Part shown: piece after piece, positions 1-64,000 of the stretch | How positions within the stretch are numbered: position 1 is the stretch's first letter | Layout: every line of letters starts with the position of its first letter | Origin: Chitinophagales bacterium | Lineage (GTDB): Bacteria; Bacteroidota; Bacteroidia; Chitinophagales; Chitinophagaceae | Length of the DNA stretch: 64,000 nucleotides | Reading direction: 5' to 3' | Assembly: GCA_030832085.1 (NCBI GenBank) | Contig: JAURJU010000038.1 | Span: forward strand, 1 to 64,000 | Program-made: the position numbers and the translations under genes | Notes under the pieces: generated by a model | What the model was told of the DNA's origin: nothing | Seen by the model: only the letters and a program-made list of their open reading frames with translations | The model's database searches: none

Positions 1-2756
1 AGGTATACGACATCCATGTAGTTGATGTTTCCATCATTGTTGATGTCTTCATACATGGCATCTCCGGGTTGAAAGATGTAATCGGTGCTGGGATAGTTGA
101 AGCGCATGTAAATGATCTGCCCGTTGGGTCCGATGATTGGAGCGCCCTTTCCATCCTTTGCCACAGTCGCGGCCTTATCTGTGTAAACACCCTTGTAGCG
201 GTATCCATAGAATGAACCGAAAGGATTGTTCACCTGAAGCAAGCGAAGGTATTCACCATTCTTGGTGACATCTCCCTTTGTGTTGGGATAGAATTCTGAA
301 ATTTCCCTGATGACGTTTTGGTTTGCGGACAAGTTGAAGTCAAATCCGATGGTCAGGTTTTTGGTTTTGTAGGGTTGCGTCCAAACGGCAACTTCCCAAC
401 CCTGATTGTCCATGGTGCCAACGTTCATGAACAATGAATTGAATCCTGTGTAAGAAGCGATCTGAAGTCCATCAAAAAACAGGTCTTTGGTCCTGTTCCT
501 GTAAATTTCAGCATCCATGCGGAACCTGCCTCCCAACATGCTCAAGTTAAACCCGATATTGGTTCCGTGGAGCTTTTGCCAACGCAGGTTTTTGAGTTCC
601 ATCCTGGATGGATAGATGCCGGCCTGCCCCAAATAGGTATAATCGTAGGTAGTATAGGTATTGTAAAATAAATAATCGTAACGAGGCACCTCTCCGGCAA
701 TACCATAACTGGCCCTCAAGCTCAGGTCATCCAGGAACTTGACGTCCTTGAGGAATTTTTCCTCTGAAAGCCTGTAACGGAAAGACAGGGAGGGGAATAG
801 GCCATAACGATAGTTGGGACCAAACCTTGAATTTCCATCTCCACGCATGGTGACATTGAAAAGGTATTTATCCTTGAAACTGTATTGAGCACCAACAAGT
901 GCACCTACAGAACGGTTCTGGTTCTGTCCAGACACAGAACGCAACTCCGCATTTTGTGTGCGCGATGCGATAGAAGGATCCACCAACAATGAGGATGCTG
1001 TATTGGAAGTCATGGCTTCCTGGAAAACAGCCTTGTAGTCGTTGGTGAGTATGTTCATGAATGCCTGGAGATCATGGTTCTGGTTTTTGATCTTTGGCGT
1101 ATAAATGAGGCTAGTTTTGGTACCAATGCTGAATGCGTCTATATCACCATTGTAGGCCCTGTTTACAACAGTTTCGGTGTTGGGGCGTCCTGTGGCAATT
1201 TGTGGAAGAAAGCTGTTGTTTTTGGTGCTGTTGATGTCCAGCTGCACATCAAATGTTGCTTTCAATACTTTTTTTACAATATCATAATCAATCTGAAACC
1301 GGGGAATCACACGGTCTCCCAGGATGGTATACATGGCCTTGCTTGCCATGGCAACCGGATTGTAAACCCTGCTGTATTGACCCTGGATATTGGCTGCCGG
1401 AGAAAAATAGTTGGTGGTTGGCTCACCAAGATCATTGTACTCAAATACACTCATGTTCGGCATTTTGATATAAGCCATTCCGCGAATGGAAGACTCACCA
1501 CTGGCTGAACTGGATCCCAGATAATTCCTTGTCTGGTCAGAATGCGTGTATGAAAAACTGGTGAAGAATTTGATCTTTTCGGAAACGTTGTAATCCAGGT
1601 TGATCCTTGTGTTGATCCTTTGAAGCCCGGTTCCGATGGTAATACCCTGTTGGTCAAAATAACCCACTGATGCAAAATACTTTGCCTTTTCGCCCCCACC
1701 ATTCAAACTCAACGTATGGTCCCGGACAAATCCGGTTCTGGACACCGCATCAATCCAGTTGGTGTTGTTGCTGTAGTTATGGTACCAATAAGGGTCATTG
1801 GGATCATAATTGAATTCCCTGCTGGTGGTGGTATTGAGGGTTGTACCCATCCTGTTCATGAATGCTTCTGGTATCAGCGAGGAATACTGGTCTCCATTGA
1901 GCAAGGGGATTGCATCAGGAACAAGAGATACAGAACCTTTAAAAGTATAGTTCATGGAAGGCTTACCAATATTTCCCCTTTTTGTGGTAATCACCAGTAC
2001 ACCATTGGCAGCCTTGGCGCCCCAAATGGCAGTAGCTGCAGCATCCTTCAGCACCGTGATGGTCATGATATCAGCAGGTGAAATATTCAAGAGTTGCGCA
2101 TAGCCCTGCTCATCTGCTGTGCCAAAATTAAAGTCGCTTGGAATCTCTGTTTCATATGGCATTCCATCCAATACGATCATTGGTATGCCTGTTGAATTGA
2201 TGGATGAAACACCGCGAATTCTGATGTTCATTGCAGCGCCGGGATCTCCACTGGAGGCAGTAATATCAACACCACTCAGCCTTCCCTGGAGTGCCTGATC
2301 GATGCTTGGGGCCTGCATTTCCTCCATCTCCTTTGCATTGATTTTGGCAACCGCAGTCGTCAGATTTTTCTCAGGAATGTTCATCATTCCGTTGGAGCTG
2401 GTGGGCCTAGCAGTGATGATGACCTCACCAAGATCTCCCTGGCTCTCCTCCAATGTAAGGTTGATTGTAGTTCTTCCATTGATTTTTTGGGTGATGGTTT
2501 TGTAGCCTATAAAAGAGACAGAGATCCTGTTTTTTGTACCATTGGAATTGTTCAACACATAGTTGCCCGCCACATCGGTTTGTGCACCCTTTACGATCCT
2601 GTTGTCTGCATCAAGCTCAGAAACTGAAACTCCTTGAATGGGCTTGCCAGCCTTATCGATGATCTTTCCCCTCAACACAGTTTGTGCAGAGACCAGCATC
2701 CCCACAAATGAGAATGCGATCGTCAATGTTGAAACCCTTGATAATAATTTTGACAT
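1..2756 (-). CDS. SusC-like TonB-dependent outer-membrane receptor, 3' end cut by window edge
   Basis: Partial gene; about 918 residues are visible from the ATG at 2756. The start encodes a Sec signal peptide (MSKLLSRVSTLTIAFSF... ending near LVSAQ), followed by a carboxypeptidase-regulatory-like domain (about 25-110) and a TonB plug with the SusC-type signature DAAATAIWGAKAANGVLVITTKRG-like around residues 215-240. The visible end reads NINYMDVVY, the calcium-binding-like stretch usually found about 100 residues before the SusC C-terminus, so only the last barrel strands are missing. It should import oligosaccharides across the outer membrane with a SusD partner, presumably beyond the left edge. 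It lies 26 bp downstream of the FAS1 lipoprotein gene and is probably co-transcribed with it. The substrate cannot be read from the sequence. Confidence 0.93.
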   Translation of the reverse strand, partial: MSKLLSRVSTLTIAFSFVGMLVSAQTVLRGKIIDKAGKPIQGVSVSELDADNRIVKGAQTDVAGNYVLNNSNGTKNRISVSFIGYKTITQKINGRTTINLTLEESQGDLGEVIITARPTSSNGMMNIPEKNLTTAVAKINAKEMEEMQAPSIDQALQGRLSGVDITASSGDPGAAMNIRIRGVSSINSTGIPMIVLDGMPYETEIPSDFNFGTADEQGYAQLLNISPADIMTITVLKDAAATAIWGAKAANGVLVITTKRGNIGKPSMNYTFKGSVSLVPDAIPLLNGDQYSSLIPEAFMNRMGTTLNTTTSREFNYDPNDPYWYHNYSNNTNWIDAVSRTGFVRDHTLSLNGGGEKAKYFASVGYFDQQGITIGTGLQRINTRINLDYNVSEKIKFFTSFSYTHSDQTRNYLGSSSASGESSIRGMAYIKMPNMSVFEYNDLGEPTTNYFSPAANIQGQYSRVYNPVAMASKAMYTILGDRVIPRFQIDYDIVKKVLKATFDVQLDINSTKNNSFLPQIATGRPNTETVVNRAYNGDIDAFSIGTKTSLIYTPKIKNQNHDLQAFMNILTNDYKAVFQEAMTSNTASSLLVDPSIASRTQNAELRSVSGQNQNRSVGALVGAQYSFKDKYLFNVTMRGDGNSRFGPNYRYGLFPSLSFRYRLSEEKFLKDVKFLDDLSLRASYGIAGEVPRYDYLFYNTYTTYDYTYLGQAGIYPSRMELKNLRWQKLHGTNIGFNLSMLGGRFRMDAEIYRNRTKDLFFDGLQIASYTGFNSLFMNVGTMDNQGWEVAVWTQPYKTKNLTIGFDFNLSANQNVIREISEFYPNTKGDVTKNGEYLRLLQVNNPFGSFYGYRYKGVYTDKAATVAKDGKGAPIIGPNGQIIYMRFNYPSTDYIFQPGDAMYEDINNDGNINYMDVVY

Positions 2757-2782
2757 GTAAATCATAAGAAATGTATCTAAGA

Positions 2783-5011
2783 TTAGTTGAAACGCAGATA
2801 ATTGTTGATGAGATGAATGGTACACCTGTTGCTGAGCACATTGCTAGGAGCCAATGTAATGTTGGCTGTCCTGTTTTTCATGTCATTCACTGAAATAACA
2901 TTGGGAACAGAATTGTTGACAAAGATGGTAGATGGGTCGCCGTTGGGGAACTTATACAAGGTCTCAAAAGATCCACTTTCTTGTCCATCGGTTGCAATAT
3001 TTTTCTTGTTGAGGATATGGTAATAAATGAAGTTTGCCACTTGTTCTCTTTCCAAGGGAGTAGTGGGGTTGAACAAAGGGGACTTGTTGGGTGCAACACC
3101 TGTCCCAGGAAGCAACCCAGCATTCACAGCTGCCTTGATCGCATTATTGTCGGGGATAAAAAATGTGTAGAAGGTTCCTGATGCAATCCCTGTAATTTCA
3201 GAAGTGGCTGCCGTAAAAATAGATGAGGATTTAAGGTATTGCCAAAAGGAGTTGTATTGAGATGCTGCAGGCGTGCCCAGCAATTCGATATGCTTTCCAA
3301 TGGCAACTTCACTGAACTGCAGTAGTTTATCAATAAAATAAACAGTACCATTTGCCGCTGTTTTAGTACCGATTACGGCTGCTGTTGCAGCGACATCTCT
3401 ATTTCCAGAGGTAAATGCCTTATTCCCTCCATAGGAAACAAACTCACCTGAATAGGTCAATCCTACCCCATTGCCACTCAGGTTGGTGATATCACGGCCT
3501 GGAACTACATGCATGTTAAGTATACGTTGCAACCTGACCAGCGCAGAAGACCCCGTCAACTGCGCACCGCCTGATGGAGGAATATAGCGCCATTGTTCGT
3601 TGACATTGTTGCTTACAGTGGGATCAACAAAATAACCCGCAGCATTGATGGCGCTGTTTTTGACCAGGAACAGGGTATATTTTTGTTTGATGTTTGAAAC
3701 CTGGAATTTGAGGTCCAGGTTCAACAAATTGGTCATGATGGAATAATCTGGATTGAGATAGGCCTTCCCGTATACACTGCTGAATACATTGGCTTGCTGA
3801 ACCTTGTTCGTTCCATAAAAAATTCCATTGCTGAGCACTTTTTTATCTGTTACATCCGTTGAGGCATTGAACCTTGCTTCCTCACCCACTGAATTGAAGG
3901 TCGAAGAAAACTTGGAAGGCCAAACAGATGTCCTCCACATGTGTGCATTGATAAAATCATACAATACATTGATGGGAAGCGCTTCAACAGAGGGATAAAA
4001 TTCAAGCAAAACATCTTTGATATATTTGGACAACACATCATTCTCTGGAACAAACATTGAATACCCATCGGATTGTGCGTCATTGTCTTGCAGCTTTAAA
4101 AAATTTTCATTGTTCAGGGAAAACGCAAGATTTGCATTGTAGACTTTTGTATATACATCTTCAGACTTCCCACTTACAATCTTGTATTTCTGCGACACAG
4201 TTGGATTGATAACATATTGCACCATAAATTTATCCAGCAATTTCTTGAACTCACTGTACTTTGGATTCTCCCCAATGTACTGGTCGATGCTTGGAAGAGC
4301 AGTGATAACACGATCAACAACATGGATCACTCCATTTTCAGCAGCAATATCCTTTTGAACAACTTTCGCATCTGCCACATTGAATCCCGCATAGGTAGCC
4401 TTGGGATAAAAGTACAGGTAATCCGCCGCTGTCAGTGACTTCCCCGTCATATAGCCTGCATCAAAAATGGGCAAATGCTTATTGTTGTTGTCTGCATCCA
4501 CATAATACAACAGGCTGTTGTTGTTCCTGTTCGAAGCAATGGCTTTGATTGACTTTCCCTGTAGATCAGTAGTCGAGTAAACTCCGGTATAATTGGCAGT
4601 CCTGCGCTTGTATGCCGCATTTTCTATCCAGCCTGTATTGCTTTGAAAATCAGCGATGCGCTCTTGCTTGAACGCATTGTACACCAGGCAATAGGTAACA
4701 ATTTGACGTGCAGCGGTTGAATCCAAAGCAGTTATGCCTGCAATTCCTTTTTCAGCATAAAATACTTTGAAGGCAGAATCGTGTGGTGCAAACAAAGTCC
4801 AATAACCGGCAGCGGAAAGGGTTGACTTGTAACCCGCCTTGTCTATCAATGCCAGCATTTGTGTGAAATTCCCTTTGGCTTCCAATTGCTGATAGATTGG
4901 TTTTTCAAGTGTTTCGGGCCTTTGGTAAAAGGCATTGAACTCCTTTTTGCATGCGGTTAAACTGGCTACCACAGTGACCAGTATAATCATTGATCTCAAT
5001 GTTTTAAACAT
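2783..5011 (-). CDS. Lipoprotein with about four fasciclin (FAS1) domains
   Basis: The protein is 742 aa from the chosen ATG. The open frame extends 25 codons further upstream, but only the start at 5011 places a lipoprotein signal (MFKTLRSMIILVTVVASLTAC) at the N-terminus. Roughly four FAS1-like units follow. The first (about 20-245) ends in the typical NGVIHVVDRVI motif; later units end in NGIFYGTNKV, NGTVYFIDKLL and a final CTIHLINNYL-like strand. FAS1 domains mediate adhesion or carbohydrate and protein contacts. As the gene directly precedes a susC gene, a role as a surface accessory or glycan-binding lipoprotein of that receptor is inferred. No catalytic motif is visible. Confidence 0.85.
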   Translation of the reverse strand: MFKTLRSMIILVTVVASLTACKKEFNAFYQRPETLEKPIYQQLEAKGNFTQMLALIDKAGYKSTLSAAGYWTLFAPHDSAFKVFYAEKGIAGITALDSTAARQIVTYCLVYNAFKQERIADFQSNTGWIENAAYKRRTANYTGVYSTTDLQGKSIKAIASNRNNNSLLYYVDADNNNKHLPIFDAGYMTGKSLTAADYLYFYPKATYAGFNVADAKVVQKDIAAENGVIHVVDRVITALPSIDQYIGENPKYSEFKKLLDKFMVQYVINPTVSQKYKIVSGKSEDVYTKVYNANLAFSLNNENFLKLQDNDAQSDGYSMFVPENDVLSKYIKDVLLEFYPSVEALPINVLYDFINAHMWRTSVWPSKFSSTFNSVGEEARFNASTDVTDKKVLSNGIFYGTNKVQQANVFSSVYGKAYLNPDYSIMTNLLNLDLKFQVSNIKQKYTLFLVKNSAINAAGYFVDPTVSNNVNEQWRYIPPSGGAQLTGSSALVRLQRILNMHVVPGRDITNLSGNGVGLTYSGEFVSYGGNKAFTSGNRDVAATAAVIGTKTAANGTVYFIDKLLQFSEVAIGKHIELLGTPAASQYNSFWQYLKSSSIFTAATSEITGIASGTFYTFFIPDNNAIKAAVNAGLLPGTGVAPNKSPLFNPTTPLEREQVANFIYYHILNKKNIATDGQESGSFETLYKFPNGDPSTIFVNNSVPNVISVNDMKNRTANITLAPSNVLSNRCTIHLINNYLRFN

Positions 5012-5294
5012 ATCCTTTGATATCATATGGTAAATGCTTTGGATGAAAATTGGATGAAACGGGCAGTACATCTTGAGCGAGAACATGCTTGGCAGTTGTA
5101 CCCTTTAGGATGGATTGGAATGGGCATGGCATGTCCCAATGCAAAGGGCTTGTTTTTTCTCATGGCAGTACTGGTTAAATTTCAACAATTCAATTTGGCA
5201 TCTTGCAGTTGCTTGTAGATCCGACAAAATGAATGGTTGATATTTCCTGTGCTAAATGTAAAAAAAAGGAATTTTACTTAAGAATTAACACGCT

Positions 5295-5322
5295 TTTATT
5301 TACGCAATCGTTGCCGGAAACA
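5295..5322. promoter_or_regulatory. Candidate LacI-family operator shared with the pectin operon
   Basis: The sequence TTTATTTACGCAATCGTT (5295-5312) is repeated exactly at 62816-62833 in front of the pectin susC operon and its LacI gene. Here it continues as GCCGGAAACA. The core GCAATCGTTGC is an odd-centred palindrome. It lies between the divergent FAS1/susC and GH105 genes, about 190 bp before the GH105 start. LacI-family control is inferred from the symmetry, the repeated copy and the nearby regulator gene at 62921. Confidence 0.6.
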
Positions 5323-5335
5323 ATCAATTGATTGT
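5320..5335. repeat. Perfect 16-bp palindrome next to the operator
   Basis: ACAATCAATTGATTGT equals its own reverse complement. It overlaps the right end of the LacI-like site and could be a second protein-binding site or an extension of the first. There is no following T-run, so it is not a terminator. Confidence 0.5.
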
Positions 5336-5510
5336 CAAGCTTGTAAGAAATTAATGCGCTGCAATTGATCCATATTGAGCCATTGGCCAAAAACGCATTT
5401 TTATCTGATACCAAACCTTAAGAAATTGCTTGATTTTATCATCAGGACGCTTCAGGATGACATTAACGCTTAAATGCACTATGTTTATATTGCACAATCA
5501 ACGCGTTAAG

Positions 5511-6638
5511 ATGAAAAAAACATTTGCATTTTTCACGTTAGGATTTTTTTCAATGTTGGCTTCCGCCCAGGATTTGCCAAGCAGCAGGAAGATCAAAAAT
5601 ACCTTGAGGCTGACCAATCAATACTTCATGGACAAATGGCCCGATGCTGGAAAGTCGATTTTCACCAACATAGAGCGGCCAAGCAACATATGGACCAGGG
5701 CGGTGTATTATGAGGGTTTGATAGCCCTCTATGCCACAGATAAAAAAAAGGAGTACAAGGATTACATGCTACAATGGGGAGAGAAACATAAATGGAATCT
5801 TCGGGCAGGAGCCAATACCAGGAATGCAGACAACCAGTGTTGTGGGCAAACCTATATCGACCTCTATCTTATGGATGGGAAAAAGCATCCTGAGCGCATC
5901 ACCGCCATCAAGGCCAGCATTGACAATATGAAACAATCATCAAAAATTGATGACTGGAACTGGATTGATGCCTTACAGATGGCGATGCCTGTTTTTGTAA
6001 AACTTGGAAACCTTTACAATGACACCAGTTATTTCAACAGGATGTACGAGATGTATGCGTTTACAAAAAACAAACACGGAGGCAATGGCCTTTACAACAA
6101 AATAGAGCATTTGTGGTGGCGTGATAAGGACTTTGTTCCACCCTATAAAGAACCCAATGGGGAGGATTGTTACTGGAGCAGGGGCAATGGTTGGGTGGTT
6201 GCTGCATTGGCCAGGACCCTGGAAGAATTACCAACATCCGACCCGCATTATGGTGAATACATGGAGGATTTTAAAAACATGTGTGCCGCATTGCTTCCGC
6301 TGCAAAGGCCCGACGGCTATTGGAATGTAAGCCTAAATGACTCCAACCATTATGGAGGAAAAGAAGTCTCTGGCACATCACTTTTCATTTATGGTTTTGC
6401 CTGGGGCATCAACAAAGGCATATTAGATAAAGCAGCATACTCCCCTTCCATCATCAAAGCCTGGAATGCCATGACTGCAGAAGTTGTACATCCCAATGGT
6501 AAACTGGGATATGTGCAGGGGACTGGAAAAGAGCCAAAGGATGGACAGCCAGTTGGATATGATAAAACACCTGATTTCGAAGATTATGGTCTTGGATGCT
6601 TTCTGCTGGCAGGGACAGAAATACTTAGATTAAAGTAG
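5511..6638 (+). CDS. GH105-family unsaturated uronyl hydrolase (YteR/RhiN type)
   Basis: 375 aa from the ATG at 5511, chosen because it opens a clear Sec signal peptide (MKKTFAFFTLGFFSMLASAQ); the frame is open 27 codons further upstream. The fold is a single GH88/GH105 (alpha/alpha)6 barrel. The motif DDWNWIDALQMAMP places the catalytic acid at Asp153, and YWSRGNGWV lies at 221-229, both typical of GH105. These enzymes hydrate the 4,5-unsaturated uronic acid left by pectate or rhamnogalacturonan lyases, releasing an unstable keto sugar. It is likely periplasmic. It stands alone on the plus strand, but its upstream region shares an 18-bp element with the pectin operon some 57 kb away, so it probably belongs to the same regulon. 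Confidence 0.9.
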   Translation: MKKTFAFFTLGFFSMLASAQDLPSSRKIKNTLRLTNQYFMDKWPDAGKSIFTNIERPSNIWTRAVYYEGLIALYATDKKKEYKDYMLQWGEKHKWNLRAGANTRNADNQCCGQTYIDLYLMDGKKHPERITAIKASIDNMKQSSKIDDWNWIDALQMAMPVFVKLGNLYNDTSYFNRMYEMYAFTKNKHGGNGLYNKIEHLWWRDKDFVPPYKEPNGEDCYWSRGNGWVVAALARTLEELPTSDPHYGEYMEDFKNMCAALLPLQRPDGYWNVSLNDSNHYGGKEVSGTSLFIYGFAWGINKGILDKAAYSPSIIKAWNAMTAEVVHPNGKLGYVQGTGKEPKDGQPVGYDKTPDFEDYGLGCFLLAGTEILRLK

Positions 6639-6866
6639 CCCCCCTGACAATTCCAACTGTTTAAAACTTAAAGTTTCTGGTGGTTTCACCCTCATTGGTC
6701 CTGTCAAGTCCAAAATTGCAAAGTTAATTGACCATCTATGAAGAGCTTTGGCTGATCTAAATTTCAAATTGACCTTACTTCAACGAAACGTGTGCTAGAC
6801 TTGATAAAGTGCAATAGGATTTTTAGCCAAATCAGATTGTTTGAATCACCTTTCCATTTTATGAAA

Positions 6867-7850
6867 TCAGTATTTATAGACATTTATTTCTCCAAGATGT
6901 GTTGATTTTTCTGTGGGCACTCTGGATTGCAACATGGTAATTTTGATATATTGAACAGATGTTGGCGTGATGGCAAATTCTTGGAATGTTCCATCACGTT
7001 TGGTAGGATCAAACACAAGATTGTTTCCCAGTAAGGTCCAAGTTGATCCATCCAAACTACCTTCCAATTTGAAAAGTATAAATCCATTGGAGTTGTTTTG
7101 TCTTGGCGCCAATGCGATTCTGTCAATAAAATTGGGCTGCCTCATGTCAATTCTCAACCAATGTGGGAACGGCGGGTTTGAAAGGTACCAAGGTGTATGC
7201 CAATATGTTGCAATATCACCATCAATCGCCTTGCTTGCACCACCATTCGATCCTTCGCCCACCAGTTCCTCGCTATCCGCAGTGATACCCCAGGTGGCCT
7301 TCAAGCTGTTTGGTACGAGCTTTCCTTGTAATTTGGATACTACAATGAATACTGTTTTCAATTTCGGATTGACGGTATATCCTGATGCATCTTTGATGCT
7401 CATCGTCAATAAATAGTTCATCGAAGGATTAAACTTTTTTGAAAAATAGTTCACATTTATTTTACCAGAAGTCAAATTTCCGCTTGGTATTGTTGTTTCC
7501 ATTGCATCAATGGTATAGGCATCTGTAGGAAACTTAAGATACAAAGGGAGGCCTGTAGCTTGTCTTACCCGATTAACACTATCAAAAGCTGCATTGTCTA
7601 TTTCAAATTTAACATTGATGTCCTTTGATGAATAACCAACTGCACCAAAGCCCGCATTGAATGTGAATGTACGTGCAGCATCAACAAAAGGAAAAATAGT
7701 AAGTTCTTGAGGAAAAGTTACCGCTTGTTGGAGAAACACAACCCCATCTGAAGTTGAGTCTCCTTTTTTATTGTACGCTTCTTCTTTGACACAAGCTGAA
7801 AATATGAATGCACAAGTCAAAAGAAAAATGAATGATTTGATTTTTTTCAT
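6867..7850 (-). CDS. Surface lipoprotein with DUF1735-like N-domain and C-terminal F5/8 type C (discoidin-like) domain
   Basis: 327 aa. The lipoprotein signal MKKIKSFIFLLTCAFIFSAC ends with the lipobox cysteine at position 20. Residues about 35-175 resemble the DUF1735 (BT_3987-like) module common in proteins encoded next to SusD. Residues about 185-327 form a discoidin/F5-8C beta-sandwich (ASKAIDGDIATYWHTPW, HWLRIDMRQPNFIDRIAL, and the terminal HLGEINVYKY). Such proteins are surface glycan-binding proteins rather than enzymes. It is the last gene of the susC-susD operon, 29 bp after susD. The ligand cannot be told from sequence. Confidence 0.82.
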   Translation of the reverse strand: MKKIKSFIFLLTCAFIFSACVKEEAYNKKGDSTSDGVVFLQQAVTFPQELTIFPFVDAARTFTFNAGFGAVGYSSKDINVKFEIDNAAFDSVNRVRQATGLPLYLKFPTDAYTIDAMETTIPSGNLTSGKINVNYFSKKFNPSMNYLLTMSIKDASGYTVNPKLKTVFIVVSKLQGKLVPNSLKATWGITADSEELVGEGSNGGASKAIDGDIATYWHTPWYLSNPPFPHWLRIDMRQPNFIDRIALAPRQNNSNGFILFKLEGSLDGSTWTLLGNNLVFDPTKRDGTFQEFAITPTSVQYIKITMLQSRVPTEKSTHLGEINVYKY

Positions 7851-7879
7851 ATACTTAATTTTTTATACCAATGCAATAA

Positions 7880-9706
7880 TTAATAGCCAGGAAATTGTAC
7901 AAGTTTCTTGTTGCGATCAATTTCGGATTGTGGCACTGGCCAGAAATAATTTTTTCTGCTCCACGCTGCTCTTGTAACTGCAATGGTGCGCTGGTAAAAA
8001 CCAGTGGAGTTGAGAGCAGTTCCCTGGTCCATGTTCATCCCATAAAATGGGCCTCCCTGGTGATTTTCGGGCGTTGGCGCTATTTTCCAACGACGCACAT
8101 CAAAGTACCTGTGTCCTTCAAAAGCCAATTCAAGTCTTCGCTCAGTGCGGATATGTGTACGCATGTCCGCCTGTGACAAACCTGGCAACAAAGCAGGCAA
8201 ACCTGCACGCTCACGCACGAGATTTAGATAAATCAAAATATCGGCACTCCCTGGTGAAAACTCATTCAAGGCTTCGGCATAATTGAGATAAATTTCAGCA
8301 AGCCTAATCATCATTGCAGGTCTTGTGATGAATGCACTGGTGCCAAAATTTGTATTGGGATGTATATTGCGACGGGCCGTATAGCCTGTCTTAGGCCAAT
8401 CACGTGCTGCACCCTGCTTGCCTGAATTGCCAGTAAAAAAGAATCCAACAAAAGTTTGACCAGCCACCGGTACAACAGGCACTTCAGACCCGCTAAAGGT
8501 GATGTCAGCATAAAAGCGTGGCTCCCTGTTAACATACATATTGCTGGTACTTGCAACATAATAACCTGCTCTCGCGACCGCAAATCCGGTTTCAGTATAT
8601 CCAGAACCAGATTCACTTATTCCCTTGCCATTGGCCATGCGATACCCATCCACCAGTTCCTGGAAAACACCCATTCCATTCCATGCAGTACCGTTGCTGT
8701 TGCGTGGTGCGCAATGGCGTGACCACCCTGCACCGCCATCATTAACCGCAGTTGAAGGACGAAGGAAAATACCTTCAGTTTGCCAGCCATTCCAATAAAG
8801 ATTTTTTACAGACAGAAAAGCTGCACGAAATGGATCTGCATTGGCCTCCTTGTACAGCTGCCATTTGTTCAAATTGATTACAGCTTTTGCCGCATCGGCA
8901 GCTTTCTTCCATTTATTGATATCATATGTCTGGGCAATGAGTTGTTTTCCATCCATATTTTTAAAGTCGCTCAACTCCGTATTTCCGTTGTACAATGGAC
9001 TGGCATCATACAGGAGAACCTGGGATTGAACAGCCATGACGATGCCTTTTGTAATGCGACCCACCTGCGTAAGGTCAGATGAGCCATTTACGGTATGCAC
9101 ATCAGGTACATCCTGTTTTGATTTTTCCATTTCACTGATTACGTATTCCACGCACTCGCTCCATGTATTGCGCGGCAGCTGATAATCTGTAGTTACATCA
9201 CCAGGAATTTCTCCCATCAAGACAACCGGACCATAAATCTTCATCAACTGAAAATAATAATATGCCCTTAAGAAACGTGCCTCACCTTTGTATTGCTGTA
9301 TCAATTGGGCACCGTTGTTAAGATTCAAAATTTCCTGGTTCTTGTCAATATTTTGTAAAAACACACCTGCGTATCGTATGGCCTGGTAATAACTGTTCCA
9401 GTAACCAGCAGTTCCATCAGGAACCAAAGCACCATTGTTCATGGGCAGTGAAATCCAAGTATAATCCAACTCGTCAGTCATTCCGCCCCATTGTGTTGTA
9501 TATGGTGTCAGCCACATGTCTGGCATGGCATTGTATACCCTCGCAAGCCATTGTTCTGACATAACCCTGCTCGCGAATACATTTTGTAAAGTGGTGATGT
9601 TATCGGGTACGGTATCCAGAAATCCTTTCCTGCACCCGCTTGCTGTAAAAAGCAATATTGAAATCAAACAGATTACACTGATTTTTTTTATAAAACTGAT
9701 TTTCAT
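7880..9706 (-). CDS. SusD/RagB-family nutrient-binding lipoprotein
   Basis: 608 aa from the ATG at 9706; the open frame runs a further 48 codons upstream, but only this start gives a signal (MKISFIKKISVICLISILLFTASGC) with a lipobox cysteine. The N-terminal SusD domain has TPR-like helices (GEARFLRAYYYFQLMKIYGPVVL), and the C-terminal domain holds MIRLAEIYLNYAEALNEF and the closing FWPVPQSEID motif. SusD proteins are surface lids that hand glycans to the SusC barrel. The gene begins 13 bp after the susC stop, giving a classic SusC/SusD pair. The substrate is unknown, since no enzyme is encoded in this operon. Confidence 0.95.
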   Translation of the reverse strand: MKISFIKKISVICLISILLFTASGCRKGFLDTVPDNITTLQNVFASRVMSEQWLARVYNAMPDMWLTPYTTQWGGMTDELDYTWISLPMNNGALVPDGTAGYWNSYYQAIRYAGVFLQNIDKNQEILNLNNGAQLIQQYKGEARFLRAYYYFQLMKIYGPVVLMGEIPGDVTTDYQLPRNTWSECVEYVISEMEKSKQDVPDVHTVNGSSDLTQVGRITKGIVMAVQSQVLLYDASPLYNGNTELSDFKNMDGKQLIAQTYDINKWKKAADAAKAVINLNKWQLYKEANADPFRAAFLSVKNLYWNGWQTEGIFLRPSTAVNDGGAGWSRHCAPRNSNGTAWNGMGVFQELVDGYRMANGKGISESGSGYTETGFAVARAGYYVASTSNMYVNREPRFYADITFSGSEVPVVPVAGQTFVGFFFTGNSGKQGAARDWPKTGYTARRNIHPNTNFGTSAFITRPAMMIRLAEIYLNYAEALNEFSPGSADILIYLNLVRERAGLPALLPGLSQADMRTHIRTERRLELAFEGHRYFDVRRWKIAPTPENHQGGPFYGMNMDQGTALNSTGFYQRTIAVTRAAWSRKNYFWPVPQSEIDRNKKLVQFPGY

Positions 9707-9719
9707 GACTGCAATTTTA

Positions 9720-12700
9720 TTAGTTGAAACTGATCCTAAAACCAACATTGTACATGGTCGTATTGGGGTAAGAAGTACCACGACCATCCCCCAATTCAGG
9801 ATCCCATATTTTCCAGCGAGATTTGGTAAACAAATTTGTACCATTAACATAGATACGCATTTTGCTCACGGCAAATCTTTTCAATGTTCTTGCAGTAAAG
9901 TTGTAACCAAGCTCTGCATTTTTTAATCGAACATAATCTGCACGCTTGATCCACCAAGTGCTGGTTTGATAGTTTGTAGTGATGGTTTGATTGGTTGACA
10001 TGCGTGGATAGAAAGGACGCGGGTTACTGGTTTTTGTATCCCCAGTCCAGCGGTCGGTAACCATGCTGTACATGTTGCCATAGGTGGCTCCTTCGGAAAA
10101 TGGAGTTGTTCCAAACCCAGATGCGTAGTTAAAATCAACCATACCAGCACCCTGGAAAAACAGACTCACATCAAACCCTCTGTAACCAAAGCCAAAGTTC
10201 AAGCCATACAGCATGCGTGGCACTGCTCCAAATCCAATAGCAGTCTGATCATAGGAGTTGATGATGCCATCCCCATTAAGATCTTTGTATTTGATGTCTC
10301 CAGGACGCACATCACCCGCCTGGGTGGGTGATGCAAGAATTTCAGTTGAATCAGAAAATAAGCCCAAGGCAACATAACCAAAGCGCTGGTCAATCGGGTG
10401 TCCTTGACGGTTCAACCATGGATACTGCCAAGGCGGCAAACCGTCGTAAACATTTCTGTTTTGGTTGTAATTGAATGACCCATTAAAACTGATAAACGAA
10501 GAACGCTTGAAATTCTTTGTGTAGGTTAAACTTGCATCGATGCCTTTGTTTGACGTAATGCCAATATTGCCATAAGGAATGTTATCAGATCTGTATCCTG
10601 ATGCATAAGGGATGGTATAGTTGCGTATCAGAATTCCTTCGCGGCGCTCCTTGAACAATTCAACAATCAATTGTAATTCATTGTGAAATGCATGCAATTC
10701 AATTCCTATGTTATGACGTTTTGAAGTCTCCCAAGTAACATCTGATCCAACTTGCCCTTCCTGCAATCCCCCATAAGCAATTGTGCTCCCAGGGACTCCA
10801 TAGGTATAGCCATTTCCGGAATTGATTTGTGTCAAGAACAAGAAACGATCTCCGGTATTGCTGTTACCGGACAACCCATAACTATAACGCAACTTAAAAT
10901 GACTGAAGACAGTTGAAAGAGGATCAAAGAATTTTTCATTGGAAACCACCCAGCCTGCACCAACGGATGGAAACAAACCATAGCGGCTGTTGGGTGTAAA
11001 GTTTTCGGAACCAGTATAACCAAAGTTTCCTTCCACAAAATATTTGTTGTCATACCCATAAGTGGCACGCCCGGTTAAACCGCGAATACGAAACGGGATT
11101 GAACTTACTACATCAGTGGCATTGGAGTTAACATAATCACTTTGATTGTACAATAACATACCCGATACATTGTGTACTGACTTGAACGTATTGGTATAGT
11201 TCAATGAAGACTCCGTATAAATCCGGCGATTTGTAGCTGTAGTAGAACTAAAACCAAGTACGTCACTACCTACAAATATTGGAGAAGTAATAAGATTTCC
11301 ACTTGCATCTCTTCCAGTTGCCCGGAATGTTGAAACACTTCTTGTACGTCTTAATGTTGCTGCGGAGTAATTGTCAAACGCAAACATGGATGTGATGGAT
11401 AGTCCTTTCAGCCAAAAATCAAGATCCTGTTTCAAGCGAATGTTGGAGCGAACAGTATTGCTGAACTCGGTTGCATAACCTGAACGGGTAAGCGGAATAT
11501 ATGGGCTCACAGGAGTTCCCAACTGGTATTGAGGGGCCTGACCATTGGAATAAACGGCTGGTACAACATGTGGCGGCACACGGGTTGCCTCGGAAAAAAG
11601 AGAAGGTGTACCAATACCAGGATAATTACCATTGGTCAGAAATCCATTGATCCCCAATTCAAGCTTGGTACTTTTTGTAAGATCGACATTCACATTTGAT
11701 GTGAAATTGTAACGGTTAAAATTGATGGAAGAATTGTATGCCTGCACTTCATCCCGCTTGAACATACCTACTTCGTTGTAGTAACCTGCAGAAATGTAGT
11801 AATTGGCAGTAGATGAACCACCTCTTACATTGAGGTTCACACGGTTGCTATTCCCATATTTGTTAAAGAGCTCTTTGAACCAATCAACATTGGGATACAA
11901 ATCAGGATCTTCTCCGCTGGCATGCTTTGCAATAATATTTTCAGCATACTGTGCAGTCCTCGCGCGCATGGTCAATCCCTCATTGTACATTCGCATGAAT
12001 GTAGGAGCATCAACAAAACTTGGCAATTGTGTAAACTGTGAATATGCTTGGTTCACCTCCACATTGACTTGCGCCTTTCCAGCCTTCCCCTTTTTGGTAT
12101 TGACAAGTATGACTCCATTTGCACCACGGGTACCAAACACAGCAGTAGCAGATGCATCCTTAAGTACTGTAAAACTTTCAATATCCTCAGGATCAATGTT
12201 GTTGATAGACCTGTCAGGAACCCCATCAACCACCAGCAACGGGCTGCGTGGACTTGATGCAAATGTTGAGACCCCGCGAATGAATATAGAAGAAGCATCG
12301 TATCCAGGCTCACCACTTCTCTGTACAGCCACAACACCAGCCAAACGACCAGCCAAGGCATTGGTAAGGTCCCTCACAGGAATTTTCAACTCTTCGGGCT
12401 TTACAGTAACCTGTGAACCCACAACACTGATTTTTTTCTGCCGACCATAGCCTACTACGGCTACTTCACTCAAGTTTTCTGCTTTAATGTCCATCTCAAC
12501 CACCATATTGCCTGTTGTCACTGCTGGCAGTTCAAGCTGGGTATAACCAACTGCACTGAACACAATCAAAGCAGTTGAATTTTTTACGCGAATACTGAAT
12601 AGTCCGCTGGCATTTGTTACAACGGTATTTTGAGTACCTTTTTCAGCAACACTGGCATTGGCAATCAACATGCCAGCTTTGTCCTTCAAAAGACCTGTGA

Positions 12701-12785
12701 CCAATACTGTTCCATCTTGCGAAAAGGAGGAGGAAACAGAAAAGCAACAAGCCAGTAGAAACAGCAGAAAATGTTTTGGTTTCAT
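9720..12785 (-). CDS. SusC-like TonB-dependent receptor
   Basis: 1021 aa with signal peptide MKPKHFLLFLLACCFSVSSSFSQ. A carboxypeptidase-regulatory-like domain (about 28-105) is followed by a TonB plug with VVGYGRQKK, the LLVVDGVP motif and VLKDASATAVFGTRGANGVILV, then the beta-barrel with a YKDLNGDGIINSYDQT loop near residue 840. It forms the outer-membrane channel paired with the SusD protein encoded just downstream. A perfect LacI-type palindrome lies about 150 bp before the start, suggesting repression by a LacI-family protein. No regulator gene is adjacent; the tRNA and another locus separate it from the LacI gene at 22421. Confidence 0.96.
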   Translation of the reverse strand: MKPKHFLLFLLACCFSVSSSFSQDGTVLVTGLLKDKAGMLIANASVAEKGTQNTVVTNASGLFSIRVKNSTALIVFSAVGYTQLELPAVTTGNMVVEMDIKAENLSEVAVVGYGRQKKISVVGSQVTVKPEELKIPVRDLTNALAGRLAGVVAVQRSGEPGYDASSIFIRGVSTFASSPRSPLLVVDGVPDRSINNIDPEDIESFTVLKDASATAVFGTRGANGVILVNTKKGKAGKAQVNVEVNQAYSQFTQLPSFVDAPTFMRMYNEGLTMRARTAQYAENIIAKHASGEDPDLYPNVDWFKELFNKYGNSNRVNLNVRGGSSTANYYISAGYYNEVGMFKRDEVQAYNSSINFNRYNFTSNVNVDLTKSTKLELGINGFLTNGNYPGIGTPSLFSEATRVPPHVVPAVYSNGQAPQYQLGTPVSPYIPLTRSGYATEFSNTVRSNIRLKQDLDFWLKGLSITSMFAFDNYSAATLRRTRSVSTFRATGRDASGNLITSPIFVGSDVLGFSSTTATNRRIYTESSLNYTNTFKSVHNVSGMLLYNQSDYVNSNATDVVSSIPFRIRGLTGRATYGYDNKYFVEGNFGYTGSENFTPNSRYGLFPSVGAGWVVSNEKFFDPLSTVFSHFKLRYSYGLSGNSNTGDRFLFLTQINSGNGYTYGVPGSTIAYGGLQEGQVGSDVTWETSKRHNIGIELHAFHNELQLIVELFKERREGILIRNYTIPYASGYRSDNIPYGNIGITSNKGIDASLTYTKNFKRSSFISFNGSFNYNQNRNVYDGLPPWQYPWLNRQGHPIDQRFGYVALGLFSDSTEILASPTQAGDVRPGDIKYKDLNGDGIINSYDQTAIGFGAVPRMLYGLNFGFGYRGFDVSLFFQGAGMVDFNYASGFGTTPFSEGATYGNMYSMVTDRWTGDTKTSNPRPFYPRMSTNQTITTNYQTSTWWIKRADYVRLKNAELGYNFTARTLKRFAVSKMRIYVNGTNLFTKSRWKIWDPELGDGRGTSYPNTTMYNVGFRISFN

Positions 12786-12935
12786 AACTTGGTTTGGTTT
12801 GTTAATTGAATTGAAAAAGCCAAAAGCTGATCAATAGAATGTTCGGTGAAGAAATAGCCCTAATGACCATTTTCATCTGTATTCATTGCAAAAATTGGCC
12901 TATCCCCAACAATATACCGCAATAACAGATGGGGC

Positions 12936-12959
12936 ATTTGCGCAAACGTTTGCGCAAAT
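12936..12959. promoter_or_regulatory. Perfect 24-bp LacI-family operator palindrome
   Basis: The half-site ATTTGCGCAAAC at 12936-12947 is mirrored exactly by its reverse complement at 12948-12959, with the central CG and the AACGTT core typical of LacI/PurR-family operators. It is about 150 bp upstream of the susC gene starting at 12785, the only gene nearby that it could control. A degenerate relative is at 45880-45897. A protein-binding function is inferred from the perfect symmetry and position. Confidence 0.72.
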
Positions 12960-13077
12960 TTGACATTCAAGTGCAATTCGGGTCATTTGTAGCGCTAGTA
13001 CTTATTTGATTGAAATAGCAGTTCGATAAGAAAAGAAAAAGGGACAAACCAAGTTTAACCTGATTTATCCCCTACTG

Positions 13078-13151
13078 TAGCGAGATCGGGAGTTGAACCC
13101 GAGACCTTCGGGTTATGAATCCGACGCTCTAACCACCTGAGCTACCTCGCC
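13078..13151 (-). tRNA. tRNA-Met (anticodon CAT), elongator-like
   Basis: 74 nt on the minus strand with all arms visible: acceptor GGCGAGG pairing with TCTCGCT (two G-U pairs), D-arm GCTC/GAGC, anticodon loop TTCATAA, variable loop AGGTC, T-arm TCGGG-TTCAACT-CCCGA and discriminator A. CCA is not encoded; the next bases are CAG. The anticodon stem closes with an A31-C39 mismatch. CAT could also belong to a lysidine-modified tRNA-Ile2, and the sequence alone does not rule that out, but the overall form fits elongator Met. Confidence 0.95.
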
Positions 13152-13169
13152 TTGGGTGATTTTGGGTGG

Positions 13170-13200
13170 CAAAAGTAAGCAATGTATTTTTCCTGACAAA
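13170..13200 (-). promoter_or_regulatory. Bacteroidota-type sigma promoter of the tRNA-Met gene
   Basis: On the minus strand TTTG (13200-13197) is followed by 19 bp and then TACTTTTG (13177-13170), matching the TTTG-N19-TAnnTTTG consensus. The -7 box ends 18 bp before the tRNA 5' end. This shows that the tRNA is transcribed independently of the upstream sulfatase/lyase operon. Confidence 0.7.
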
Positions 13201-13214
13201 ACTTAAGGCCGTTT

Positions 13215-14408
13215 TTACAGGAGCATCATCAGCAAGGATGGATAGGCAGGCCCTGCAAGCCGTTTCATTTCCCCTACACAAGATGAACAGCCATATTCGG
13301 AGAATGCCTTTTTCAACACAGGTAAAGCCTCAATTTCCTTGAATGCATTGATCTGAGGGTTTGTCCATTCCTTCTCTTTCAACAAATAGGGAAGAATGAA
13401 ATCAAAGGCAAGTTTCAATGATTTCCCCGAACTTGATTTAGCATGCCACAGATCCAGCCCATGTTGTTGAAACCTGGTGGCCAGATTGGCATATGCGTTT
13501 AAGATGAACACGGAATAGTGCAGCGAAGTAGTTCTTTTCATCTCCAAAGGAAAAGAACCCTGAACATCCATTTCTTTGTCAAGCCTGGACATGACCCTTT
13601 CATGAATTTTTTGGATCAAAATTGTATCACCAAGGAACCCTGCATAGGCCAGTAGCTGTGCATCAAACCAAACACCATGATTGTTGGGAGCATTCATCTC
13701 TTCCATTCCAATTTTACTGGTCATCAGCCAATTGCTGAATTCCTTTACCCAAAGCACCATCCCTGATTGATCAGCACTGGTCCAGGCTTTTGAGTTGCTG
13801 ATCAATGATATGGCATCAATGATGTGCATGAAATGCCGGGTGTCAATAACCCCTTCTGCCCTTCCTTCTATTACCCCTTTTACGGACTGTGCATATTTAA
13901 GATTAGGGTTCATCCTTGTCTTTTCGTCCAAAAACCATACCCGGATCAATTGAGTGGCATGTGCAGCATACTCATTTTTCCCGGTAAAATAATAAGCCAA
14001 ACCCAAATGATAAATGCTGGAACTCAAACCTGGCAATACAAGCTTGTCTGGGGAATTTTTTACTTCGGGATTGATTTCGCCATCCCTTCGGATATAGGGG
14101 ATGCCATTGGGAGTATTCGGATTGGGCCACCAATAAGGCGCAATGCTCATATAATCGTGCTTGTCTCCGCTGGGAGGGATGTCTGTTTTGGCCATCACTG
14201 TCACTGGTTTGAACAACAATGCTTTGTCAGCATCCTTGATGAGCTGGTTGAATGCCGGCAAATATTCCCTTTCCTGAATTCTTCCCTTGCTGACGGCAAG
14301 TCGTTTGAAGTCAATTTTTACGAGCTCGGTGAGCAAAATCTTTTCCTGAGAAAACAAAAAGCTGTGAACAAAAATCAATTTCCATAGCAAGGAAAATCCT
14401 TTTTTCAT
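13215..14408 (-). CDS. Alginate-lyase-superfamily polysaccharide lyase (possibly PL38)
   Basis: 397 aa with a short signal peptide (MKKGFSLLWKLIFVHSFLFS). The rest is an alpha-barrel of the Alginate_lyase (PF05426) type: MSIAPYWWPNP near 87-97, RAEGVIDTRHFMHIIDA near 183-199 and the hallmark NNHG at 242-245. Such enzymes cleave uronic-acid linkages (alginate, glucuronan or related) by beta-elimination. It is the last gene of the susC-susD-sulfatase-sulfatase operon, and its ATG overlaps the stop of the preceding sulfatase by one base (TAATG), implying coupled translation. With two sulfatases beside it the natural substrate is probably a sulfated uronate-containing glycan. The exact CAZy family needs an alignment. 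Confidence 0.78.
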   Translation of the reverse strand: MKKGFSLLWKLIFVHSFLFSQEKILLTELVKIDFKRLAVSKGRIQEREYLPAFNQLIKDADKALLFKPVTVMAKTDIPPSGDKHDYMSIAPYWWPNPNTPNGIPYIRRDGEINPEVKNSPDKLVLPGLSSSIYHLGLAYYFTGKNEYAAHATQLIRVWFLDEKTRMNPNLKYAQSVKGVIEGRAEGVIDTRHFMHIIDAISLISNSKAWTSADQSGMVLWVKEFSNWLMTSKIGMEEMNAPNNHGVWFDAQLLAYAGFLGDTILIQKIHERVMSRLDKEMDVQGSFPLEMKRTTSLHYSVFILNAYANLATRFQQHGLDLWHAKSSSGKSLKLAFDFILPYLLKEKEWTNPQINAFKEIEALPVLKKAFSEYGCSSCVGEMKRLAGPAYPSLLMMLL

Positions 14409-15706
14409 TATTGGTTTTTTGTCTTTGTTTTGGTTGCATGACGACCACTGCCATCGCCATTGTCCAATATGCCACCTCCTGGGTTGAGTTTGTCCAAAAT
14501 CGCCTGCAGCTTTTGTTTTTCAACAATTGTCTTTTCGTCCAACACTGCCAACTTTTCTTCGAATGGCGCTTTGCGCATATCATACAGATCACCTGATCGC
14601 ATCAATTTCCAATTGGCAGAACGCACATACCAATCCTTTCCAAGTTCGGTAAAAATCCATTCCCTTGCGGCTCCTTTGGTCCCTTTCAGCTGGTAAGCGA
14701 AACTTACGCCGTCCAATACACTGTTTGTTGGAAGCGGAGCTCCTGCGATTTCGGCAAAAGTTGGAATGAAATCAGCCGCATCAATCAAGTTGTTAGAAAC
14801 TCCTGGTTTTTTAATCATTCCTGGCCAGTTGACAATCATGGGAACCAGGCTTCCGCCTTCTTGCATAGTTCCCTTTTTACCAACAAGTTTTTGTCCATGT
14901 ATTCTGCCAATGCTTGCGGCCTGTCCTGCGGTACCGTTGTCGCCAAAAAATACGATGAGGGTATTCTCCCTTAACTTCAAACTATCAAGGGTATGTACCA
15001 ACTTGCCCACAAGCTTGTCCATGTAGGAAATATTGTCTGCGTAAAGGTCCTTGTAATCAGTGGTACCAGGCTTGGTATCAGGAGTAGCTATGATTTCTCC
15101 ATGCACATGTGACAAGGAATAGTACAGGTAAAAAGGATCTTTTTTATGTTGGGTCAAAAAATTGACCATATGGTTATGCATCAGGTCTGGCATGTACTCT
15201 CCACTTTTTAACAGTACGTCTTTACCATTGACAACGTATTTCTCTTTTTTGTCTGTTTCGTTGACGTAAACACCGCTGCCAAAAAACCTCAAGTAATCAT
15301 CAAACCCAAATTCTGCGGGGCCCAAAGGCAACTGCCCCCATTTGCCAATCATGGATGTAGCATAACCAGCTTTTTTCAAAATAGACGGCATCATGGTTTC
15401 AACAGAAGGTTTCATGTCGCCGGTCATGTCCTGGTTTACAGCACCCGTTCGGAAACCATACCTTCCTGTCAGAATCAAAGCCCTGGAAGGACCGCAAAGT
15501 GGGACAGTATAGGCATTGGTATAACGAATTCCTTCTTTCGCAAGTTTGTCAATGGAAGGTGTTTTAAAAAAATCCGCACCATAAGCACCAACACCATCAA
15601 TCCCCAAATCATCGGCCAAAATAAAAATGATATTGGGTTTTTTATCTTGTGCAATTGACAGATTGCTACCAATAAGCAGGACCAGAAAAATCTTCAAGCA
15701 ATTCAT
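14408..15706 (-). CDS. Cys-type sulfatase, arylsulfatase family S1
   Basis: 432 aa from the ATG at 15706, chosen for its signal peptide (MNCLKIFLVLLIGSNLSIAQ); a 12-codon longer frame would run into the upstream gene's stop. The metal-binding Asp pair is in ILADDLG (32-33). The sulfatase signature CGPSR lies at 71-75, where Cys71 is the residue converted to formylglycine. GKWGQ (about 115) and FFGDNG supply further active-site positions. It removes sulfate esters from a polysaccharide, probably in the periplasm. The upstream sulfatase ends 4 bp before it and the lyase starts within its stop codon. No formylglycine-generating enzyme is encoded in the window, so maturation must come from elsewhere. 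Confidence 0.92.
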   Translation of the reverse strand: MNCLKIFLVLLIGSNLSIAQDKKPNIIFILADDLGIDGVGAYGADFFKTPSIDKLAKEGIRYTNAYTVPLCGPSRALILTGRYGFRTGAVNQDMTGDMKPSVETMMPSILKKAGYATSMIGKWGQLPLGPAEFGFDDYLRFFGSGVYVNETDKKEKYVVNGKDVLLKSGEYMPDLMHNHMVNFLTQHKKDPFYLYYSLSHVHGEIIATPDTKPGTTDYKDLYADNISYMDKLVGKLVHTLDSLKLRENTLIVFFGDNGTAGQAASIGRIHGQKLVGKKGTMQEGGSLVPMIVNWPGMIKKPGVSNNLIDAADFIPTFAEIAGAPLPTNSVLDGVSFAYQLKGTKGAAREWIFTELGKDWYVRSANWKLMRSGDLYDMRKAPFEEKLAVLDEKTIVEKQKLQAILDKLNPGGGILDNGDGSGRHATKTKTKNQ

Positions 15707-15710
15707 ACAA

Positions 15711-17300
15711 TTATTTTTTCTTTTGGGAATTGAAAAATTCAATCATTTCCTTGCGCAACCCATTGGCAACTGTTGCGTAAGCTTTATCATCAACAACATT
15801 TTGCTTTTCAAGTGGGTCTGCAGTATAATCGTACAATTCTGTAGCATAAATTTTGTTTTCACTGAATGCGTCATTTGATGTGAAGTCATTCAACCACATG
15901 GTAAAACGATATTTTGACGTTCTCATGCTATACCCCATGATTGCATTGCTGCTGTAATTTCTCTTGGTCATTTCAGCTTTGCTGAGTTTTCTAGGGTATT
16001 GGCTCATGGCAAATTCATTCACAATGGCCCTCTTGTTTTGCATAACCGGCTTCAGGCTCTTCCCATGCAAATGAGAAGGCACAGGAACTGAAGCAAGGTC
16101 GCAGAGGGTTGGGAAAATATCAACATGTTCAGACAATGAACTTGTGGGCCCAGGTTTCATGCCTGGCGCAGCAATGATCAATGGAGCGCGGGTGGCCTGC
16201 TCCAGATTGGTATGCTTTTCCCAAAGGTCATGGTCTCCCAAATGCCAACCGTGATCACCCCACAATACGATTATCGTATTGTTAAGGGTTCCCAAAGAAT
16301 CCAACGTATTCAATAGAATTCCTACCTGTGCATCCAAATAAGAAACAGCAGCATAATAACCATGTATAAGTTCCAGTTGTTTCTCTGTTTTCAACCTAAC
16401 ATGATTGCCTGGCTCATTGAACATTGCAAAGGCAGGGATATCCGTATAGTTTCTTAGCTCTCCTGATTTATGATAAGCAATCTCAGGTGCATTGCTTGCA
16501 TGCTCAGTAAAGCTGGCAAGTGGCATGTCTGCACGGTTATATAGATCCCAGTATTTCTTTGGTGCAACAAAGGGCAAATGCGGTTTATGATAACCAACGG
16601 CGAGGAAAAATGGCTTCTGGTCCTTGTGCAACTTGACCATCTGATCCCTGGCTTTCAGCGTGATCACACCATCATCATAGGCGTTGTCTGGTACATCATA
16701 GTTTTCAGTGGAAGGTCCTTTGATGGATGTGGGCATTTCGTCATCATCTTCCCTTTGAACCCTTTCCTTTTTGACAAGGAACAATGCCTTGTTTTCAGGC
16801 TTTTGGTATTGGCTGTTTGCCGGCTTGCCCAGTCCATTGGCATAATCACTGGCTTCAGGCTCGATGTATGGTAAATTCCATGACTGGGGATCAATCTTTT
16901 TTATGGCACTGCTGGGATGAAAAATCTTGCCGGTTCCAACGGTATTGTATCCCTGCGTAATCAGGTATTGCGGCAATGTCAGAATATCAGGATTGATATC
17001 ACGCATCTGCGTTTTCAAGTCCCAAACTTTTGTATAGTCGGGTCTCATGCCTGTCATTAGGCTTGCACGTGTGGGCCCACAAACAGACTGTTGACAATAA
17101 TTGTTGGAAAACATGGTACCCATTCGTGCTAGACGATCAATATTTGGCGTCTTGATGATCTTGTTCCCATAACATGCCATGATGGGCTTGAGGTCATCAA
17201 CAGCAATAAAAAGAATGTTTGGCTTCTTGTTTTGCTGGCCCACAAGATCAATACTCAAAAAGAAGAGAATGATTGATAGAAAGAAAAACGACTTGCGCAT
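15711..17300 (-). CDS. Iduronate-2-sulfatase-like sulfatase (Cys-type S1)
   Basis: 529 aa with signal peptide MRKSFFFLSIILFFLSIDLVG. FIAVDDLKP carries the metal-binding Asp pair (35-36), and the signature CGPTR at 74-78 holds the formylglycine cysteine. MRPDYTKVWDL and GYNTVGTGKIFHP are typical of the iduronate-2-sulfatase group, as are GYHKPHLPFVAPKKYWDLY and WGDHGWHLGDHDLWEKHT. In bacteria this group desulfates several uronate or galactose residues, so iduronate specificity is not implied. It lies 34 bp after susD and 4 bp before the second sulfatase gene, in the middle of the operon. Confidence 0.92.
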   Translation of the reverse strand: MRKSFFFLSIILFFLSIDLVGQQNKKPNILFIAVDDLKPIMACYGNKIIKTPNIDRLARMGTMFSNNYCQQSVCGPTRASLMTGMRPDYTKVWDLKTQMRDINPDILTLPQYLITQGYNTVGTGKIFHPSSAIKKIDPQSWNLPYIEPEASDYANGLGKPANSQYQKPENKALFLVKKERVQREDDDEMPTSIKGPSTENYDVPDNAYDDGVITLKARDQMVKLHKDQKPFFLAVGYHKPHLPFVAPKKYWDLYNRADMPLASFTEHASNAPEIAYHKSGELRNYTDIPAFAMFNEPGNHVRLKTEKQLELIHGYYAAVSYLDAQVGILLNTLDSLGTLNNTIIVLWGDHGWHLGDHDLWEKHTNLEQATRAPLIIAAPGMKPGPTSSLSEHVDIFPTLCDLASVPVPSHLHGKSLKPVMQNKRAIVNEFAMSQYPRKLSKAEMTKRNYSSNAIMGYSMRTSKYRFTMWLNDFTSNDAFSENKIYATELYDYTADPLEKQNVVDDKAYATVANGLRKEMIEFFNSQKKK

Positions 17301-17334
17301 TTTTAATATTGTTTATGATAATGATATAAGTTAC

Positions 17335-18876
17335 TCAATACCCTGGATTTTGGGGAATTTTTAAAGTCGTATTGTTGTCAATTTCACGCTGTGGAATGGG
17401 CAGCAGCAAGCGATCAGTGGTGACATATGCCTGAATCTGTGCCAATGTAGGCTGTGGACTTGGATATTTCCCATAATGCACTGCATATATTGCACCATAG
17501 TGATTTTTAATCGTCTGGACTGCGTTTATAGTAGTCATGGTTGAATTGTACCTGAGCAAATCATACCATCTGATGTTTTCAAATGCAAATTCCAGTTTTC
17601 TTTCATTGACGAGTTCTTTTTCAAACAATGCAACGGTATTGACGGCAGCAGGCAACAGGTCAGTCAGCCCAGCCCGCTTTCTCGTTTGGTTGATCAATGC
17701 CAGGCTTGCAGGTGAATTTCCTTGTGCCTCGGCAAGCATCAGCAAGACATCAGCATAGCGCAGTACAATCCAATCATTCTCTGCATCGTTTACAATTGAA
17801 ACAGGAGAAATCATTTTTTTAGGATACAGAATCTTTGTGCTGCCATATTCGCCTATGCTGATGGCTTTCCGCAAATCGGTTGCTGCATAGCCAAGGTTCA
17901 AGTCTGCAGCGGGCGTGTTAAACCCACTGCCGTCGCCAATGATCACTGCAGTTCCACTCAATTCAGGGGCAAAATAATTGGGAAAGGGAGAACCCAGACC
18001 AATACCGCCAGCCTTGTACCTGATGGCGAAAAGAATTTCCTTGTTCATCTCATTTGAAATGGAGAAGATATCACCATATGTCGCAACCAGGCCATAACCA
18101 CTATTGGCAATGACATCGTTCAACAAAGGGATGGCGTCTGCTTTGCGGTTCAAGGTCAGGTAGACTTTTGCCAGCATGGCTTTTGCTGTCCAACTGTTTA
18201 CACGGCCCAGACTAGTGGCAGGAATTGATGCATATTTCAATGAAGCACCATTGGCAATGGCATAACTCAAATCCGCGATGATGAGTTTATAGATTTCGGC
18301 TGCTGATGTCCTGTTCATTGACGTGGCATCAAAAGGAGATAAAGGTTCGTGAACAAGAAAGACTCCCCCAAACTGCCTTACCAAATTAAAATAATGATAA
18401 GCCCTGATGAATGCTGCTTCAGCAGAGAGTTCTTTTTTGTCTTTTTCTGCAATGAGCACAGTTGATGCCTCAGATGTCATGGCGCCAGATGACTGAGAAT
18501 AGTTGACATTGAGGCTGTTCAAGATCAAATTGACATTGCGGATATTCGCATAGGTGCTTATCCAAAAATTATAAATCCCTTGGTGGGATGTATTGGGAAT
18601 AAACAGATCCAGATCACTCAAATCGCGATTGGGCACTGATTTGCTGGCAGGATTTCCCATGATGGCATTGTCACTCCGCAGTTCAGACATTTTCCACTCT
18701 TCCAAAAGTGGCTTCTGTAAGCCATTGTAACAACCAATAAGAGCAGTTTGGATATCTATGGTATTTTTATAAAAGGTTGCAGTGGTTACATTGCTGAGTG
18801 GATAGAGTTCAATGTTTTTTTTGCATGAAGCAAGCAAGAATATGCCAGCAAGGAATATGTTAATTGAGCGTTTCAT
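17335..18876 (-). CDS. SusD/RagB-family nutrient-binding lipoprotein
   Basis: 513 aa from the ATG at 18876, which opens a lipoprotein signal (MKRSINIFLAGIFLLASC, Cys18). The SusD N-domain shows AFIRAYHYFNLVRQFGGVFLV, and the C-terminal domain has VLRYADVLLMLAEAQGN, NERKLEFAFENIRWYDLLRY and the closing LLPIPQREIDNN. It is the surface glycan-binding lid for the SusC encoded 25 bp upstream. The following sulfatases and lyase suggest that the captured glycan is sulfated and uronate-rich. Confidence 0.95.
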   Translation of the reverse strand: MKRSINIFLAGIFLLASCKKNIELYPLSNVTTATFYKNTIDIQTALIGCYNGLQKPLLEEWKMSELRSDNAIMGNPASKSVPNRDLSDLDLFIPNTSHQGIYNFWISTYANIRNVNLILNSLNVNYSQSSGAMTSEASTVLIAEKDKKELSAEAAFIRAYHYFNLVRQFGGVFLVHEPLSPFDATSMNRTSAAEIYKLIIADLSYAIANGASLKYASIPATSLGRVNSWTAKAMLAKVYLTLNRKADAIPLLNDVIANSGYGLVATYGDIFSISNEMNKEILFAIRYKAGGIGLGSPFPNYFAPELSGTAVIIGDGSGFNTPAADLNLGYAATDLRKAISIGEYGSTKILYPKKMISPVSIVNDAENDWIVLRYADVLLMLAEAQGNSPASLALINQTRKRAGLTDLLPAAVNTVALFEKELVNERKLEFAFENIRWYDLLRYNSTMTTINAVQTIKNHYGAIYAVHYGKYPSPQPTLAQIQAYVTTDRLLLPIPQREIDNNTTLKIPQNPGY

Positions 18877-18901
18877 ATTGCTATTTTTGATACGATGATG
18901 A

Positions 18902-21900
18902 TTAAAAATTAATGTCAATACCGATCAAGACTGTTTTGGGAATGGGAAATGATCCGCGCTGGTATCCATCAATCAATACAGATGAATATGCACCATTCGA
19001 GAACCTTCCTTCAGGATTAAGCCCCCTATAGCCTTTTGCTGTCTTGAAATAAAGGTTTTGTGCAGACAGGTAAAAGCGCAGGGATTTTACTTTTAATTTT
19101 TTCATAAAAGCAGCAGGTATCGTGTATCCAACATTTACATCCCTTAGTGAAACATATGATGCGTCTTCTATTACATAGTCTGTGAGCATCCAATTGTATC
19201 CCAATGTTGAGAATGGCGTTTTGCCATCACCAGGAAACTTTGCACTGACCCAGCGGTTTTGATTGTATGTTCGTATTGTCCTCCTTGATTCATTGTAGTT
19301 AGGATCACCGTTGATCAGTTTTCCGCCTTGAACACCCTGGAATGTGAAGCTGACATCGAATCCCTTGAAACCAAAATTGTTGGTGAGGCCCCATGTGAAA
19401 TCTGGATATGGATTCCCAAGATCTGTCCTGTCTTCATTGTCGATCTTGTTGTCTCCATTGATATCCACGATCTTCAATCCTCCCGGTACGAATACACTAC
19501 TCAAGGAACTTGTTAAACCTCCTGCCTGGGCCTTGTTGATTTGATCTTGGGAGAGCCATACACCATCTGTCTTGAATCCGAAATACTGGACCAAGGGATT
19601 TCCGACCTTATTCCTATAAACCTCGGTGCGTTCGCCCTGGTTCAACAAATACGCTTCTGTCCCCAATTCAATGATGCTGTTCTTGTTTTGGGAAAAATTA
19701 GCAGAAGTTGACCATTTGAAATTTTTTGCTTGGATATTTCGCGTCGTCAGTTCCAACTCAATTCCTGTATTCCGGAGACTTCCGATGTTGTTCCAGAATT
19801 GAGGAACACCCGTAAATGCCATAGCAGACTGTTGCAGAAGAAGTTTATCGGTTTTTGATTTGTATGCATCAAGTGTAAGTCCTACCCTGCCGCTGAACAA
19901 GGATAAGTCCAAACCAAAATTGGTTTGGTATGTGCTTTCCCAGGTTATGCCTGGATTGGAAATAATTGTGGAAGAATTCACCAAGCCAGGGAATGAGGTT
20001 CCTGTTCCAGAACCAATTGAATAGTTGGCGCCATACATCAAATCCAAGAATGCAAAATCCGAAATGCGGTTGTTGCCTGAAATTCCATAACTACCTCTGA
20101 GCTTAAGGGTAGAAAGCCAATCAATGTTAGAGAGGAATTTCTCTTTGCTTGCTATCCACCCAAGAGAAACCGAAGGAAATGTCCCCCACTTGTTTCCTGG
20201 CCCAAAATAGGAACTGCCATCGGCCCTGAAACTTGCAGAAAAAAGATAACGATCATTGTAGCTGTAGTTCAATCTTCCCAAATAGGACAATAGACCGATT
20301 TGATTTTTTGTACCAAAAGTTCCATTCTTGTCCAATTGTGCTGCACTGTTCAAGGTCCTTATTTGGTCACTTGGAAAATCAATCGCTGCTGTTTGCTCTT
20401 TGCTTACTGTTGTTTTCTGGGATGTGAAACCAGCGAGGATATTGAATTCGCTTTTACCGGCTGTTTTCACATAGTTCAGCGTGTTTTCTGAAAGAAGGTC
20501 AATGAAAACATTGTTGGTGAACACGCCCCGGTTGTTGTCTCCATCCCTGTTGGCGTTTCGTTGAGAGAAATCCAGGCCATTGGTATAATTCAGGTAAGTG
20601 CTGGCAAGGGTTTTAAAAGTAAGCCCTGGAAACAGCACTATGTTCAAGTCAGCAGATGATTGAAGGCGGTATTCGTTGGAATAAATATCCGTGCGGAGTA
20701 CTGCAGACTTTGGGTTCTGTTGTGCGGAACCGCTTGGATTCACTGTTGTAGCACCTGAAGTCCAGTTGGATCCATCAGGCATGACACCAGAATAAATAAG
20801 ACCAGAGAAATGCCTTGGATGTGCATAATCCCCGGCCTTGATTCCGGCATACTGTGGATTTTTGTTCACAAATGCTGCAGTAGCATCGTTATGATAAACG
20901 GGCAACCAAGTTGGGAATCTCCAAAAATTCGTAAAGTTTTCTGATGGAGCAGAACGCTTGGAATAAGATGGATTGAGGTTTAGACTCAATTTTACTTTCT
21001 TGCTGAGGTCCAGATCAACCTTGGTTCTGATATTGAATTTCTCATAATTGCTCTTGTACATCATACCCTCGTCATTCTGATAGCCGGTAGAAAGGAAATA
21101 CCTTACATCCTTTTTGCCACCTGCTACACTGAGCATGATATTTTGGAAAGTGGCGGGCCGAAGGGACTCTGATTGCCAGTCAGTACTTTGACCACCGCGG
21201 AGCAGATTTTCAACAATATATGATGCACGGTCACCATCTGCCACGGTATTGTTTGCAGGCAATACAGTTGAATCTTTGGCGCGTTTTGCCATTTCATCAA
21301 AGAGCATTCCTATGTATTCGCCAGTGGTCATGATATCATACCGTTTGTAATCTTCTTTTTGGCCAACAGAATACTTGAGCACATATTTGGGCTTGTCTGC
21401 AGTGCCTTTTTTTGTAGTCACAATGATCACGCCACCAGAACCCCTTGACCCATAAATGGCGGCAGATGCGGCATCTTTCAAAACTTCAACAGATTCAACA
21501 TCTGCCATGTTCAAAAAGGCAAGACCATCCGGTATGGGTTGTCCATCCACAATGACCAGCGGGCTTGACCCAGCATTGATTGAACTGATACCCCTTATGT
21601 TTATTTTGGGTGCTGCACCTGACTCAGAACTGACATTTTGAACTGTCAACCCCGCAACCCTGCCTTGCAATGCCTGATCCAACCTTGACATGGGAGATTC
21701 ATCCATCCTGTCGTTTTTGTATTTGGCAACAGCACCTGTCAAGCTTGACTTTTTCTGGGTACCATAACCAACAACAACAACTTCTGATTGAGAAACTGCT
21801 TCTGGCACCAAAAAGATGTTCAGTGTTGTGCTGGAACTGACAGTTGCAGATTGAGCAGTATAGCCAACATATGTAAAAACCAAGTTGGATACTCCCTTAT

Positions 21901-22093
21901 CAAGGGTCAATGAAAAACTGCCATCAGATTGGGTGAGAACTGCTCCTTTGCTCTTATTCGTGATGATCGAAACCCCAACCAATGGCTCTCCAGTTGACTG
22001 ATCAACAACCTTGCCCTTGATTTCCTTTTTTTGGGCAAATGTTATACCAGAAATGCCAAAAAGGGCAAGGAACAATAGAAATCTAAATTTCAT
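18902..22093 (-). CDS. SusC-like TonB-dependent receptor of the sulfated-glycan locus
   Basis: 1063 aa with signal peptide MKFRFLLFLALFGISGITFA. Carboxypeptidase-regulatory domain about 22-95, then VVVVGYGTQKKSSLTGAV, SPLVIVDGQPIP and VLKDAASAAIYGSRGSGGVIIVTTKKG of the plug, followed by the barrel with VDINGDNKIDNEDRTDLG near 895-915. It is the outer-membrane channel of a locus with two sulfatases and an alginate-lyase-type enzyme. First gene of its operon, divergent from the LacI gene at 22421; the 327-bp region between them contains an inverted repeat and three CCGGAA boxes. Confidence 0.96.
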   Translation of the reverse strand: MKFRFLLFLALFGISGITFAQKKEIKGKVVDQSTGEPLVGVSIITNKSKGAVLTQSDGSFSLTLDKGVSNLVFTYVGYTAQSATVSSSTTLNIFLVPEAVSQSEVVVVGYGTQKKSSLTGAVAKYKNDRMDESPMSRLDQALQGRVAGLTVQNVSSESGAAPKINIRGISSINAGSSPLVIVDGQPIPDGLAFLNMADVESVEVLKDAASAAIYGSRGSGGVIIVTTKKGTADKPKYVLKYSVGQKEDYKRYDIMTTGEYIGMLFDEMAKRAKDSTVLPANNTVADGDRASYIVENLLRGGQSTDWQSESLRPATFQNIMLSVAGGKKDVRYFLSTGYQNDEGMMYKSNYEKFNIRTKVDLDLSKKVKLSLNLNPSYSKRSAPSENFTNFWRFPTWLPVYHNDATAAFVNKNPQYAGIKAGDYAHPRHFSGLIYSGVMPDGSNWTSGATTVNPSGSAQQNPKSAVLRTDIYSNEYRLQSSADLNIVLFPGLTFKTLASTYLNYTNGLDFSQRNANRDGDNNRGVFTNNVFIDLLSENTLNYVKTAGKSEFNILAGFTSQKTTVSKEQTAAIDFPSDQIRTLNSAAQLDKNGTFGTKNQIGLLSYLGRLNYSYNDRYLFSASFRADGSSYFGPGNKWGTFPSVSLGWIASKEKFLSNIDWLSTLKLRGSYGISGNNRISDFAFLDLMYGANYSIGSGTGTSFPGLVNSSTIISNPGITWESTYQTNFGLDLSLFSGRVGLTLDAYKSKTDKLLLQQSAMAFTGVPQFWNNIGSLRNTGIELELTTRNIQAKNFKWSTSANFSQNKNSIIELGTEAYLLNQGERTEVYRNKVGNPLVQYFGFKTDGVWLSQDQINKAQAGGLTSSLSSVFVPGGLKIVDINGDNKIDNEDRTDLGNPYPDFTWGLTNNFGFKGFDVSFTFQGVQGGKLINGDPNYNESRRTIRTYNQNRWVSAKFPGDGKTPFSTLGYNWMLTDYVIEDASYVSLRDVNVGYTIPAAFMKKLKVKSLRFYLSAQNLYFKTAKGYRGLNPEGRFSNGAYSSVLIDGYQRGSFPIPKTVLIGIDINF

Positions 22094-22141
22094 GTGACTT
22101 ATTTTGGTTTTTAAAATCCTAGAAAAAGGCTTTTTTGAAGC

Positions 22142-22163
22142 AAATGCTTCAGCGCAAGCATTT
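22142..22163. repeat. Inverted repeat upstream of susC
   Basis: AAATGCTT (22142-22149) and AAGCATTT (22156-22163) are perfect inverted 8-mers separated by CAGCGC. They lie about 50-70 bp before the susC start at 22093, where a repressor or activator site would be expected. No T-run follows, so it is not a terminator. Confidence 0.5.
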
Positions 22164-22311
22164 ACAAAAACGCATATAATATTAACAAAAATTGGTGGCG
22201 CTTCTGAGAAATTCTAATTGAAATTTTATCAATAAAACGAGCAGAAAAAGCATGTTGAATTAAAAAATGACAACGATTTTGAGCATTTTTTCAATAATTT
22301 CCTATCGGCAT

Positions 22312-22346
22312 CGTTTCCGGAATCGTTACCGGAAATAATACCGGAA
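22312..22346. promoter_or_regulatory. Three CCGGAA boxes at exact 12-bp spacing (LacI-type operator cluster)
   Basis: CCGG begins at 22317, 22329 and 22341, each followed by AA, exactly 12 bp apart. The first is centred in the near-palindrome CGTTTCCGGAATCG, and the second reads ATCGTTACCGGAAAT, resembling the ATCGTTGCCGGAAA of the site at 5307. The cluster ends about 75 bp before the LacI-family gene at 22421, so autoregulation plus control of the divergent susC operon is the simplest reading. Confidence 0.6.
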
Positions 22347-22420
22347 AGTTGGTCATGGCCTTCAAACTTGTCGTATTTTAAGGCCTGGTAAGCCAATTCT
22401 TACACAATAAATGCCCCTTT

Positions 22421-23440
22421 ATGCAAAGCAAACCGCCAACAATAAAAGACATCGCAAAAAAACTGCACCTGTCCGTTTCTACAGTATCAAGGGCTTTACG
22501 CAATGTTCCTGACATCAATCCGGAAACCAAAAGGAATATCCTCGAGTTGGCTGAGGAGTTGAATTATCAACCCAATAAATTGGCTCGAAGTTTAAGACAA
22601 AACCAAACCAATACCATTGGAGTCATTGTGCCCAACCTTGACTATGTGATTTCCACCATGGTGAAAGGCATTGACGAAGCAGCATTGGAAGCGGGTTTCA
22701 CCGTTATTGTCTGCCAGAGCAATGAGTCATTTGGTCGGGAAGTGGTCAACACAAGAAGAATGCTGAACAGTCTGGTGGATGGATTCATCATTTCCATTTC
22801 AAGTGAAACAAAATCCAATGAACATTTTAAGGTTTTGCAGGAGCGTGAAATTCCGATGGTGGTTTTTGACAGGGTAATTCCTGATATCCTGGCATCAAGT
22901 GTAATCCTGGACAACGAAGAGGGTGGTTTCATTGCTACAGAACACCTAATTGAGCAGGGCTACAGGAAAATTGCGATCTTGGCAGGCCCCAAAACTTTGG
23001 GCATCAGCAACAGCAGGTTCAAAGGGTATCAAAAGGCATTGAAAAAACACAACATCAAATTTGATCCGGAGCTTGTTGTTCATTGTGACTTCAACCAGGA
23101 CTTTGCTTTTTTTGCAACAGAAGAATTGTTGTCCAGCAAAAAGAGACCTGATGCCATCTTTACGATCAGCGACCGTATGGCCATTGGTGCGATGTTGGCC
23201 ATCAAAAACAAAGGCCTTAAAATGCCGGAAGAGATCGGTTTGGTAGGCTTCAACAATGAACCTTCATTGGCACTGTTTACCCCATCGATTTCCAGCGTTG
23301 AACAGCCCTCATTTGAAATTGGTAAAATGGCTGGAAAAATTTTCATTGAGCAGTTTTTGAACACAAGCTTTTCAGACATTCGGGAGGAGGTGCTAAAGCC
23401 CAAATTGTGCATCAGGGAGTCATCTATGAGAAAGATTTAG
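22421..23440 (+). CDS. LacI-family transcriptional regulator of the sulfated-glycan locus
   Basis: 339 aa. The N-terminal helix-turn-helix TIKDIAKKLHLSVSTVSRALRN (about 7-28) and hinge YQPNKLARSLR (about 48-60) are textbook LacI. Residues about 61-339 form the periplasmic-binding-protein-like sensor domain (NTIGVIVPNLDYVIS, DGFIISISSETKSNEHF, GLVGFNNEPSLALFTPSISSVEQP). It should bind a sugar released from the target glycan and control the divergent susC-susD-sulfatase-lyase operon. The three CCGGAA boxes upstream are the best candidate sites. It is about as similar in layout to the pectin-locus LacI at 62921, including the phrase on sugar-induced SISSETK/SVSAETK, which suggests a common origin. 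Confidence 0.93.
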   Translation: MQSKPPTIKDIAKKLHLSVSTVSRALRNVPDINPETKRNILELAEELNYQPNKLARSLRQNQTNTIGVIVPNLDYVISTMVKGIDEAALEAGFTVIVCQSNESFGREVVNTRRMLNSLVDGFIISISSETKSNEHFKVLQEREIPMVVFDRVIPDILASSVILDNEEGGFIATEHLIEQGYRKIAILAGPKTLGISNSRFKGYQKALKKHNIKFDPELVVHCDFNQDFAFFATEELLSSKKRPDAIFTISDRMAIGAMLAIKNKGLKMPEEIGLVGFNNEPSLALFTPSISSVEQPSFEIGKMAGKIFIEQFLNTSFSDIREEVLKPKLCIRESSMRKI

Positions 23441-23629
23441 AAAGGATAAATCATAAAAAAAAGGGGATTTATTCACAGCATACCACCAAAAGGGTATATC
23501 CAAAACTGACAAAAATCATTGAAGCACACTACTTTCGTCATTCGTAGCATTTCGTAAAAAATCAAATATTTACAGCGTTAAAGCTCCGGTAGGTAGGGAA
23601 AATATTATTCACAATAAAACCCCACTTTT

Positions 23630-24367
23630 ATGACCAGAATCACCTCTTATTGCCAGACCTGTACAGTGAAAAACTGTATCATGCTCAAGTCTTTTGGACA
23701 AGAACAGCATCACCTTTACAAGCCTTACAAGCACCATTATGAATTTAAAAAAGGAGAATTGATTTTTCGGGAGGGCGATGAAATCAATGGACTTTATTTC
23801 ATCCAATCCGGAGTCATCAAGCTGGAAATGAACGGAGAGACAGAAAGGCCTTTTATCCTCAGGCTGATTGGAGCAGGACAAACAATGGGACACCGTTTTC
23901 TGAGTTATACCGGACTTCAACCCTATTCTGCATCTGCAGTGGAAGACAGCCGCGTTTGCTTCATTGAACTGGGCTTTTTCAAGAACCTGATGCAGAAAAA
24001 CGAACTGTTGCAAGAAGAAGTGAGAAAAATTTTCCTTCGGGAAATTCGCACAACTGAGATCAAATTGCTTCAGATTGCCCAGCAAACCGTGAGGGAAAAA
24101 GTAGCCGGCATCCTGGTACACCTTGCAGAAACCTACAATTATAAGCAGGTCGGGATGGGCATTCGGGTACATGTAGACCGTCAGGAGATGGCAGACCTTG
24201 CAGGCACCACCAAAGAACAGGTTTCAAGGATATTGGCAGATTTTGACCAGGAACAACTGATCCGTTTCAGGGCAAAACACTTCAAATACATAGCCGTTGA
24301 CAGACTTCGCCAGATTGCTGAACGACATGCAACGCCAATAGGTGTTCCACAGCATGCATCAGTATAA
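23630..24367 (+). CDS. Crp/Fnr-family regulator with FNR-like cysteine cluster
   Basis: 245 aa. A cyclic-nucleotide-binding-like beta-roll (about 30-145) is followed by a dimer helix and a winged helix-turn-helix with VDRQEMADLAGTTKEQVSRILADF (about 183-207). Cysteines at 8, 11, 16 (CQTCTVKNC) and 110 match in pattern the four that hold the oxygen-sensitive 4Fe-4S cluster of FNR (CX2CX4-5C plus a central Cys). An oxygen- or NO-sensing role is therefore plausible; it is inferred, as many Bacteroidota Crp/Fnr proteins are uncharacterised. It stands alone on the plus strand, 66 bp before the isocitrate dehydrogenase gene. Confidence 0.88.
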   Translation: MTRITSYCQTCTVKNCIMLKSFGQEQHHLYKPYKHHYEFKKGELIFREGDEINGLYFIQSGVIKLEMNGETERPFILRLIGAGQTMGHRFLSYTGLQPYSASAVEDSRVCFIELGFFKNLMQKNELLQEEVRKIFLREIRTTEIKLLQIAQQTVREKVAGILVHLAETYNYKQVGMGIRVHVDRQEMADLAGTTKEQVSRILADFDQEQLIRFRAKHFKYIAVDRLRQIAERHATPIGVPQHASV

Positions 24368-24383
24368 AAACAATACTGCTTCA

Positions 24384-24414
24384 TTGTTATTTTGGGTGCT
24401 ACTTCATAACTTCG
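24384..24414 (+). promoter_or_regulatory. Promoter-like element upstream of icd
   Basis: TTG at 24384-24386 is followed, after 20 bp, by TAACTTCG at 24407-24414, a one-mismatch form of the TAnnTTTG box. It ends 19 bp before the icd start, consistent with separate transcription from the FNR-like gene. Confidence 0.45.
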
Positions 24415-24433
24415 CGGCTGAAAAAACAAAACC

Positions 24434-25666
24434 ATGGCTGCAAAGATAAAAGTACAGAACCCAGTTGTTGAACTGGACGGAGATGAGATGACAAGAATCA
24501 TTTGGAAGTTCATCAAGGACAAATTGATCCTTCCCTATCTTGAACTTGACATCAAATACTATGATCTTGGTGTCGAGTACCGCGATGAGACCAATGATCA
24601 GGTAACCATTGATGCAGCCAATGCCATCAGGCAGTATGGCGTTGGTATCAAATGTGCTACGATTACCCCGGACGAGGCCCGTGTAAAGGAGTTCAACCTC
24701 AAACAAATGTGGAAGAGCCCGAATGGTACCATCCGGAACATACTGGATGGAACTGTTTTCCGTGAGCCCATCGTGATCAAAAACATTCCACGCCTGGTCA
24801 GCAACTGGGACAGCCCCATCATTGTCGGACGCCATGCCTTTGGTGACCAATACCGCGCAACGGACTTCCTGGTTCCAGGAAAGGGAAAACTCACCATCAA
24901 GTTTGAAGGTGAAGATGGAACCATTATTGAGCATGAGGTCTATCAATACAAGGGCGCAGGGGTTGCATTGAGCATGTACAATACCGATGAGAGCATCATT
25001 GGTTTTGCAAGGAGTTGCTTCAACATGGCCTTGCAAAAAGGCTGGCCGCTGTACATGAGTACAAAGAATACCATTCTCAAAAAATATGATGGCCGCTTCA
25101 AGGACATATTTGAAGAGATTTATCAAAATGAATTCAAGGCTGCCTACGAAGCAGCAGGCATCACATATGAACACAGGCTGATCGATGACATGGTTGCCAG
25201 TGCGTTGAAATGGAACGGTAAATTCGTTTGGGCTTGCAAAAACTATGATGGTGATGTACAGAGTGATACGGTGGCCCAGGGCTTCGGATCTCTTGGACTC
25301 ATGACATCCGTCCTCGTTACTCCCGATGGCAAGACCATGGAGTCAGAGGCGGCGCACGGAACAGTTACCCGCCACTACCGTGACCACCAGAAAGGCAAGC
25401 CCACCAGCACCAACCCCATTGCTTCCATCTTTGCATGGACCCGTGGACTGGCATTCCGTGGAAAGCTGGACGACAACCAGGCCTTGATTGATTTCGCCAA
25501 TGCGCTCGAGGCCGTTTGTATTGAAACTGTCGAAGAAGGCAAGATGACAAAAGACCTTGCAGTCTGTATCCATGGCAACAAAGTCAGCCATGGTGAACAC
25601 TTCCTCTATACCGAAGAGTTTCTGGATGCCATTGACAGCAACTTGAAGAAGAAGATGGGGATTTGA
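24434..25666 (+). CDS. icd: NADP-dependent isocitrate dehydrogenase, eukaryote-like type
   Basis: 410 aa, cytosolic, no signal. It matches the homodimeric IDH1/IDH2-like subfamily: [19 protein letters not shown] at the N-terminus, the substrate loop [19 protein letters not shown], and [32 protein letters not shown] near the C-terminus, the NADP-binding region of this subfamily. It oxidises isocitrate to 2-oxoglutarate and supplies NADPH. A run of GGGATGA-type heptamers begins 2 bp after its TGA stop. A hairpin terminator lies about 117 bp downstream. Confidence 0.96.
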
Positions 25667-25668
25667 AA

Positions 25669-25724
25669 GGGATGAGGGAGAAGGGATGAGGGAGAAGGGA
25701 TGAGGGAGAAGGGACAAGGGACAA
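25669..25724 (+). repeat. Tandem heptamer array after icd
   Basis: Eight contiguous 7-bp units: GGGATGA and GGGAGAA alternate three times, then GGGACAA occurs twice. It starts 2 bp past the icd stop. Related arrays lie at 35003-35058, 42254-42288 and, in reverse, 38979-38999. Confidence 0.9.
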
Positions 25725-25782
25725 GGGTTTATAGGATGATAGACAAAGTAAGAGATGAAAGGGGGTAAACTTCCAAAATAAC

Positions 25783-25813
25783 AATCCCGGTTCGAGAGGA
25801 CCGGGATTTTTTA
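25783..25813. terminator. Bidirectional rho-independent terminator between icd and the membrane hydrolase
   Basis: The perfect 9-bp inverted repeat AATCCCGGT / ACCGGGATT has an 8-nt loop and a T-rich tail (TTTTATTTAT) to the right. It lies between the convergent ends of icd and the hydrolase gene, so it can serve both strands, although the left A-run is short. Confidence 0.8.
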
Positions 25814-25823
25814 TTTATACAAT

Positions 25824-26840
25824 TCAAGGCCTCTTCCCCAGCATCCGGTTCCACATGATTTTAGCAGACTCCTTGCTGAAACCTGCCATGCGGCCACGTT
25901 GTACAATAAGATTGTTATCATCGGGATGTGTCAGATAATAATGAAAGGCAAACCTGCTCTTGGGATTTTGCCATCCATTGATTTGGCCAAAGCGCAGATC
26001 GTTCATAACCAGGGTATCGCCCCACTGTTCCAGGGTATAATATCCCTGTGAAAACTGTTTGAGTTCCATGACCTCCCGGTGGTCGTGAACAGGCTTCAGA
26101 TAGGCTTCATTCTTGTCAACATGATGAAGGTCAACATCGTTGTTCTTATCAAAAATGGATCGGTAACCAATCTGATAGCCGGTACTGTCTTCAACAACCA
26201 CAAACCAAAGCAGGTTGTTGAGCAATGTGGGAGTCGTAAAATAATGGGGAGTATTGTTGAATTTGGACGATGCATATGCCTTTGCTTCCTTATCAATCCG
26301 GTATTTGTTGAAAAGGGCAAAACACATGTACACCGCAGCAGTGATTACTCCAGCCCGTGCCCATTTCAGCCGATGGCCATGATCTGTCTTGAGAAAAAGC
26401 AGAAACCCGAAAGCAATGGTTGGCAAAATGCTGAAAAGGGGGTCTGCAACATAGATCACGTTGAATGATATTCTTTTGGAAGAAAATGGCTCAAACCAAC
26501 CAATGCCATAGTTGTTCATGGCATCCAGCAGCAGATGACAGGCTATCTCAATGAGAAAAAACCAGAACCATTTTCGCAGGCTGATGGGCTCAGCCTTGTG
26601 CCATCTTGCAGCCACCAATGCAAGAAAAAAACTGCTGATAAGGGCAAAGAAAAAGGAATGTGTAATGCCGCGATGGGCAATCAACTCTGTTGATACCGGC
26701 ATCCAGAGCCCAGCTATGAAGTCAATATCTGGCACGCTGTTGGCCAACGCGCCCCATAGCATTGCCTTGCGGCCGGCGTTCTTGTCAAGGATTATTTCGC
26801 CGATACAGGCACCCAAAACAACATGTGTAATCGAATCCAT
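25824..26840 (-). CDS. Membrane-bound metal-dependent hydrolase, YdjM/PF04307 type
   Basis: 338 aa. The N-terminal half carries MDSITHVVLGACIGE, SVPDIDFIAGLW, HRGITHSFFFALISSFF and CHLLLDAMNNYGIGWFEPF, which together give the His/Asp set of the YdjM (DUF457) metal-dependent hydrolase family. About four membrane segments follow, up to residue 185 or so. The C-terminal half (about 190-338) looks soluble. The enzyme's substrate is not known for the family. It is a single gene convergent with icd, from which it is separated by the terminator hairpin. Confidence 0.82.
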   Translation of the reverse strand: MDSITHVVLGACIGEIILDKNAGRKAMLWGALANSVPDIDFIAGLWMPVSTELIAHRGITHSFFFALISSFFLALVAARWHKAEPISLRKWFWFFLIEIACHLLLDAMNNYGIGWFEPFSSKRISFNVIYVADPLFSILPTIAFGFLLFLKTDHGHRLKWARAGVITAAVYMCFALFNKYRIDKEAKAYASSKFNNTPHYFTTPTLLNNLLWFVVVEDSTGYQIGYRSIFDKNNDVDLHHVDKNEAYLKPVHDHREVMELKQFSQGYYTLEQWGDTLVMNDLRFGQINGWQNPKSRFAFHYYLTHPDDNNLIVQRGRMAGFSKESAKIMWNRMLGKRP

Positions 26841-26964
26841 CCCTTAAAAATAATCGAAATTATCATCTATGGCTGAAATGCCTAAGGAACAATGATTTTA
26901 AGCATTTGGCTTGGGCTTGATATTTTGTGTTTTCTGGGTTTATATAATTTTTGCAATTACCCAT

Positions 26965-26990
26965 AAAAAAAGATCCCCCCAAAAGGGAGG
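26965..26990 (-). terminator. Rho-independent terminator of the beta-barrel gene
   Basis: Read on the minus strand, CCTCCC-TTTT-GGGGGG forms a tight stem (one G-T pair) followed by ATC and seven Ts. It lies about 83 bp beyond the stop of the outer-membrane protein gene at 27073 and points the right way for it. Confidence 0.6.
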
Positions 26991-27072
26991 ACCATGTTAT
27001 GTCAAGATGGTTGAATTGCGCTTTTAAATGTGTCAGTACCTGATCTATATTTTGGGCGCCATCGGTTGATCA

Positions 27073-29868
27073 TCAAAATGATCTTCCTTCCCTGTTTCCG
27101 CCACCCATTGCAGGTTGGGTACTGCCAGATTGCTGGGCACCGCTGAACTTATTGAACCTGTAAATAAAGGTCATCAGGAAGTACCTTGTCAGCCTGTTTA
27201 CCCTCGTATCAACAATGTTGTTTCCATTGATGGTTCGGGCGATTGAAGTGTTTTGCTTAAAGATATCATAGCCTGATATCCTGAAGATACCGTTCTTCTT
27301 TTTGAAGATTGTTTTCTCAAACGATGCATTCAACAAAGCAATGTTTTGGTTGACACTGGTGGAAAGTCCCCGGTTGATGATGTATTCCAGATCACTCCTG
27401 AACACCCATCCACCAGGAATGTCCACCCGGGTATTGTTGGTCAGGGTCCAGCTGCCATAGTCCACATTGGTCTGACCAGGCAGGCTGTACCTCACCCTGT
27501 TCAGACCATATCTTCCACCAAAGTCAATTTCCAGCCAATCTTTCCAATTGAACTCGAATTTCATCCCCTGTGCCAACAGCAGGTTTTTACCTACATTCCT
27601 TTGGCTCTCAATCAATGATATGTTGTGGTTGTATGCTGCAGTTCCGTTGAAAGAAATGATATAGGTCCTGTTGTTCCAGGGTTTGCTGAAATTATAGAAC
27701 CCACTTACGGAGTAGTTGCCATCAACATTGTCATATGTCGTGAGCTGGCTTCCATTTCCACCCACCCTGGTCGTATTGTTGACAATCTGGTTGCTGGTGA
27801 AATTGTAGTTGGCACCAACAAAGAATGTCTGGCCAGTTAAAAAGTTGAGGTTATTGAACGAAGTGCTGAAAATATGTGCCACAGATGGCTTCAACAAAGG
27901 ATTACCCTGGGTTTGGTACTGTGGATTGGAAATGTCCTTTACCGGTTGAAGCTGTGCAAAGCTGGGCTGGTTGGCATCCCCATTGTAGAAGAACCTGAGG
28001 GTCTTGTTCCTGGTAAAATTATAGGCAAAATTTGCTGAAGGCAGCATGTTCACCCGCTTGATGGGCGTATAGGCGCTGTCGCGGGAAACAGAATATCCCT
28101 TTTGGTTGATTGGCTGTGCGTTCAATCCAATGGTATAGTTGTACTTTTTCTTGACGGTTCTCAGGTTTGCTCCAATGCGTTGGCGCAGGAAGTCCGTCTC
28201 AAAAGCATTGCTGAGGGTGGTAGAGAAGGTTTCCAATCCCTGCGGATCCACTACATAGGTTGCCCTGTCATTGCTGGTGTAGGATTGGCCATATTGGTAG
28301 ATCAGGTCAAGGTAACGCCCTTTCATCAATGGTTCGGAGTAATTGAACCGGATGCTGAAATTGTCGGCATTGTTGTCGGTGAAAACATTCTGGTTGAGAA
28401 TGGTTGAGGCCTTGACCGGCAAATAATTGTTGGTGGTATTTATTTTGTTGGCCTCTCCATCGGTGGAGTTGTATCCTCCATTGATGTTGACAGAAAGATT
28501 TCTGCCAGGCTTCCTGAACTTGTGGTTAAAAATCAGGTTTCCAGAGAAATTGGGAGCCTTGGAGGTTGACTTGTTGTTGTTGCTGCCCTTGCTGGTTGTG
28601 TCCTTGTCATTGCGGATATAATCGAACAATGAGCTGGAAGCACTGTTGGAAGCCCTGGTTGTGAACTCAGGCATGAATTTTACATAATTGAAAGAATCTA
28701 TGTTCCACTCAAAGTTCAGTGACGCCCGATGGCTTTTGGAATCGCTGAGTGATGCGCTTACCTGATGGTTCAAAAACTTGGTGTTCTGGAAGAAGTTTTG
28801 GGAAGCCACATCCTGCTGCACATCAGTCTCTCTCGTAGAGTAACTGTAGTTTCCGTAAATGGATCCTTTTTTGTTTTCAAGGTCATTCCTGAAATTGACC
28901 CCCAGTGAATTGGCAATCCTCAGACCTTCATCACCTCCGAATCCACCCTGGTTGTTTCCGCCAATCCTCACCTGAAATCCACGGCCACCTCCGCCGCCGC
29001 CGCCGCCACCACCACCGCCACCATCAAAATTGAAGGTGCTGGTATTGTTGTTGTTGGCCCCACCGAATACGGAAATCTGCTTGTTGTTGTTGAAAAAATT
29101 TACGTTTGTTCCCAGCGCATAACGATCACTGGTACCGGCGCCTACAGAAGTACGGCTGAAAATCCCCTTGTTCCTGTCTTTCTTCAATTGCAGGTTGATG
29201 ATCTTGTCTGGTTCACCATCCTTGATACCTGAAACATTGGCCAGGTCACCATAATCATCGATAACCTGTACTTTGTCAATCATATCAGCAGAAAGCTGCT
29301 GGGTGGCAGCTTTGGGATCGCCACTGAAAAAATCCTTTCCATTGACCCGCACTTTGCTCACGCTTTTGCCCTGGGCAGTAATATTTCCGTTCTTGTCTAC
29401 CTCAATGCCCGGCATTTTCTTCAAAAGGTCCTCCACCATGGCGTTCGGCTTCATCCTGAATGAATCCGCCTTGTATTCCACGGTATCTTCCTTTACGATG
29501 ATCGGGGGGGTTGAAATGACAATTTCATCTAAGGTGCTGTACTCAGGCAATAGTTTATAATTCTCCAGTTTCAGAACTTCATCCCCCTCCGGTATGGAAA
29601 GGGCCTTGTAGGTAGTTCCGTATCCCACACTTGAGACCATGAGGACGAATTTGCGCTCAGGAATGCCTTTGATCAGGAAAAAACCAACATTGTTGGAAAC
29701 CGTTTTGATGGTATCCTTGCCTCCCGCAATGTAAACACCGACCGTGGCCCTGGACACTGGATTTCCCAGGGAATCGACCAAACGGCCATTGACCTGGAAC
29801 CCATCTTGTGAAAATGCGCTGAAAGAAACTGTAAAAGACAACAATATCAACGTGAAAATTCTGCTCAT
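27073..29868 (-). CDS. Outer-membrane beta-barrel protein (TonB-receptor-like, PF14905 type)
   Basis: 931 aa from the ATG at 29868, which opens a signal peptide (MSRIFTLILLSFTVSFSAFS); the frame is open a further 30 codons. A carboxypeptidase-regulatory-like domain (about 22-110) is followed by a plug-like region (EDTVEYKADSFRMKPNAMVEDLLKKMPGIEVDKNG) and a large barrel. This resembles the 'outer membrane beta-barrel family' rather than SusC; no SusD follows. A run of 13 glycines sits near residue 285. The function may be transport or secretion-linked, but the ligand is unknown. It is a single gene divergent from secA. Confidence 0.85.
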   Translation of the reverse strand: MSRIFTLILLSFTVSFSAFSQDGFQVNGRLVDSLGNPVSRATVGVYIAGGKDTIKTVSNNVGFFLIKGIPERKFVLMVSSVGYGTTYKALSIPEGDEVLKLENYKLLPEYSTLDEIVISTPPIIVKEDTVEYKADSFRMKPNAMVEDLLKKMPGIEVDKNGNITAQGKSVSKVRVNGKDFFSGDPKAATQQLSADMIDKVQVIDDYGDLANVSGIKDGEPDKIINLQLKKDRNKGIFSRTSVGAGTSDRYALGTNVNFFNNNKQISVFGGANNNNTSTFNFDGGGGGGGGGGGGGRGFQVRIGGNNQGGFGGDEGLRIANSLGVNFRNDLENKKGSIYGNYSYSTRETDVQQDVASQNFFQNTKFLNHQVSASLSDSKSHRASLNFEWNIDSFNYVKFMPEFTTRASNSASSSLFDYIRNDKDTTSKGSNNNKSTSKAPNFSGNLIFNHKFRKPGRNLSVNINGGYNSTDGEANKINTTNNYLPVKASTILNQNVFTDNNADNFSIRFNYSEPLMKGRYLDLIYQYGQSYTSNDRATYVVDPQGLETFSTTLSNAFETDFLRQRIGANLRTVKKKYNYTIGLNAQPINQKGYSVSRDSAYTPIKRVNMLPSANFAYNFTRNKTLRFFYNGDANQPSFAQLQPVKDISNPQYQTQGNPLLKPSVAHIFSTSFNNLNFLTGQTFFVGANYNFTSNQIVNNTTRVGGNGSQLTTYDNVDGNYSVSGFYNFSKPWNNRTYIISFNGTAAYNHNISLIESQRNVGKNLLLAQGMKFEFNWKDWLEIDFGGRYGLNRVRYSLPGQTNVDYGSWTLTNNTRVDIPGGWVFRSDLEYIINRGLSTSVNQNIALLNASFEKTIFKKKNGIFRISGYDIFKQNTSIARTINGNNIVDTRVNRLTRYFLMTFIYRFNKFSGAQQSGSTQPAMGGGNREGRSF
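28984..29022 (-). repeat. Triplet repeat encoding 13 consecutive glycines
   Basis: Thirteen uninterrupted GGN codons (mostly GGC and GGT) lie within the outer-membrane beta-barrel gene, between FNFD and RGF. The near-perfect GCC/ACC triplets are a likely site of slippage and length variation, without frame change. Confidence 0.9.
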
Positions 29869-29894
29869 AATTATGTATTCGTGCAATTGGATGC

Positions 29895-29902
29895 CAAAGG
29901 TA
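29895..29902 (-). promoter_or_regulatory. -7 box of the beta-barrel gene
   Basis: TACCTTTG on the minus strand matches TAnnTTTG and lies 26 bp before the ATG at 29868. No clear -33 TTG was found at the usual distance. Confidence 0.35.
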
Positions 29903-30007
29903 GTTAAACACCTTCGGTCGAAAAATGTTAAAAGGGAATTAAGAATATTTGAAAACAATTAAACAACAAGCTGGGCAAGGGAGGGGCAACAAGTGCGTAA
30001 AAAGGTT

Positions 30008-30015
30008 TAATTTTG
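30008..30015 (+). promoter_or_regulatory. -7 box of secA
   Basis: TAATTTTG matches the TAnnTTTG box and ends 23 bp before the secA ATG. The -33 element is not obvious. Confidence 0.4.
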
Positions 30016-30038
30016 GCGCTTAGCAAGAACTGAAGAAC

Positions 30039-33000
30039 ATGTTTAAATTCATATCGGGTTTATTTGGCGGCAGCAAATCGGAAAAGGATGTCAAGGAAAT
30101 TCGCCCCCTTGTGCAAAAAATCAACGAACATTTTACGGCATACCAAACGATAAGCAATGATGAACTGAGGGCAAAAACCCAAGGATTCAGGGAAAGAATC
30201 AAGGCACACCTGTCAGGAATTGACAACAAGATCAAGGCGTTGAATGAGCAGGCCGACCAATTGCCTGCAGAAGACATTCTGGGAAGGGATGAGCTTTATA
30301 AAGAGGTCGATGAGCTCAGGAAATCCCGCAACCAAGAGATTGAGGAAGTATTGAAGGAGATTTTGCCTGAAGCATTTGCAGTGGTAAAAGAAGCAGGACG
30401 GCGGTTCAAGGAGAATGAGGAGCTCGTTTCCTCCGCTACTGCACTCGACCGAGATTTGGGTGTGAAAAAGGATTATATCACCATAAAGGGCGATCAGTCC
30501 ATCTTCAAGACGAGTTGGATGGCGGCAGGCAGCCTTGTCAACTGGAACATGGTGCATTATGATGTCCAGCTGATCGGTGGTACAGTGTTGCACTCCGGTA
30601 AAATTGCTGAAATGGCCACGGGAGAAGGAAAGACACTGGTTTCTACCCTCCCCGCCTACCTCAATGCCCTCGCGGGAGAAGGTGTACACATCGTAACGGT
30701 GAACGATTACCTGGCCAAACGCGACTCCGAATGGAACGGAACCCTCTTTGAATGGTTGGGCCTCACGGTGGATTGCATTGACAAGCACCAACCACATTCA
30801 GATGCAAGAAGAACTGCCTATCAGGCAGACATCACATACGGAACCAACAATGAATTTGGTTTTGATTACCTGCGGGACAATATGGTCCATTCGCCAGATG
30901 AAATGGTACAGCGCAAGCACCATTTTGCCATGGTGGATGAGGTGGACAGTGTATTGATTGATGATGCAAGAACCCCACTAATCATTTCTGGCCCTGTGCC
31001 GCGGGGCGATGACCAGCAATTTCACATCCACAAGCCCAAAATCCAACAGCTCGTAGAAGTACAGAAACAAGTGGTGTTGAAATCCCTGCAAGAAGCCAAA
31101 AAGCTCATTGCAGAAGGAAAGGATGGCCCGCAGGAAGGCGGGATGGAACTGATGCGTGCGTTCCGTGGATTGCCCAAAAACACTGCACTCATCAAATACC
31201 TCAGTGAACCAGGAATCAAGGTAAAGCTGCAGAAATCAGAAAATTATTTCCTGGCGGAACAGCAAAAACACATGCCTGAAGTGGATGAGGAATTGTATTT
31301 CCACATCGATGAAAAAAACAACCAGGTTGAACTCACAGACAAGGGCTTGAATTTCATCACCAAGGGTGGAGAAGACCCCAACTTCTTCGTACTTCCAGAC
31401 CTAAGCCTCGCGATTGCTGAAATTGAAAAACACAGCGGCAATGCTGAGGAAAAGCTGGCAATGAAAGAGAACCTGCTCCAAGACTATTCATCAAAGGCCG
31501 ACAGAATCCATACCATTCAGCAATTGCTGAAAGCCTATACATTGTTTGACAAGGACATTGAATACGTGGTGATGGATGGTGCCGTCAAAATAGTGGACGA
31601 GCAGACAGGAAGGATCATGGAAGGCAGGAGGTACAGCGATGGACTTCACCAGGCCATTGAAGCAAAAGAAAATGTAAAAATCGAGGCAGCAACGCAAACT
31701 TATGCAACGGTTACACTCCAGAATTATTTCAGGATGTACCACAAGTTGGCTGGTATGACCGGTACCGCAGAAACGGAGGCAGCAGAGTTGTGGAACATCT
31801 ACAAACTGGATGTGGTTTCCATCCCCACCAACCTGCAGATGACCCGAATAGACCATGAGGACCTTGTGTTCAAAACCAAGCGCGAGAAGTTCAAGGCAGT
31901 TATTGATGAAATTGAACAACTGCGCGGAGCAGGAAGACCGGTATTGGTGGGTACTACCTCAGTTGAAGTATCGGAATTGCTGGGAAGGATGCTGCAGCAA
32001 AAAAAGATTCCGCACAATGTTTTGAACGCCAAGCAGCATGCACGTGAGGCACAGGTTGTAGCCGAGGCGGGGCTTGCAGGAAATGTCACCATCGCCACCA
32101 ACATGGCGGGAAGGGGCACAGACATCAAGCTTGGACCCGGAGTCAAAGAAGCCGGTGGCCTTGCCATCATCGGTACGGAAAGACATGAAAGCCGACGGGT
32201 GGACAGACAGTTGCGTGGACGTGCAGGACGCCAGGGTGATCCTGGATCTTCCCAGTTCTATGTTTCCCTGGAGGATGACCTGATGCGCATGTTTGGCAGT
32301 GACAGGATTGCTTCCCTGATGGACAGAATGGGGTACAAGGAAGGTGAAGTGATCCAGCACAGCATGATCACCAAGAGCATCGAAAGGGCGCAGAAAAAAG
32401 TGGAAGAGAACAATTTTGGCATTCGAAAAAGATTGCTCGAATATGATGATGTGATGAACAAGCAACGCAGCGTCATCTATGGCAAACGCCAGCATGCACT
32501 CTTTGGGGAACGCCTGGCACTTGATCTTGACAATGCATACTATGCTGTGGCAGCAAACGTTGTGCAACAGTTTGCCGGAAGCCATGACCATGACGAATTC
32601 AAACTGTCTGCCATCCTGCATTTCAGTGTGGACACTGCCATCACAAAAGAGGCGCTTGAAAAGGGGAACACCAATGATCTTGCAGACCAACTCTACAAGG
32701 AGGCGATTGAGCATTATACCACCAAGAAAATGCTGCTCGCAAAACAATCTCTTCCTGTATTCCAAAATGTACGTACCGCTCAAGGAAGCCATATCGTAAA
32801 TGTAGTTGTTCCATTCACCGATGGTAAAAAAACCATCAATGTCTTGGCCAACCTTGACAAGACCATCAGCAGCAAAGGCACTGAAATGGTCTCTTCATTG
32901 GAAAAAACCATCACGCTGGCCATCATAGACGATACCTGGAAAGAGCACCTCAGGGCCATGGATGATTTGAAGCAAAGCGTTCAGACAGCAGTATATGAAC

Positions 33001-33362
33001 AGAAAGATCCCCTGGTCATTTACAAGCAGTCGGCGTTCCAGCTGTTTGCAGAAATGGATGCAGAAGTAAACAAGGATATCGTTTCCTTCCTTTGTCACTC
33101 CTCTCTTCCGATTGAAAACACAGGAGGATTGAAAGAAGGCCGTGAAAACAGAACGGACATGAGCAGGATGAAAGTAAGGAAGGATGAGCTTTCTGCTTCT
33201 GGAGCGCCTGAAATGATGGAAGGGGAAAACCAGTACCATGATCCCTCAGAAGCCATCAAGCAAGAGCCTGTGAGGGTCGGACCCAAGGTGGGAAGGAATG
33301 ATCCTTGCCCCTGTGGCAGTGGCAAAAAATTCAAGTCCTGCCATGGCAGGGATCAGGAATAA
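30039..33362 (+). CDS. secA: Preprotein translocase ATPase SecA
   Basis: 1107 aa, longer than the E. coli form (901 aa) as usual in Bacteroidota, with a charged insertion near 325-480. The Walker A region reads EMATGEGKTLVSTLPAYL, the DEAD-like box HFAMVDEVDSVLIDDARTPLIISG, and motif VI HESRRVDRQLRGRAGRQGDPG. The C-terminal zinc-binding tail is NDPCPCGSGKKFKSCHG. It drives Sec export of the many signal-peptide proteins encoded here. It starts the plus-strand run that continues with the SPOR-like and M20 genes. ATG chosen because upstream in-frame sequence lacks similarity. Confidence 0.98.
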   Translation: MFKFISGLFGGSKSEKDVKEIRPLVQKINEHFTAYQTISNDELRAKTQGFRERIKAHLSGIDNKIKALNEQADQLPAEDILGRDELYKEVDELRKSRNQEIEEVLKEILPEAFAVVKEAGRRFKENEELVSSATALDRDLGVKKDYITIKGDQSIFKTSWMAAGSLVNWNMVHYDVQLIGGTVLHSGKIAEMATGEGKTLVSTLPAYLNALAGEGVHIVTVNDYLAKRDSEWNGTLFEWLGLTVDCIDKHQPHSDARRTAYQADITYGTNNEFGFDYLRDNMVHSPDEMVQRKHHFAMVDEVDSVLIDDARTPLIISGPVPRGDDQQFHIHKPKIQQLVEVQKQVVLKSLQEAKKLIAEGKDGPQEGGMELMRAFRGLPKNTALIKYLSEPGIKVKLQKSENYFLAEQQKHMPEVDEELYFHIDEKNNQVELTDKGLNFITKGGEDPNFFVLPDLSLAIAEIEKHSGNAEEKLAMKENLLQDYSSKADRIHTIQQLLKAYTLFDKDIEYVVMDGAVKIVDEQTGRIMEGRRYSDGLHQAIEAKENVKIEAATQTYATVTLQNYFRMYHKLAGMTGTAETEAAELWNIYKLDVVSIPTNLQMTRIDHEDLVFKTKREKFKAVIDEIEQLRGAGRPVLVGTTSVEVSELLGRMLQQKKIPHNVLNAKQHAREAQVVAEAGLAGNVTIATNMAGRGTDIKLGPGVKEAGGLAIIGTERHESRRVDRQLRGRAGRQGDPGSSQFYVSLEDDLMRMFGSDRIASLMDRMGYKEGEVIQHSMITKSIERAQKKVEENNFGIRKRLLEYDDVMNKQRSVIYGKRQHALFGERLALDLDNAYYAVAANVVQQFAGSHDHDEFKLSAILHFSVDTAITKEALEKGNTNDLADQLYKEAIEHYTTKKMLLAKQSLPVFQNVRTAQGSHIVNVVVPFTDGKKTINVLANLDKTISSKGTEMVSSLEKTITLAIIDDTWKEHLRAMDDLKQSVQTAVYEQKDPLVIYKQSAFQLFAEMDAEVNKDIVSFLCHSSLPIENTGGLKEGRENRTDMSRMKVRKDELSASGAPEMMEGENQYHDPSEAIKQEPVRVGPKVGRNDPCPCGSGKKFKSCHGRDQE

Positions 33363-33384
33363 ATCAGCCTGCAACAAACAAAAA

Positions 33385-33828
33385 ATGATGTTCAGATCAA
33401 CCCTTTTAAATCTTACGGCTCTGTTGTTTTGCTGCAGCATTTCAGCATACGCACAGTTTGCCAAAAGCCCTCATGTAACCAGGGATCCAAGGGTGGACAA
33501 GTTGGTGGACAAGCAAATCGAGTTGAACAGTCAGGCGCTGAAAGTCAGAACAAGCATTGAGCAGGGATTCAGGATTGTTGTCGTCAGCACCAACAAAAGA
33601 GACTTTGCCATCGATACAAAATCGAGGTTGATGAAAGGGTTTCCTGAGCATGGATCATACATGTTTTACCAATCACCCAATTTTAAGGTTCATTTCGGTA
33701 ACTTCAAGACGATGAAAGAAGCTGAATGGATGAGAAAAGAGCTGGAGCTCCAGTTCGGCGAGAATCTCCTGATCATACCTTCACAGATTGAGGTAAGAGG
33801 GGAAAGAAAGGAAGCAGAAAACTTTTAA
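33385..33828 (+). CDS. Secreted SPOR-domain-like protein
   Basis: 147 aa from the ATG at 33385 (a second ATG follows at 33388), which opens a signal peptide ending near ISAYAQ. The rest contains one SPOR-like unit: GFRIVVVSTNKRDFAIDTKSRLMKGFPEHGSYMFYQSPNFKVHFGNFKTMKEAEWMRKEL, the shape of sporulation-related peptidoglycan-binding repeats. It probably acts in the periplasm on cell-wall peptides. The gene starts 22 bp after secA and overlaps the next gene by one base (TAATG). The domain call comes from pattern only. Confidence 0.7.
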   Translation: MMFRSTLLNLTALLFCCSISAYAQFAKSPHVTRDPRVDKLVDKQIELNSQALKVRTSIEQGFRIVVVSTNKRDFAIDTKSRLMKGFPEHGSYMFYQSPNFKVHFGNFKTMKEAEWMRKELELQFGENLLIIPSQIEVRGERKEAENF

Positions 33829-35009
33829 TGAATACCATGCTGAGAGAAAAAATCAAACAGCTGTCTGCACAGTATTTCGAGGAATACAGGAACATCAGGC
33901 ATCACCTCCATGCCCATCCTGAGCTGAGTTATAAGGAATACAATACCGCTAGATTTGTCAAAGAGCACCTCACCAGCATTGGCATACCATATACCGTGAT
34001 GGCAGAAACAGGTGTGATTGGCATTGTTGAGGGAAAGCGTTCCAGCCGTGTCGTTGCATTGAGGGCTGACATGGATGCATTGCCCATCCAGGAAGAAAAT
34101 GACCTGCCCTATGCATCAACAATACCTGGCGTGATGCACGCATGCGGACATGATGTGCACACCACATGTCTCTTGGGTGCAGCCCGCATTTTGCATGAAT
34201 TGAGGGATGAATGGGAAGGAACTGTGAAGCTGGTTTTTCAGCCCGGCGAAGAAAAAAATCCTGGCGGAGCAAGCCTTTTGATCAATGAAGGGGTCCTGAA
34301 AAATCCGGCACCAGCTTGCATCTTTGGATTGCATGTTCATCCGCTTTTGGAAATTGGAAAAATGAGTTTTGCTTCTGGAAAAGTAATGGCCAGTGCTGAC
34401 GAGCTCTACATCACGGTACGCAGCAAGGGCGGACATGCGGCAAAGCCTTATCTGACAGCAGACACAGTGCTTACCGCTTCGCAAATTGTTGTTGCGCTGC
34501 AACAGGTGGTCAGCAGAAACAGCAACCCCTTCTCCCCTTCTGTTTTGTCGATCTGCTCCATACAGGGTGGATTTACAACCAATGTAATACCATCAGAAGT
34601 GAAGATGATGGGAACGTTTCGGGCAATGGATGAGGAATGGCGGTTTGAGGCACACCGCAGGATTAGGGAGATCATCGAAAACATCGGAAAGTCTACAGGT
34701 GCCGAAGTTGAACTCAACATCAGTGTAGGATATCCTTCTGTGGTGAATGACCACGTGTTGACACAACACGCAAGGTCGTTGGCAGAAGAAATGATCGGAA
34801 CTGAAATGGTGGAAGAAACAGAGCTGAGCATGGGTGCAGAGGATTTCGGATATTATTCACAACAGATACCGGGTTGCTTTTACAGGCTTGGAACCGGCAA
34901 CAAGGAAAAGGGAATCGTCTCGGGCGTACATACACCTACTTTCAATATTGATGAAAATGCCATCCAGACAGGAATGGCGATGATGGCGTATTTGGGTGGG
35001 AAGGGATGA
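33828..35009 (+). CDS. M20-family amidohydrolase (N-acyl-amino-acid / hippurate hydrolase type)
   Basis: 393 aa, cytosolic. The metal-ligand motif HACGHDVHTTC is at about 104-114, and FQPGEEKNPGGASLLINEG supplies the catalytic Glu and metal-binding Glu. RYIRHHLHAHPELSY-like sequence at the N-terminus and the C-terminal GAEDFGYYSQQIPGCF with VHTPTFNIDENA complete the M20D pattern. Such enzymes cleave N-acyl-amino acids or similar amides. The start codon overlaps the preceding stop. The end of the gene and the following 50 bp consist of GGGATGA-type heptamers, so the stop TGA lies inside a repeat unit. Confidence 0.9.
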   Translation: MNTMLREKIKQLSAQYFEEYRNIRHHLHAHPELSYKEYNTARFVKEHLTSIGIPYTVMAETGVIGIVEGKRSSRVVALRADMDALPIQEENDLPYASTIPGVMHACGHDVHTTCLLGAARILHELRDEWEGTVKLVFQPGEEKNPGGASLLINEGVLKNPAPACIFGLHVHPLLEIGKMSFASGKVMASADELYITVRSKGGHAAKPYLTADTVLTASQIVVALQQVVSRNSNPFSPSVLSICSIQGGFTTNVIPSEVKMMGTFRAMDEEWRFEAHRRIREIIENIGKSTGAEVELNISVGYPSVVNDHVLTQHARSLAEEMIGTEMVEETELSMGAEDFGYYSQQIPGCFYRLGTGNKEKGIVSGVHTPTFNIDENAIQTGMAMMAYLGGKG

Positions 35010-35058
35010 AGAATGAGGGACGAGGGACGAGGGACAAGGGACAAGGGATGAGGGATGA
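35003..35058 (+). repeat. Tandem heptamer array at the end of the M20 gene
   Basis: Eight 7-bp units in phase: GGGATGA, a variant AGAATGA, GGGACGA twice, GGGACAA twice and GGGATGA twice. The first unit contains the amidohydrolase stop codon (35007-35009). Same unit type as the array after icd. Confidence 0.9.
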
Positions 35059-35077
35059 GAGTAATTAAAAAAATGTT

Positions 35078-37372
35078 ATGCGGAAAAAAAATTTAAGAAG
35101 AGAGCAGGCGTTGGAGTACCATGCAAAGGGTAGACCAGGGAAAATTGAGGTAATACCAACAAAAGAAGCAAAAACACAGCGTGATCTTTCACTGGCCTAC
35201 TCTCCGGGTGTGGCGGAACCTTGCATGGAGATTTTCCATGACATTGAAAATGTCTACAAATACACCGCAAAGGGCAATTTGGTGGCGGTCATCAGCAATG
35301 GTACTGCCGTTCTTGGATTGGGGGATATTGGTCCCGAAGCGGGCAAACCCGTGATGGAAGGAAAGGGTGTTCTCTTCAAGATCTTTGCAGACATCGATGT
35401 TTTTGACATTGAGATCAACGAAAAGGATCCGGAAAAATTTGTAGAAATCGTAAAGGCACTTCAACCCACTTTTGGGGGTGTCAACCTCGAAGACATCAAG
35501 GCTCCTGAGTGCTTTTACATTGAACAAAGGCTCAAGGAAGAAATGAACATTCCCGTCATGCACGATGATCAGCACGGTACAGCCATCATCAGTGCTGCCG
35601 CCTTGCTGAATGCATTGGAACTGCAGGAAAAAAAGATCGAAGAGATCATCATCCTGGTCAATGGTGCAGGAGCTGCTGCCATGGCATGTATTGACCTTTA
35701 CGAAGCACTTGGTGCCAGGCGGGAAAACATTTGGATGTTTGACTCAAAAGGATTGATCAGAAAGGACCGCACGGACCTGGATGAAAGAAAATCAAGGTTT
35801 GCCGTAGACCGCCAAGACATTTCCCTGGAAGAGGCATTCGAAGGAGCTGATGTATTTATAGGATTGAGCAAAGGCAACGTGGTGACACGCTCGATGGTCG
35901 CCAAAATGGCCCCAAGGCCGATCGTTTTTGCCATGGCAAACCCTGATCCTGAAATCACCTGGGAAGAGGCCACTTCAGTCAGGAATGATATCATCATGGC
36001 CACAGGAAGGTCTGACTATCCCAACCAGGTGAACAACGTATTGGGCTTCCCCTATATTTTCAGGGGAGCACTGGATGTTCGCGCCACCGGCATCAACGAA
36101 GCCATGAAACTGGCTGCAGTTAAGGCACTTGCGGAACTTACCAAAACAGCAGTGCCAGATATCGTCAACATGGCTTACACCGAAACAGCGATTGCGTTCG
36201 GCCCCAATTATATCATACCAAAGCCATTGGATCCCAGGCTGATCAGTACCATATCACCTGCGGTTGCAAAAGCCGCCATGGAAAGTGGAGTTGCAAAAAA
36301 ACCCATCACCAACTGGGATGCCTACGAGATAGAATTGAACAAGCGCTTGGGCATTGACAACCAGCTGATCCGGGCACTGGGCAGCAAAGCCAGAAAAGAT
36401 CCAAAACGAGTTGTTTTCGCAGATGCAGAAAATGCAAAAGTCTTGAAGGCAGCACAAATAGCCTTGGACGAAGGCATTGCAATCCCCATCCTGTTGGGAA
36501 ATCCGGATGTGGTGAATGAAATCGCAGAAACCAACAACATCACCATAGAGGGAATGGAAATCATCAATCCCAAAAGCGAATCTGTCAGCAACACAAGATT
36601 GTCCTACGCGGAGACTTTTTTCAAAAAAAGACAACGCAGGGGCATCAATAAATATGAAGCGGGCAAACTCATGAAAGACCGGAACTATTTCGGTTGTATG
36701 ATGGTGGAAACAGGAGATGCAGACGCCATGATTTCCGGACTGAGCAGGAACTATCCAGATACCATAAGACCGGCGATTCAAATCATTGGAACAGAAGATG
36801 GCGTAAAGAAAATTGCAGGCATGTATATCATGCTCACCAAAAAAGGGCCCTTGTTCCTTGCAGACACTACTGTCAACTTCAACCCTACTGCTGAGGAATT
36901 GGCAGACATTACCCTGATGGTGGCCAAGGAAGTAAAAAGCCTGGGCATCACGCCAAGGATCGCCATGTTGAGTTATTCAAACTTTGGCAGCAGCGACACC
37001 CCTGAAGCGGTTGTTGTGCGCAATGCGAGGTCTATTGTAAAACAAAAGAATCCATCACTGGTTGTGGATGGTGAAGTGCAGGGCATTGTGGCCTTCAACA
37101 AGGAAATCCTGAAAGAAAATTATCCTTTCTCCGAATTGGTGGACAACGGGGATGTCAATACGCTTATTTTTCCCAACCTGAGTGCCGGAAACATCGCATA
37201 CAATCTTTTGCAGGAAGTTGGGGAAGCTGATGCGATTGGACCCATTTTGTTGGGACTGAAAAAACCAGTGCATGTGCTGCAGCTCGGCTCTTCCACCAGA
37301 AGCATTTTGAACATGGTGATGATTGCAGTAATTGATGCCCAATACAAAAAGCAGAAAGTCGACAAGCCATGA
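35078..37372 (+). CDS. maeB: NADP-dependent malic enzyme with C-terminal phosphotransacetylase-like domain
   Basis: 764 aa, the length of the fused MaeB form. The malic domain (about 1-425) has [35 protein letters not shown] and MHDDQHGTA, followed by the NAD(P)-binding [12 protein letters not shown]. The C-terminal half (about 430-760) is a phosphotransacetylase-like module ([59 protein letters not shown]), which in MaeB is regulatory and is usually said not to be catalytic. It decarboxylates malate to pyruvate with NADPH. Its last 4 bases overlap the mlaE start. Confidence 0.95.
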
Positions 37373-38106
37373 AAATATTCACAAGGTTTGGAGAATTTCT
37401 TTTGATGATCAAAGGCATGTTCACCAAGCCAGAGAACTGGCGCATGTATTGGAAGGAACTCATGCACCAATCGGTTGAATTGGGCATTGGGTCGTTGGGC
37501 ATTGTGGGCATCATATCCGTTTTCATTGGAGCGGTATCCACGGTTCAAACAGCATACCAGTTGGTAAGCCCCATCATACCTCGATCTGTGATTGCACAAA
37601 TTGTGCGGGACACCATCATCCTTGAGTTTGCACCTACCATCACCTGTATTGTACTTGCAGGTGTTGTGGGAAGCAAGATTTCCAGTGAACTTGGCAACAT
37701 GCGGGTAACCGAGCAAATCGACGCATTGGAAATCATGGGTATCAATACCAAGGCCTACCTTATTTTTCCAAAGATTGCTGCAGCCTTGATCACTGTTCCA
37801 CTCCTTGTCATCATTTCCATGACCCTGGGCGTTTGGGGAGGACGCTTTGTCGGTGAACTTACAGGCATTTTACCCCATGAAATTTTTGACAGGGGATTGA
37901 ATGAAAACTTCATGCCCTACAACGTAACTTTTGCATTGACAAAAGCCTACACCTTTGCTTTCATCATCACGGCAATACCTGCCTACTTTGGTTACAATGT
38001 AAAAGGTGGAGCCCTGGAAATCGGAAGGGCAAGCACCACTGCTGTGGTCACCAGCTGTATCATCATTCTCCTGGCAGACTACATATTGGCAGCCGTTCTC
38101 CTTTAA
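37369..38106 (+). CDS. mlaE: MlaE-like ABC transporter permease
   Basis: 245 aa with about five membrane segments. GAVSTVQTAYQLVSP, PTITCIVLAGVVGSKISSELGNMRVTEQIDALEIMGIN and the conserved FAFIITAIPAYFGYNVKGGALEIGRASTTAVV mark the MlaE/YrbE permease family, which moves phospholipids between membranes to maintain outer-membrane asymmetry. It starts inside the end of maeB (ATGA overlap) and is followed 9 bp later by the MlaF ATPase. MlaD and other partners are not encoded next to it. Confidence 0.9.
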   Translation: MKIFTRFGEFLLMIKGMFTKPENWRMYWKELMHQSVELGIGSLGIVGIISVFIGAVSTVQTAYQLVSPIIPRSVIAQIVRDTIILEFAPTITCIVLAGVVGSKISSELGNMRVTEQIDALEIMGINTKAYLIFPKIAAALITVPLLVIISMTLGVWGGRFVGELTGILPHEIFDRGLNENFMPYNVTFALTKAYTFAFIITAIPAYFGYNVKGGALEIGRASTTAVVTSCIIILLADYILAAVLL

Positions 38107-38115
38107 ACACCAGCC

Positions 38116-38928
38116 ATGATATCCATCACCAATATCGCCAAGGGATTTAACGAAAAGCCTGTCATAGAGGGGGTTTCGGCTGAATTTCAAACGGGGAAAT
38201 GCAACCTCATCATCGGCGCAAGCGGCAGCGGAAAAACCGTTTTGATGAAATGCCTGGTGGGCTTGATGACACCAGATTTTGGACAGATCATGTACGATGG
38301 AGAAAACTTCAGTGACATGAACCAGCAGGCAAAAAAAATCATGCGCAGGAAAATCGGAATGCTTTTCCAGGGATCAGCCCTTTTTGATAGCATGACAGTT
38401 GAACAGAACATCATGTTTCCCCTGGATATGTTCAGCAATGATACAAGGGCAGAAAAACAAAAAAGGGTTGACCAGGTACTTGATCGTGTCAACCTCAGTG
38501 AAGCGCATAAAAAATTTCCTGCAGAGATCAGTGGGGGAATGAAAAAAAGGGTGGGCATTGCCAGGGCCATCGTGCTCAATCCACAGTACCTTTTTTGCGA
38601 TGAACCCAATTCCGGACTGGATCCGCAAACATCATTGGTGATTGACAAACTGATCCGGGAGATCACCACAGAATACAACATTACAACGGTCATCAATACA
38701 CACGACATGAACAGTGTGATGGAAATTGGAGACAGGATCCTCTACATGTACCAGGGGAAAAAAGAATGGGAAGGGAACAACAAGGAAATCATTTTCAGCA
38801 AAAATGAGCGCCTCAACAATTTCATTTTTGCTTCGGAATTCCTGAAAGATGCAAAAGACATGAGAATGCTTGAAGTCAGCGGTAAAATTGATGACAAAAG
38901 GGACATGGACCAGTTGCTGAAAGGCTGA
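38116..38928 (+). CDS. mlaF: MlaF-like ABC transporter ATPase
   Basis: 270 aa. Walker A is GASGSGKTVLMK (about 35-46), Q-loop GMLFQGSALFDSMTVEQN, signature ISGGMKKRVGIARA and Walker B QYLFCDEPNSGLDP, with the switch His in INTHDMNS. It powers the MlaE permease and probably acts in retrograde lipid transport. The start is 9 bp after mlaE; together with maeB the three genes form one translationally coupled unit. Confidence 0.93.
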   Translation: MISITNIAKGFNEKPVIEGVSAEFQTGKCNLIIGASGSGKTVLMKCLVGLMTPDFGQIMYDGENFSDMNQQAKKIMRRKIGMLFQGSALFDSMTVEQNIMFPLDMFSNDTRAEKQKRVDQVLDRVNLSEAHKKFPAEISGGMKKRVGIARAIVLNPQYLFCDEPNSGLDPQTSLVIDKLIREITTEYNITTVINTHDMNSVMEIGDRILYMYQGKKEWEGNNKEIIFSKNERLNNFIFASEFLKDAKDMRMLEVSGKIDDKRDMDQLLKG

Positions 38929-38978
38929 CGTTCATGTATTGAAAGGGCCAGAACAATATTTCAAACTTTACTTGCAAA

Positions 38979-38999
38979 CTCTCCCCTCTCCCTCATCGC
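38979..38999 (-). repeat. Reverse-strand heptamer cluster before sucD
   Basis: Read on the minus strand: GCGATGA then GGGAGAG twice, the same heptamer family as the gene-end arrays but in opposite orientation. It sits between a TTG at 38972 and the -7 box at 39007. Confidence 0.55.
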
Positions 39000-39006
39000 T
39001 TTGTAT

Positions 39007-39014
39007 TATATTTG
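39007..39014 (+). promoter_or_regulatory. -7 box of sucD
   Basis: TATATTTG matches TAnnTTTG and ends 25 bp before the sucD ATG. The nearest upstream TTG (38972-38974) is 32 bp away; the extra length over the usual 18-20 bp equals about two heptamers. Confidence 0.4.
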
Positions 39015-39039
39015 CCCCACCAAAATAAACATCTATACC

Positions 39040-39915
39040 ATGTCAGTTTTAGTGAACAAGTCATCCAAAATCATCGTACAGGGATTTACCGGTACTGAAG
39101 GCACATTTCATGCAACACAAATGATAGCGTATGGCACCCAGGTTGTGGGTGGCGTTACCCCTGGAAAAGGCGGCAGCTCCCATCTTGACAAGCCCGTATT
39201 CAACACTGTTGCAGATGCTGTTCAACAAACTGGTGCGGATGTCAGCATCATTTTTGTCCCCCCTGCATTTGCAGGAGATGCGATCATGGAAGCTGCAGAG
39301 GCCGGGATTGCACTGGTGGTTTGTATCACTGAAGGCATTCCTGTGCAAGACATGGTAAAGGTGAAAAACTACCTCCAGGGCAAATCGACCCGACTGATTG
39401 GCCCGAACTGCCCAGGGGTCATCACAGCGGATGAATGTAAGGTTGGCATTATGCCAGGCTTCATTTTTAAAAAAGGCAACATCGGTATCGTATCCAAATC
39501 CGGCACCCTGACTTACGAAGCGGCTGACCAGATTGCGAAAGCCGGCCTGGGTGTAACCACTGCCATCGGCATTGGTGGTGATCCCATCATTGGAACACCA
39601 ACAAAGGAGGCAGTAGAATTGCTCATGAATGATCCCGAAACACATGGAATTGTCATGATTGGTGAAATCGGTGGCGGCATGGAAGCTGAAGCTGCTCGAT
39701 GGATCAAGGAAAATGGCACCAAGCCAGTTGTTGGTTTCATCGCAGGCCAAACTGCCCCTCCTGGCAGAAGAATGGGGCATGCAGGTGCCATTATTGGCGG
39801 ATCAGACGATACTGCAGCAGCCAAGATGAAGATCATGCGCGAGTGTGGCATCCATGTTGTGGACAGCCCTGCTGACATTGGAACAACCATGGCAGCAGCA
39901 ATGGCTGAAAAATAA
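39040..39915 (+). CDS. sucD: Succinyl-CoA ligase alpha subunit
   Basis: 291 aa from the ATG at 39040; the frame is open 13 codons further but family members begin [29 protein letters not shown] and [11 protein letters not shown] belong to the CoA-binding fold, and the phosphohistidine loop is [13 protein letters not shown], with His about residue 247. It forms the ADP/GDP-forming succinyl-CoA synthetase with SucC, a TCA-cycle step. SucC is not encoded next to it, as is common in Bacteroidota. Confidence 0.96.
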
Positions 39916-39931
39916 ATTCCCTGCAAAAAAA

Positions 39932-40375
39932 ATGAAAAAGCCCCAGGTTTACCATATTCCCTATAAGTTTCGAAGGGTGGAAAACCTCCATATTTTATTG
40001 TGGCTGATCAAGGATGCCTGTTGGGCACTGAACCTCAAGTATCCTGCTTTGGTCATGATTGTGCCCACCTTGCTCGTGGCTGTTCTCATCACCTACCAAA
40101 CCAGAAAAATCACGGGAGAGTTCCTCCACAACCTTGCAATAGATTTTTGGATCACAGCCAACTGCACCTGGATGATTGGAGAGTTTTTCAGCTGGGATGC
40201 CAATCTGGTTGGGCCTTATGGCCTGAGGGAATTTTCACTTGTTCCCTTCGGGATTGGACTGCTGATCCTTGGATACTATTATCTGGTCTACATGCACAAG
40301 CCTGGTCTGGAAGAACAGGTTCAAGAGCAGACGGAAAAACTGATCCGTGAGGAGGAAGCCAAGGCCAGGAACTAA
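39932..40375 (+). CDS. Small integral membrane protein of unknown function
   Basis: 147 aa from the ATG at 39932, chosen because upstream codons overlap sucD in another frame. About three to four membrane segments: a hydrophobic stretch near 20-35, VMIVPTLLVAVLITYQT, LAIDFWITANCTWMIGEFFSW and LVPFGIGLLILGYYYLVYM, followed by a charged C-terminal coil (EEQVQEQTEKLIREEEAKARN-like). Starts 16 bp after sucD and is probably co-transcribed with it. No family with a known function was recognised. Confidence 0.7.
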   Translation: MKKPQVYHIPYKFRRVENLHILLWLIKDACWALNLKYPALVMIVPTLLVAVLITYQTRKITGEFLHNLAIDFWITANCTWMIGEFFSWDANLVGPYGLREFSLVPFGIGLLILGYYYLVYMHKPGLEEQVQEQTEKLIREEEAKARN

Positions 40376-40377
40376 TC

Positions 40378-40409
40378 TTGGCAAAAATGCAGTCCTTGGA
40401 GTATCTTTG
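40378..40409 (+). promoter_or_regulatory. Promoter of aspS
   Basis: TTG at 40378-40380 and TATCTTTG at 40402-40409, separated by 21 bp, fit the Bacteroidota promoter form. The box ends 35 bp before the aspS ATG. Confidence 0.5.
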
Positions 40410-40444
40410 GGCCTTTAATCACCGGCCTCAACAAATCAATCAAT

Positions 40445-42274
40445 ATGTTCAGATCGCATACATGTGGAGAACTCAGGCTCACGCAGGCGGGATCATCCGT
40501 GACACTTGCCGGATGGGTGCAAACCGTCAGAAAATTTGGTGCCATTACATTTGTTGACCTGCGCGACCGCTACGGAATTACCCAGTTGGTATTCAACGAA
40601 GGGTTCAACCAACAATTGGATGAAAACCCCCTGGGCAGGGAATTTGTGTTGCAGGCAAAGGGCACCGTTATTGAACGCAGCAACAAGAACCCGGCCATTC
40701 CTACTGGAGAGATTGAGTTGGAGGTAAGCGCTTTCACCATTTTGAACAAATCAGCCGTTCCACCCTTCACCATCCAGGATGACACGGATGGAGGGGATGA
40801 TATTCGCATGAAATACAGGTACCTTGACCTGCGCAGGAATGCCGTAAAAAAGAATTTGGAACTGCGCTATGCAGTGAACCGTTCAGCAAGGAATTACCTC
40901 CATGAAAATGCATTCATGGACATCGAAACTCCTTTCCTGATCAAATCCACCCCTGAGGGTGCAAGGGATTTCGTGGTGCCCTCCAGGATGAACCAGGGGC
41001 AGTTCTATGCCCTGCCACAATCGCCCCAAACATTCAAGCAACTCCTGATGGTCAGCGGCTATGACAGGTACTACCAAATCGTAAAATGCTTCAGGGATGA
41101 GGATCTCAGGGCCGACAGGCAACCCGAGTTCACACAGATTGATTGTGAAATGGCTTTCGTGGAACAGGAAGACATTCTGAACATGTTCGAAACCCTGATC
41201 AAACGCATTTTCAAGGATGTAAAGCATATCGATTACACCGATGCAGTGGAGCGCATGACCTGGGAAGATGCCATGTGGCAGTATGGGAATGACAAACCGG
41301 ATATCCGTTTTGACATGAAGATCTGCACCCTGAAAAAACCGTCAACCGTTTATTTCAACAAACAGGATCATGCAACATTGATCAACGATGCCGGCTTTGT
41401 AGTATTTGATGCTGCTGAATCCGTGATGGCCATTGCTGTTCCCGGTGGTGCCACCTTTACCAGAAAACAGCTGGATGAACTGACCGAGTGGGTCAAAAGG
41501 CCTCAGATTGGCATGAAGGGATTGGCTTATATCCGTTACAATGAGGACGGAAGCCTGAAAAGCAGCATAGACAAATTTTACAACGAAGATCGCCTGAAGG
41601 GAATTGCAGCCGCATCTGGCGCCCATCCCGGTGACATAGTATTGATTCTGGCCGGAGCAGAAGAAAGGACCCGAAAAGCCACCAGCGAGCTGAGGCTTGA
41701 AATGGGCAAACAGTTGGGGTTGCGCAAGGAGGATGAATTCAAATTGCTTTGGGTGCTTGATTTCCCATTGTTTGAATATGCAGAAGAGGAAAACAGGTGG
41801 GTAGCGCGGCATCATCCGTTCACTTCACCCAAACCTTCCCAGATCCAAACCATGATTGAGAACGATCCGCTGATCCATGATGCTGCCAATTACCTATCCC
41901 ACCCTTATGCCCAGATCAAGGCCAACGCATACGACATGGTATTGAACGGCAATGAAATTGGCGGTGGATCCATCAGGATTTTCCAGCGCGAATTGCAAGA
42001 AAAAATGTTTGCTGCCCTCGGCATGAGCGAGGAAGAAGCGCTTCACAAATTCGGCTTCTTGCTGGGGGCCTTTGAATATGGTGCACCGCCACATGGTGGA
42101 ATCGCCTTTGGTTTCGACAGGCTTTGCTCCATCCTCGGAGGAAGCGAAAGCATCCGTGATTTTATTGCATTTCCCAAGAACAATTCAGGCCGTGATGTGA
42201 TGCTGGATGCACCATCTTCCATAGATGAGAAGCAGTTGGTGGAGTTGGGAATAGGGGTGAGGGATGAGGGATGA
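40445..42274 (+). CDS. aspS: Aspartyl-tRNA synthetase
   Basis: 609 aa, bacterial class IIb form: an OB-fold anticodon-binding domain ([32 protein letters not shown]), class II motifs around [23 protein letters not shown], the GAD insertion domain (about 285-430) and motif 3 [15 protein letters not shown]. It charges tRNA-Asp (and possibly tRNA-Asn, depending on GatCAB, not visible here). The last two heptamers of a GGGATGA array form its final codons and stop, so the array crosses the end of the gene. Confidence 0.97.
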
Positions 42275-42288
42275 GGGGTGAGGGATGA
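42254..42288 (+). repeat. Tandem heptamer array across the aspS stop codon
   Basis: Five 7-bp units: GGGGTGA, GGGATGA twice, GGGGTGA, GGGATGA. The third unit contains the aspS stop TGA (42272-42274); the first two encode the C-terminal VRDEG-like residues. Same family as the arrays after icd and the M20 gene. Confidence 0.9.
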
Positions 42289-42392
42289 GGCTGCTGAAGC
42301 ATTTTCAAGAGCTCACCGCTCGCTTAAAGCGCTCTGTACTTATTTTGTCTTTTGTTTGCCATTGGATGGTTGGCAGGCAAGCAGAATCACAT

Positions 42393-44513
42393 TTACAATG
42401 TCTTTACCCTGATATTCCTGAACCGCACTACAGACCCATGGCCGAGAAAACCAATATGGCCTTTGGGATTGTGCAGTCCTGGATGATCGCGGTGGTCTGC
42501 TGTTCCATGTAGGGAAGCTTCCTTGATATCACCATCCATGATGACCTGTCCATTCAAGATGACTTTTATCCTTGAGCCCTTTGCGATGACCACTTCCTCA
42601 TTCCATTCTCCAACTGGTTTAAGAAATCCCCTGCGTGCCGGAATCACACCATATACCGAACCATGGTACTGGTACGTATTCAGGTTCTTGTAGATGTCTG
42701 CCTCATTGTCCAGGATCTGCAGTTCCATGCCCACATAGGCAGCATCGCCCTCGGTAGGTGTCCGTATCCCCAAGCCATTGTTTGCACCAGGTGTCAATTG
42801 AAAATCAAACCTGAATTCAAAATCACCATACTGGTTTGCAGTATACAGGTTTCCGCCACTGCCTCCGGCAGGATTGACCACCATGGTTCCCTTTTCAACC
42901 AGGTAGCCTGCCTTGTTGCCTACCCATTTGTCAAGATTACTGCCATCAAACAACATCTCGAATCCCTGCTTTTTTTCGTCTTCTGTCAACCTGGAACTGA
43001 GGTCTCCAGGAATTTCCCTGATGAAAATATTCCGGTATGCAACATAGGTTCCATGTGCCTGTAATTCAATTTGCTCCTTGATGAATATGGGAAGTTTTCT
43101 GTCCCAATAATTCTCCAGTGTGATGTTATCGGTCACCAACACTCCATTCAATTCAACGCTTACCTTTTCCCCTACCATGGTGATGTGGAAAGTGTTCCAT
43201 TCGCCAATCTTGTTGTCGGCAACCATGAGGGGTTTGCTTTGGTTTTTTTGGTTGTTGTACAGCCCACCTGATCCCACTTGTGCGCCAACCTCTCTGCGAG
43301 ATGTATCCCAAATCTGTACCTGGGGACTGCCCCTGAGGTAAATACCAGCATCCCCTTTTTCAGTGATTTTCCAATCCACATACATCTCAAAATCACCATA
43401 TTTTTTTATGGTGCAGAGGTTGTCCCCATGACCTGTAAAAATAAGCAAGCCATCTTTTACAATCCAATCCTGTTGTGCATTTACACTGGCTTCTGCCTCT
43501 GCCTTCAACAATTCTTGCTCAGACATTTTAGCGCGTGATATCGGGTTGCCTACCAGTCCTTTCCAACCGTCCAGGTTCTTTTCATTGAAAAGGGAAACAA
43601 AGCCATGGTCGTAGGGCATGGAATTGAGATGCCCGCGAAGTTCCTTGACCAGGAAGGCACTGTCCGTTCCACTGATCAGTGGCAGTGCCGCTTCAAGCAC
43701 ATCCCTTACAGCCTTGCCCGATAGTGTTTTGTCTTTCAAACCAATGCGTGCAGCAATCAGGGCAGCCTGCCTCTTGAGATTGGGATTTGTCAAATATTTA
43801 CCTGCAAACACCAATGCCCCCAAACCGGTAAGATGATCGGCCCTTGCAAGAATATTCCTTTCCTGCACAGGGTTTTTTGCTGCAGCCATTTGGTCCTGCA
43901 GGTCCAGCAATTGTTGGGCGCTGTTTTTTGTTGATGCGGCGGGCTGCAAAGACGTCATTGTCGTTTGCAGTTTGAAATTGGCATTGTCAATGGCTGCCTG
44001 AATATGTTGCGAAAGGGGTGCTTTTGAAGATGAAAGGGCCTTGTTGAGCGCAGCTGTTGCAGCCTCTGTTTTAAATGTAGCCAATGCCCTTGCAGCTGCT
44101 CCACAATAGACCTCATCCTTCAACAATTTGGACAATGGCTTGATGGCATTTGCATCCCCCAACAAACCCAATTCCTGGATCATCAGGTCTTTTGCATAGC
44201 GCGTTGTTGCAGCGTTCAGGGATGAGCTGAGCATGCCGGACAACTTGGTCCTTCCAGCTGCATTCAAAGCAGTGTGATGGGTATAGGCATTCAATGCATA
44301 AGTAGCTTTCAGTTTCAGGGAATCATCATCCAACATGGACAACAATTTCTTCCAGTCAGCCTTGGCCCATGATTCCATGGAAGAAAGCACCGTCTGCACA
44401 TCGGCAGACTTTTGATAAGGAAATGTGGCCACCGCCTTTGTCACATTGTCTTGGGCGTGAAGCAATAAGATTACTGCAAAATTAAATAACAAGGATATGA
44501 GTATCTTTTTCAT
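42393..44513 (-). CDS. Secreted protein with N-terminal helical repeats and two DUF1080 (3-keto-disaccharide hydrolase) domains
   Basis: 706 aa with signal peptide MKKILISLLFNFAVILLLHAQ. Residues about 40-290 look like HEAT-type alpha repeats. Two DUF1080 (PF06439) beta-sandwich units follow: about 305-505 (GFVSLFNEKNLDGWKGL ... YVAYRNIFIREIPGD) and about 515-706 (GFEMLFDGSNLDKWVGN ... VRFRNIRVK). Recent work on the family, as I recall it, links DUF1080 proteins to cleavage of 3-keto-glycosides made by Gfo/Idh/MocA oxidoreductases, and just such an oxidoreductase is encoded 18 bp upstream. The two genes are probably co-transcribed from the 45880 operator region. The substrate is unknown. Confidence 0.85.
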   Translation of the reverse strand: MKKILISLLFNFAVILLLHAQDNVTKAVATFPYQKSADVQTVLSSMESWAKADWKKLLSMLDDDSLKLKATYALNAYTHHTALNAAGRTKLSGMLSSSLNAATTRYAKDLMIQELGLLGDANAIKPLSKLLKDEVYCGAAARALATFKTEAATAALNKALSSSKAPLSQHIQAAIDNANFKLQTTMTSLQPAASTKNSAQQLLDLQDQMAAAKNPVQERNILARADHLTGLGALVFAGKYLTNPNLKRQAALIAARIGLKDKTLSGKAVRDVLEAALPLISGTDSAFLVKELRGHLNSMPYDHGFVSLFNEKNLDGWKGLVGNPISRAKMSEQELLKAEAEASVNAQQDWIVKDGLLIFTGHGDNLCTIKKYGDFEMYVDWKITEKGDAGIYLRGSPQVQIWDTSRREVGAQVGSGGLYNNQKNQSKPLMVADNKIGEWNTFHITMVGEKVSVELNGVLVTDNITLENYWDRKLPIFIKEQIELQAHGTYVAYRNIFIREIPGDLSSRLTEDEKKQGFEMLFDGSNLDKWVGNKAGYLVEKGTMVVNPAGGSGGNLYTANQYGDFEFRFDFQLTPGANNGLGIRTPTEGDAAYVGMELQILDNEADIYKNLNTYQYHGSVYGVIPARRGFLKPVGEWNEEVVIAKGSRIKVILNGQVIMDGDIKEASLHGTADHRDHPGLHNPKGHIGFLGHGSVVRFRNIRVKTL

Positions 44514-44531
44514 GAATGTGCTTGTTGAAGA

Positions 44532-45800
44532 TTAAATGTTCCAGGGTGCGCGCATGGGAGGATTGATCATCCTGTTGGCTTCGTCGTCATTGATGAAAAC
44601 CTGTTCGACAGGATCAAAACGCAGTGTGCGCCCAAGTTGTAGTGCAATCTTTCCAATGTTGATGATGGTGCAGGAGCGATGGCCATTGGATTCGTTCAAA
44701 GCAAATGGAGTCCGGTACCTGACTGAGTCCAGGAAATTTGTCACCTGTGGAGCTGGATCAGGCATCATGGCTATTTTCTCTTTCAGGTTGGGAATGTCTG
44801 ACTTGAATCCATTGAACAACTTCCCTTTTGGACCTTCGATGTAGGGAACCTCAGGACCGGTTCCCTCCCCATCCAACACAATCTTGCATCCGTCCGCATA
44901 GGTGTACGTAATCTTTCTAAAAGTGCCGCAAGCATCAGGATGCTGTTGCTCTGCATCCACTTCAACCATTACGGGGCTGGTATCATCCTTACCCAGGAAA
45001 TATTGGATGGGGTCAAGATAGTGCTGCCCCATATCACCCAGTCCGCCTCCATCATAATCCCAATATCCGCGGAAGGTAGGATTGGTCCTGTGTTCGTGAT
45101 AAGGCTTGAATGGTGCAGGTCCTAACCAGCGGTCATAGTCAAGAGTTTCTGGTACTTTCTGTTCTTCCAGTGTTGTTTTTCCAATCCAGTAAAACTTCCA
45201 ATCGAAGCCTGTTTGTTTGCCCACCGTTACCGTTAATGGCCATCCCAACAAGCCAGACTCAACCAACTTCTTGAGGGGCTTGACGGTTGTATTCATTCCA
45301 TAAAAATTCTCTTCAAAACGGAACCAGGTGTTGAGCCTGAACATCCTGCCGTACTGCTTTACTGCCTCCACTACCCTTTTGCCTTCTCCAATGGTACGTG
45401 TCATGGGCTTTTCACACCAAATGTCCTTGCCAGCTTTTGCAGCCTCAATCGCCATGATTCCATGCCAATGCGGTGGGGTGGCAATATGGACAATATCCAC
45501 TTCTGGAAGGGCGATCAGTTCGCGGTGGTCATGAAATTTCTTGATGGTTCCACCAACCCTTTTTTCAGCAGCCAGAAGATTGCGTTTCTCAACGTCGCAG
45601 ATGGCTACCACACGTGTTCCTGCATACTCAACATGGTTTCTTCCCATGCCCCCAACACCAATGATACCCTTGGTAAGTTGGTCGCTGGGTGGAATGAAAC
45701 CCTTGCCCAGCACATGGCGTGGAACAATAAAAAAACCAGCTGCTGCAGCAGCACTACCGAGGAGAAATTTTCTCCTGCCTTTGGATGTGAAGGAACTCAT
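44532..45800 (-). CDS. Tat-exported Gfo/Idh/MocA-family oxidoreductase
   Basis: 422 aa. A twin-arginine signal is visible (KGRRKFLLGSAAAAAGFF, Arg9-Arg10). The NAD(P)-binding fold contains KGIIGVGGMGRNH, and the CEKPMTR motif (EKP) typical of the family is near residue 134. The C-terminal part includes GGGLGDMGQHYLDPIQYFLG, a usual substrate-site region. Tat export suggests it folds with a bound cofactor and acts in the periplasm. Its neighbour is a DUF1080 protein; together they could oxidise a sugar at C3 and then cleave the resulting keto-glycoside, which is an inference from context. Confidence 0.9.
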   Translation of the reverse strand: MSSFTSKGRRKFLLGSAAAAAGFFIVPRHVLGKGFIPPSDQLTKGIIGVGGMGRNHVEYAGTRVVAICDVEKRNLLAAEKRVGGTIKKFHDHRELIALPEVDIVHIATPPHWHGIMAIEAAKAGKDIWCEKPMTRTIGEGKRVVEAVKQYGRMFRLNTWFRFEENFYGMNTTVKPLKKLVESGLLGWPLTVTVGKQTGFDWKFYWIGKTTLEEQKVPETLDYDRWLGPAPFKPYHEHRTNPTFRGYWDYDGGGLGDMGQHYLDPIQYFLGKDDTSPVMVEVDAEQQHPDACGTFRKITYTYADGCKIVLDGEGTGPEVPYIEGPKGKLFNGFKSDIPNLKEKIAMMPDPAPQVTNFLDSVRYRTPFALNESNGHRSCTIINIGKIALQLGRTLRFDPVEQVFINDDEANRMINPPMRAPWNI

Positions 45801-45879
45801 GCGGAAGAATATTGATTGATTCTAAAGATATACAATGAAGATGAAATTTCCCCTCATTTGGACATCAATCAATGGATGC

Positions 45880-45897
45880 TGCGCAATCGTTTGTGCA
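45880..45897. promoter_or_regulatory. Candidate LacI-family operator before the Gfo/Idh-DUF1080 operon
   Basis: TGCGCAATCGTTTGTGCA is an imperfect palindrome (7 of 9 half-site positions match) with a central CG. It resembles both the perfect palindrome at 12936 and the GCAATCGTT core shared by 5303 and 62824. It lies in the 103-bp gap between exuT and the Gfo/Idh start at 45800, about 80 bp before the latter. Confidence 0.55.
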
Positions 45898-45903
45898 AAT
45901 CGA

Positions 45904-47307
45904 TCAGAGGTCAGTAATCAGCTTGAATTTGGGAACAAGGGATTTCATTACCAGCCATGCAATCAAATAAGCGGTTGCACAAAATGCAAACATGATGGTA
46001 TATCCGGTTTCAATATGCCCCAACGCCTTGTAATGATCGAACAGGGCACCTCCAACTTTCGTAACAATCACACCACCAATGCCACCGGCCATCCCGCCGA
46101 TGCCAACCACCGATCCAATGGCTTTTTGGGGAAACATATCTGAAACAGTGGTAAAAATATTTGCGCTCCAAGCCTGATGGGCAGATGCCCCCACGGCAAT
46201 CAGCAATACAGGCATCCAGAAACTGATGCTGCCCAATGGCTGTGCAGCCAGAACCACCAAGGGGAACAATGCAATTACAAACATGGCCCTTAGCCTTCCA
46301 TCATAGGCATTGTAGCCCTTGTTGATAAAGTAAACTGGGAACCATCCCCCACCGATGCTGCCGACCATCGTAAAGCTGTACAACACCACAAGTGGCAAAA
46401 CGATTTCCGTTCCTGTCATTCCATACTGGTCTTTCAGGTAGGCAGGAAGCCAAAACAAAAAGAACCACCAAACCCCATCGGTTAGGAATTTTCCTAAGGA
46501 GAATGCCCAGGTTTGCTTGTATTTGAATAGACTTTTCCAGTTGACCTTTTCACCGTTGGCAGTCGATTGCTGGGCAACTTCTGCAGCGTCTGAGGCAAGG
46601 ATGTATTCACGCTCAGCTGCTCCCATTCTTTTTTGAAGATGGGGTGGTTCGTAATACATGTACCAGAAAATCAGCCACAAGAAACCGATGGCACCAATCA
46701 CAATAAATGCCATTTCCCATCCATAATTGGTCGCAATCCAGGGTACGCTGAGGGGTGCCAAAATTGCGCCAATGTTTGTTCCTGAATTGAAAATTCCCGT
46801 TGCAAATGACCTTTCTTTTTTGGGGAAATATTCTGCTGTTGCCTTGATGGCTGCCGGAAAGTTACCAGCTTCCCCAATGGCCAAAACCGCCCTTGAGAAA
46901 ATGAATCCCATGACGGAAATGGGAACTGCAGCCAAACCAATCCATCCGAGAGAAGAAACAAGTATTTCTCCTATTGGAATGGCCAACGCATGCACAATGG
47001 CACCAATTGACCATAGGATGATGGCCCATGCATAACCTTTCTTTGTACCCAGCTTATCGATGATCCTGCCCGCAAACAACAAACAAACAGCATAGGTAAA
47101 TTGAAATGCAGATGCTATGTTGGCATATTGACTGTTTGTCCAGCCAAATTCATCTTCAAGCATGGGCTTGAGAAGACTCAGTACCTGTCTGTCAAGATAA
47201 TTGATGGTGGTTGCAAAGAAAAGCAAGGCACAGATGGTCCACCTGTATCCGCCGGGTTTTGTTGTTGATGGCATGGTCGTTGGGTTGTTGTCAGTTATGG
47301 TTTCCAA
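45904..47307 (-). CDS. exuT: Hexuronate-type MFS transporter (ExuT-like, ACS family)
   Basis: 467 aa with about 12 membrane segments. RWTICALLFFATTINYLDRQVLSLL, followed by the loop FAGRIIDKLGTKKGYAW, fits the anion:cation symporter branch that takes up galacturonate and glucuronate. Its start overlaps the end of the isomerase gene by 13 bp, showing co-translation with the uronate pathway. It should bring monomeric uronate from the periplasm into the cell. It is the last gene of the 17-kb pectin operon. Hexuronate specificity is inferred from context and family. Confidence 0.88.
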   Translation of the reverse strand: METITDNNPTTMPSTTKPGGYRWTICALLFFATTINYLDRQVLSLLKPMLEDEFGWTNSQYANIASAFQFTYAVCLLFAGRIIDKLGTKKGYAWAIILWSIGAIVHALAIPIGEILVSSLGWIGLAAVPISVMGFIFSRAVLAIGEAGNFPAAIKATAEYFPKKERSFATGIFNSGTNIGAILAPLSVPWIATNYGWEMAFIVIGAIGFLWLIFWYMYYEPPHLQKRMGAAEREYILASDAAEVAQQSTANGEKVNWKSLFKYKQTWAFSLGKFLTDGVWWFFLFWLPAYLKDQYGMTGTEIVLPLVVLYSFTMVGSIGGGWFPVYFINKGYNAYDGRLRAMFVIALFPLVVLAAQPLGSISFWMPVLLIAVGASAHQAWSANIFTTVSDMFPQKAIGSVVGIGGMAGGIGGVIVTKVGGALFDHYKALGHIETGYTIMFAFCATAYLIAWLVMKSLVPKFKLITDL

Positions 47308-48716
47308 TTGAAATAGTTGACATTGTTGTTGTAACAGATGTCCTGTACCATCTTACCGAGCCATTCAATGTCATTGGGCAGTTCTCCCTCTTCCACTTCT
47401 GTACCGATCAGATCACACAGTATTCTTCTGAAATACTCATGTCTTGGGAAAGATAAGAAACTTCTTGAATCTGTGAGCATTCCAACAAAACGACTTAGCA
47501 ACCCCATGTTGCTCAACGTGTTCAATTGCTTGATGATGCCATCTTTTTGGTCGAGAAACCACCATCCTGATCCGAATTGCACTTTGCCAGCCACCGAACC
47601 ATCATTGAAGTTTCCTGCCATGGTGGCCATCACCTCATTGTCGGCGGGATTCAAATTGTAGAGTATGGTTTTGGTGAGCTTGTTGCGGGTATCAAGGCCG
47701 TTTAAGAAAGTGGACAAGGACTTTGCCTGGTCAAAAGTGCCGATGGAATCCCAGCCGGTGTCGGGCCCCAATTGTGCCAACATCCTTGAATTGTTTCCCC
47801 TCAGTGCGCCCAGGTGAAACTGCTGTACCCAGCCTTTCTCATGGTCCCACTCCGCAAAATGAACCAGCATGGCTGATTTGAACTGGCGCTGGCACTTGAG
47901 GCAAAGTTCTTCGCCTTTCAACAGTCGATCGAAAATGACTTTGATTTCATCTTCAGTATAGGCATCAGCATACATCTCTTCCAGACCATGATCCGAAACC
48001 TTGCAGCCCATTGTTGCAAAGTAGTCGTGACGGGATTTGAGAGCAGCGAGATAATCTGCAAAAGAAACAATTGGCATGCCTGCTGCTGCAGAAAGCTTTT
48101 CCACATATTGAAGGAAGGGAACAGTACTGTTTACATTCATGGCCATATCTGGCCTGAATGCGGGAACCATCCGAATATCCGTTTCCTCGGCTTGCATGGC
48201 CTGGTGGTATTCGAGTGAATCAACAGGGTCATCTGTCGTACAAACCAATTCCACCTTCATCTTTCGCAACAGGTTCCTGACAGAAAATTCCTTCGTCTTC
48301 AACAAGGCTGTGCAATGTTCATAAATGTCCTTTGCATTCTCAGGGCTTAGCAATTCATTGATGTTAAAATATCGCTGTAGTTCCATGTGCGTCCAATGGT
48401 ACAATGGATTTCGCATGGTATAGGGTACGGTGGCAGCCCACTGTTCAAATTTTTCCAAATCGGATGCAGCGCCAGTACAAAAACTTTCATCAATGCCATT
48501 GGTGCGCATGGCACGCCATTTGTAATGATCGCCATGCAACCACACTTCGGAAAGATTGTTGAAAATTCTGTCCTCTGCAATGTCTTTGGGCGACAGGTGA
48601 CAATGATAATCGATGATGGGCATATCGGCCGCAAAATCATGGAACAGCCGCTTTGCGGTTTCAGTTTTCAGCAGAAAATCCTTGTCAAGAAAAGCTTTCA
48701 TTTGATCCAGTTTCAA
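47295..48716 (-). CDS. uxaC: Uronate isomerase
   Basis: 473 aa, full-length. The metal-binding motif DYHCHLSPKDIAEDRIF (about 37-53) and later motifs such as RFVGMLTDSRSFLSFPRHEYFRRILCD are those of UxaC, a member of the amidohydrolase superfamily. It converts galacturonate to tagaturonate and glucuronate to fructuronate in the cytosol. It starts 7 bp after the tagaturonate reductase gene; the transporter starts within its last codons. A second possible start five codons in (MKAFLDKDF) is less likely but not excluded. Confidence 0.96.
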   Translation of the reverse strand: MKLDQMKAFLDKDFLLKTETAKRLFHDFAADMPIIDYHCHLSPKDIAEDRIFNNLSEVWLHGDHYKWRAMRTNGIDESFCTGAASDLEKFEQWAATVPYTMRNPLYHWTHMELQRYFNINELLSPENAKDIYEHCTALLKTKEFSVRNLLRKMKVELVCTTDDPVDSLEYHQAMQAEETDIRMVPAFRPDMAMNVNSTVPFLQYVEKLSAAAGMPIVSFADYLAALKSRHDYFATMGCKVSDHGLEEMYADAYTEDEIKVIFDRLLKGEELCLKCQRQFKSAMLVHFAEWDHEKGWVQQFHLGALRGNNSRMLAQLGPDTGWDSIGTFDQAKSLSTFLNGLDTRNKLTKTILYNLNPADNEVMATMAGNFNDGSVAGKVQFGSGWWFLDQKDGIIKQLNTLSNMGLLSRFVGMLTDSRSFLSFPRHEYFRRILCDLIGTEVEEGELPNDIEWLGKMVQDICYNNNVNYFNWKP

Positions 48717-48723
48717 GTAGTTT

Positions 48724-50145
48724 TTATGAAAATTTATTGATTGTGGCCATCATGCCATCATTGAGGATGGACAATACCATGCCTTCTACCGATGCTGTTG
48801 CACCAGGTAACATGGAAAGATCCCTTCCCCAAGTGTCTACATCTGCCAGCACCTGCAGCAGTGTTGCATTTGGATTTGTTTTTGATATCATTCCCATTTG
48901 CACAAGATACGCACTAAAACCGATTAGCATGTTCACAGGAAGTTGGCCTTTTTGTTCAATGGAAGCAATGATCAGGGGCAGACACCTTATCTTCATTTTG
49001 AGGGTGAACTGTGCAGAAATGCTTGCCCATTTGTGCTCAAGAAAAGGATTGGAAAAACGGTCGAGCACCGCTTTCCCAAAGGCACTGGCCTCTTCAGCCG
49101 ATATTTTTTCACCTGTAATGACAGCAGCAATCTCACCCAGGGTCAATCGCTTGATATAAGCATTCAACACATCATCCGCCATGCTGTCCTTGACCAGTTC
49201 CATGCCTGCAAGCAGCGATATCCCACAACTGAATGTATGCGTGGCATTCAACATGCGCAGTTTCAACTCCTTGAACTTTTCAATGGAAGGTACAACCATA
49301 CAACCTTTGGCAACATTGCAAAATCCAAGGGTATCAATTACCCTTTGGTCTTCTGATTCAATGGCCCATAGTCCAAAGGGTTCGGACATGATCATCAGAT
49401 CATCGACATAACCCAATGCTTTGGATGTTTTTTGTTGATCATCGGCAGAAAGTTTTCCGGGAACAATACGATCAACCAGTGTATTGCAAATGGGATTTGC
49501 ATGGTTCAACCATTGCATAAATGTTGTATCGAGTTGGTTGTGTTGCGCAAGGCGATTCAGCACATCTTTGAGTTTTGTACCATTTTCTTCAATCAGCTCT
49601 GCAGGTATGATGACCAGACCTTTTTTAAGATCACCTCCGAAATGGACATAACGGGAATGAAGCACAGCCAAGAGCTTTCCGGGAAACGAAGCAGGTGTTC
49701 CTTCGAATATATTTTCCTCCTCAAACACAATGCCCACTTCTGTGGTATTGGATGTCACCACCTGCAAATCATCGGAAGTAGCCAATGATAATATTTCCAT
49801 CCAGTCTTCACTTGCAGATAGCACCCTGCTGATGGATGCATTCACATGTGCTTCATTTACTAGCTGTCCGTCGGCAATTCCCCTGACACATACTGTGTAC
49901 AACCCATCCTGGGCTGAAAATGCATCGGTTGTTCCTGCCTGGGTGGATTTTACCACCACTACACGCCCACTGAATTTTCCTGTACGGTTCGCCTCGTGAA
50001 TGTATTGATCCGGAAGGCCGCGCAAAAGCACGCCTGTTCCGAATTGCAAAACTTTTTCCGGAAATGCAAGCTGCGCTGCCGTTGGTAAATGTAGGTTCTC
50101 AATGCCTTCAAGTTCTTTCAGAATGCTTCGCTTCAAATGCTTCAT
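48724..50145 (-). CDS. uxaB: Tagaturonate reductase (altronate oxidoreductase)
   Basis: 473 aa of the mannitol-dehydrogenase family. FPEKVLQFGTGVLLRGLPDQYI is the UxaB-type N-terminal cofactor region; CNTLVDRIVPG is the conserved central motif, and LGYVDDLMIMSEPFGLWAIE follows. It reduces tagaturonate to altronate with NADH, the step after UxaC. Its start overlaps the preceding CE8 stop by 4 bp (ATGA). UxaA, the following enzyme, is not in this window. Confidence 0.95.
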   Translation of the reverse strand: MKHLKRSILKELEGIENLHLPTAAQLAFPEKVLQFGTGVLLRGLPDQYIHEANRTGKFSGRVVVVKSTQAGTTDAFSAQDGLYTVCVRGIADGQLVNEAHVNASISRVLSASEDWMEILSLATSDDLQVVTSNTTEVGIVFEEENIFEGTPASFPGKLLAVLHSRYVHFGGDLKKGLVIIPAELIEENGTKLKDVLNRLAQHNQLDTTFMQWLNHANPICNTLVDRIVPGKLSADDQQKTSKALGYVDDLMIMSEPFGLWAIESEDQRVIDTLGFCNVAKGCMVVPSIEKFKELKLRMLNATHTFSCGISLLAGMELVKDSMADDVLNAYIKRLTLGEIAAVITGEKISAEEASAFGKAVLDRFSNPFLEHKWASISAQFTLKMKIRCLPLIIASIEQKGQLPVNMLIGFSAYLVQMGMISKTNPNATLLQVLADVDTWGRDLSMLPGATASVEGMVLSILNDGMMATINKFS

Positions 50146-51164
50146 GCTGCTTGTTTATGCGGGCTCCAGCGGATTCCGAATACCCATTCTATTGTTATCA
50201 ATGATTTTGTGGTGTTCTCAGGCAGGTTGTTGCGAAACCATGTAAAATCTTTACCATCTTCCTTGTGGCAGTCCGCATAGTAGACCCTTCGGCCCCATTG
50301 GATGGAATTGGTTGTTGGAACAAGGTAAATGTCCATGTCCTTCATGTTTGCCCCAAAGATGCAATCGATCAAATAGAATTGTGCATCCTTGTGGTAACGC
50401 CCCAACTGAAAACCCTCATATCCAATGAATTTGCATTGCTTGAACACAGTTTTTGAATCTTCATATTTGGAACCATCATGCCATATGGCTGCAGGTCCAG
50501 TCAAGGCAATGAAGGTGCAGTTTTCAGCCCATGCCCAACCGCGGGGACAATAAAAATCAACACCACCTTCCATGATGCAATCCTTGAAGTACCAAAGCCC
50601 TGCATCGACATCCCACGGACTCACTGTATCGCCTCCAAATGCCCTGAAATGACAATTGATTGCACGCATGCGTGTGGCACCATTCATGGCACGCAATGCC
50701 ATCTGGTGACCATCCTTTCGCAATTCTTTTTGATGGGTTACCGAATCTGAAGCACAAGGAATCGTTTGTGGTTTGAAATCAAAACCAAAGTTGTTGGTAA
50801 TGGTAAGATTTTTCAGGGTGATATCGGATGCCCCAATGTTCATTGTGGCAACACCCCAGTCATCAGGATGCTCACAACGCCAGGCATCCCGGGCAATAGA
50901 AGCGATGAGGATTGTTTTTTCCCTGTCTTCTCCCTCTATGGTGATTCCCGGCTTTTCGACATAGAGCTTTTCGTTGTAAACGCCTTTCCTTACAAAGACA
51001 ACGGCAGTTTTTATTTCAACACCAATACTGTTCAGGGCACCTTGAATGGTTTTGAAATCACCCTTTCCATCCTGCGATACAACGATCCGTATCTTGACAG
51101 GCTGGAAAGCCGACAACTGAAAAAAGGAGATCAGGAGAAATGGTAAAATCAAATGGCCTTTCAT
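50142..51164 (-). CDS. Divergent CE8 pectin methylesterase-like protein
   Basis: 340 aa from the ATG at 51164, which opens a signal peptide (MKGHLILPFLLISFFQLSAF); the 37-codon longer frame would run into the previous gene. A right-handed beta-helix of the pectinesterase family: IVVSQDGKGDFKTIQGALNSI at the N-terminus, Gln154, Asp179 (GGDT), Asp203 (VDFYCPRG) and Arg256 (LGRYH). Compared with normal CE8 the usual QD pair is GD (Gly178-Asp179), so one Gln is lost while both Asp and the Arg remain. Activity may therefore be altered. It starts 5 bp after the GH28-GH105 gene. Confidence 0.83.
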   Translation of the reverse strand: MKGHLILPFLLISFFQLSAFQPVKIRIVVSQDGKGDFKTIQGALNSIGVEIKTAVVFVRKGVYNEKLYVEKPGITIEGEDREKTILIASIARDAWRCEHPDDWGVATMNIGASDITLKNLTITNNFGFDFKPQTIPCASDSVTHQKELRKDGHQMALRAMNGATRMRAINCHFRAFGGDTVSPWDVDAGLWYFKDCIMEGGVDFYCPRGWAWAENCTFIALTGPAAIWHDGSKYEDSKTVFKQCKFIGYEGFQLGRYHKDAQFYLIDCIFGANMKDMDIYLVPTTNSIQWGRRVYYADCHKEDGKDFTWFRNNLPENTTKSLITIEWVFGIRWSPHKQAA

Positions 51165-51169
51165 GCTCC

Positions 51170-54100
51170 TTATTTTGCCTCCTTCAACAACCAATCCACC
51201 AATGATACTGCGGCAGGAAAATTTTGAAAATCCGGTGTCAGCCGGCGTCCGTCCAGGTATTCGTTGTAAATCCATGGATCCCCCAATACAAATACTTTCC
51301 CTTTGCCAAATTTTGAAATCGCCATGATATTGGCACCATCTTTTGTGGCAATGGCCTGTGCTGGAGGATTGAGCTTTAATGTACTCAATTCCTTGATAAA
51401 AAGCTTTTTGCTGTTGCCAAATACGGGGGATTGATCAGGAGTAACCACAGCACCCATTTCAAACTGGTCTTTCAATACCGGGTTGAAAAAATCTTCCTTG
51501 AATTCGATGCCAAACATTTTTGGGAGGACATTGAATTTTGGGATTTCATTGTTGGAAGAATCATTTCCCAATATCAGCAATACGCCGCCATTGGAAACCC
51601 AATTCCTGATTGCAGTTGCATCTTCAGGTGTCATGTAATTGGGGGCCGCAGTTTCTTTTTTTGTATCAGGATCCACCATGATGAAAACATCTGCATTTTT
51701 CAAGACTGTTGCTGTTGGTCTTGAGGATGATAGTTCAATCGTTGCTCCCTGCCGTTGAAAAAGTTTTCCAAACATTGAATATCCACCATTGTCTCGTTCA
51801 TCCCATACATAATGCCATTTTACATTTGTACCTGTTGCATCCTTTCTCCACTCATTGTTGAAATAGTTATCGAGATAAACCATTTTGCCTTTGGCGTTGT
51901 TGCGGGAAGCGCCAAATTCCATTTCTGCTGCACAGAGTATAAATGCACCCATCCCTTTGGGATCATTTGTGATCACAGGTTCAGACATGTAATAGGCAAA
52001 GCTTCCGTCGCGGTATGGATTGCCGCCAAGACCAGATACAGTCACCGTTCCACGCAGGTGAATACCTCCTGCAGAATCAACAACAAAATGATCTTTTATT
52101 CCTTCATATCCTTTTTCGGCAACCTGATAATAAGTTGAACCTATATACCCCAAGCGGCTTGCTTTTGCAAGCGTATACGTGATCATGCTGGAGCCGGAAG
52201 ACTCAGGATAGTTTGGCTTCTGAGCCCGTTGATCAACGATATCAAACCAAAGACCTGTGACAGGATCCTGCACTTTTGTAACAGCGGCAGCAAAGCGATC
52301 CAGGATAGAAATCAATTCTTTTCTTCCGGCATGGTTTGCAGGAAAATAATCCAAAACATCCACCAACGCCATCCCAAACCAACCGAGGCTTCTTCCCCAA
52401 AAATGCGGTGAATTGCCCGTTGTTTTATTGGCCCATTGTTGCTGACGGCTTTCGTCCCATCCATGATAGAGCAAACCAGTCTTTGGATCGCGCGCATGTT
52501 TCTCCATCAAACGAAACTGAAGAACAATGTCATCAAAGGCCTTGTCTTCATGAAACAGTTTTGCATATTCTGCCATGAAGGGCTGCCCCATGTACAAACC
52601 ATCCAGCCACATTTGTGAAGGATATATTTTCTTGTGCCATAATCCCCCTTCCAAGGTTCGGGGATGCGTGAGCAGTTGTTCCCGAAGCAACTGTGCGGCC
52701 TTTCTGTACTTTTCTTTCCCAGTAACCTGATAAAGCATCAACAGGATCTTTCCATTGTTGACATGATCAATGTTGTATTCATCTTTTTTATAGCCTTTGA
52801 TGGATCCATCCTCGCCAACATAAAAATCCATGGATTGCTGTATATAATTGAACCACTTTCTGTCTCCAGTGGCATTCCAGACATCATCCATACCCTTCAG
52901 GATGACTCCCTGATCATAACGCCATTTGGGCTGCTTGTCGCCTGGGAGCATGAAGGAATCCGGCCACATGCGCATGGCTGTTTGCGAAAGCGATTGGCTG
53001 AGCGGCCTGCTGTGAAAAGCATTGGCACGGATGCCATGCGTGACAACACCAGTACTTTGCTGCACCTTGATGGCTGCAGTGGAATCCTTCAACTTAAGAT
53101 CAATGTTGGAGAGGGTGATACCATTGGCTTCCTGTATTTCAATTCCTTTGTTGGCGGTGAAAGACATGTCCTTCAACACAATGTCTGAAACCTGCATTTC
53201 AGGAAGCCCCCTGATAAAAATCGCCTTCTCTGTTCCATCACATTGGACCCGGCTGATCCTGAAATTCCTGAAAGACGGCGTTGATTCATCCAGCGGTTTT
53301 CTTTCAATCACAGGCATCTCCTGCTTTTCACCAAATGTTGGCACAGGGTCTTTCGACATGTAGTACATGTCAAACAAAATGGCCTCCCCTGGAATATCTT
53401 TCATCACGATATCATTGATGATGATGTTCTCCACAACGCCACCCCTTCCGCGTGTGGTCTTGAAGCGCAAGCCAATGTCTGTTCCGATGAAACTGCAATT
53501 GTCCACTTTCACATTCCTGACTCCCCCACTCATTTCACTGCCAATCACAAATCCGCCATGGGCAGAATACACCGTACAGCCTCGGATGGAAACATTTTGC
53601 GTTGGCATCCCGCGCTTTCTTCCGGCCGCATCCCTGCCGCTTTTCATACAGAGGGCATCGTCACCAACATCAAAAAAAGAATTTTCAATCAATACATTGC
53701 TGCAGCTTTCCACATCAATTCCATCGCCATTTTGCGCAAACCAGGGGTTCTTCACCTTGATGTCACGCACAATTAGGTTTTCACACATGAGGGGGTGGAG
53801 ACACCAGGCAGCAGAGTTTTGAAAAGTTACCCCTTCCCATAAAATATTTTTACAGGCTGTAAACACAACCATGTTGGGCCTGAGAAAATCCTTTATGGAT
53901 TGATAGTACGCTGCTGTTTTTTCTGGTGCGATCACACCTGGATTTTTTTCATTGTTGCCCTTCAGGTTTGAAGCAGAAGGGTACCATGTTTTCTTGTCAT
54001 CGCTTAAAAGTCCGCCACTGGCCAATAATTTTCTCCATTGGCCCTCTGTAAGCTTGTCCTTCTTCACCTGACGCCATACTCCTCCATTGCCGTCTATGAT

Positions 54101-54535
54101 CCCTTTTCCGGTAATGGCAACATTGGTTGCACCAGTTGCGGAAATCGGTGATTGGTTCCTCATTTGGGGCAATCCTTCCCAGTTGCCTTCAATGAGCTTG
54201 TACTGGTTGAAGTCAGAAGAAAACAACAACATGGCTCCCTGTTGCAGGTGCAGGTTGATATTGCTTTTGAGTACAATGGGTCCCGTGAGCCAAAGACCCT
54301 TTGGAACCAATACCACTCCTCCCCCTTTTCTGTAGGCGGATTCAATGGCTGCATTGATTGAACTGGTGTTCAAACGCAGCCCATCTCCTATTGCCCCAAA
54401 TGCTGAGATGGACAGGGTATCTTTTTTGAAGGTGGGTATGCGGTTCTTGACTGCATCATATTGCGCTGACGCAAGGTTGGACAACATCAAGCAGTTCAAG
54501 ATCAGCGCAGAAAATTTGAGTATTACAATCCTCAT
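51170..54535 (-). CDS. Trimodular GH28 polygalacturonase - GH105 unsaturated uronyl hydrolase - DUF4350-like protein
   Basis: 1121 aa with a signal peptide (MRIVILKFSALILNCLMLSNLASA). GH28 beta-helix at about 38-490: NGDGID (Asp271, Asp274), GDD (292-293), HGG (326-328) and RFK (357-359) match the galacturonase active site. GH105 at about 515-870: the acid is Asp645 in MWLDGLYMG, with FWGRSLGWF near 712-720. The C-terminal 250 residues (VYLDNYFNNEW..., GGVLLILGNDSSN) resemble the DUF4350/glutamine-amidotransferase-like module seen after some GH105 enzymes. The fusion couples chain hydrolysis to removal of unsaturated ends on one polypeptide. It is the largest enzyme of the pectin operon; the frame is intact throughout. 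Confidence 0.92.
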   Translation of the reverse strand: MRIVILKFSALILNCLMLSNLASAQYDAVKNRIPTFKKDTLSISAFGAIGDGLRLNTSSINAAIESAYRKGGGVVLVPKGLWLTGPIVLKSNINLHLQQGAMLLFSSDFNQYKLIEGNWEGLPQMRNQSPISATGATNVAITGKGIIDGNGGVWRQVKKDKLTEGQWRKLLASGGLLSDDKKTWYPSASNLKGNNEKNPGVIAPEKTAAYYQSIKDFLRPNMVVFTACKNILWEGVTFQNSAAWCLHPLMCENLIVRDIKVKNPWFAQNGDGIDVESCSNVLIENSFFDVGDDALCMKSGRDAAGRKRGMPTQNVSIRGCTVYSAHGGFVIGSEMSGGVRNVKVDNCSFIGTDIGLRFKTTRGRGGVVENIIINDIVMKDIPGEAILFDMYYMSKDPVPTFGEKQEMPVIERKPLDESTPSFRNFRISRVQCDGTEKAIFIRGLPEMQVSDIVLKDMSFTANKGIEIQEANGITLSNIDLKLKDSTAAIKVQQSTGVVTHGIRANAFHSRPLSQSLSQTAMRMWPDSFMLPGDKQPKWRYDQGVILKGMDDVWNATGDRKWFNYIQQSMDFYVGEDGSIKGYKKDEYNIDHVNNGKILLMLYQVTGKEKYRKAAQLLREQLLTHPRTLEGGLWHKKIYPSQMWLDGLYMGQPFMAEYAKLFHEDKAFDDIVLQFRLMEKHARDPKTGLLYHGWDESRQQQWANKTTGNSPHFWGRSLGWFGMALVDVLDYFPANHAGRKELISILDRFAAAVTKVQDPVTGLWFDIVDQRAQKPNYPESSGSSMITYTLAKASRLGYIGSTYYQVAEKGYEGIKDHFVVDSAGGIHLRGTVTVSGLGGNPYRDGSFAYYMSEPVITNDPKGMGAFILCAAEMEFGASRNNAKGKMVYLDNYFNNEWRKDATGTNVKWHYVWDERDNGGYSMFGKLFQRQGATIELSSSRPTATVLKNADVFIMVDPDTKKETAAPNYMTPEDATAIRNWVSNGGVLLILGNDSSNNEIPKFNVLPKMFGIEFKEDFFNPVLKDQFEMGAVVTPDQSPVFGNSKKLFIKELSTLKLNPPAQAIATKDGANIMAISKFGKGKVFVLGDPWIYNEYLDGRRLTPDFQNFPAAVSLVDWLLKEAK

Positions 54536-54542
54536 ACAACAA

Positions 54543-55511
54543 TTATTTTTTTAATGGTTCTGGATTCCAGTGTCCTAGAATGTTCTGTAAAGTAAATGTT
54601 TTAAGTGCTTCCTGGGTTAAATGTTTCATCCACTTTGCCCTTGTAAGCGGAGAAGCACCCGGTCCAATGCTTTTGAATTCTGCATAGCGTGCAGTAGTCT
54701 CGTTGGAGGGATTTTTCCAATTGTTCCATCCTTCGGGTACAATATGGTCATCCATCCAACAACGGATATACGTTACACTGGCTGTAGGGCTCCAGGGTCG
54801 ACCCAGGGAAACCCTTTTGATGCCTTCTTCGGCAGTCAAAGTACAGTCAAAAAATACGAATCCAAAAGGAATGATTGAGTTGGTTGAAGCGGCAGTTACA
54901 TGAGAATCTTTTTTGCTGTGCAGTTGGCAGTTGCTGAATACTGCTGTTGCTGCTCCAAAAATAAAATCTGTAGTGCCTTCGATATAACAATCCCTGAAAT
55001 AATGCTTTACCCCACTGCCACTCAAAAACAAAACATCCTGGTTGCCCAACATGTTGCAGTTGATGAATGATGCCCTGTTTCCTTCCACCCGCAAGGCAAC
55101 GCCCTGTCCCGCAGTAAATCCCGCATTGTTTTCAAAGCTTATGTTTTCTGCTGTGAAATCGTCCCCATATACGAAAACAGAGGCACAGGTCCATGTATTC
55201 AAGGTGTCTCCATTCGGCAATTTAGTGCCTGCATGATGATCAAATGTGATGATGGTTTTTTGTTTGTCTTCACCGATGAGATGCACCTTTCCTTTGCGCG
55301 CATCTACAACCACCACTTCACGATAAATACCTTTTTTTACATAGATCTCGAAAGGCTCATTGTTGCCTGCTTTGATGGCATCCAATGCCTGTTGAACAGT
55401 TGTATAATTTCCAGTTCCGTCCTGGGCTACAACCAATTTTTGCTGAGCCATTGCAGATGAAACCAAGAAAACAAAAAAGGAGGCCAATCCAACAAACGAT
55501 TTCATGCTCAA
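54543..55511 (-). CDS. CE8 pectin methylesterase
   Basis: 322 aa with a signal peptide (MKSFVGLASFFVFLVSSAMAQ preceded by MS). All CE8 residues are in place: Gln136, Gln158-Asp159 (GNQDV), Asp182 (DFIFG) and Arg238-Pro-Trp240 (GRPW). It removes methyl esters from homogalacturonan so that lyase and polygalacturonase can act. The start at 55511 overlaps the preceding stop by 4 bp (ATGA); a second ATG at 55505 is possible. Encoded between the CE12 esterase and the GH28-GH105 fusion. Confidence 0.94.
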   Translation of the reverse strand: MSMKSFVGLASFFVFLVSSAMAQQKLVVAQDGTGNYTTVQQALDAIKAGNNEPFEIYVKKGIYREVVVVDARKGKVHLIGEDKQKTIITFDHHAGTKLPNGDTLNTWTCASVFVYGDDFTAENISFENNAGFTAGQGVALRVEGNRASFINCNMLGNQDVLFLSGSGVKHYFRDCYIEGTTDFIFGAATAVFSNCQLHSKKDSHVTAASTNSIIPFGFVFFDCTLTAEEGIKRVSLGRPWSPTASVTYIRCWMDDHIVPEGWNNWKNPSNETTARYAEFKSIGPGASPLTRAKWMKHLTQEALKTFTLQNILGHWNPEPLKK

Positions 55512-56254
55512 GGTTTTTTAACAACGATATAGGGTTGCAAATCAGGGATGGTCGTGCGAATTTCCTTGAGTACCAATTGCGCTATCAACCTTGCACCAAG
55601 CTCATTGAAATGGGTATTGTCATCCTTTCCATCCGGATAATTGGGATGCTCGCCTGGTTTTAACTGACAGAACAACAATTTAGAATTTTCAACGCCAAAT
55701 TGCTCATAGAGTTGCATGCTGTTGGCATCCAGGTCAATGAAAAACAGCTTTTCGTCTTCCGCTACTTTTCGGACCAAAGCAGAATACTCCTTGTGCGTTG
55801 GTTCAATCTTTCCTGTTGCATCAAATTTTCTTCTTGCAACTGGGGTCAACAAAACAGGAACCAATCGCCTTTCCCGAGATTCACGAACATAGCGCAGAAG
55901 ATTGTTGGTAAACTCTTCAGGAGTCGTATAGGTATTGACTTTTGATTTCACCTCATCATTGTGACCAAATTGAATGAAGACATAATCTCCAGCTGAAGAC
56001 TCGTCCAAAATCTGCTTCCAAAGGCCCTCTGTCAAGAATGTCTTTGTGCTTCTTCCATTCTTTGCTTTGTTAACAAGGGTTATGTTCTCATTCCAAAAAT
56101 GGCTGAAAGGCATTCCCCATCCTGTTTCGGGAAAATTTTTCTCCAATTTGATGCTCATGGTGGAATCACCAGCCAGGAATATTTTTACTTTTTTCTGGTC
56201 GGGTACAAATGCAATCATCAGCATGAGGGCGAAAACAGACAACCACTTTTTCAT
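55508..56254 (-). CDS. CE12-type rhamnogalacturonan/pectin acetylesterase
   Basis: 248 aa, SGNH-hydrolase fold. A hydrophobic N-terminus (MKKWLSVFALMLMIAFV) probably directs export. Block I GDST (29-32, Ser31), block III GHND (97-100) and block V DNTH (212-215, Asp212 and His215) make the CE12 catalytic set. It removes acetyl groups from pectin, opening the chain to the other enzymes. It starts within the last codon of the pectate lyase and ends within the start of the CE8 gene (both ATGA overlaps). Confidence 0.92.
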   Translation of the reverse strand: MKKWLSVFALMLMIAFVPDQKKVKIFLAGDSTMSIKLEKNFPETGWGMPFSHFWNENITLVNKAKNGRSTKTFLTEGLWKQILDESSAGDYVFIQFGHNDEVKSKVNTYTTPEEFTNNLLRYVRESRERRLVPVLLTPVARRKFDATGKIEPTHKEYSALVRKVAEDEKLFFIDLDANSMQLYEQFGVENSKLLFCQLKPGEHPNYPDGKDDNTHFNELGARLIAQLVLKEIRTTIPDLQPYIVVKKP

Positions 56255-57642
56255 TTCAGCAAACTGTTTAGGTATACTTCAACATTGGAGAAATAGGCAT
56301 GCAATTTTACACTTGATGCATCATTGCTATCCGCTGGATCAAGGCCGTTTTGAAGCTCCCATGCATCAGGCATTCCATCCTGGTCCTTATCGACCAACGC
56401 CAGCTCCGACTTGAGTTCGGGCCACGCAATTTTTGATACCTCATATGGTGTTCCATGCTTGAACCCACCCTGTACATCGATAATTCGTCCCTTTCCGTTT
56501 CTCATCTCACTGATGATACGCATGTCCAAGGCATCTCTTTTCAGTGAAGCTCCTACCTGTTTTACCACAGACCGGTAGGCATCATATGCTTGCTGCTTTG
56601 TGAGCGTTGCAACCGAATGAGGATTGTTGATGTATACCCCTTGGGAAGGAATGGGTGTAACTCCATTCATATTGTCCATGTTGACTGCAGTATTTCCTTC
56701 AATCATGTTTCCAACAACATGGTACTGCCCATAAGGCAAGACATCCGTCTTGGAAGGATCAAGAAAATTATTTGCTGCTGATGGCTTTGTTGAAGGTCCT
56801 GGCTTGAAATAATTGTTGACAATATTGTACTTCCCGAACTCCCCGCCATATATGGCCTTGTTTTGCCAATTGTACACAACATTGTTTTGAAAATCCACCA
56901 ATTCCTCTTTTGCACCGAGACGAGCTCCATTGAACCGGGGATTTCTGCTCACACAATGGGCAAAAAGATTGTGGTGGGCAGAAAGATGGGCGCCGCCCCA
57001 AATGCCTCCATAGCCATGGTTCTCCCAGTCCTTGTCGCCCGTTTCGAAATGATAGGAGTAGTTCAAGGGTTCTGCTATCATGTTCCACTGTAGGGTGGTG
57101 CTGTCACCACCGTACACAGACATGACCTCATCCGTTGACCAACTCAAACTGCAATGGTCTATGATCAGGTGCTTGTTTTTTGAGCCTGACAAGGCGTCGT
57201 CCCCACCGCTTCCATCTACCATTCCTTTCTGGGATTGGTAGCGGTCTCCCATCCTGAAACGCATGTATCGAACTATGATTTGATCACCTTTCAATCGGAC
57301 AGGTTGATCGGCAATACAAATGCCATCGCCTGGAGCAGACTGCCCAGCAATGGTCACATTCCCCTCAATTTGAAGTGGTGTTTCGAGATGAATGGTTCCT
57401 GAGATGGAAAAAACAATGGTCCTTTTGGATTTTTGCTCTGCCGCTTCGCGAAAGCTTCCAGGGCCGGCATTGTTAAGGTTGGAAACAACAATGGTTTTGC
57501 CACCTCGACCACCAATAGTAAATTTCCCAAATCCTTCGGCACCTGGAAATGCAATATGGGCTTCTGTTTGAGCCATAGGGTTATGGCTGAAAAACAATCC
57601 AGCAAAAAACAAAAACAAACTTATGCTGTTGAATGTAGGCAT
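56251..57642 (-). CDS. PL1-family pectate lyase
   Basis: 463 aa from the ATG at 57642; a start at 57693 (17 codons longer, 4 bp after susD) is equally open and cannot be excluded. The hydrophobic segment MPTFNSISLFLFFAGLFFSHN is a signal peptide. The beta-helix has AFPGAEGFGKFTIGGRGG and the family motif IDHCSLSWSTDEVMSVYGG, typical of PL1 (subfamily 2 type). The end carries DKDQDGMPDAWELQNG, a calcium-binding-like repeat. It cuts demethylated homogalacturonan by beta-elimination, giving the unsaturated ends that GH105 proteins remove. Confidence 0.92.
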   Translation of the reverse strand: MPTFNSISLFLFFAGLFFSHNPMAQTEAHIAFPGAEGFGKFTIGGRGGKTIVVSNLNNAGPGSFREAAEQKSKRTIVFSISGTIHLETPLQIEGNVTIAGQSAPGDGICIADQPVRLKGDQIIVRYMRFRMGDRYQSQKGMVDGSGGDDALSGSKNKHLIIDHCSLSWSTDEVMSVYGGDSTTLQWNMIAEPLNYSYHFETGDKDWENHGYGGIWGGAHLSAHHNLFAHCVSRNPRFNGARLGAKEELVDFQNNVVYNWQNKAIYGGEFGKYNIVNNYFKPGPSTKPSAANNFLDPSKTDVLPYGQYHVVGNMIEGNTAVNMDNMNGVTPIPSQGVYINNPHSVATLTKQQAYDAYRSVVKQVGASLKRDALDMRIISEMRNGKGRIIDVQGGFKHGTPYEVSKIAWPELKSELALVDKDQDGMPDAWELQNGLDPADSNDASSVKLHAYFSNVEVYLNSLLK

Positions 57643-57697
57643 GGAAAAAAGAAGGCAGGCAGCCAATGAATGACTACCTGCGTGTATTTGCATTTGA

Positions 57698-59518
57698 TTA
57701 ATAGCCCGGATTTTGTTTTAGTTTACCCTGATAGGAAGTGATGGTCGCCTGATCAAATGGGAAAAGCTCACTTTTACCTGGCACAAAAAATGAAGCCATC
57801 CCTTCCCACAACTGCTTGCCATCAATCTGGGCGGTTGTCAACATTTGCCCCCAATCTGTCCTGGTCCATCCAGTTGCTGGATTCGGAACTTGTGTAGGTC
57901 TCCAGAAGGGCTGCGCCGTAGCTGCGGTGTTTGTTCCAGCAAAAAACTGAATCTCTTCACCATTGTTTTTCCAGTAAATGTATTGGGGAACCCTGTCATA
58001 GGGAGGCCTACGGTCACGTATCAGTTGAATGTTGGTGCGCGCTTCCGCAATTTTGTTGGCCAGCAAGTTCCACCGCAACAAATCAAATTTTCTGATTCCT
58101 TCATGCCCGAATTCCAAAAAGCGCTCATTGACAATTGCATTGAAAAATCCTGCTTTTGTGGTTGGCGTGACACCAATGAGTCCAACATTCCCTGCAAATG
58201 CTCTTTTACGGACTTCCTCATAGGCTGCAATTGCCTGAGGTGTAGGAGCCCCATTGATCTCATTTACCGCCTCGGCATACATCAGCAAGACATCAGAAAA
58301 GCGAATCAAAGACCAATTGTATCCCACATTCAGGACAGTTCCAGGCAGTAGAGGGTTCCTCCAATCGCGTCGGTATTTTCCTGTATTCAGTTCTCCAAGC
58401 CTGCGCTGGCTTTTGATGTTTGTTGCTGATGTTACCTGATAATGCGTGATGGTAACATCCCTTCGGGTATCTACAGAATCGAATGCATAAAAATAATTGG
58501 GCAAGATAACAATTCCACCTCCACCTGCACCAAAGCGGGAAGCATTGCTCAGGTTAGGTCCGTCATAGTTGCCCATCCGGCTATCACTGTTGCCGTTTCC
58601 ACCTCCAGCTCCAACCTCAAAAAGAATTTCCGCAAAAGGGTCATATGTAAATGATGTCAATTTTTTCCAAACATCAGAATAGCTTGGATTCAGGGTATGC
58701 TGATCCCTTCTTGCCATCAACTCCTCACATTCCTGTTTGGTTATTTGGTAATACTTCAGAAAGTCTGCACGCCTTTCCATCTGGCCATTGGAACGAAGGG
58801 AAAAACCTCCTCGTGCCAATGCAATCCTGGCTCTCAATGCCATGGCAGCACCTTTGGTAATTCTTTCGTTGCGTGGACCGGCTTCAGTTCTCCAAGGAAG
58901 AAAATCTTTTGCGTTGGCAAGGTCTGCCAGCAGCAGGTCATATGTAGAGTCCCTGTTTGCTTGGGGAATGAATAAATTGGCTTGTTTGTAAGCTGGAACC
59001 ATGGGCGCAGGAACATCCCCCCAGTTGCGGATCAATTCCATGTAAAACTGTGCACGCAAGGTAAGCGCTTCACCCAGCAGTTTTTTCAACTCCCTTTTTT
59101 CTGCATCTGTCCCATTGGTATATTGGCGCATCAAAGGAATCTGTTCAATGCAAATGTTTGCTTTTTCAACACCCCTGTACAACTGCCTAAAGGGATTTGT
59201 GATTTCTGAATTGGTCAATAAAAGTTGATACCTTCCTATACCCCTGCGGCCGTTGTCTATGTTTCCGCTCACGATGGCCTCATCAGAATCATATGGATAA
59301 TACATGCTGATGCGGATGCCATATCCGTTGTCTCCCTGCAACTCATCATATACACCTACCAATGCATTGAAGGCATTGGATGGATCGGAGAATGCATCAG
59401 GAATGCTGTACTGTGATACGGGAGCTACCTCGGTATATTTTTTGCATGATTGCAGGATCAATATCGAGCAGGTCATCAGAAGCAACCCGGAACGAAAGAG
59501 TAAATTGTTCGATTTCAT
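57698..59518 (-). CDS. SusD/RagB-family lipoprotein of the pectin locus
   Basis: 606 aa from the ATG at 59518 (an earlier ATG at 59527 is possible). Lipoprotein signal MKSNNLLFRSGLLLMTCSILILQSC with Cys25. The SusD helices contain ALTLRAQFYMELIRNWGDVPAPMV, and the closing domain has RFSDVLLMYAEAVNEI and FPFDQATITSYQGKLKQNPGY. It binds pectic oligosaccharides on the cell surface and partners the SusC encoded 19 bp upstream. Confidence 0.95.
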   Translation of the reverse strand: MKSNNLLFRSGLLLMTCSILILQSCKKYTEVAPVSQYSIPDAFSDPSNAFNALVGVYDELQGDNGYGIRISMYYPYDSDEAIVSGNIDNGRRGIGRYQLLLTNSEITNPFRQLYRGVEKANICIEQIPLMRQYTNGTDAEKRELKKLLGEALTLRAQFYMELIRNWGDVPAPMVPAYKQANLFIPQANRDSTYDLLLADLANAKDFLPWRTEAGPRNERITKGAAMALRARIALARGGFSLRSNGQMERRADFLKYYQITKQECEELMARRDQHTLNPSYSDVWKKLTSFTYDPFAEILFEVGAGGGNGNSDSRMGNYDGPNLSNASRFGAGGGGIVILPNYFYAFDSVDTRRDVTITHYQVTSATNIKSQRRLGELNTGKYRRDWRNPLLPGTVLNVGYNWSLIRFSDVLLMYAEAVNEINGAPTPQAIAAYEEVRKRAFAGNVGLIGVTPTTKAGFFNAIVNERFLEFGHEGIRKFDLLRWNLLANKIAEARTNIQLIRDRRPPYDRVPQYIYWKNNGEEIQFFAGTNTAATAQPFWRPTQVPNPATGWTRTDWGQMLTTAQIDGKQLWEGMASFFVPGKSELFPFDQATITSYQGKLKQNPGY

Positions 59519-59537
59519 ATGTTGCACATTAAGTAGA

Positions 59538-62500
59538 TTAGAAAGAAAGGTTCAGGCCCAATACCCAGGTTCTGGAACGTGGATAAGCAGCAAAGTCAAC
59601 ACCCGGTGTCAATGGATCTGATCGTCGGGCCGTTACATCGGGATCATATCCTGTATATCCAGTAATTGTTGCAAGATTGTTGACCGTTCCAAAAAATCGA
59701 AGGCTTGAAATCTTGTGTTTTTGTGAAATGGATTTTGGTAGTGTATACCCCATGGTAAGGTTGTTGATACGAAGATAACTTCCATCCTCAACTGCCCATG
59801 AATGCAGCCACCAGCGCTGTACACGCACTGGAGACCAGATTTTTGCCCCAGCATTCAACGCTGTCAAGGCCGCAGGGTCTTTAACAATCTCTCCCTTGTC
59901 GTTGACATTGGTAAACCTGTCCTTCATGATCTCCAGCATGTTGAGGTTTGAAAAAGCACCATCTGTCCACTCAAGTTTGTTGGCATTGTAGATGTCATTG
60001 CCAACCACGAAATTCACAAAAATACTGAGGTCAAAATTCTTATAATTGAACTGGTTGTTCCAACCTCCGGTAAACTTTGCATTGGCATTTCCGATGATGG
60101 TCCTGTCACCATCCGCTGTAATAACGCCGTCTTTGTTAAGGTCCTTCCATTTCAACATACCAGGCTGTGGAGTGCCATAAACACCATTCACAGCAATTCC
60201 AGGTTTGATTATATAGCTCTGTGAAGTTGGGTTATAATCAAAATCGTTGACACTATAAAAACCATCTGTTACGAAGCCATACATTTGACCTGTTGATTCT
60301 CCAACTTTAACAATATAATCATCTACCCCATCACTGCCCTGCCATCCGGAAGTTCTTGTAATCTGTGCAACACCTCCAAGGCTCTCCACTTTATTTTTAT
60401 TAAAGGATATGTTGAAATTTGAAGTCCAACTGAAATTTTTTGTTCCAATCGGCGTTGCATTCAATTGAATTTCAACACCCCTGTTGGAAGTAGCCCCAAT
60501 GTTTTGAATTTGTTGTGTATATCCCGTGGTTGGAGGAATTTGAACGGCCAACAACAAGTCATTGGCGGAATTCTTATACGCATCGATGGTCAGCTGTAAT
60601 TTGTTGTTGAAAAAAGCAAGATCCAACCCAACGTTCCTGGTGACATTTTGCTCCCATTTCAATCCAGGATTGGCAAGCGCTGTTGGTGCGAAACCGGGAA
60701 GAATGGAATGATTGAATGCATATTGACCTGTTACTCCATAGAGCTGGAGGTAGAGCAGGTTGTCTATCCTGTTGTTGCCCACAACCCCATATCCAAAACG
60801 AAGTTTTGCATCGGACAACCACTTCACACCATCAAGAAATTTCTCACGGGATAAACGCCATGCCAAGGAGCCGGAAGGGAATACCAGCGTTCCATTCTCG
60901 CTGCTGAATTTGGACGACCGGTCAGCCCTGAGGTTGACAGTGGCCAAATATTTATCATCATACCCATATGTAGCCCTGCTGAACAATGAGAAAATTCTGC
61001 TCGGCGGCTGAATGAATGATGTCGGTAAAGGCTGTGCTGAGCCAGTAGGAGCAGAACCCAGACCCATGTTGGCAAGGGCTTTCTGTGCGGAAATATCTGC
61101 AGGGAAAAACCTGGTTTCTACTGTATTTTGATCGGAGCGCTGGTCAACCATCTCTTCACCAGCAAGGATGGAGAAGTCATGGTGCTTCTTGAAATTGTTC
61201 AAGTTGTATTGAAGTGTATTGGTATTGCTGATGGTTGAACTGCTTTGGGTTCCAATGGAGGCTACCGGCAATGATGCATAGTTCCTGGCGGTTGAAGTAA
61301 TCTTATTGTAAAACAAATCTGTTCCCACACGGCCATTGTCATATCCAACAGTAGACCTGAGGACCAGATTTTTGACAAGATTGATGTTGACATACGCATT
61401 CAAATACGTAGCTGCTGACCACTGTCTTCTGTATTCCGCTTGTGTAAGGATTACCGGATTGATGGCCCCCGATGATGCCAGGAAATAAGCCTCGTCAAAG
61501 TCATCAATACCACCATTGGGTGTAGGTATTTCAAATGGCCTGTAATTGATGGCATGCCTCAACCTGTTGGTTGCCCTGGTGCCGCTGTTAGTGGTACCAG
61601 CACCCCTGATTTTCTGGTCGAGGTACCTGAAACTGAAACCGGTTTTCACCCGATCAGAAACCTTGTGGTCGAGTTTGAAATTCACAAGATTTCGGTCGAA
61701 TCCTGATTCCAGCTGAACACCATCTTCCCTGTTGGCGGTAAGGCTCAGGTTGAAACTTGTAGACTGGTTTCCGCCACTCAATGAAGCATTGTGGTTTTGA
61801 AACCTAGCATTTCTTCCAAAAACAAGGTCTTGCCAACTGACCGGGCTAATGTTTTTATATACATTCAAGGTATCCCAGGTAGTTCCATAGGTATTCGCAA
61901 AACTAGAACTGTCTGCAACAGAACCACGGCTTCGCTCATACTGCCAACGGACAAAATCGTAAGGAGACAAGGTTTTCATGAACTTGGGCACTTCACGGAA
62001 TCCATAAGATCCATTGTAGGAGGCCTGTGTTTTACCGGGCCTTCCAGACTTCGTGGTGATCATGACAACCCCATTGGCAGCACGTGCACCATATATCGCA
62101 GTAGTGGAGGCATCTTTCAAGACATCAATATTTGCAATATCCTGAGGGGCAATCACCGCAAGTGCGTTTTCAACTTGCACACCATCAACTATATACAATG
62201 GTGAATTGTCCTGTGTGATGGAGCCCCCCCCCCTGACCCTGATGAGGATATCAGCACCAGGAGCACCTTCCGAGCTGGTTACCTGTACGCCGGCCAAACG
62301 TCCTTGAAGCGCTTCTGCAGCGGAAGACAAGGGGACGTCCTTGATTTGTCTGGCACTGACAGAGGAAACAGATCCCGTCAAATCCTTTCTTTTAATACTG
62401 CTGTACCCTACAACTACCACATCATCCAACTGGGTTTCTGCTTTTTCCAGTGAAACATTTATGCTGGCACCAGCAGTTGTTGTAAGTGTAAATGTTTTGT

Positions 62501-62729
62501 ATCCAACATAGGTGAATACCAACATTGGCTTTCCCGAAGAGGATACCGGCACGGAAAACGCACCATTCTTATCCGTTTGAAACCCCTTCGCATTCCCCCT
62601 TACCTGAACAGTAACACCTTCTAACGGATTGCCATCTTCCCCTGTCACCTTACCCTGCACCAACTTGCCTTGCGAGAAGCTGTAATGGGTCGAAAACAGG
62701 ACCAAAAATAAAAATAAAGCTTTTCTCAT
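59538..62729 (-). CDS. SusC-like TonB-dependent receptor of the pectin locus
   Basis: 1063 aa from the ATG at 62729, which opens a signal peptide (MRKALFLFLVLFSTHYSFS); the frame is open 26 codons further. Carboxypeptidase-regulatory-like domain, then VVVGYSSIKRKDLTG, SPLYIVDGVQVENAL and VLKDASTTAIYGARAANGVVMITTKSG of the plug, then the barrel with KWKDLNKDGVITADGDRTIIG. It imports pectic oligosaccharides cut at the surface. First gene of the operon; its 190-bp divergent region with the LacI gene contains the shared operator at 62816. Confidence 0.96.
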   Translation of the reverse strand: MRKALFLFLVLFSTHYSFSQGKLVQGKVTGEDGNPLEGVTVQVRGNAKGFQTDKNGAFSVPVSSSGKPMLVFTYVGYKTFTLTTTAGASINVSLEKAETQLDDVVVVGYSSIKRKDLTGSVSSVSARQIKDVPLSSAAEALQGRLAGVQVTSSEGAPGADILIRVRGGGSITQDNSPLYIVDGVQVENALAVIAPQDIANIDVLKDASTTAIYGARAANGVVMITTKSGRPGKTQASYNGSYGFREVPKFMKTLSPYDFVRWQYERSRGSVADSSSFANTYGTTWDTLNVYKNISPVSWQDLVFGRNARFQNHNASLSGGNQSTSFNLSLTANREDGVQLESGFDRNLVNFKLDHKVSDRVKTGFSFRYLDQKIRGAGTTNSGTRATNRLRHAINYRPFEIPTPNGGIDDFDEAYFLASSGAINPVILTQAEYRRQWSAATYLNAYVNINLVKNLVLRSTVGYDNGRVGTDLFYNKITSTARNYASLPVASIGTQSSSTISNTNTLQYNLNNFKKHHDFSILAGEEMVDQRSDQNTVETRFFPADISAQKALANMGLGSAPTGSAQPLPTSFIQPPSRIFSLFSRATYGYDDKYLATVNLRADRSSKFSSENGTLVFPSGSLAWRLSREKFLDGVKWLSDAKLRFGYGVVGNNRIDNLLYLQLYGVTGQYAFNHSILPGFAPTALANPGLKWEQNVTRNVGLDLAFFNNKLQLTIDAYKNSANDLLLAVQIPPTTGYTQQIQNIGATSNRGVEIQLNATPIGTKNFSWTSNFNISFNKNKVESLGGVAQITRTSGWQGSDGVDDYIVKVGESTGQMYGFVTDGFYSVNDFDYNPTSQSYIIKPGIAVNGVYGTPQPGMLKWKDLNKDGVITADGDRTIIGNANAKFTGGWNNQFNYKNFDLSIFVNFVVGNDIYNANKLEWTDGAFSNLNMLEIMKDRFTNVNDKGEIVKDPAALTALNAGAKIWSPVRVQRWWLHSWAVEDGSYLRINNLTMGYTLPKSISQKHKISSLRFFGTVNNLATITGYTGYDPDVTARRSDPLTPGVDFAAYPRSRTWVLGLNLSF

Positions 62730-62815
62730 ATCTGCGTGATTTGTATGGTTTAGCCATTGTGAATCTATCTGCAATTCTATGGTGTTTTTGGGCCTGTTCA
62801 GCCCCATCCGACAAG

Positions 62816-62841
62816 TTTATTTACGCAATCGTTCCCGAAGT
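62816..62841. promoter_or_regulatory. Candidate LacI-family operator of the pectin operon
   Basis: TTTATTTACGCAATCGTT at 62816-62833 is identical to 5295-5312, and the next bases (CCCGAAG) follow the pattern of GCCGGAA there. It lies about 88 bp before the lacI-type start at 62921 and about 87 bp before the susC start at 62729, so one bound protein could control both. Confidence 0.62.
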
Positions 62842-62920
62842 TTTATGAAGGCAGAATGGTGGAGAAAAGGACAGCATCACCTGAGTGCATTAAAAGCAGC
62901 ATGTTGCCTATCTTTACCCC

Positions 62921-63943
62921 ATGAAATTTGAAGCAGTCACCATCAAGCATATTGCACAGGAGCTGGGACTCTCCACCTCAACGGTGTCCCGTGCATTGCG
63001 CGACAGCCATGAAATCAGTGCTGCCACAAAAAAACTTGTACTCGAGCATGCGAAAAAAGTAGGCTTCAAACCCAACAGGATTGCACAAAGCCTTAAGGAA
63101 AGAAAAAGCCTTTCCATCGGGGTAATCGTCTCTGAAATTGCCAACAGCTTCTTTTCCCAGGTCATCAATGGAATCGAATCCATCGCATATAGCCATGGTT
63201 ACACCGTTATCATCGCTCAGAGCATGGAATCTGCAGATAGGGAATTGTCAAACTTGGAATACCTTACATCATCTTCCATTGATGGGTTGATCATATCAGT
63301 TTCGGCAGAAACCAAGAACTACTCTTACCTGAAAAAATTGCATGAAAGAGGATTACCCATCGTTTTTGTAGACCGTGCAATAGATGACATTGAAACCCAC
63401 AAGGTCATTGCGGATAATTTTAAAGGTGCCTACAAAGCCACTAAACACCTGATTCAGAAAGGATACAAAAGAATTGCCATACTGTCCAACAACAGCAGCC
63501 TTTCAATTTCACAGGAACGCCTTGATGGTTATAGGGCTGCCTTGCAAGAGGCCAAAATACCTGTGAAGGAAAACCTGATTACCTACTGTGACCATGGGGG
63601 AATGATCTACGCAGAAGTGGAAAACGCCATGAAAACCCTATTGAAGCAACGCATCAAACCGGATGCAATTTTCGCAGGATCGGATAAAATAACCACAGGT
63701 TGCCTGAAGTTCATGAAACAGAAAAATATACGCACGCCGGCAGACCTTGCACTGATTGGCTTTTCCAATACCGACCTGACAGAACTATTGAATCCACCAC
63801 TGTCGGTGATCAGGCAGCCAGCTTTTGAGATGGGACAAGCTTCTGCTTCATTGCTGCTTTCACTCATAGAAAGCAAAAAGCTTCATACAAAGTTTGAAAC
63901 AAGAATACAATCCACAGAACTGCTGATAAGGAAATCTACCTGA
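62921..63943 (+). CDS. LacI-family regulator of the pectin locus
   Basis: 340 aa. Helix-turn-helix TIKHIAQELGLSTSTVSRALRDS (about 7-29) with hinge FKPNRIAQSLKERKS, then the sensor domain (LSIGVIVSEIANSFFSQVINGIESIA, DGLIISVSAETKNYSY, ALIGFSNTDLTELLNPPLSVIRQP). It should respond to a galacturonate-derived sugar. Divergent from the pectin operon, with the 18-bp shared element between them. The exact copy of that element before the GH105 gene at 5511 makes this protein the likely controller of that distant gene too. A hairpin terminator follows. Confidence 0.94.
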   Translation: MKFEAVTIKHIAQELGLSTSTVSRALRDSHEISAATKKLVLEHAKKVGFKPNRIAQSLKERKSLSIGVIVSEIANSFFSQVINGIESIAYSHGYTVIIAQSMESADRELSNLEYLTSSSIDGLIISVSAETKNYSYLKKLHERGLPIVFVDRAIDDIETHKVIADNFKGAYKATKHLIQKGYKRIAILSNNSSLSISQERLDGYRAALQEAKIPVKENLITYCDHGGMIYAEVENAMKTLLKQRIKPDAIFAGSDKITTGCLKFMKQKNIRTPADLALIGFSNTDLTELLNPPLSVIRQPAFEMGQASASLLLSLIESKKLHTKFETRIQSTELLIRKST

Positions 63944-63971
63944 TCACAATGAGGCCCGCTGTGTCAGCCGG

Positions 63972-63998
63972 AAGGCCACTTCAGTTTTGGCCTTTTTT
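63972..63998 (+). terminator. Rho-independent terminator after the lacI-type gene
   Basis: Perfect 7-bp stem AAGGCCA / TGGCCTT with a 9-nt loop, followed by TTTT. It begins 29 bp after the stop codon at 63943. Confidence 0.72.
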
Positions 63999-64000
63999 CC

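Follow-up and report, generated by a model that had tools for sequence, protein, structure and literature searches.

A conserved LacI-linked element marks a putative scattered pectin regulon in Chitinophagaceae

The window analysed here, meaning the whole stretch of 64,000 nucleotides, comprises bases 1-64000 of contig C8 in the 2.89 Mb assembly (111 contigs) of a Chitinophagales bacterium. At its left edge, a FAS1 (Fasciclin-domain) protein (2783-5011, minus strand; start taken as 5011 in an ORF that extends to 5086) is encoded by the first gene of an operon that continues with a SusC-like TonB-dependent receptor (3-2825, minus strand), which is cut by the contig end and whose orthologues in relatives also follow FAS1. 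Divergent from this operon is a gene for a GH88/GH105-type hydrolase (5511-6638, plus strand; Pfam PF07470; start taken as 5511). The right part of the window holds a pectin operon (45904-62807, minus strand), the content of which was assigned by a Pfam scan. Its first genes encode SusC (59538-62807), SusD, a protein without a Pfam match, a GDSL/SGNH esterase and a pectinesterase, and its later genes encode a GH28-GH88/105-DUF4350 fusion, a pectinesterase-like protein, a UxaB-like protein of the mannitol-dehydrogenase type, UxaC and an MFS transporter. The fusion (51170-54535) is a single protein of 1121 amino acids that joins all three domains. Across the gap from this operon lies a gene for a LacI-family regulator (62921-63943, plus strand; LacI 62921), the product of which has LacI/GalR architecture (Pfam LacI at 8.1e-11 and Peripla_BP_1 at 3.4e-39). 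The genes that flank the two copies of an 18-mer are those that an earlier note on this DNA had described.

The 18-mer, TTTATTTACGCAATCGTT, is indeed present at both places given in that note, 5295-5312 and 62816-62833, and the partial agreement reported 3' of it is also seen (GCCGGAA versus CCCGAAG). A third copy was not found in the 64-kb window at up to three mismatches, where shuffled sequences average 0.06. The earlier note had considered the repeat hard to explain by chance, but taken bare it is less striking than that. The bare repeat is only moderately improbable, as 10 of 60 random 64-kb windows generated with a first-order model contained one or more exact 18-mer pairs, and exact pairs arose in 7 of 300 simulations of the non-ORF sequence alone (3,017 bases outside greedily chosen ORFs). 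In the real window, exact 18-mer pairs number 22 in direct and 3 in inverted orientation. A single exact pair in 64 kb is no great surprise, and we judge the element to be real because it is conserved in relatives, where shuffled patterns score zero or nearly zero; given this conservation, a chance repeat is practically negligible as an explanation despite the frequency of such pairs in random windows.

The 18-mer is the core of a longer conserved element, TTTWTTTACGCAATCGTTCCCG, which appears to be of LacI type. Copy 1 (5295-5319, plus strand; 21-base frame 5299-5319) lies in the divergent FAS1/GH105 gap and copy 2 (62816-62840, plus strand; 21-base frame 62820-62840) in the divergent susC/lacI gap. 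All listed copies have a central CG, and an A/T tract is conserved on the promoter side of the element. The kduI copy, TTACGAAATCGTTCCCGTAA, is a near-palindrome while most other copies have one degenerate arm. An RNA element was considered and dropped, since Rfam at gathering thresholds gave tRNA alone in the window.

A search of the whole genome did not turn up the many unrelated copies that the earlier note had named as counting against a regulon: at up to three mismatches TTTACGCAATCGTTCCCGNAA has five matches and the reversed pattern has none. Four of these are good copies and lie upstream of the pectin susC operon (C8:62820, in its gap with lacI), the FAS1-susC operon (C8:5299, in the FAS1/GH105 gap), another susC that is paired with susD (C16:659) and a kduI-kdgK-yhcH-kdgA-like cluster (C3:26315), with gene names on C16, C3 and C96 being assigned from translations. 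Since the pectin operon and the C3 cluster are both included, the putative regulon covers import, depolymerisation and much of uronate catabolism. The fifth match (C8:22314; window 22314-22334; TTTCCGGAATCGTTACCGGAA) lies between a susC (18902-22093) and a lacI at 22421 and was left out of the regulon as a different palindrome adjoining lacI 22421, of which it is probably the own operator. Downstream of this susC are SusD, sulfatases and an alginate-lyase-family gene. At one mismatch a 14-base core also matches the lacI/uxaC gap of C96 and a purH-like frame (named from its translation); the latter match (C22:219925), being within a coding frame, was taken as chance. This genome has seven GH88-family genes, five of which lack a nearby site.

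Most of the named relatives belong to the Chitinophagaceae. At up to two mismatches the 21-base pattern has 138 sites in 58 of 147 Chitinophagaceae genomes, while a reversed control pattern has three matches, one each in G005, G047 and G070. Within the genus the pattern is present in 22 of 41 genomes at up to three mismatches, and in a phylum sample it is found in 9 of 198 genomes, namely 5 of 8 within the family and 4 of 190 outside. For comparison with these sites, 64 LacI matches from 62 of the 147 genomes were counted as orthologues of LacI 62921 (62 above 380 bits and 2 truncated). Site and LacI occur together in 51 genomes, the site alone in 7, LacI alone in 11 and neither in 78 (Fisher 6e-21, ancestry ignored), and with sites not adjoining lacI the same four counts are 47, 7, 15 and 78, again with shared ancestry ignored. 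In a set of 80 lacI orthologue loci, 66 have a site at up to three mismatches within 700 bp upstream (a shorter span where the contig ends earlier), all 66 in the same orientation, and 100 shuffled patterns gave none. Another sample of lacI loci, which overlaps the first in genomes, has a site at this threshold in 22 of 30, so that 14 of 80 and 8 of 30 loci are without one. The first 60 residues of LacI 62921 are largely conserved in the 80 orthologues, and in the susC/lacI gaps of four close relatives TTTATTTACGCAATCGTTCCCG is kept as the sole long invariant block. The proposal of a distributed regulon linked to LacI 62921 is thus upheld by the site-bearing genomes that hold this LacI and by the orthologues that have the site upstream, and a scattered pectin/galacturonate regulon that this protein would read is well supported by the genome comparison.

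There may instead be another regulator, either a LacI paralogue or an activator of a different family, that reads the element with lacI 62921 being a neighbour or a fellow member. Seven of the 58 genomes with sites have no 62921-type LacI, the co-occurrence counts covered two LacI types only, and an asymmetric site in an upstream position is also typical of direct-repeat activators. Against such a reader stand the apparently LacI-like palindrome frame with its central CG and the behaviour of the second LacI type, which is linked to uxaC and was counted at E values up to 1e-80. In genomes without the uxaC-linked LacI, the 62921 type predicts the site (21, 4, 6 and 65 genomes in the order used above; P 3e-12, ancestry ignored), but the reverse does not hold, as the uxaC-linked LacI fails to predict the site in genomes without the 62921 type (3, 4, 13 and 65; P 0.12) and adds no prediction in genomes that have it (30, 21, 5 and 6; P 0.51). 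The uxaC-linked LacI of C96 was rejected as a family-wide reader for this lack of prediction beyond the 62921 type. Site-like stretches in the lacI/uxaC gaps of C96 and C58 are six positions off consensus. We regard a reader other than LacI 62921 as very unlikely.

The position of the element relative to promoters was analysed by scoring -7 boxes with a matrix set by hand for the Bacteroidetes consensus, given as TAnnTTTG in the available text of PMC7366714; for each motif the best-scoring box to either side was used. The element is directional: only one of its sides has a -7 box, and the distance from the element centre to the box is mostly 39, 49-52 or 61-62 bp. A non-redundant set was made up of 93 contexts, none with a 62921-type lacI across the gap. 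On the strand opposite the motif, a box is present in 77 of them, and 39 of these 77 fall in the 4-bp bin 49-52 (500 rotations: mean 7.4, maximum 12). Boxes at 38-40, 48-52 or 60-63 account for 56 of the 77 (controls: mean 9.0, maximum 18); these phase windows were picked after an earlier analysis of an overlapping set, and the best-4-bp-bin test is independent of them. The box is in phase for 14 of 18 GH28 genes, 14 of 20 pectin-type susC genes, 7 of 8 FAS1 genes, 5 of 5 kduI genes (from close relatives) and 2 of 2 uxaC genes in the non-redundant set, and in 34 of 42 lacI divergons. In the window, the pectin susC operon has a predicted -7 box, TAGAATTG (62772-62779, minus strand), at offset 51 from the element centre, and the FAS1-susC operon has one, TACATTTA (5253-5260, minus strand), at offset 49. 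The C16 susC has a weak -7 box that scores below threshold. Non-lacI genes on the other side show no peak, as 11 of 46 are in phase (rotated controls: mean 5.0, maximum 13). A -7 peak is also missing on the lacI side of the element, where 7 of 50 boxes are in phase and the controls average 6.4, and autoregulation of lacI was dropped as a candidate on this count.

If a -7 box begins some 11 bp ahead of the transcription start, the commonest site would be centred near -62, as in class I activation. The predicted boxes and starts do not place the element over or downstream of the core promoter as for a classical LacI repressor; rather, its fixed orientation and helical phase upstream of predicted promoters correspond to a class I-type placement. 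The geometry by itself suggests that the element turns genes on, and we favour activation because the site keeps this one-sided, phased relation to -7 boxes. It is also conceivable that the same LacI acts at the same site as a classical repressor that is released by a uronate, with the upstream position reflecting looping or the blocking of another activator. Most studied LacI-family proteins do repress, which counts for this explanation, but a repressor site would have no need to lie some 40-60 bp ahead of the -7 box in one orientation and helical phase at promoters unrelated to each other, and we consider repression unlikely. The element is probably the site of LacI 62921 or its orthologue, governing a scattered Chitinophagaceae pectin/galacturonate regulon by activation. 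In this mechanism the LacI 62921 protein would bind the element about 60 bp upstream of the start, would contact RNA polymerase and would thereby activate transcription, and the signal would be a pectin-derived uronate. The direct targets in the window would be the pectin susC operon to the left of 62820 and the FAS1-susC operon to the left of 5299.

In relatives the putative targets also include GH28, lyases, uxaC, uxaA and others. The surroundings of 102 foreign sites not adjoining lacI, taken as 100 stretches, contain 132 facing proteins within 500 bp of a site, and 75 of these match reference proteins from the window or regulon. A Pfam scan that covered the other 57 as a set found DUF3826 in six, PL9-type helices in two, short-chain dehydrogenases in two (named KduD-like here), one altronate dehydratase and one PL1-type pectate lyase, together with unrelated families (LytB 3, sigma-70 types 3, GH2 3 and others). 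Among 223 distinct contexts, the promoter-side gene is susC-like in 95, a label that alone does not establish a pectic substrate, and GH28 in 38, kduI in 10 and FAS1 in 8; it has another label in 26, no label in 20 and is absent in 26. As 80 of the loci were retrieved through lacI, lacI loci are over-represented in this set. Nine of 231 sites fall within ORFs. The DUF3826 proteins adjoin the element in loci L127, L146, L159, L186, L200 and L208, and neither of the two promoter-side cases examined has an in-phase -7 box. In the available text of PMC7939467, the pectin methylesterase BT1017 is described as having DUF3826 as its C-terminal domain.

The earlier note had suggested that the left susC operon might belong to the regulon, and this part of its proposal is supported by relatives in which FAS1 loci carry the site. 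FAS1 orthologues are present in 26 of the 147 genomes. In G083, G071, G039 and G109, FAS1 heads a FAS1-susC-susD-FAS1-FAS1-susC-susD locus (the second susD and the middle FAS1 genes were assigned by eye), which is followed in G083 by a GH105-like and an SGNH gene, and in G048 FAS1-susC is seen as far as the contig end. A site is found in 8 of 30 FAS1 loci at up to three mismatches and in 10 of 30 at up to four, where 30 shuffled patterns gave none and at most one, respectively. For example, G175 and G182 have the site in the same FAS1/GH105 gap, and in G161 it adjoins a 90% identical FAS1 with a TAAATTTA box at the same offset of 49. The longest invariant block in the aligned gaps of these three genomes is TACGCAATCGTT-N-CCG. 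In G039 and G109, FAS1 is on the opposite, non-promoter side of the motif. The predicted FAS1 promoter, if right, would give a leader of about 240 bases (window 5012-5252); in relatives too the site is far from FAS1.

Control of the GH105 gene by LacI 62921 through the 5295 element, which was the other part of that proposal, now looks weak. FAS1-susC is the likelier direct target of the 5299 site because the promoter side faces FAS1-susC and not GH105. The likely -7 box of GH105, TATGTTTA (5480-5487, plus strand), is 170 bp from the element on its non-promoter side, GH105 has no above-threshold box in phase with the element, and there is no peak for the other-side genes taken together. Among 28 GH105-orthologue loci, 4 have a site at up to three mismatches, those of this genome, G083, G122 and G035; in G083 the promoter side faces susC and in G035 the site belongs to another gene. 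Direct control draws some support from G122, where GH105 is on the promoter side, 83 bp downstream of a site that has a box at 61, and from retention of the site in the FAS1/GH105 gap of G175 and G182. Additionally, GH105 activity feeds the KduI branch. We hold direct control of GH105 to be doubtful, and the gene would be at most a second or indirect target.

Upstream of GH105 there is also a direct repeat, CAGGAC-N4-CAGGAT (5443-5458, plus strand), that is a possible site of another regulator. The repeat followed by the TATGTTTA box at 5480 is a combined pattern unique in the genome. CAGGAY-N4-CAGGAY is found upstream of 8 of 28 GH105 orthologues (loci L081-L108; 20 shuffles gave one match in all), followed by a -7 box in 2 of these 8, and somewhere in 23 of 30 FAS1 loci (L219-L248), a count made without a shuffled control. 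It is on the promoter side of the element in 7 of 223 contexts, at one common offset, and in 3 of these 7 the best -7 box is at 61-62. This repeat may be the candidate site of a second pectin regulator common to GH105 and FAS1.

The prevailing view has LacI-family proteins as local repressors and attributes most Bacteroidota glycan loci to HTCS or ECF systems. A literature search that covered few subscription papers found no direct account of a pectin regulon controlled by LacI or of LacI acting as an activator in these bacteria. Among known regulators, those that come closest by description are KdgR, UxaR and UxuR from Bacteroides, together with UxuR2 from Algoriphagus. As presented in the available text of PMC3878776 and PMC4052901, the three Bacteroides proteins are likewise of the LacI family, control galacturonate, glucuronate and KDG catabolism and are assigned to monosaccharide pathways, whereas the pectin loci of B. 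thetaiotaomicron are assigned to HTCS regulators. In contrast to these descriptions, the import operons and depolymerases carry the site here. UxuR2 of Algoriphagus marincola HL-49 is also a LacI-family protein and acts over two separate galacturonate/glucuronate loci, which differ in having a TRAP transporter and a GH109 gene (excerpted text of PMC5507952); by context, as far as it is described, it is closer to the C96 lacI-uxaC locus with its Gfo/Idh-type neighbours. The element has the central CG of LacI/GalR operators as described in part in PMC4052901, and its frame may correspond to their even palindrome, but it differs from them in having one arm degenerate in a conserved way and a conserved promoter-side A/T tract. 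Its predicted upstream, helically phased position would resemble that of CRP-type class I and CcpA activators. CRP at -61.5 is a class I activator, and CcpA can activate.

We incline towards a dedicated Chitinophagaceae LacI-family pectin activator with an asymmetric, phased site and a dispersed regulon that would include the FAS1-susC-susD-FAS1-FAS1-susC-susD locus. If so, SusC/D import operons, GH28 hydrolases, lyases and the uronate pathway would be switched on through one asymmetric site, and a site that is linked to LacI and has strict activator geometry would represent a further means of activating polysaccharide loci. FAS1-susC loci, and perhaps DUF3826 genes, would be placed in pectin use. 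The analysis also provides predicted -7 boxes for many promoters of the family and, with them, promoters that are immediately testable.

Several other palindromes and one feature of the assembly were observed. Contigs C58 and C96 hold two diverged Gfo/Idh-lacI-uxaC copies (L016 and L015, respectively) with LacI proteins that are 93% identical, and mixed strains in the assembly are suggested because of these diverged copies; the listed contamination is 4.81%. A perfect 22-bp palindrome, TTTGCGCAAACGTTTGCGCAAA (12937-12958), lies upstream of susC 9720-12785 and has a near copy close to the C84 lacI (L018:9780), the two being a putative operator pair of a different LacI type. Two LacI-like palindromes on contig C8, at 45881-45896 and L020:1373, are GCGCAATCGTTTGTGC, upstream of a Gfo/Idh-type gene, and TTTATGCAATCGATTGCATAAA.
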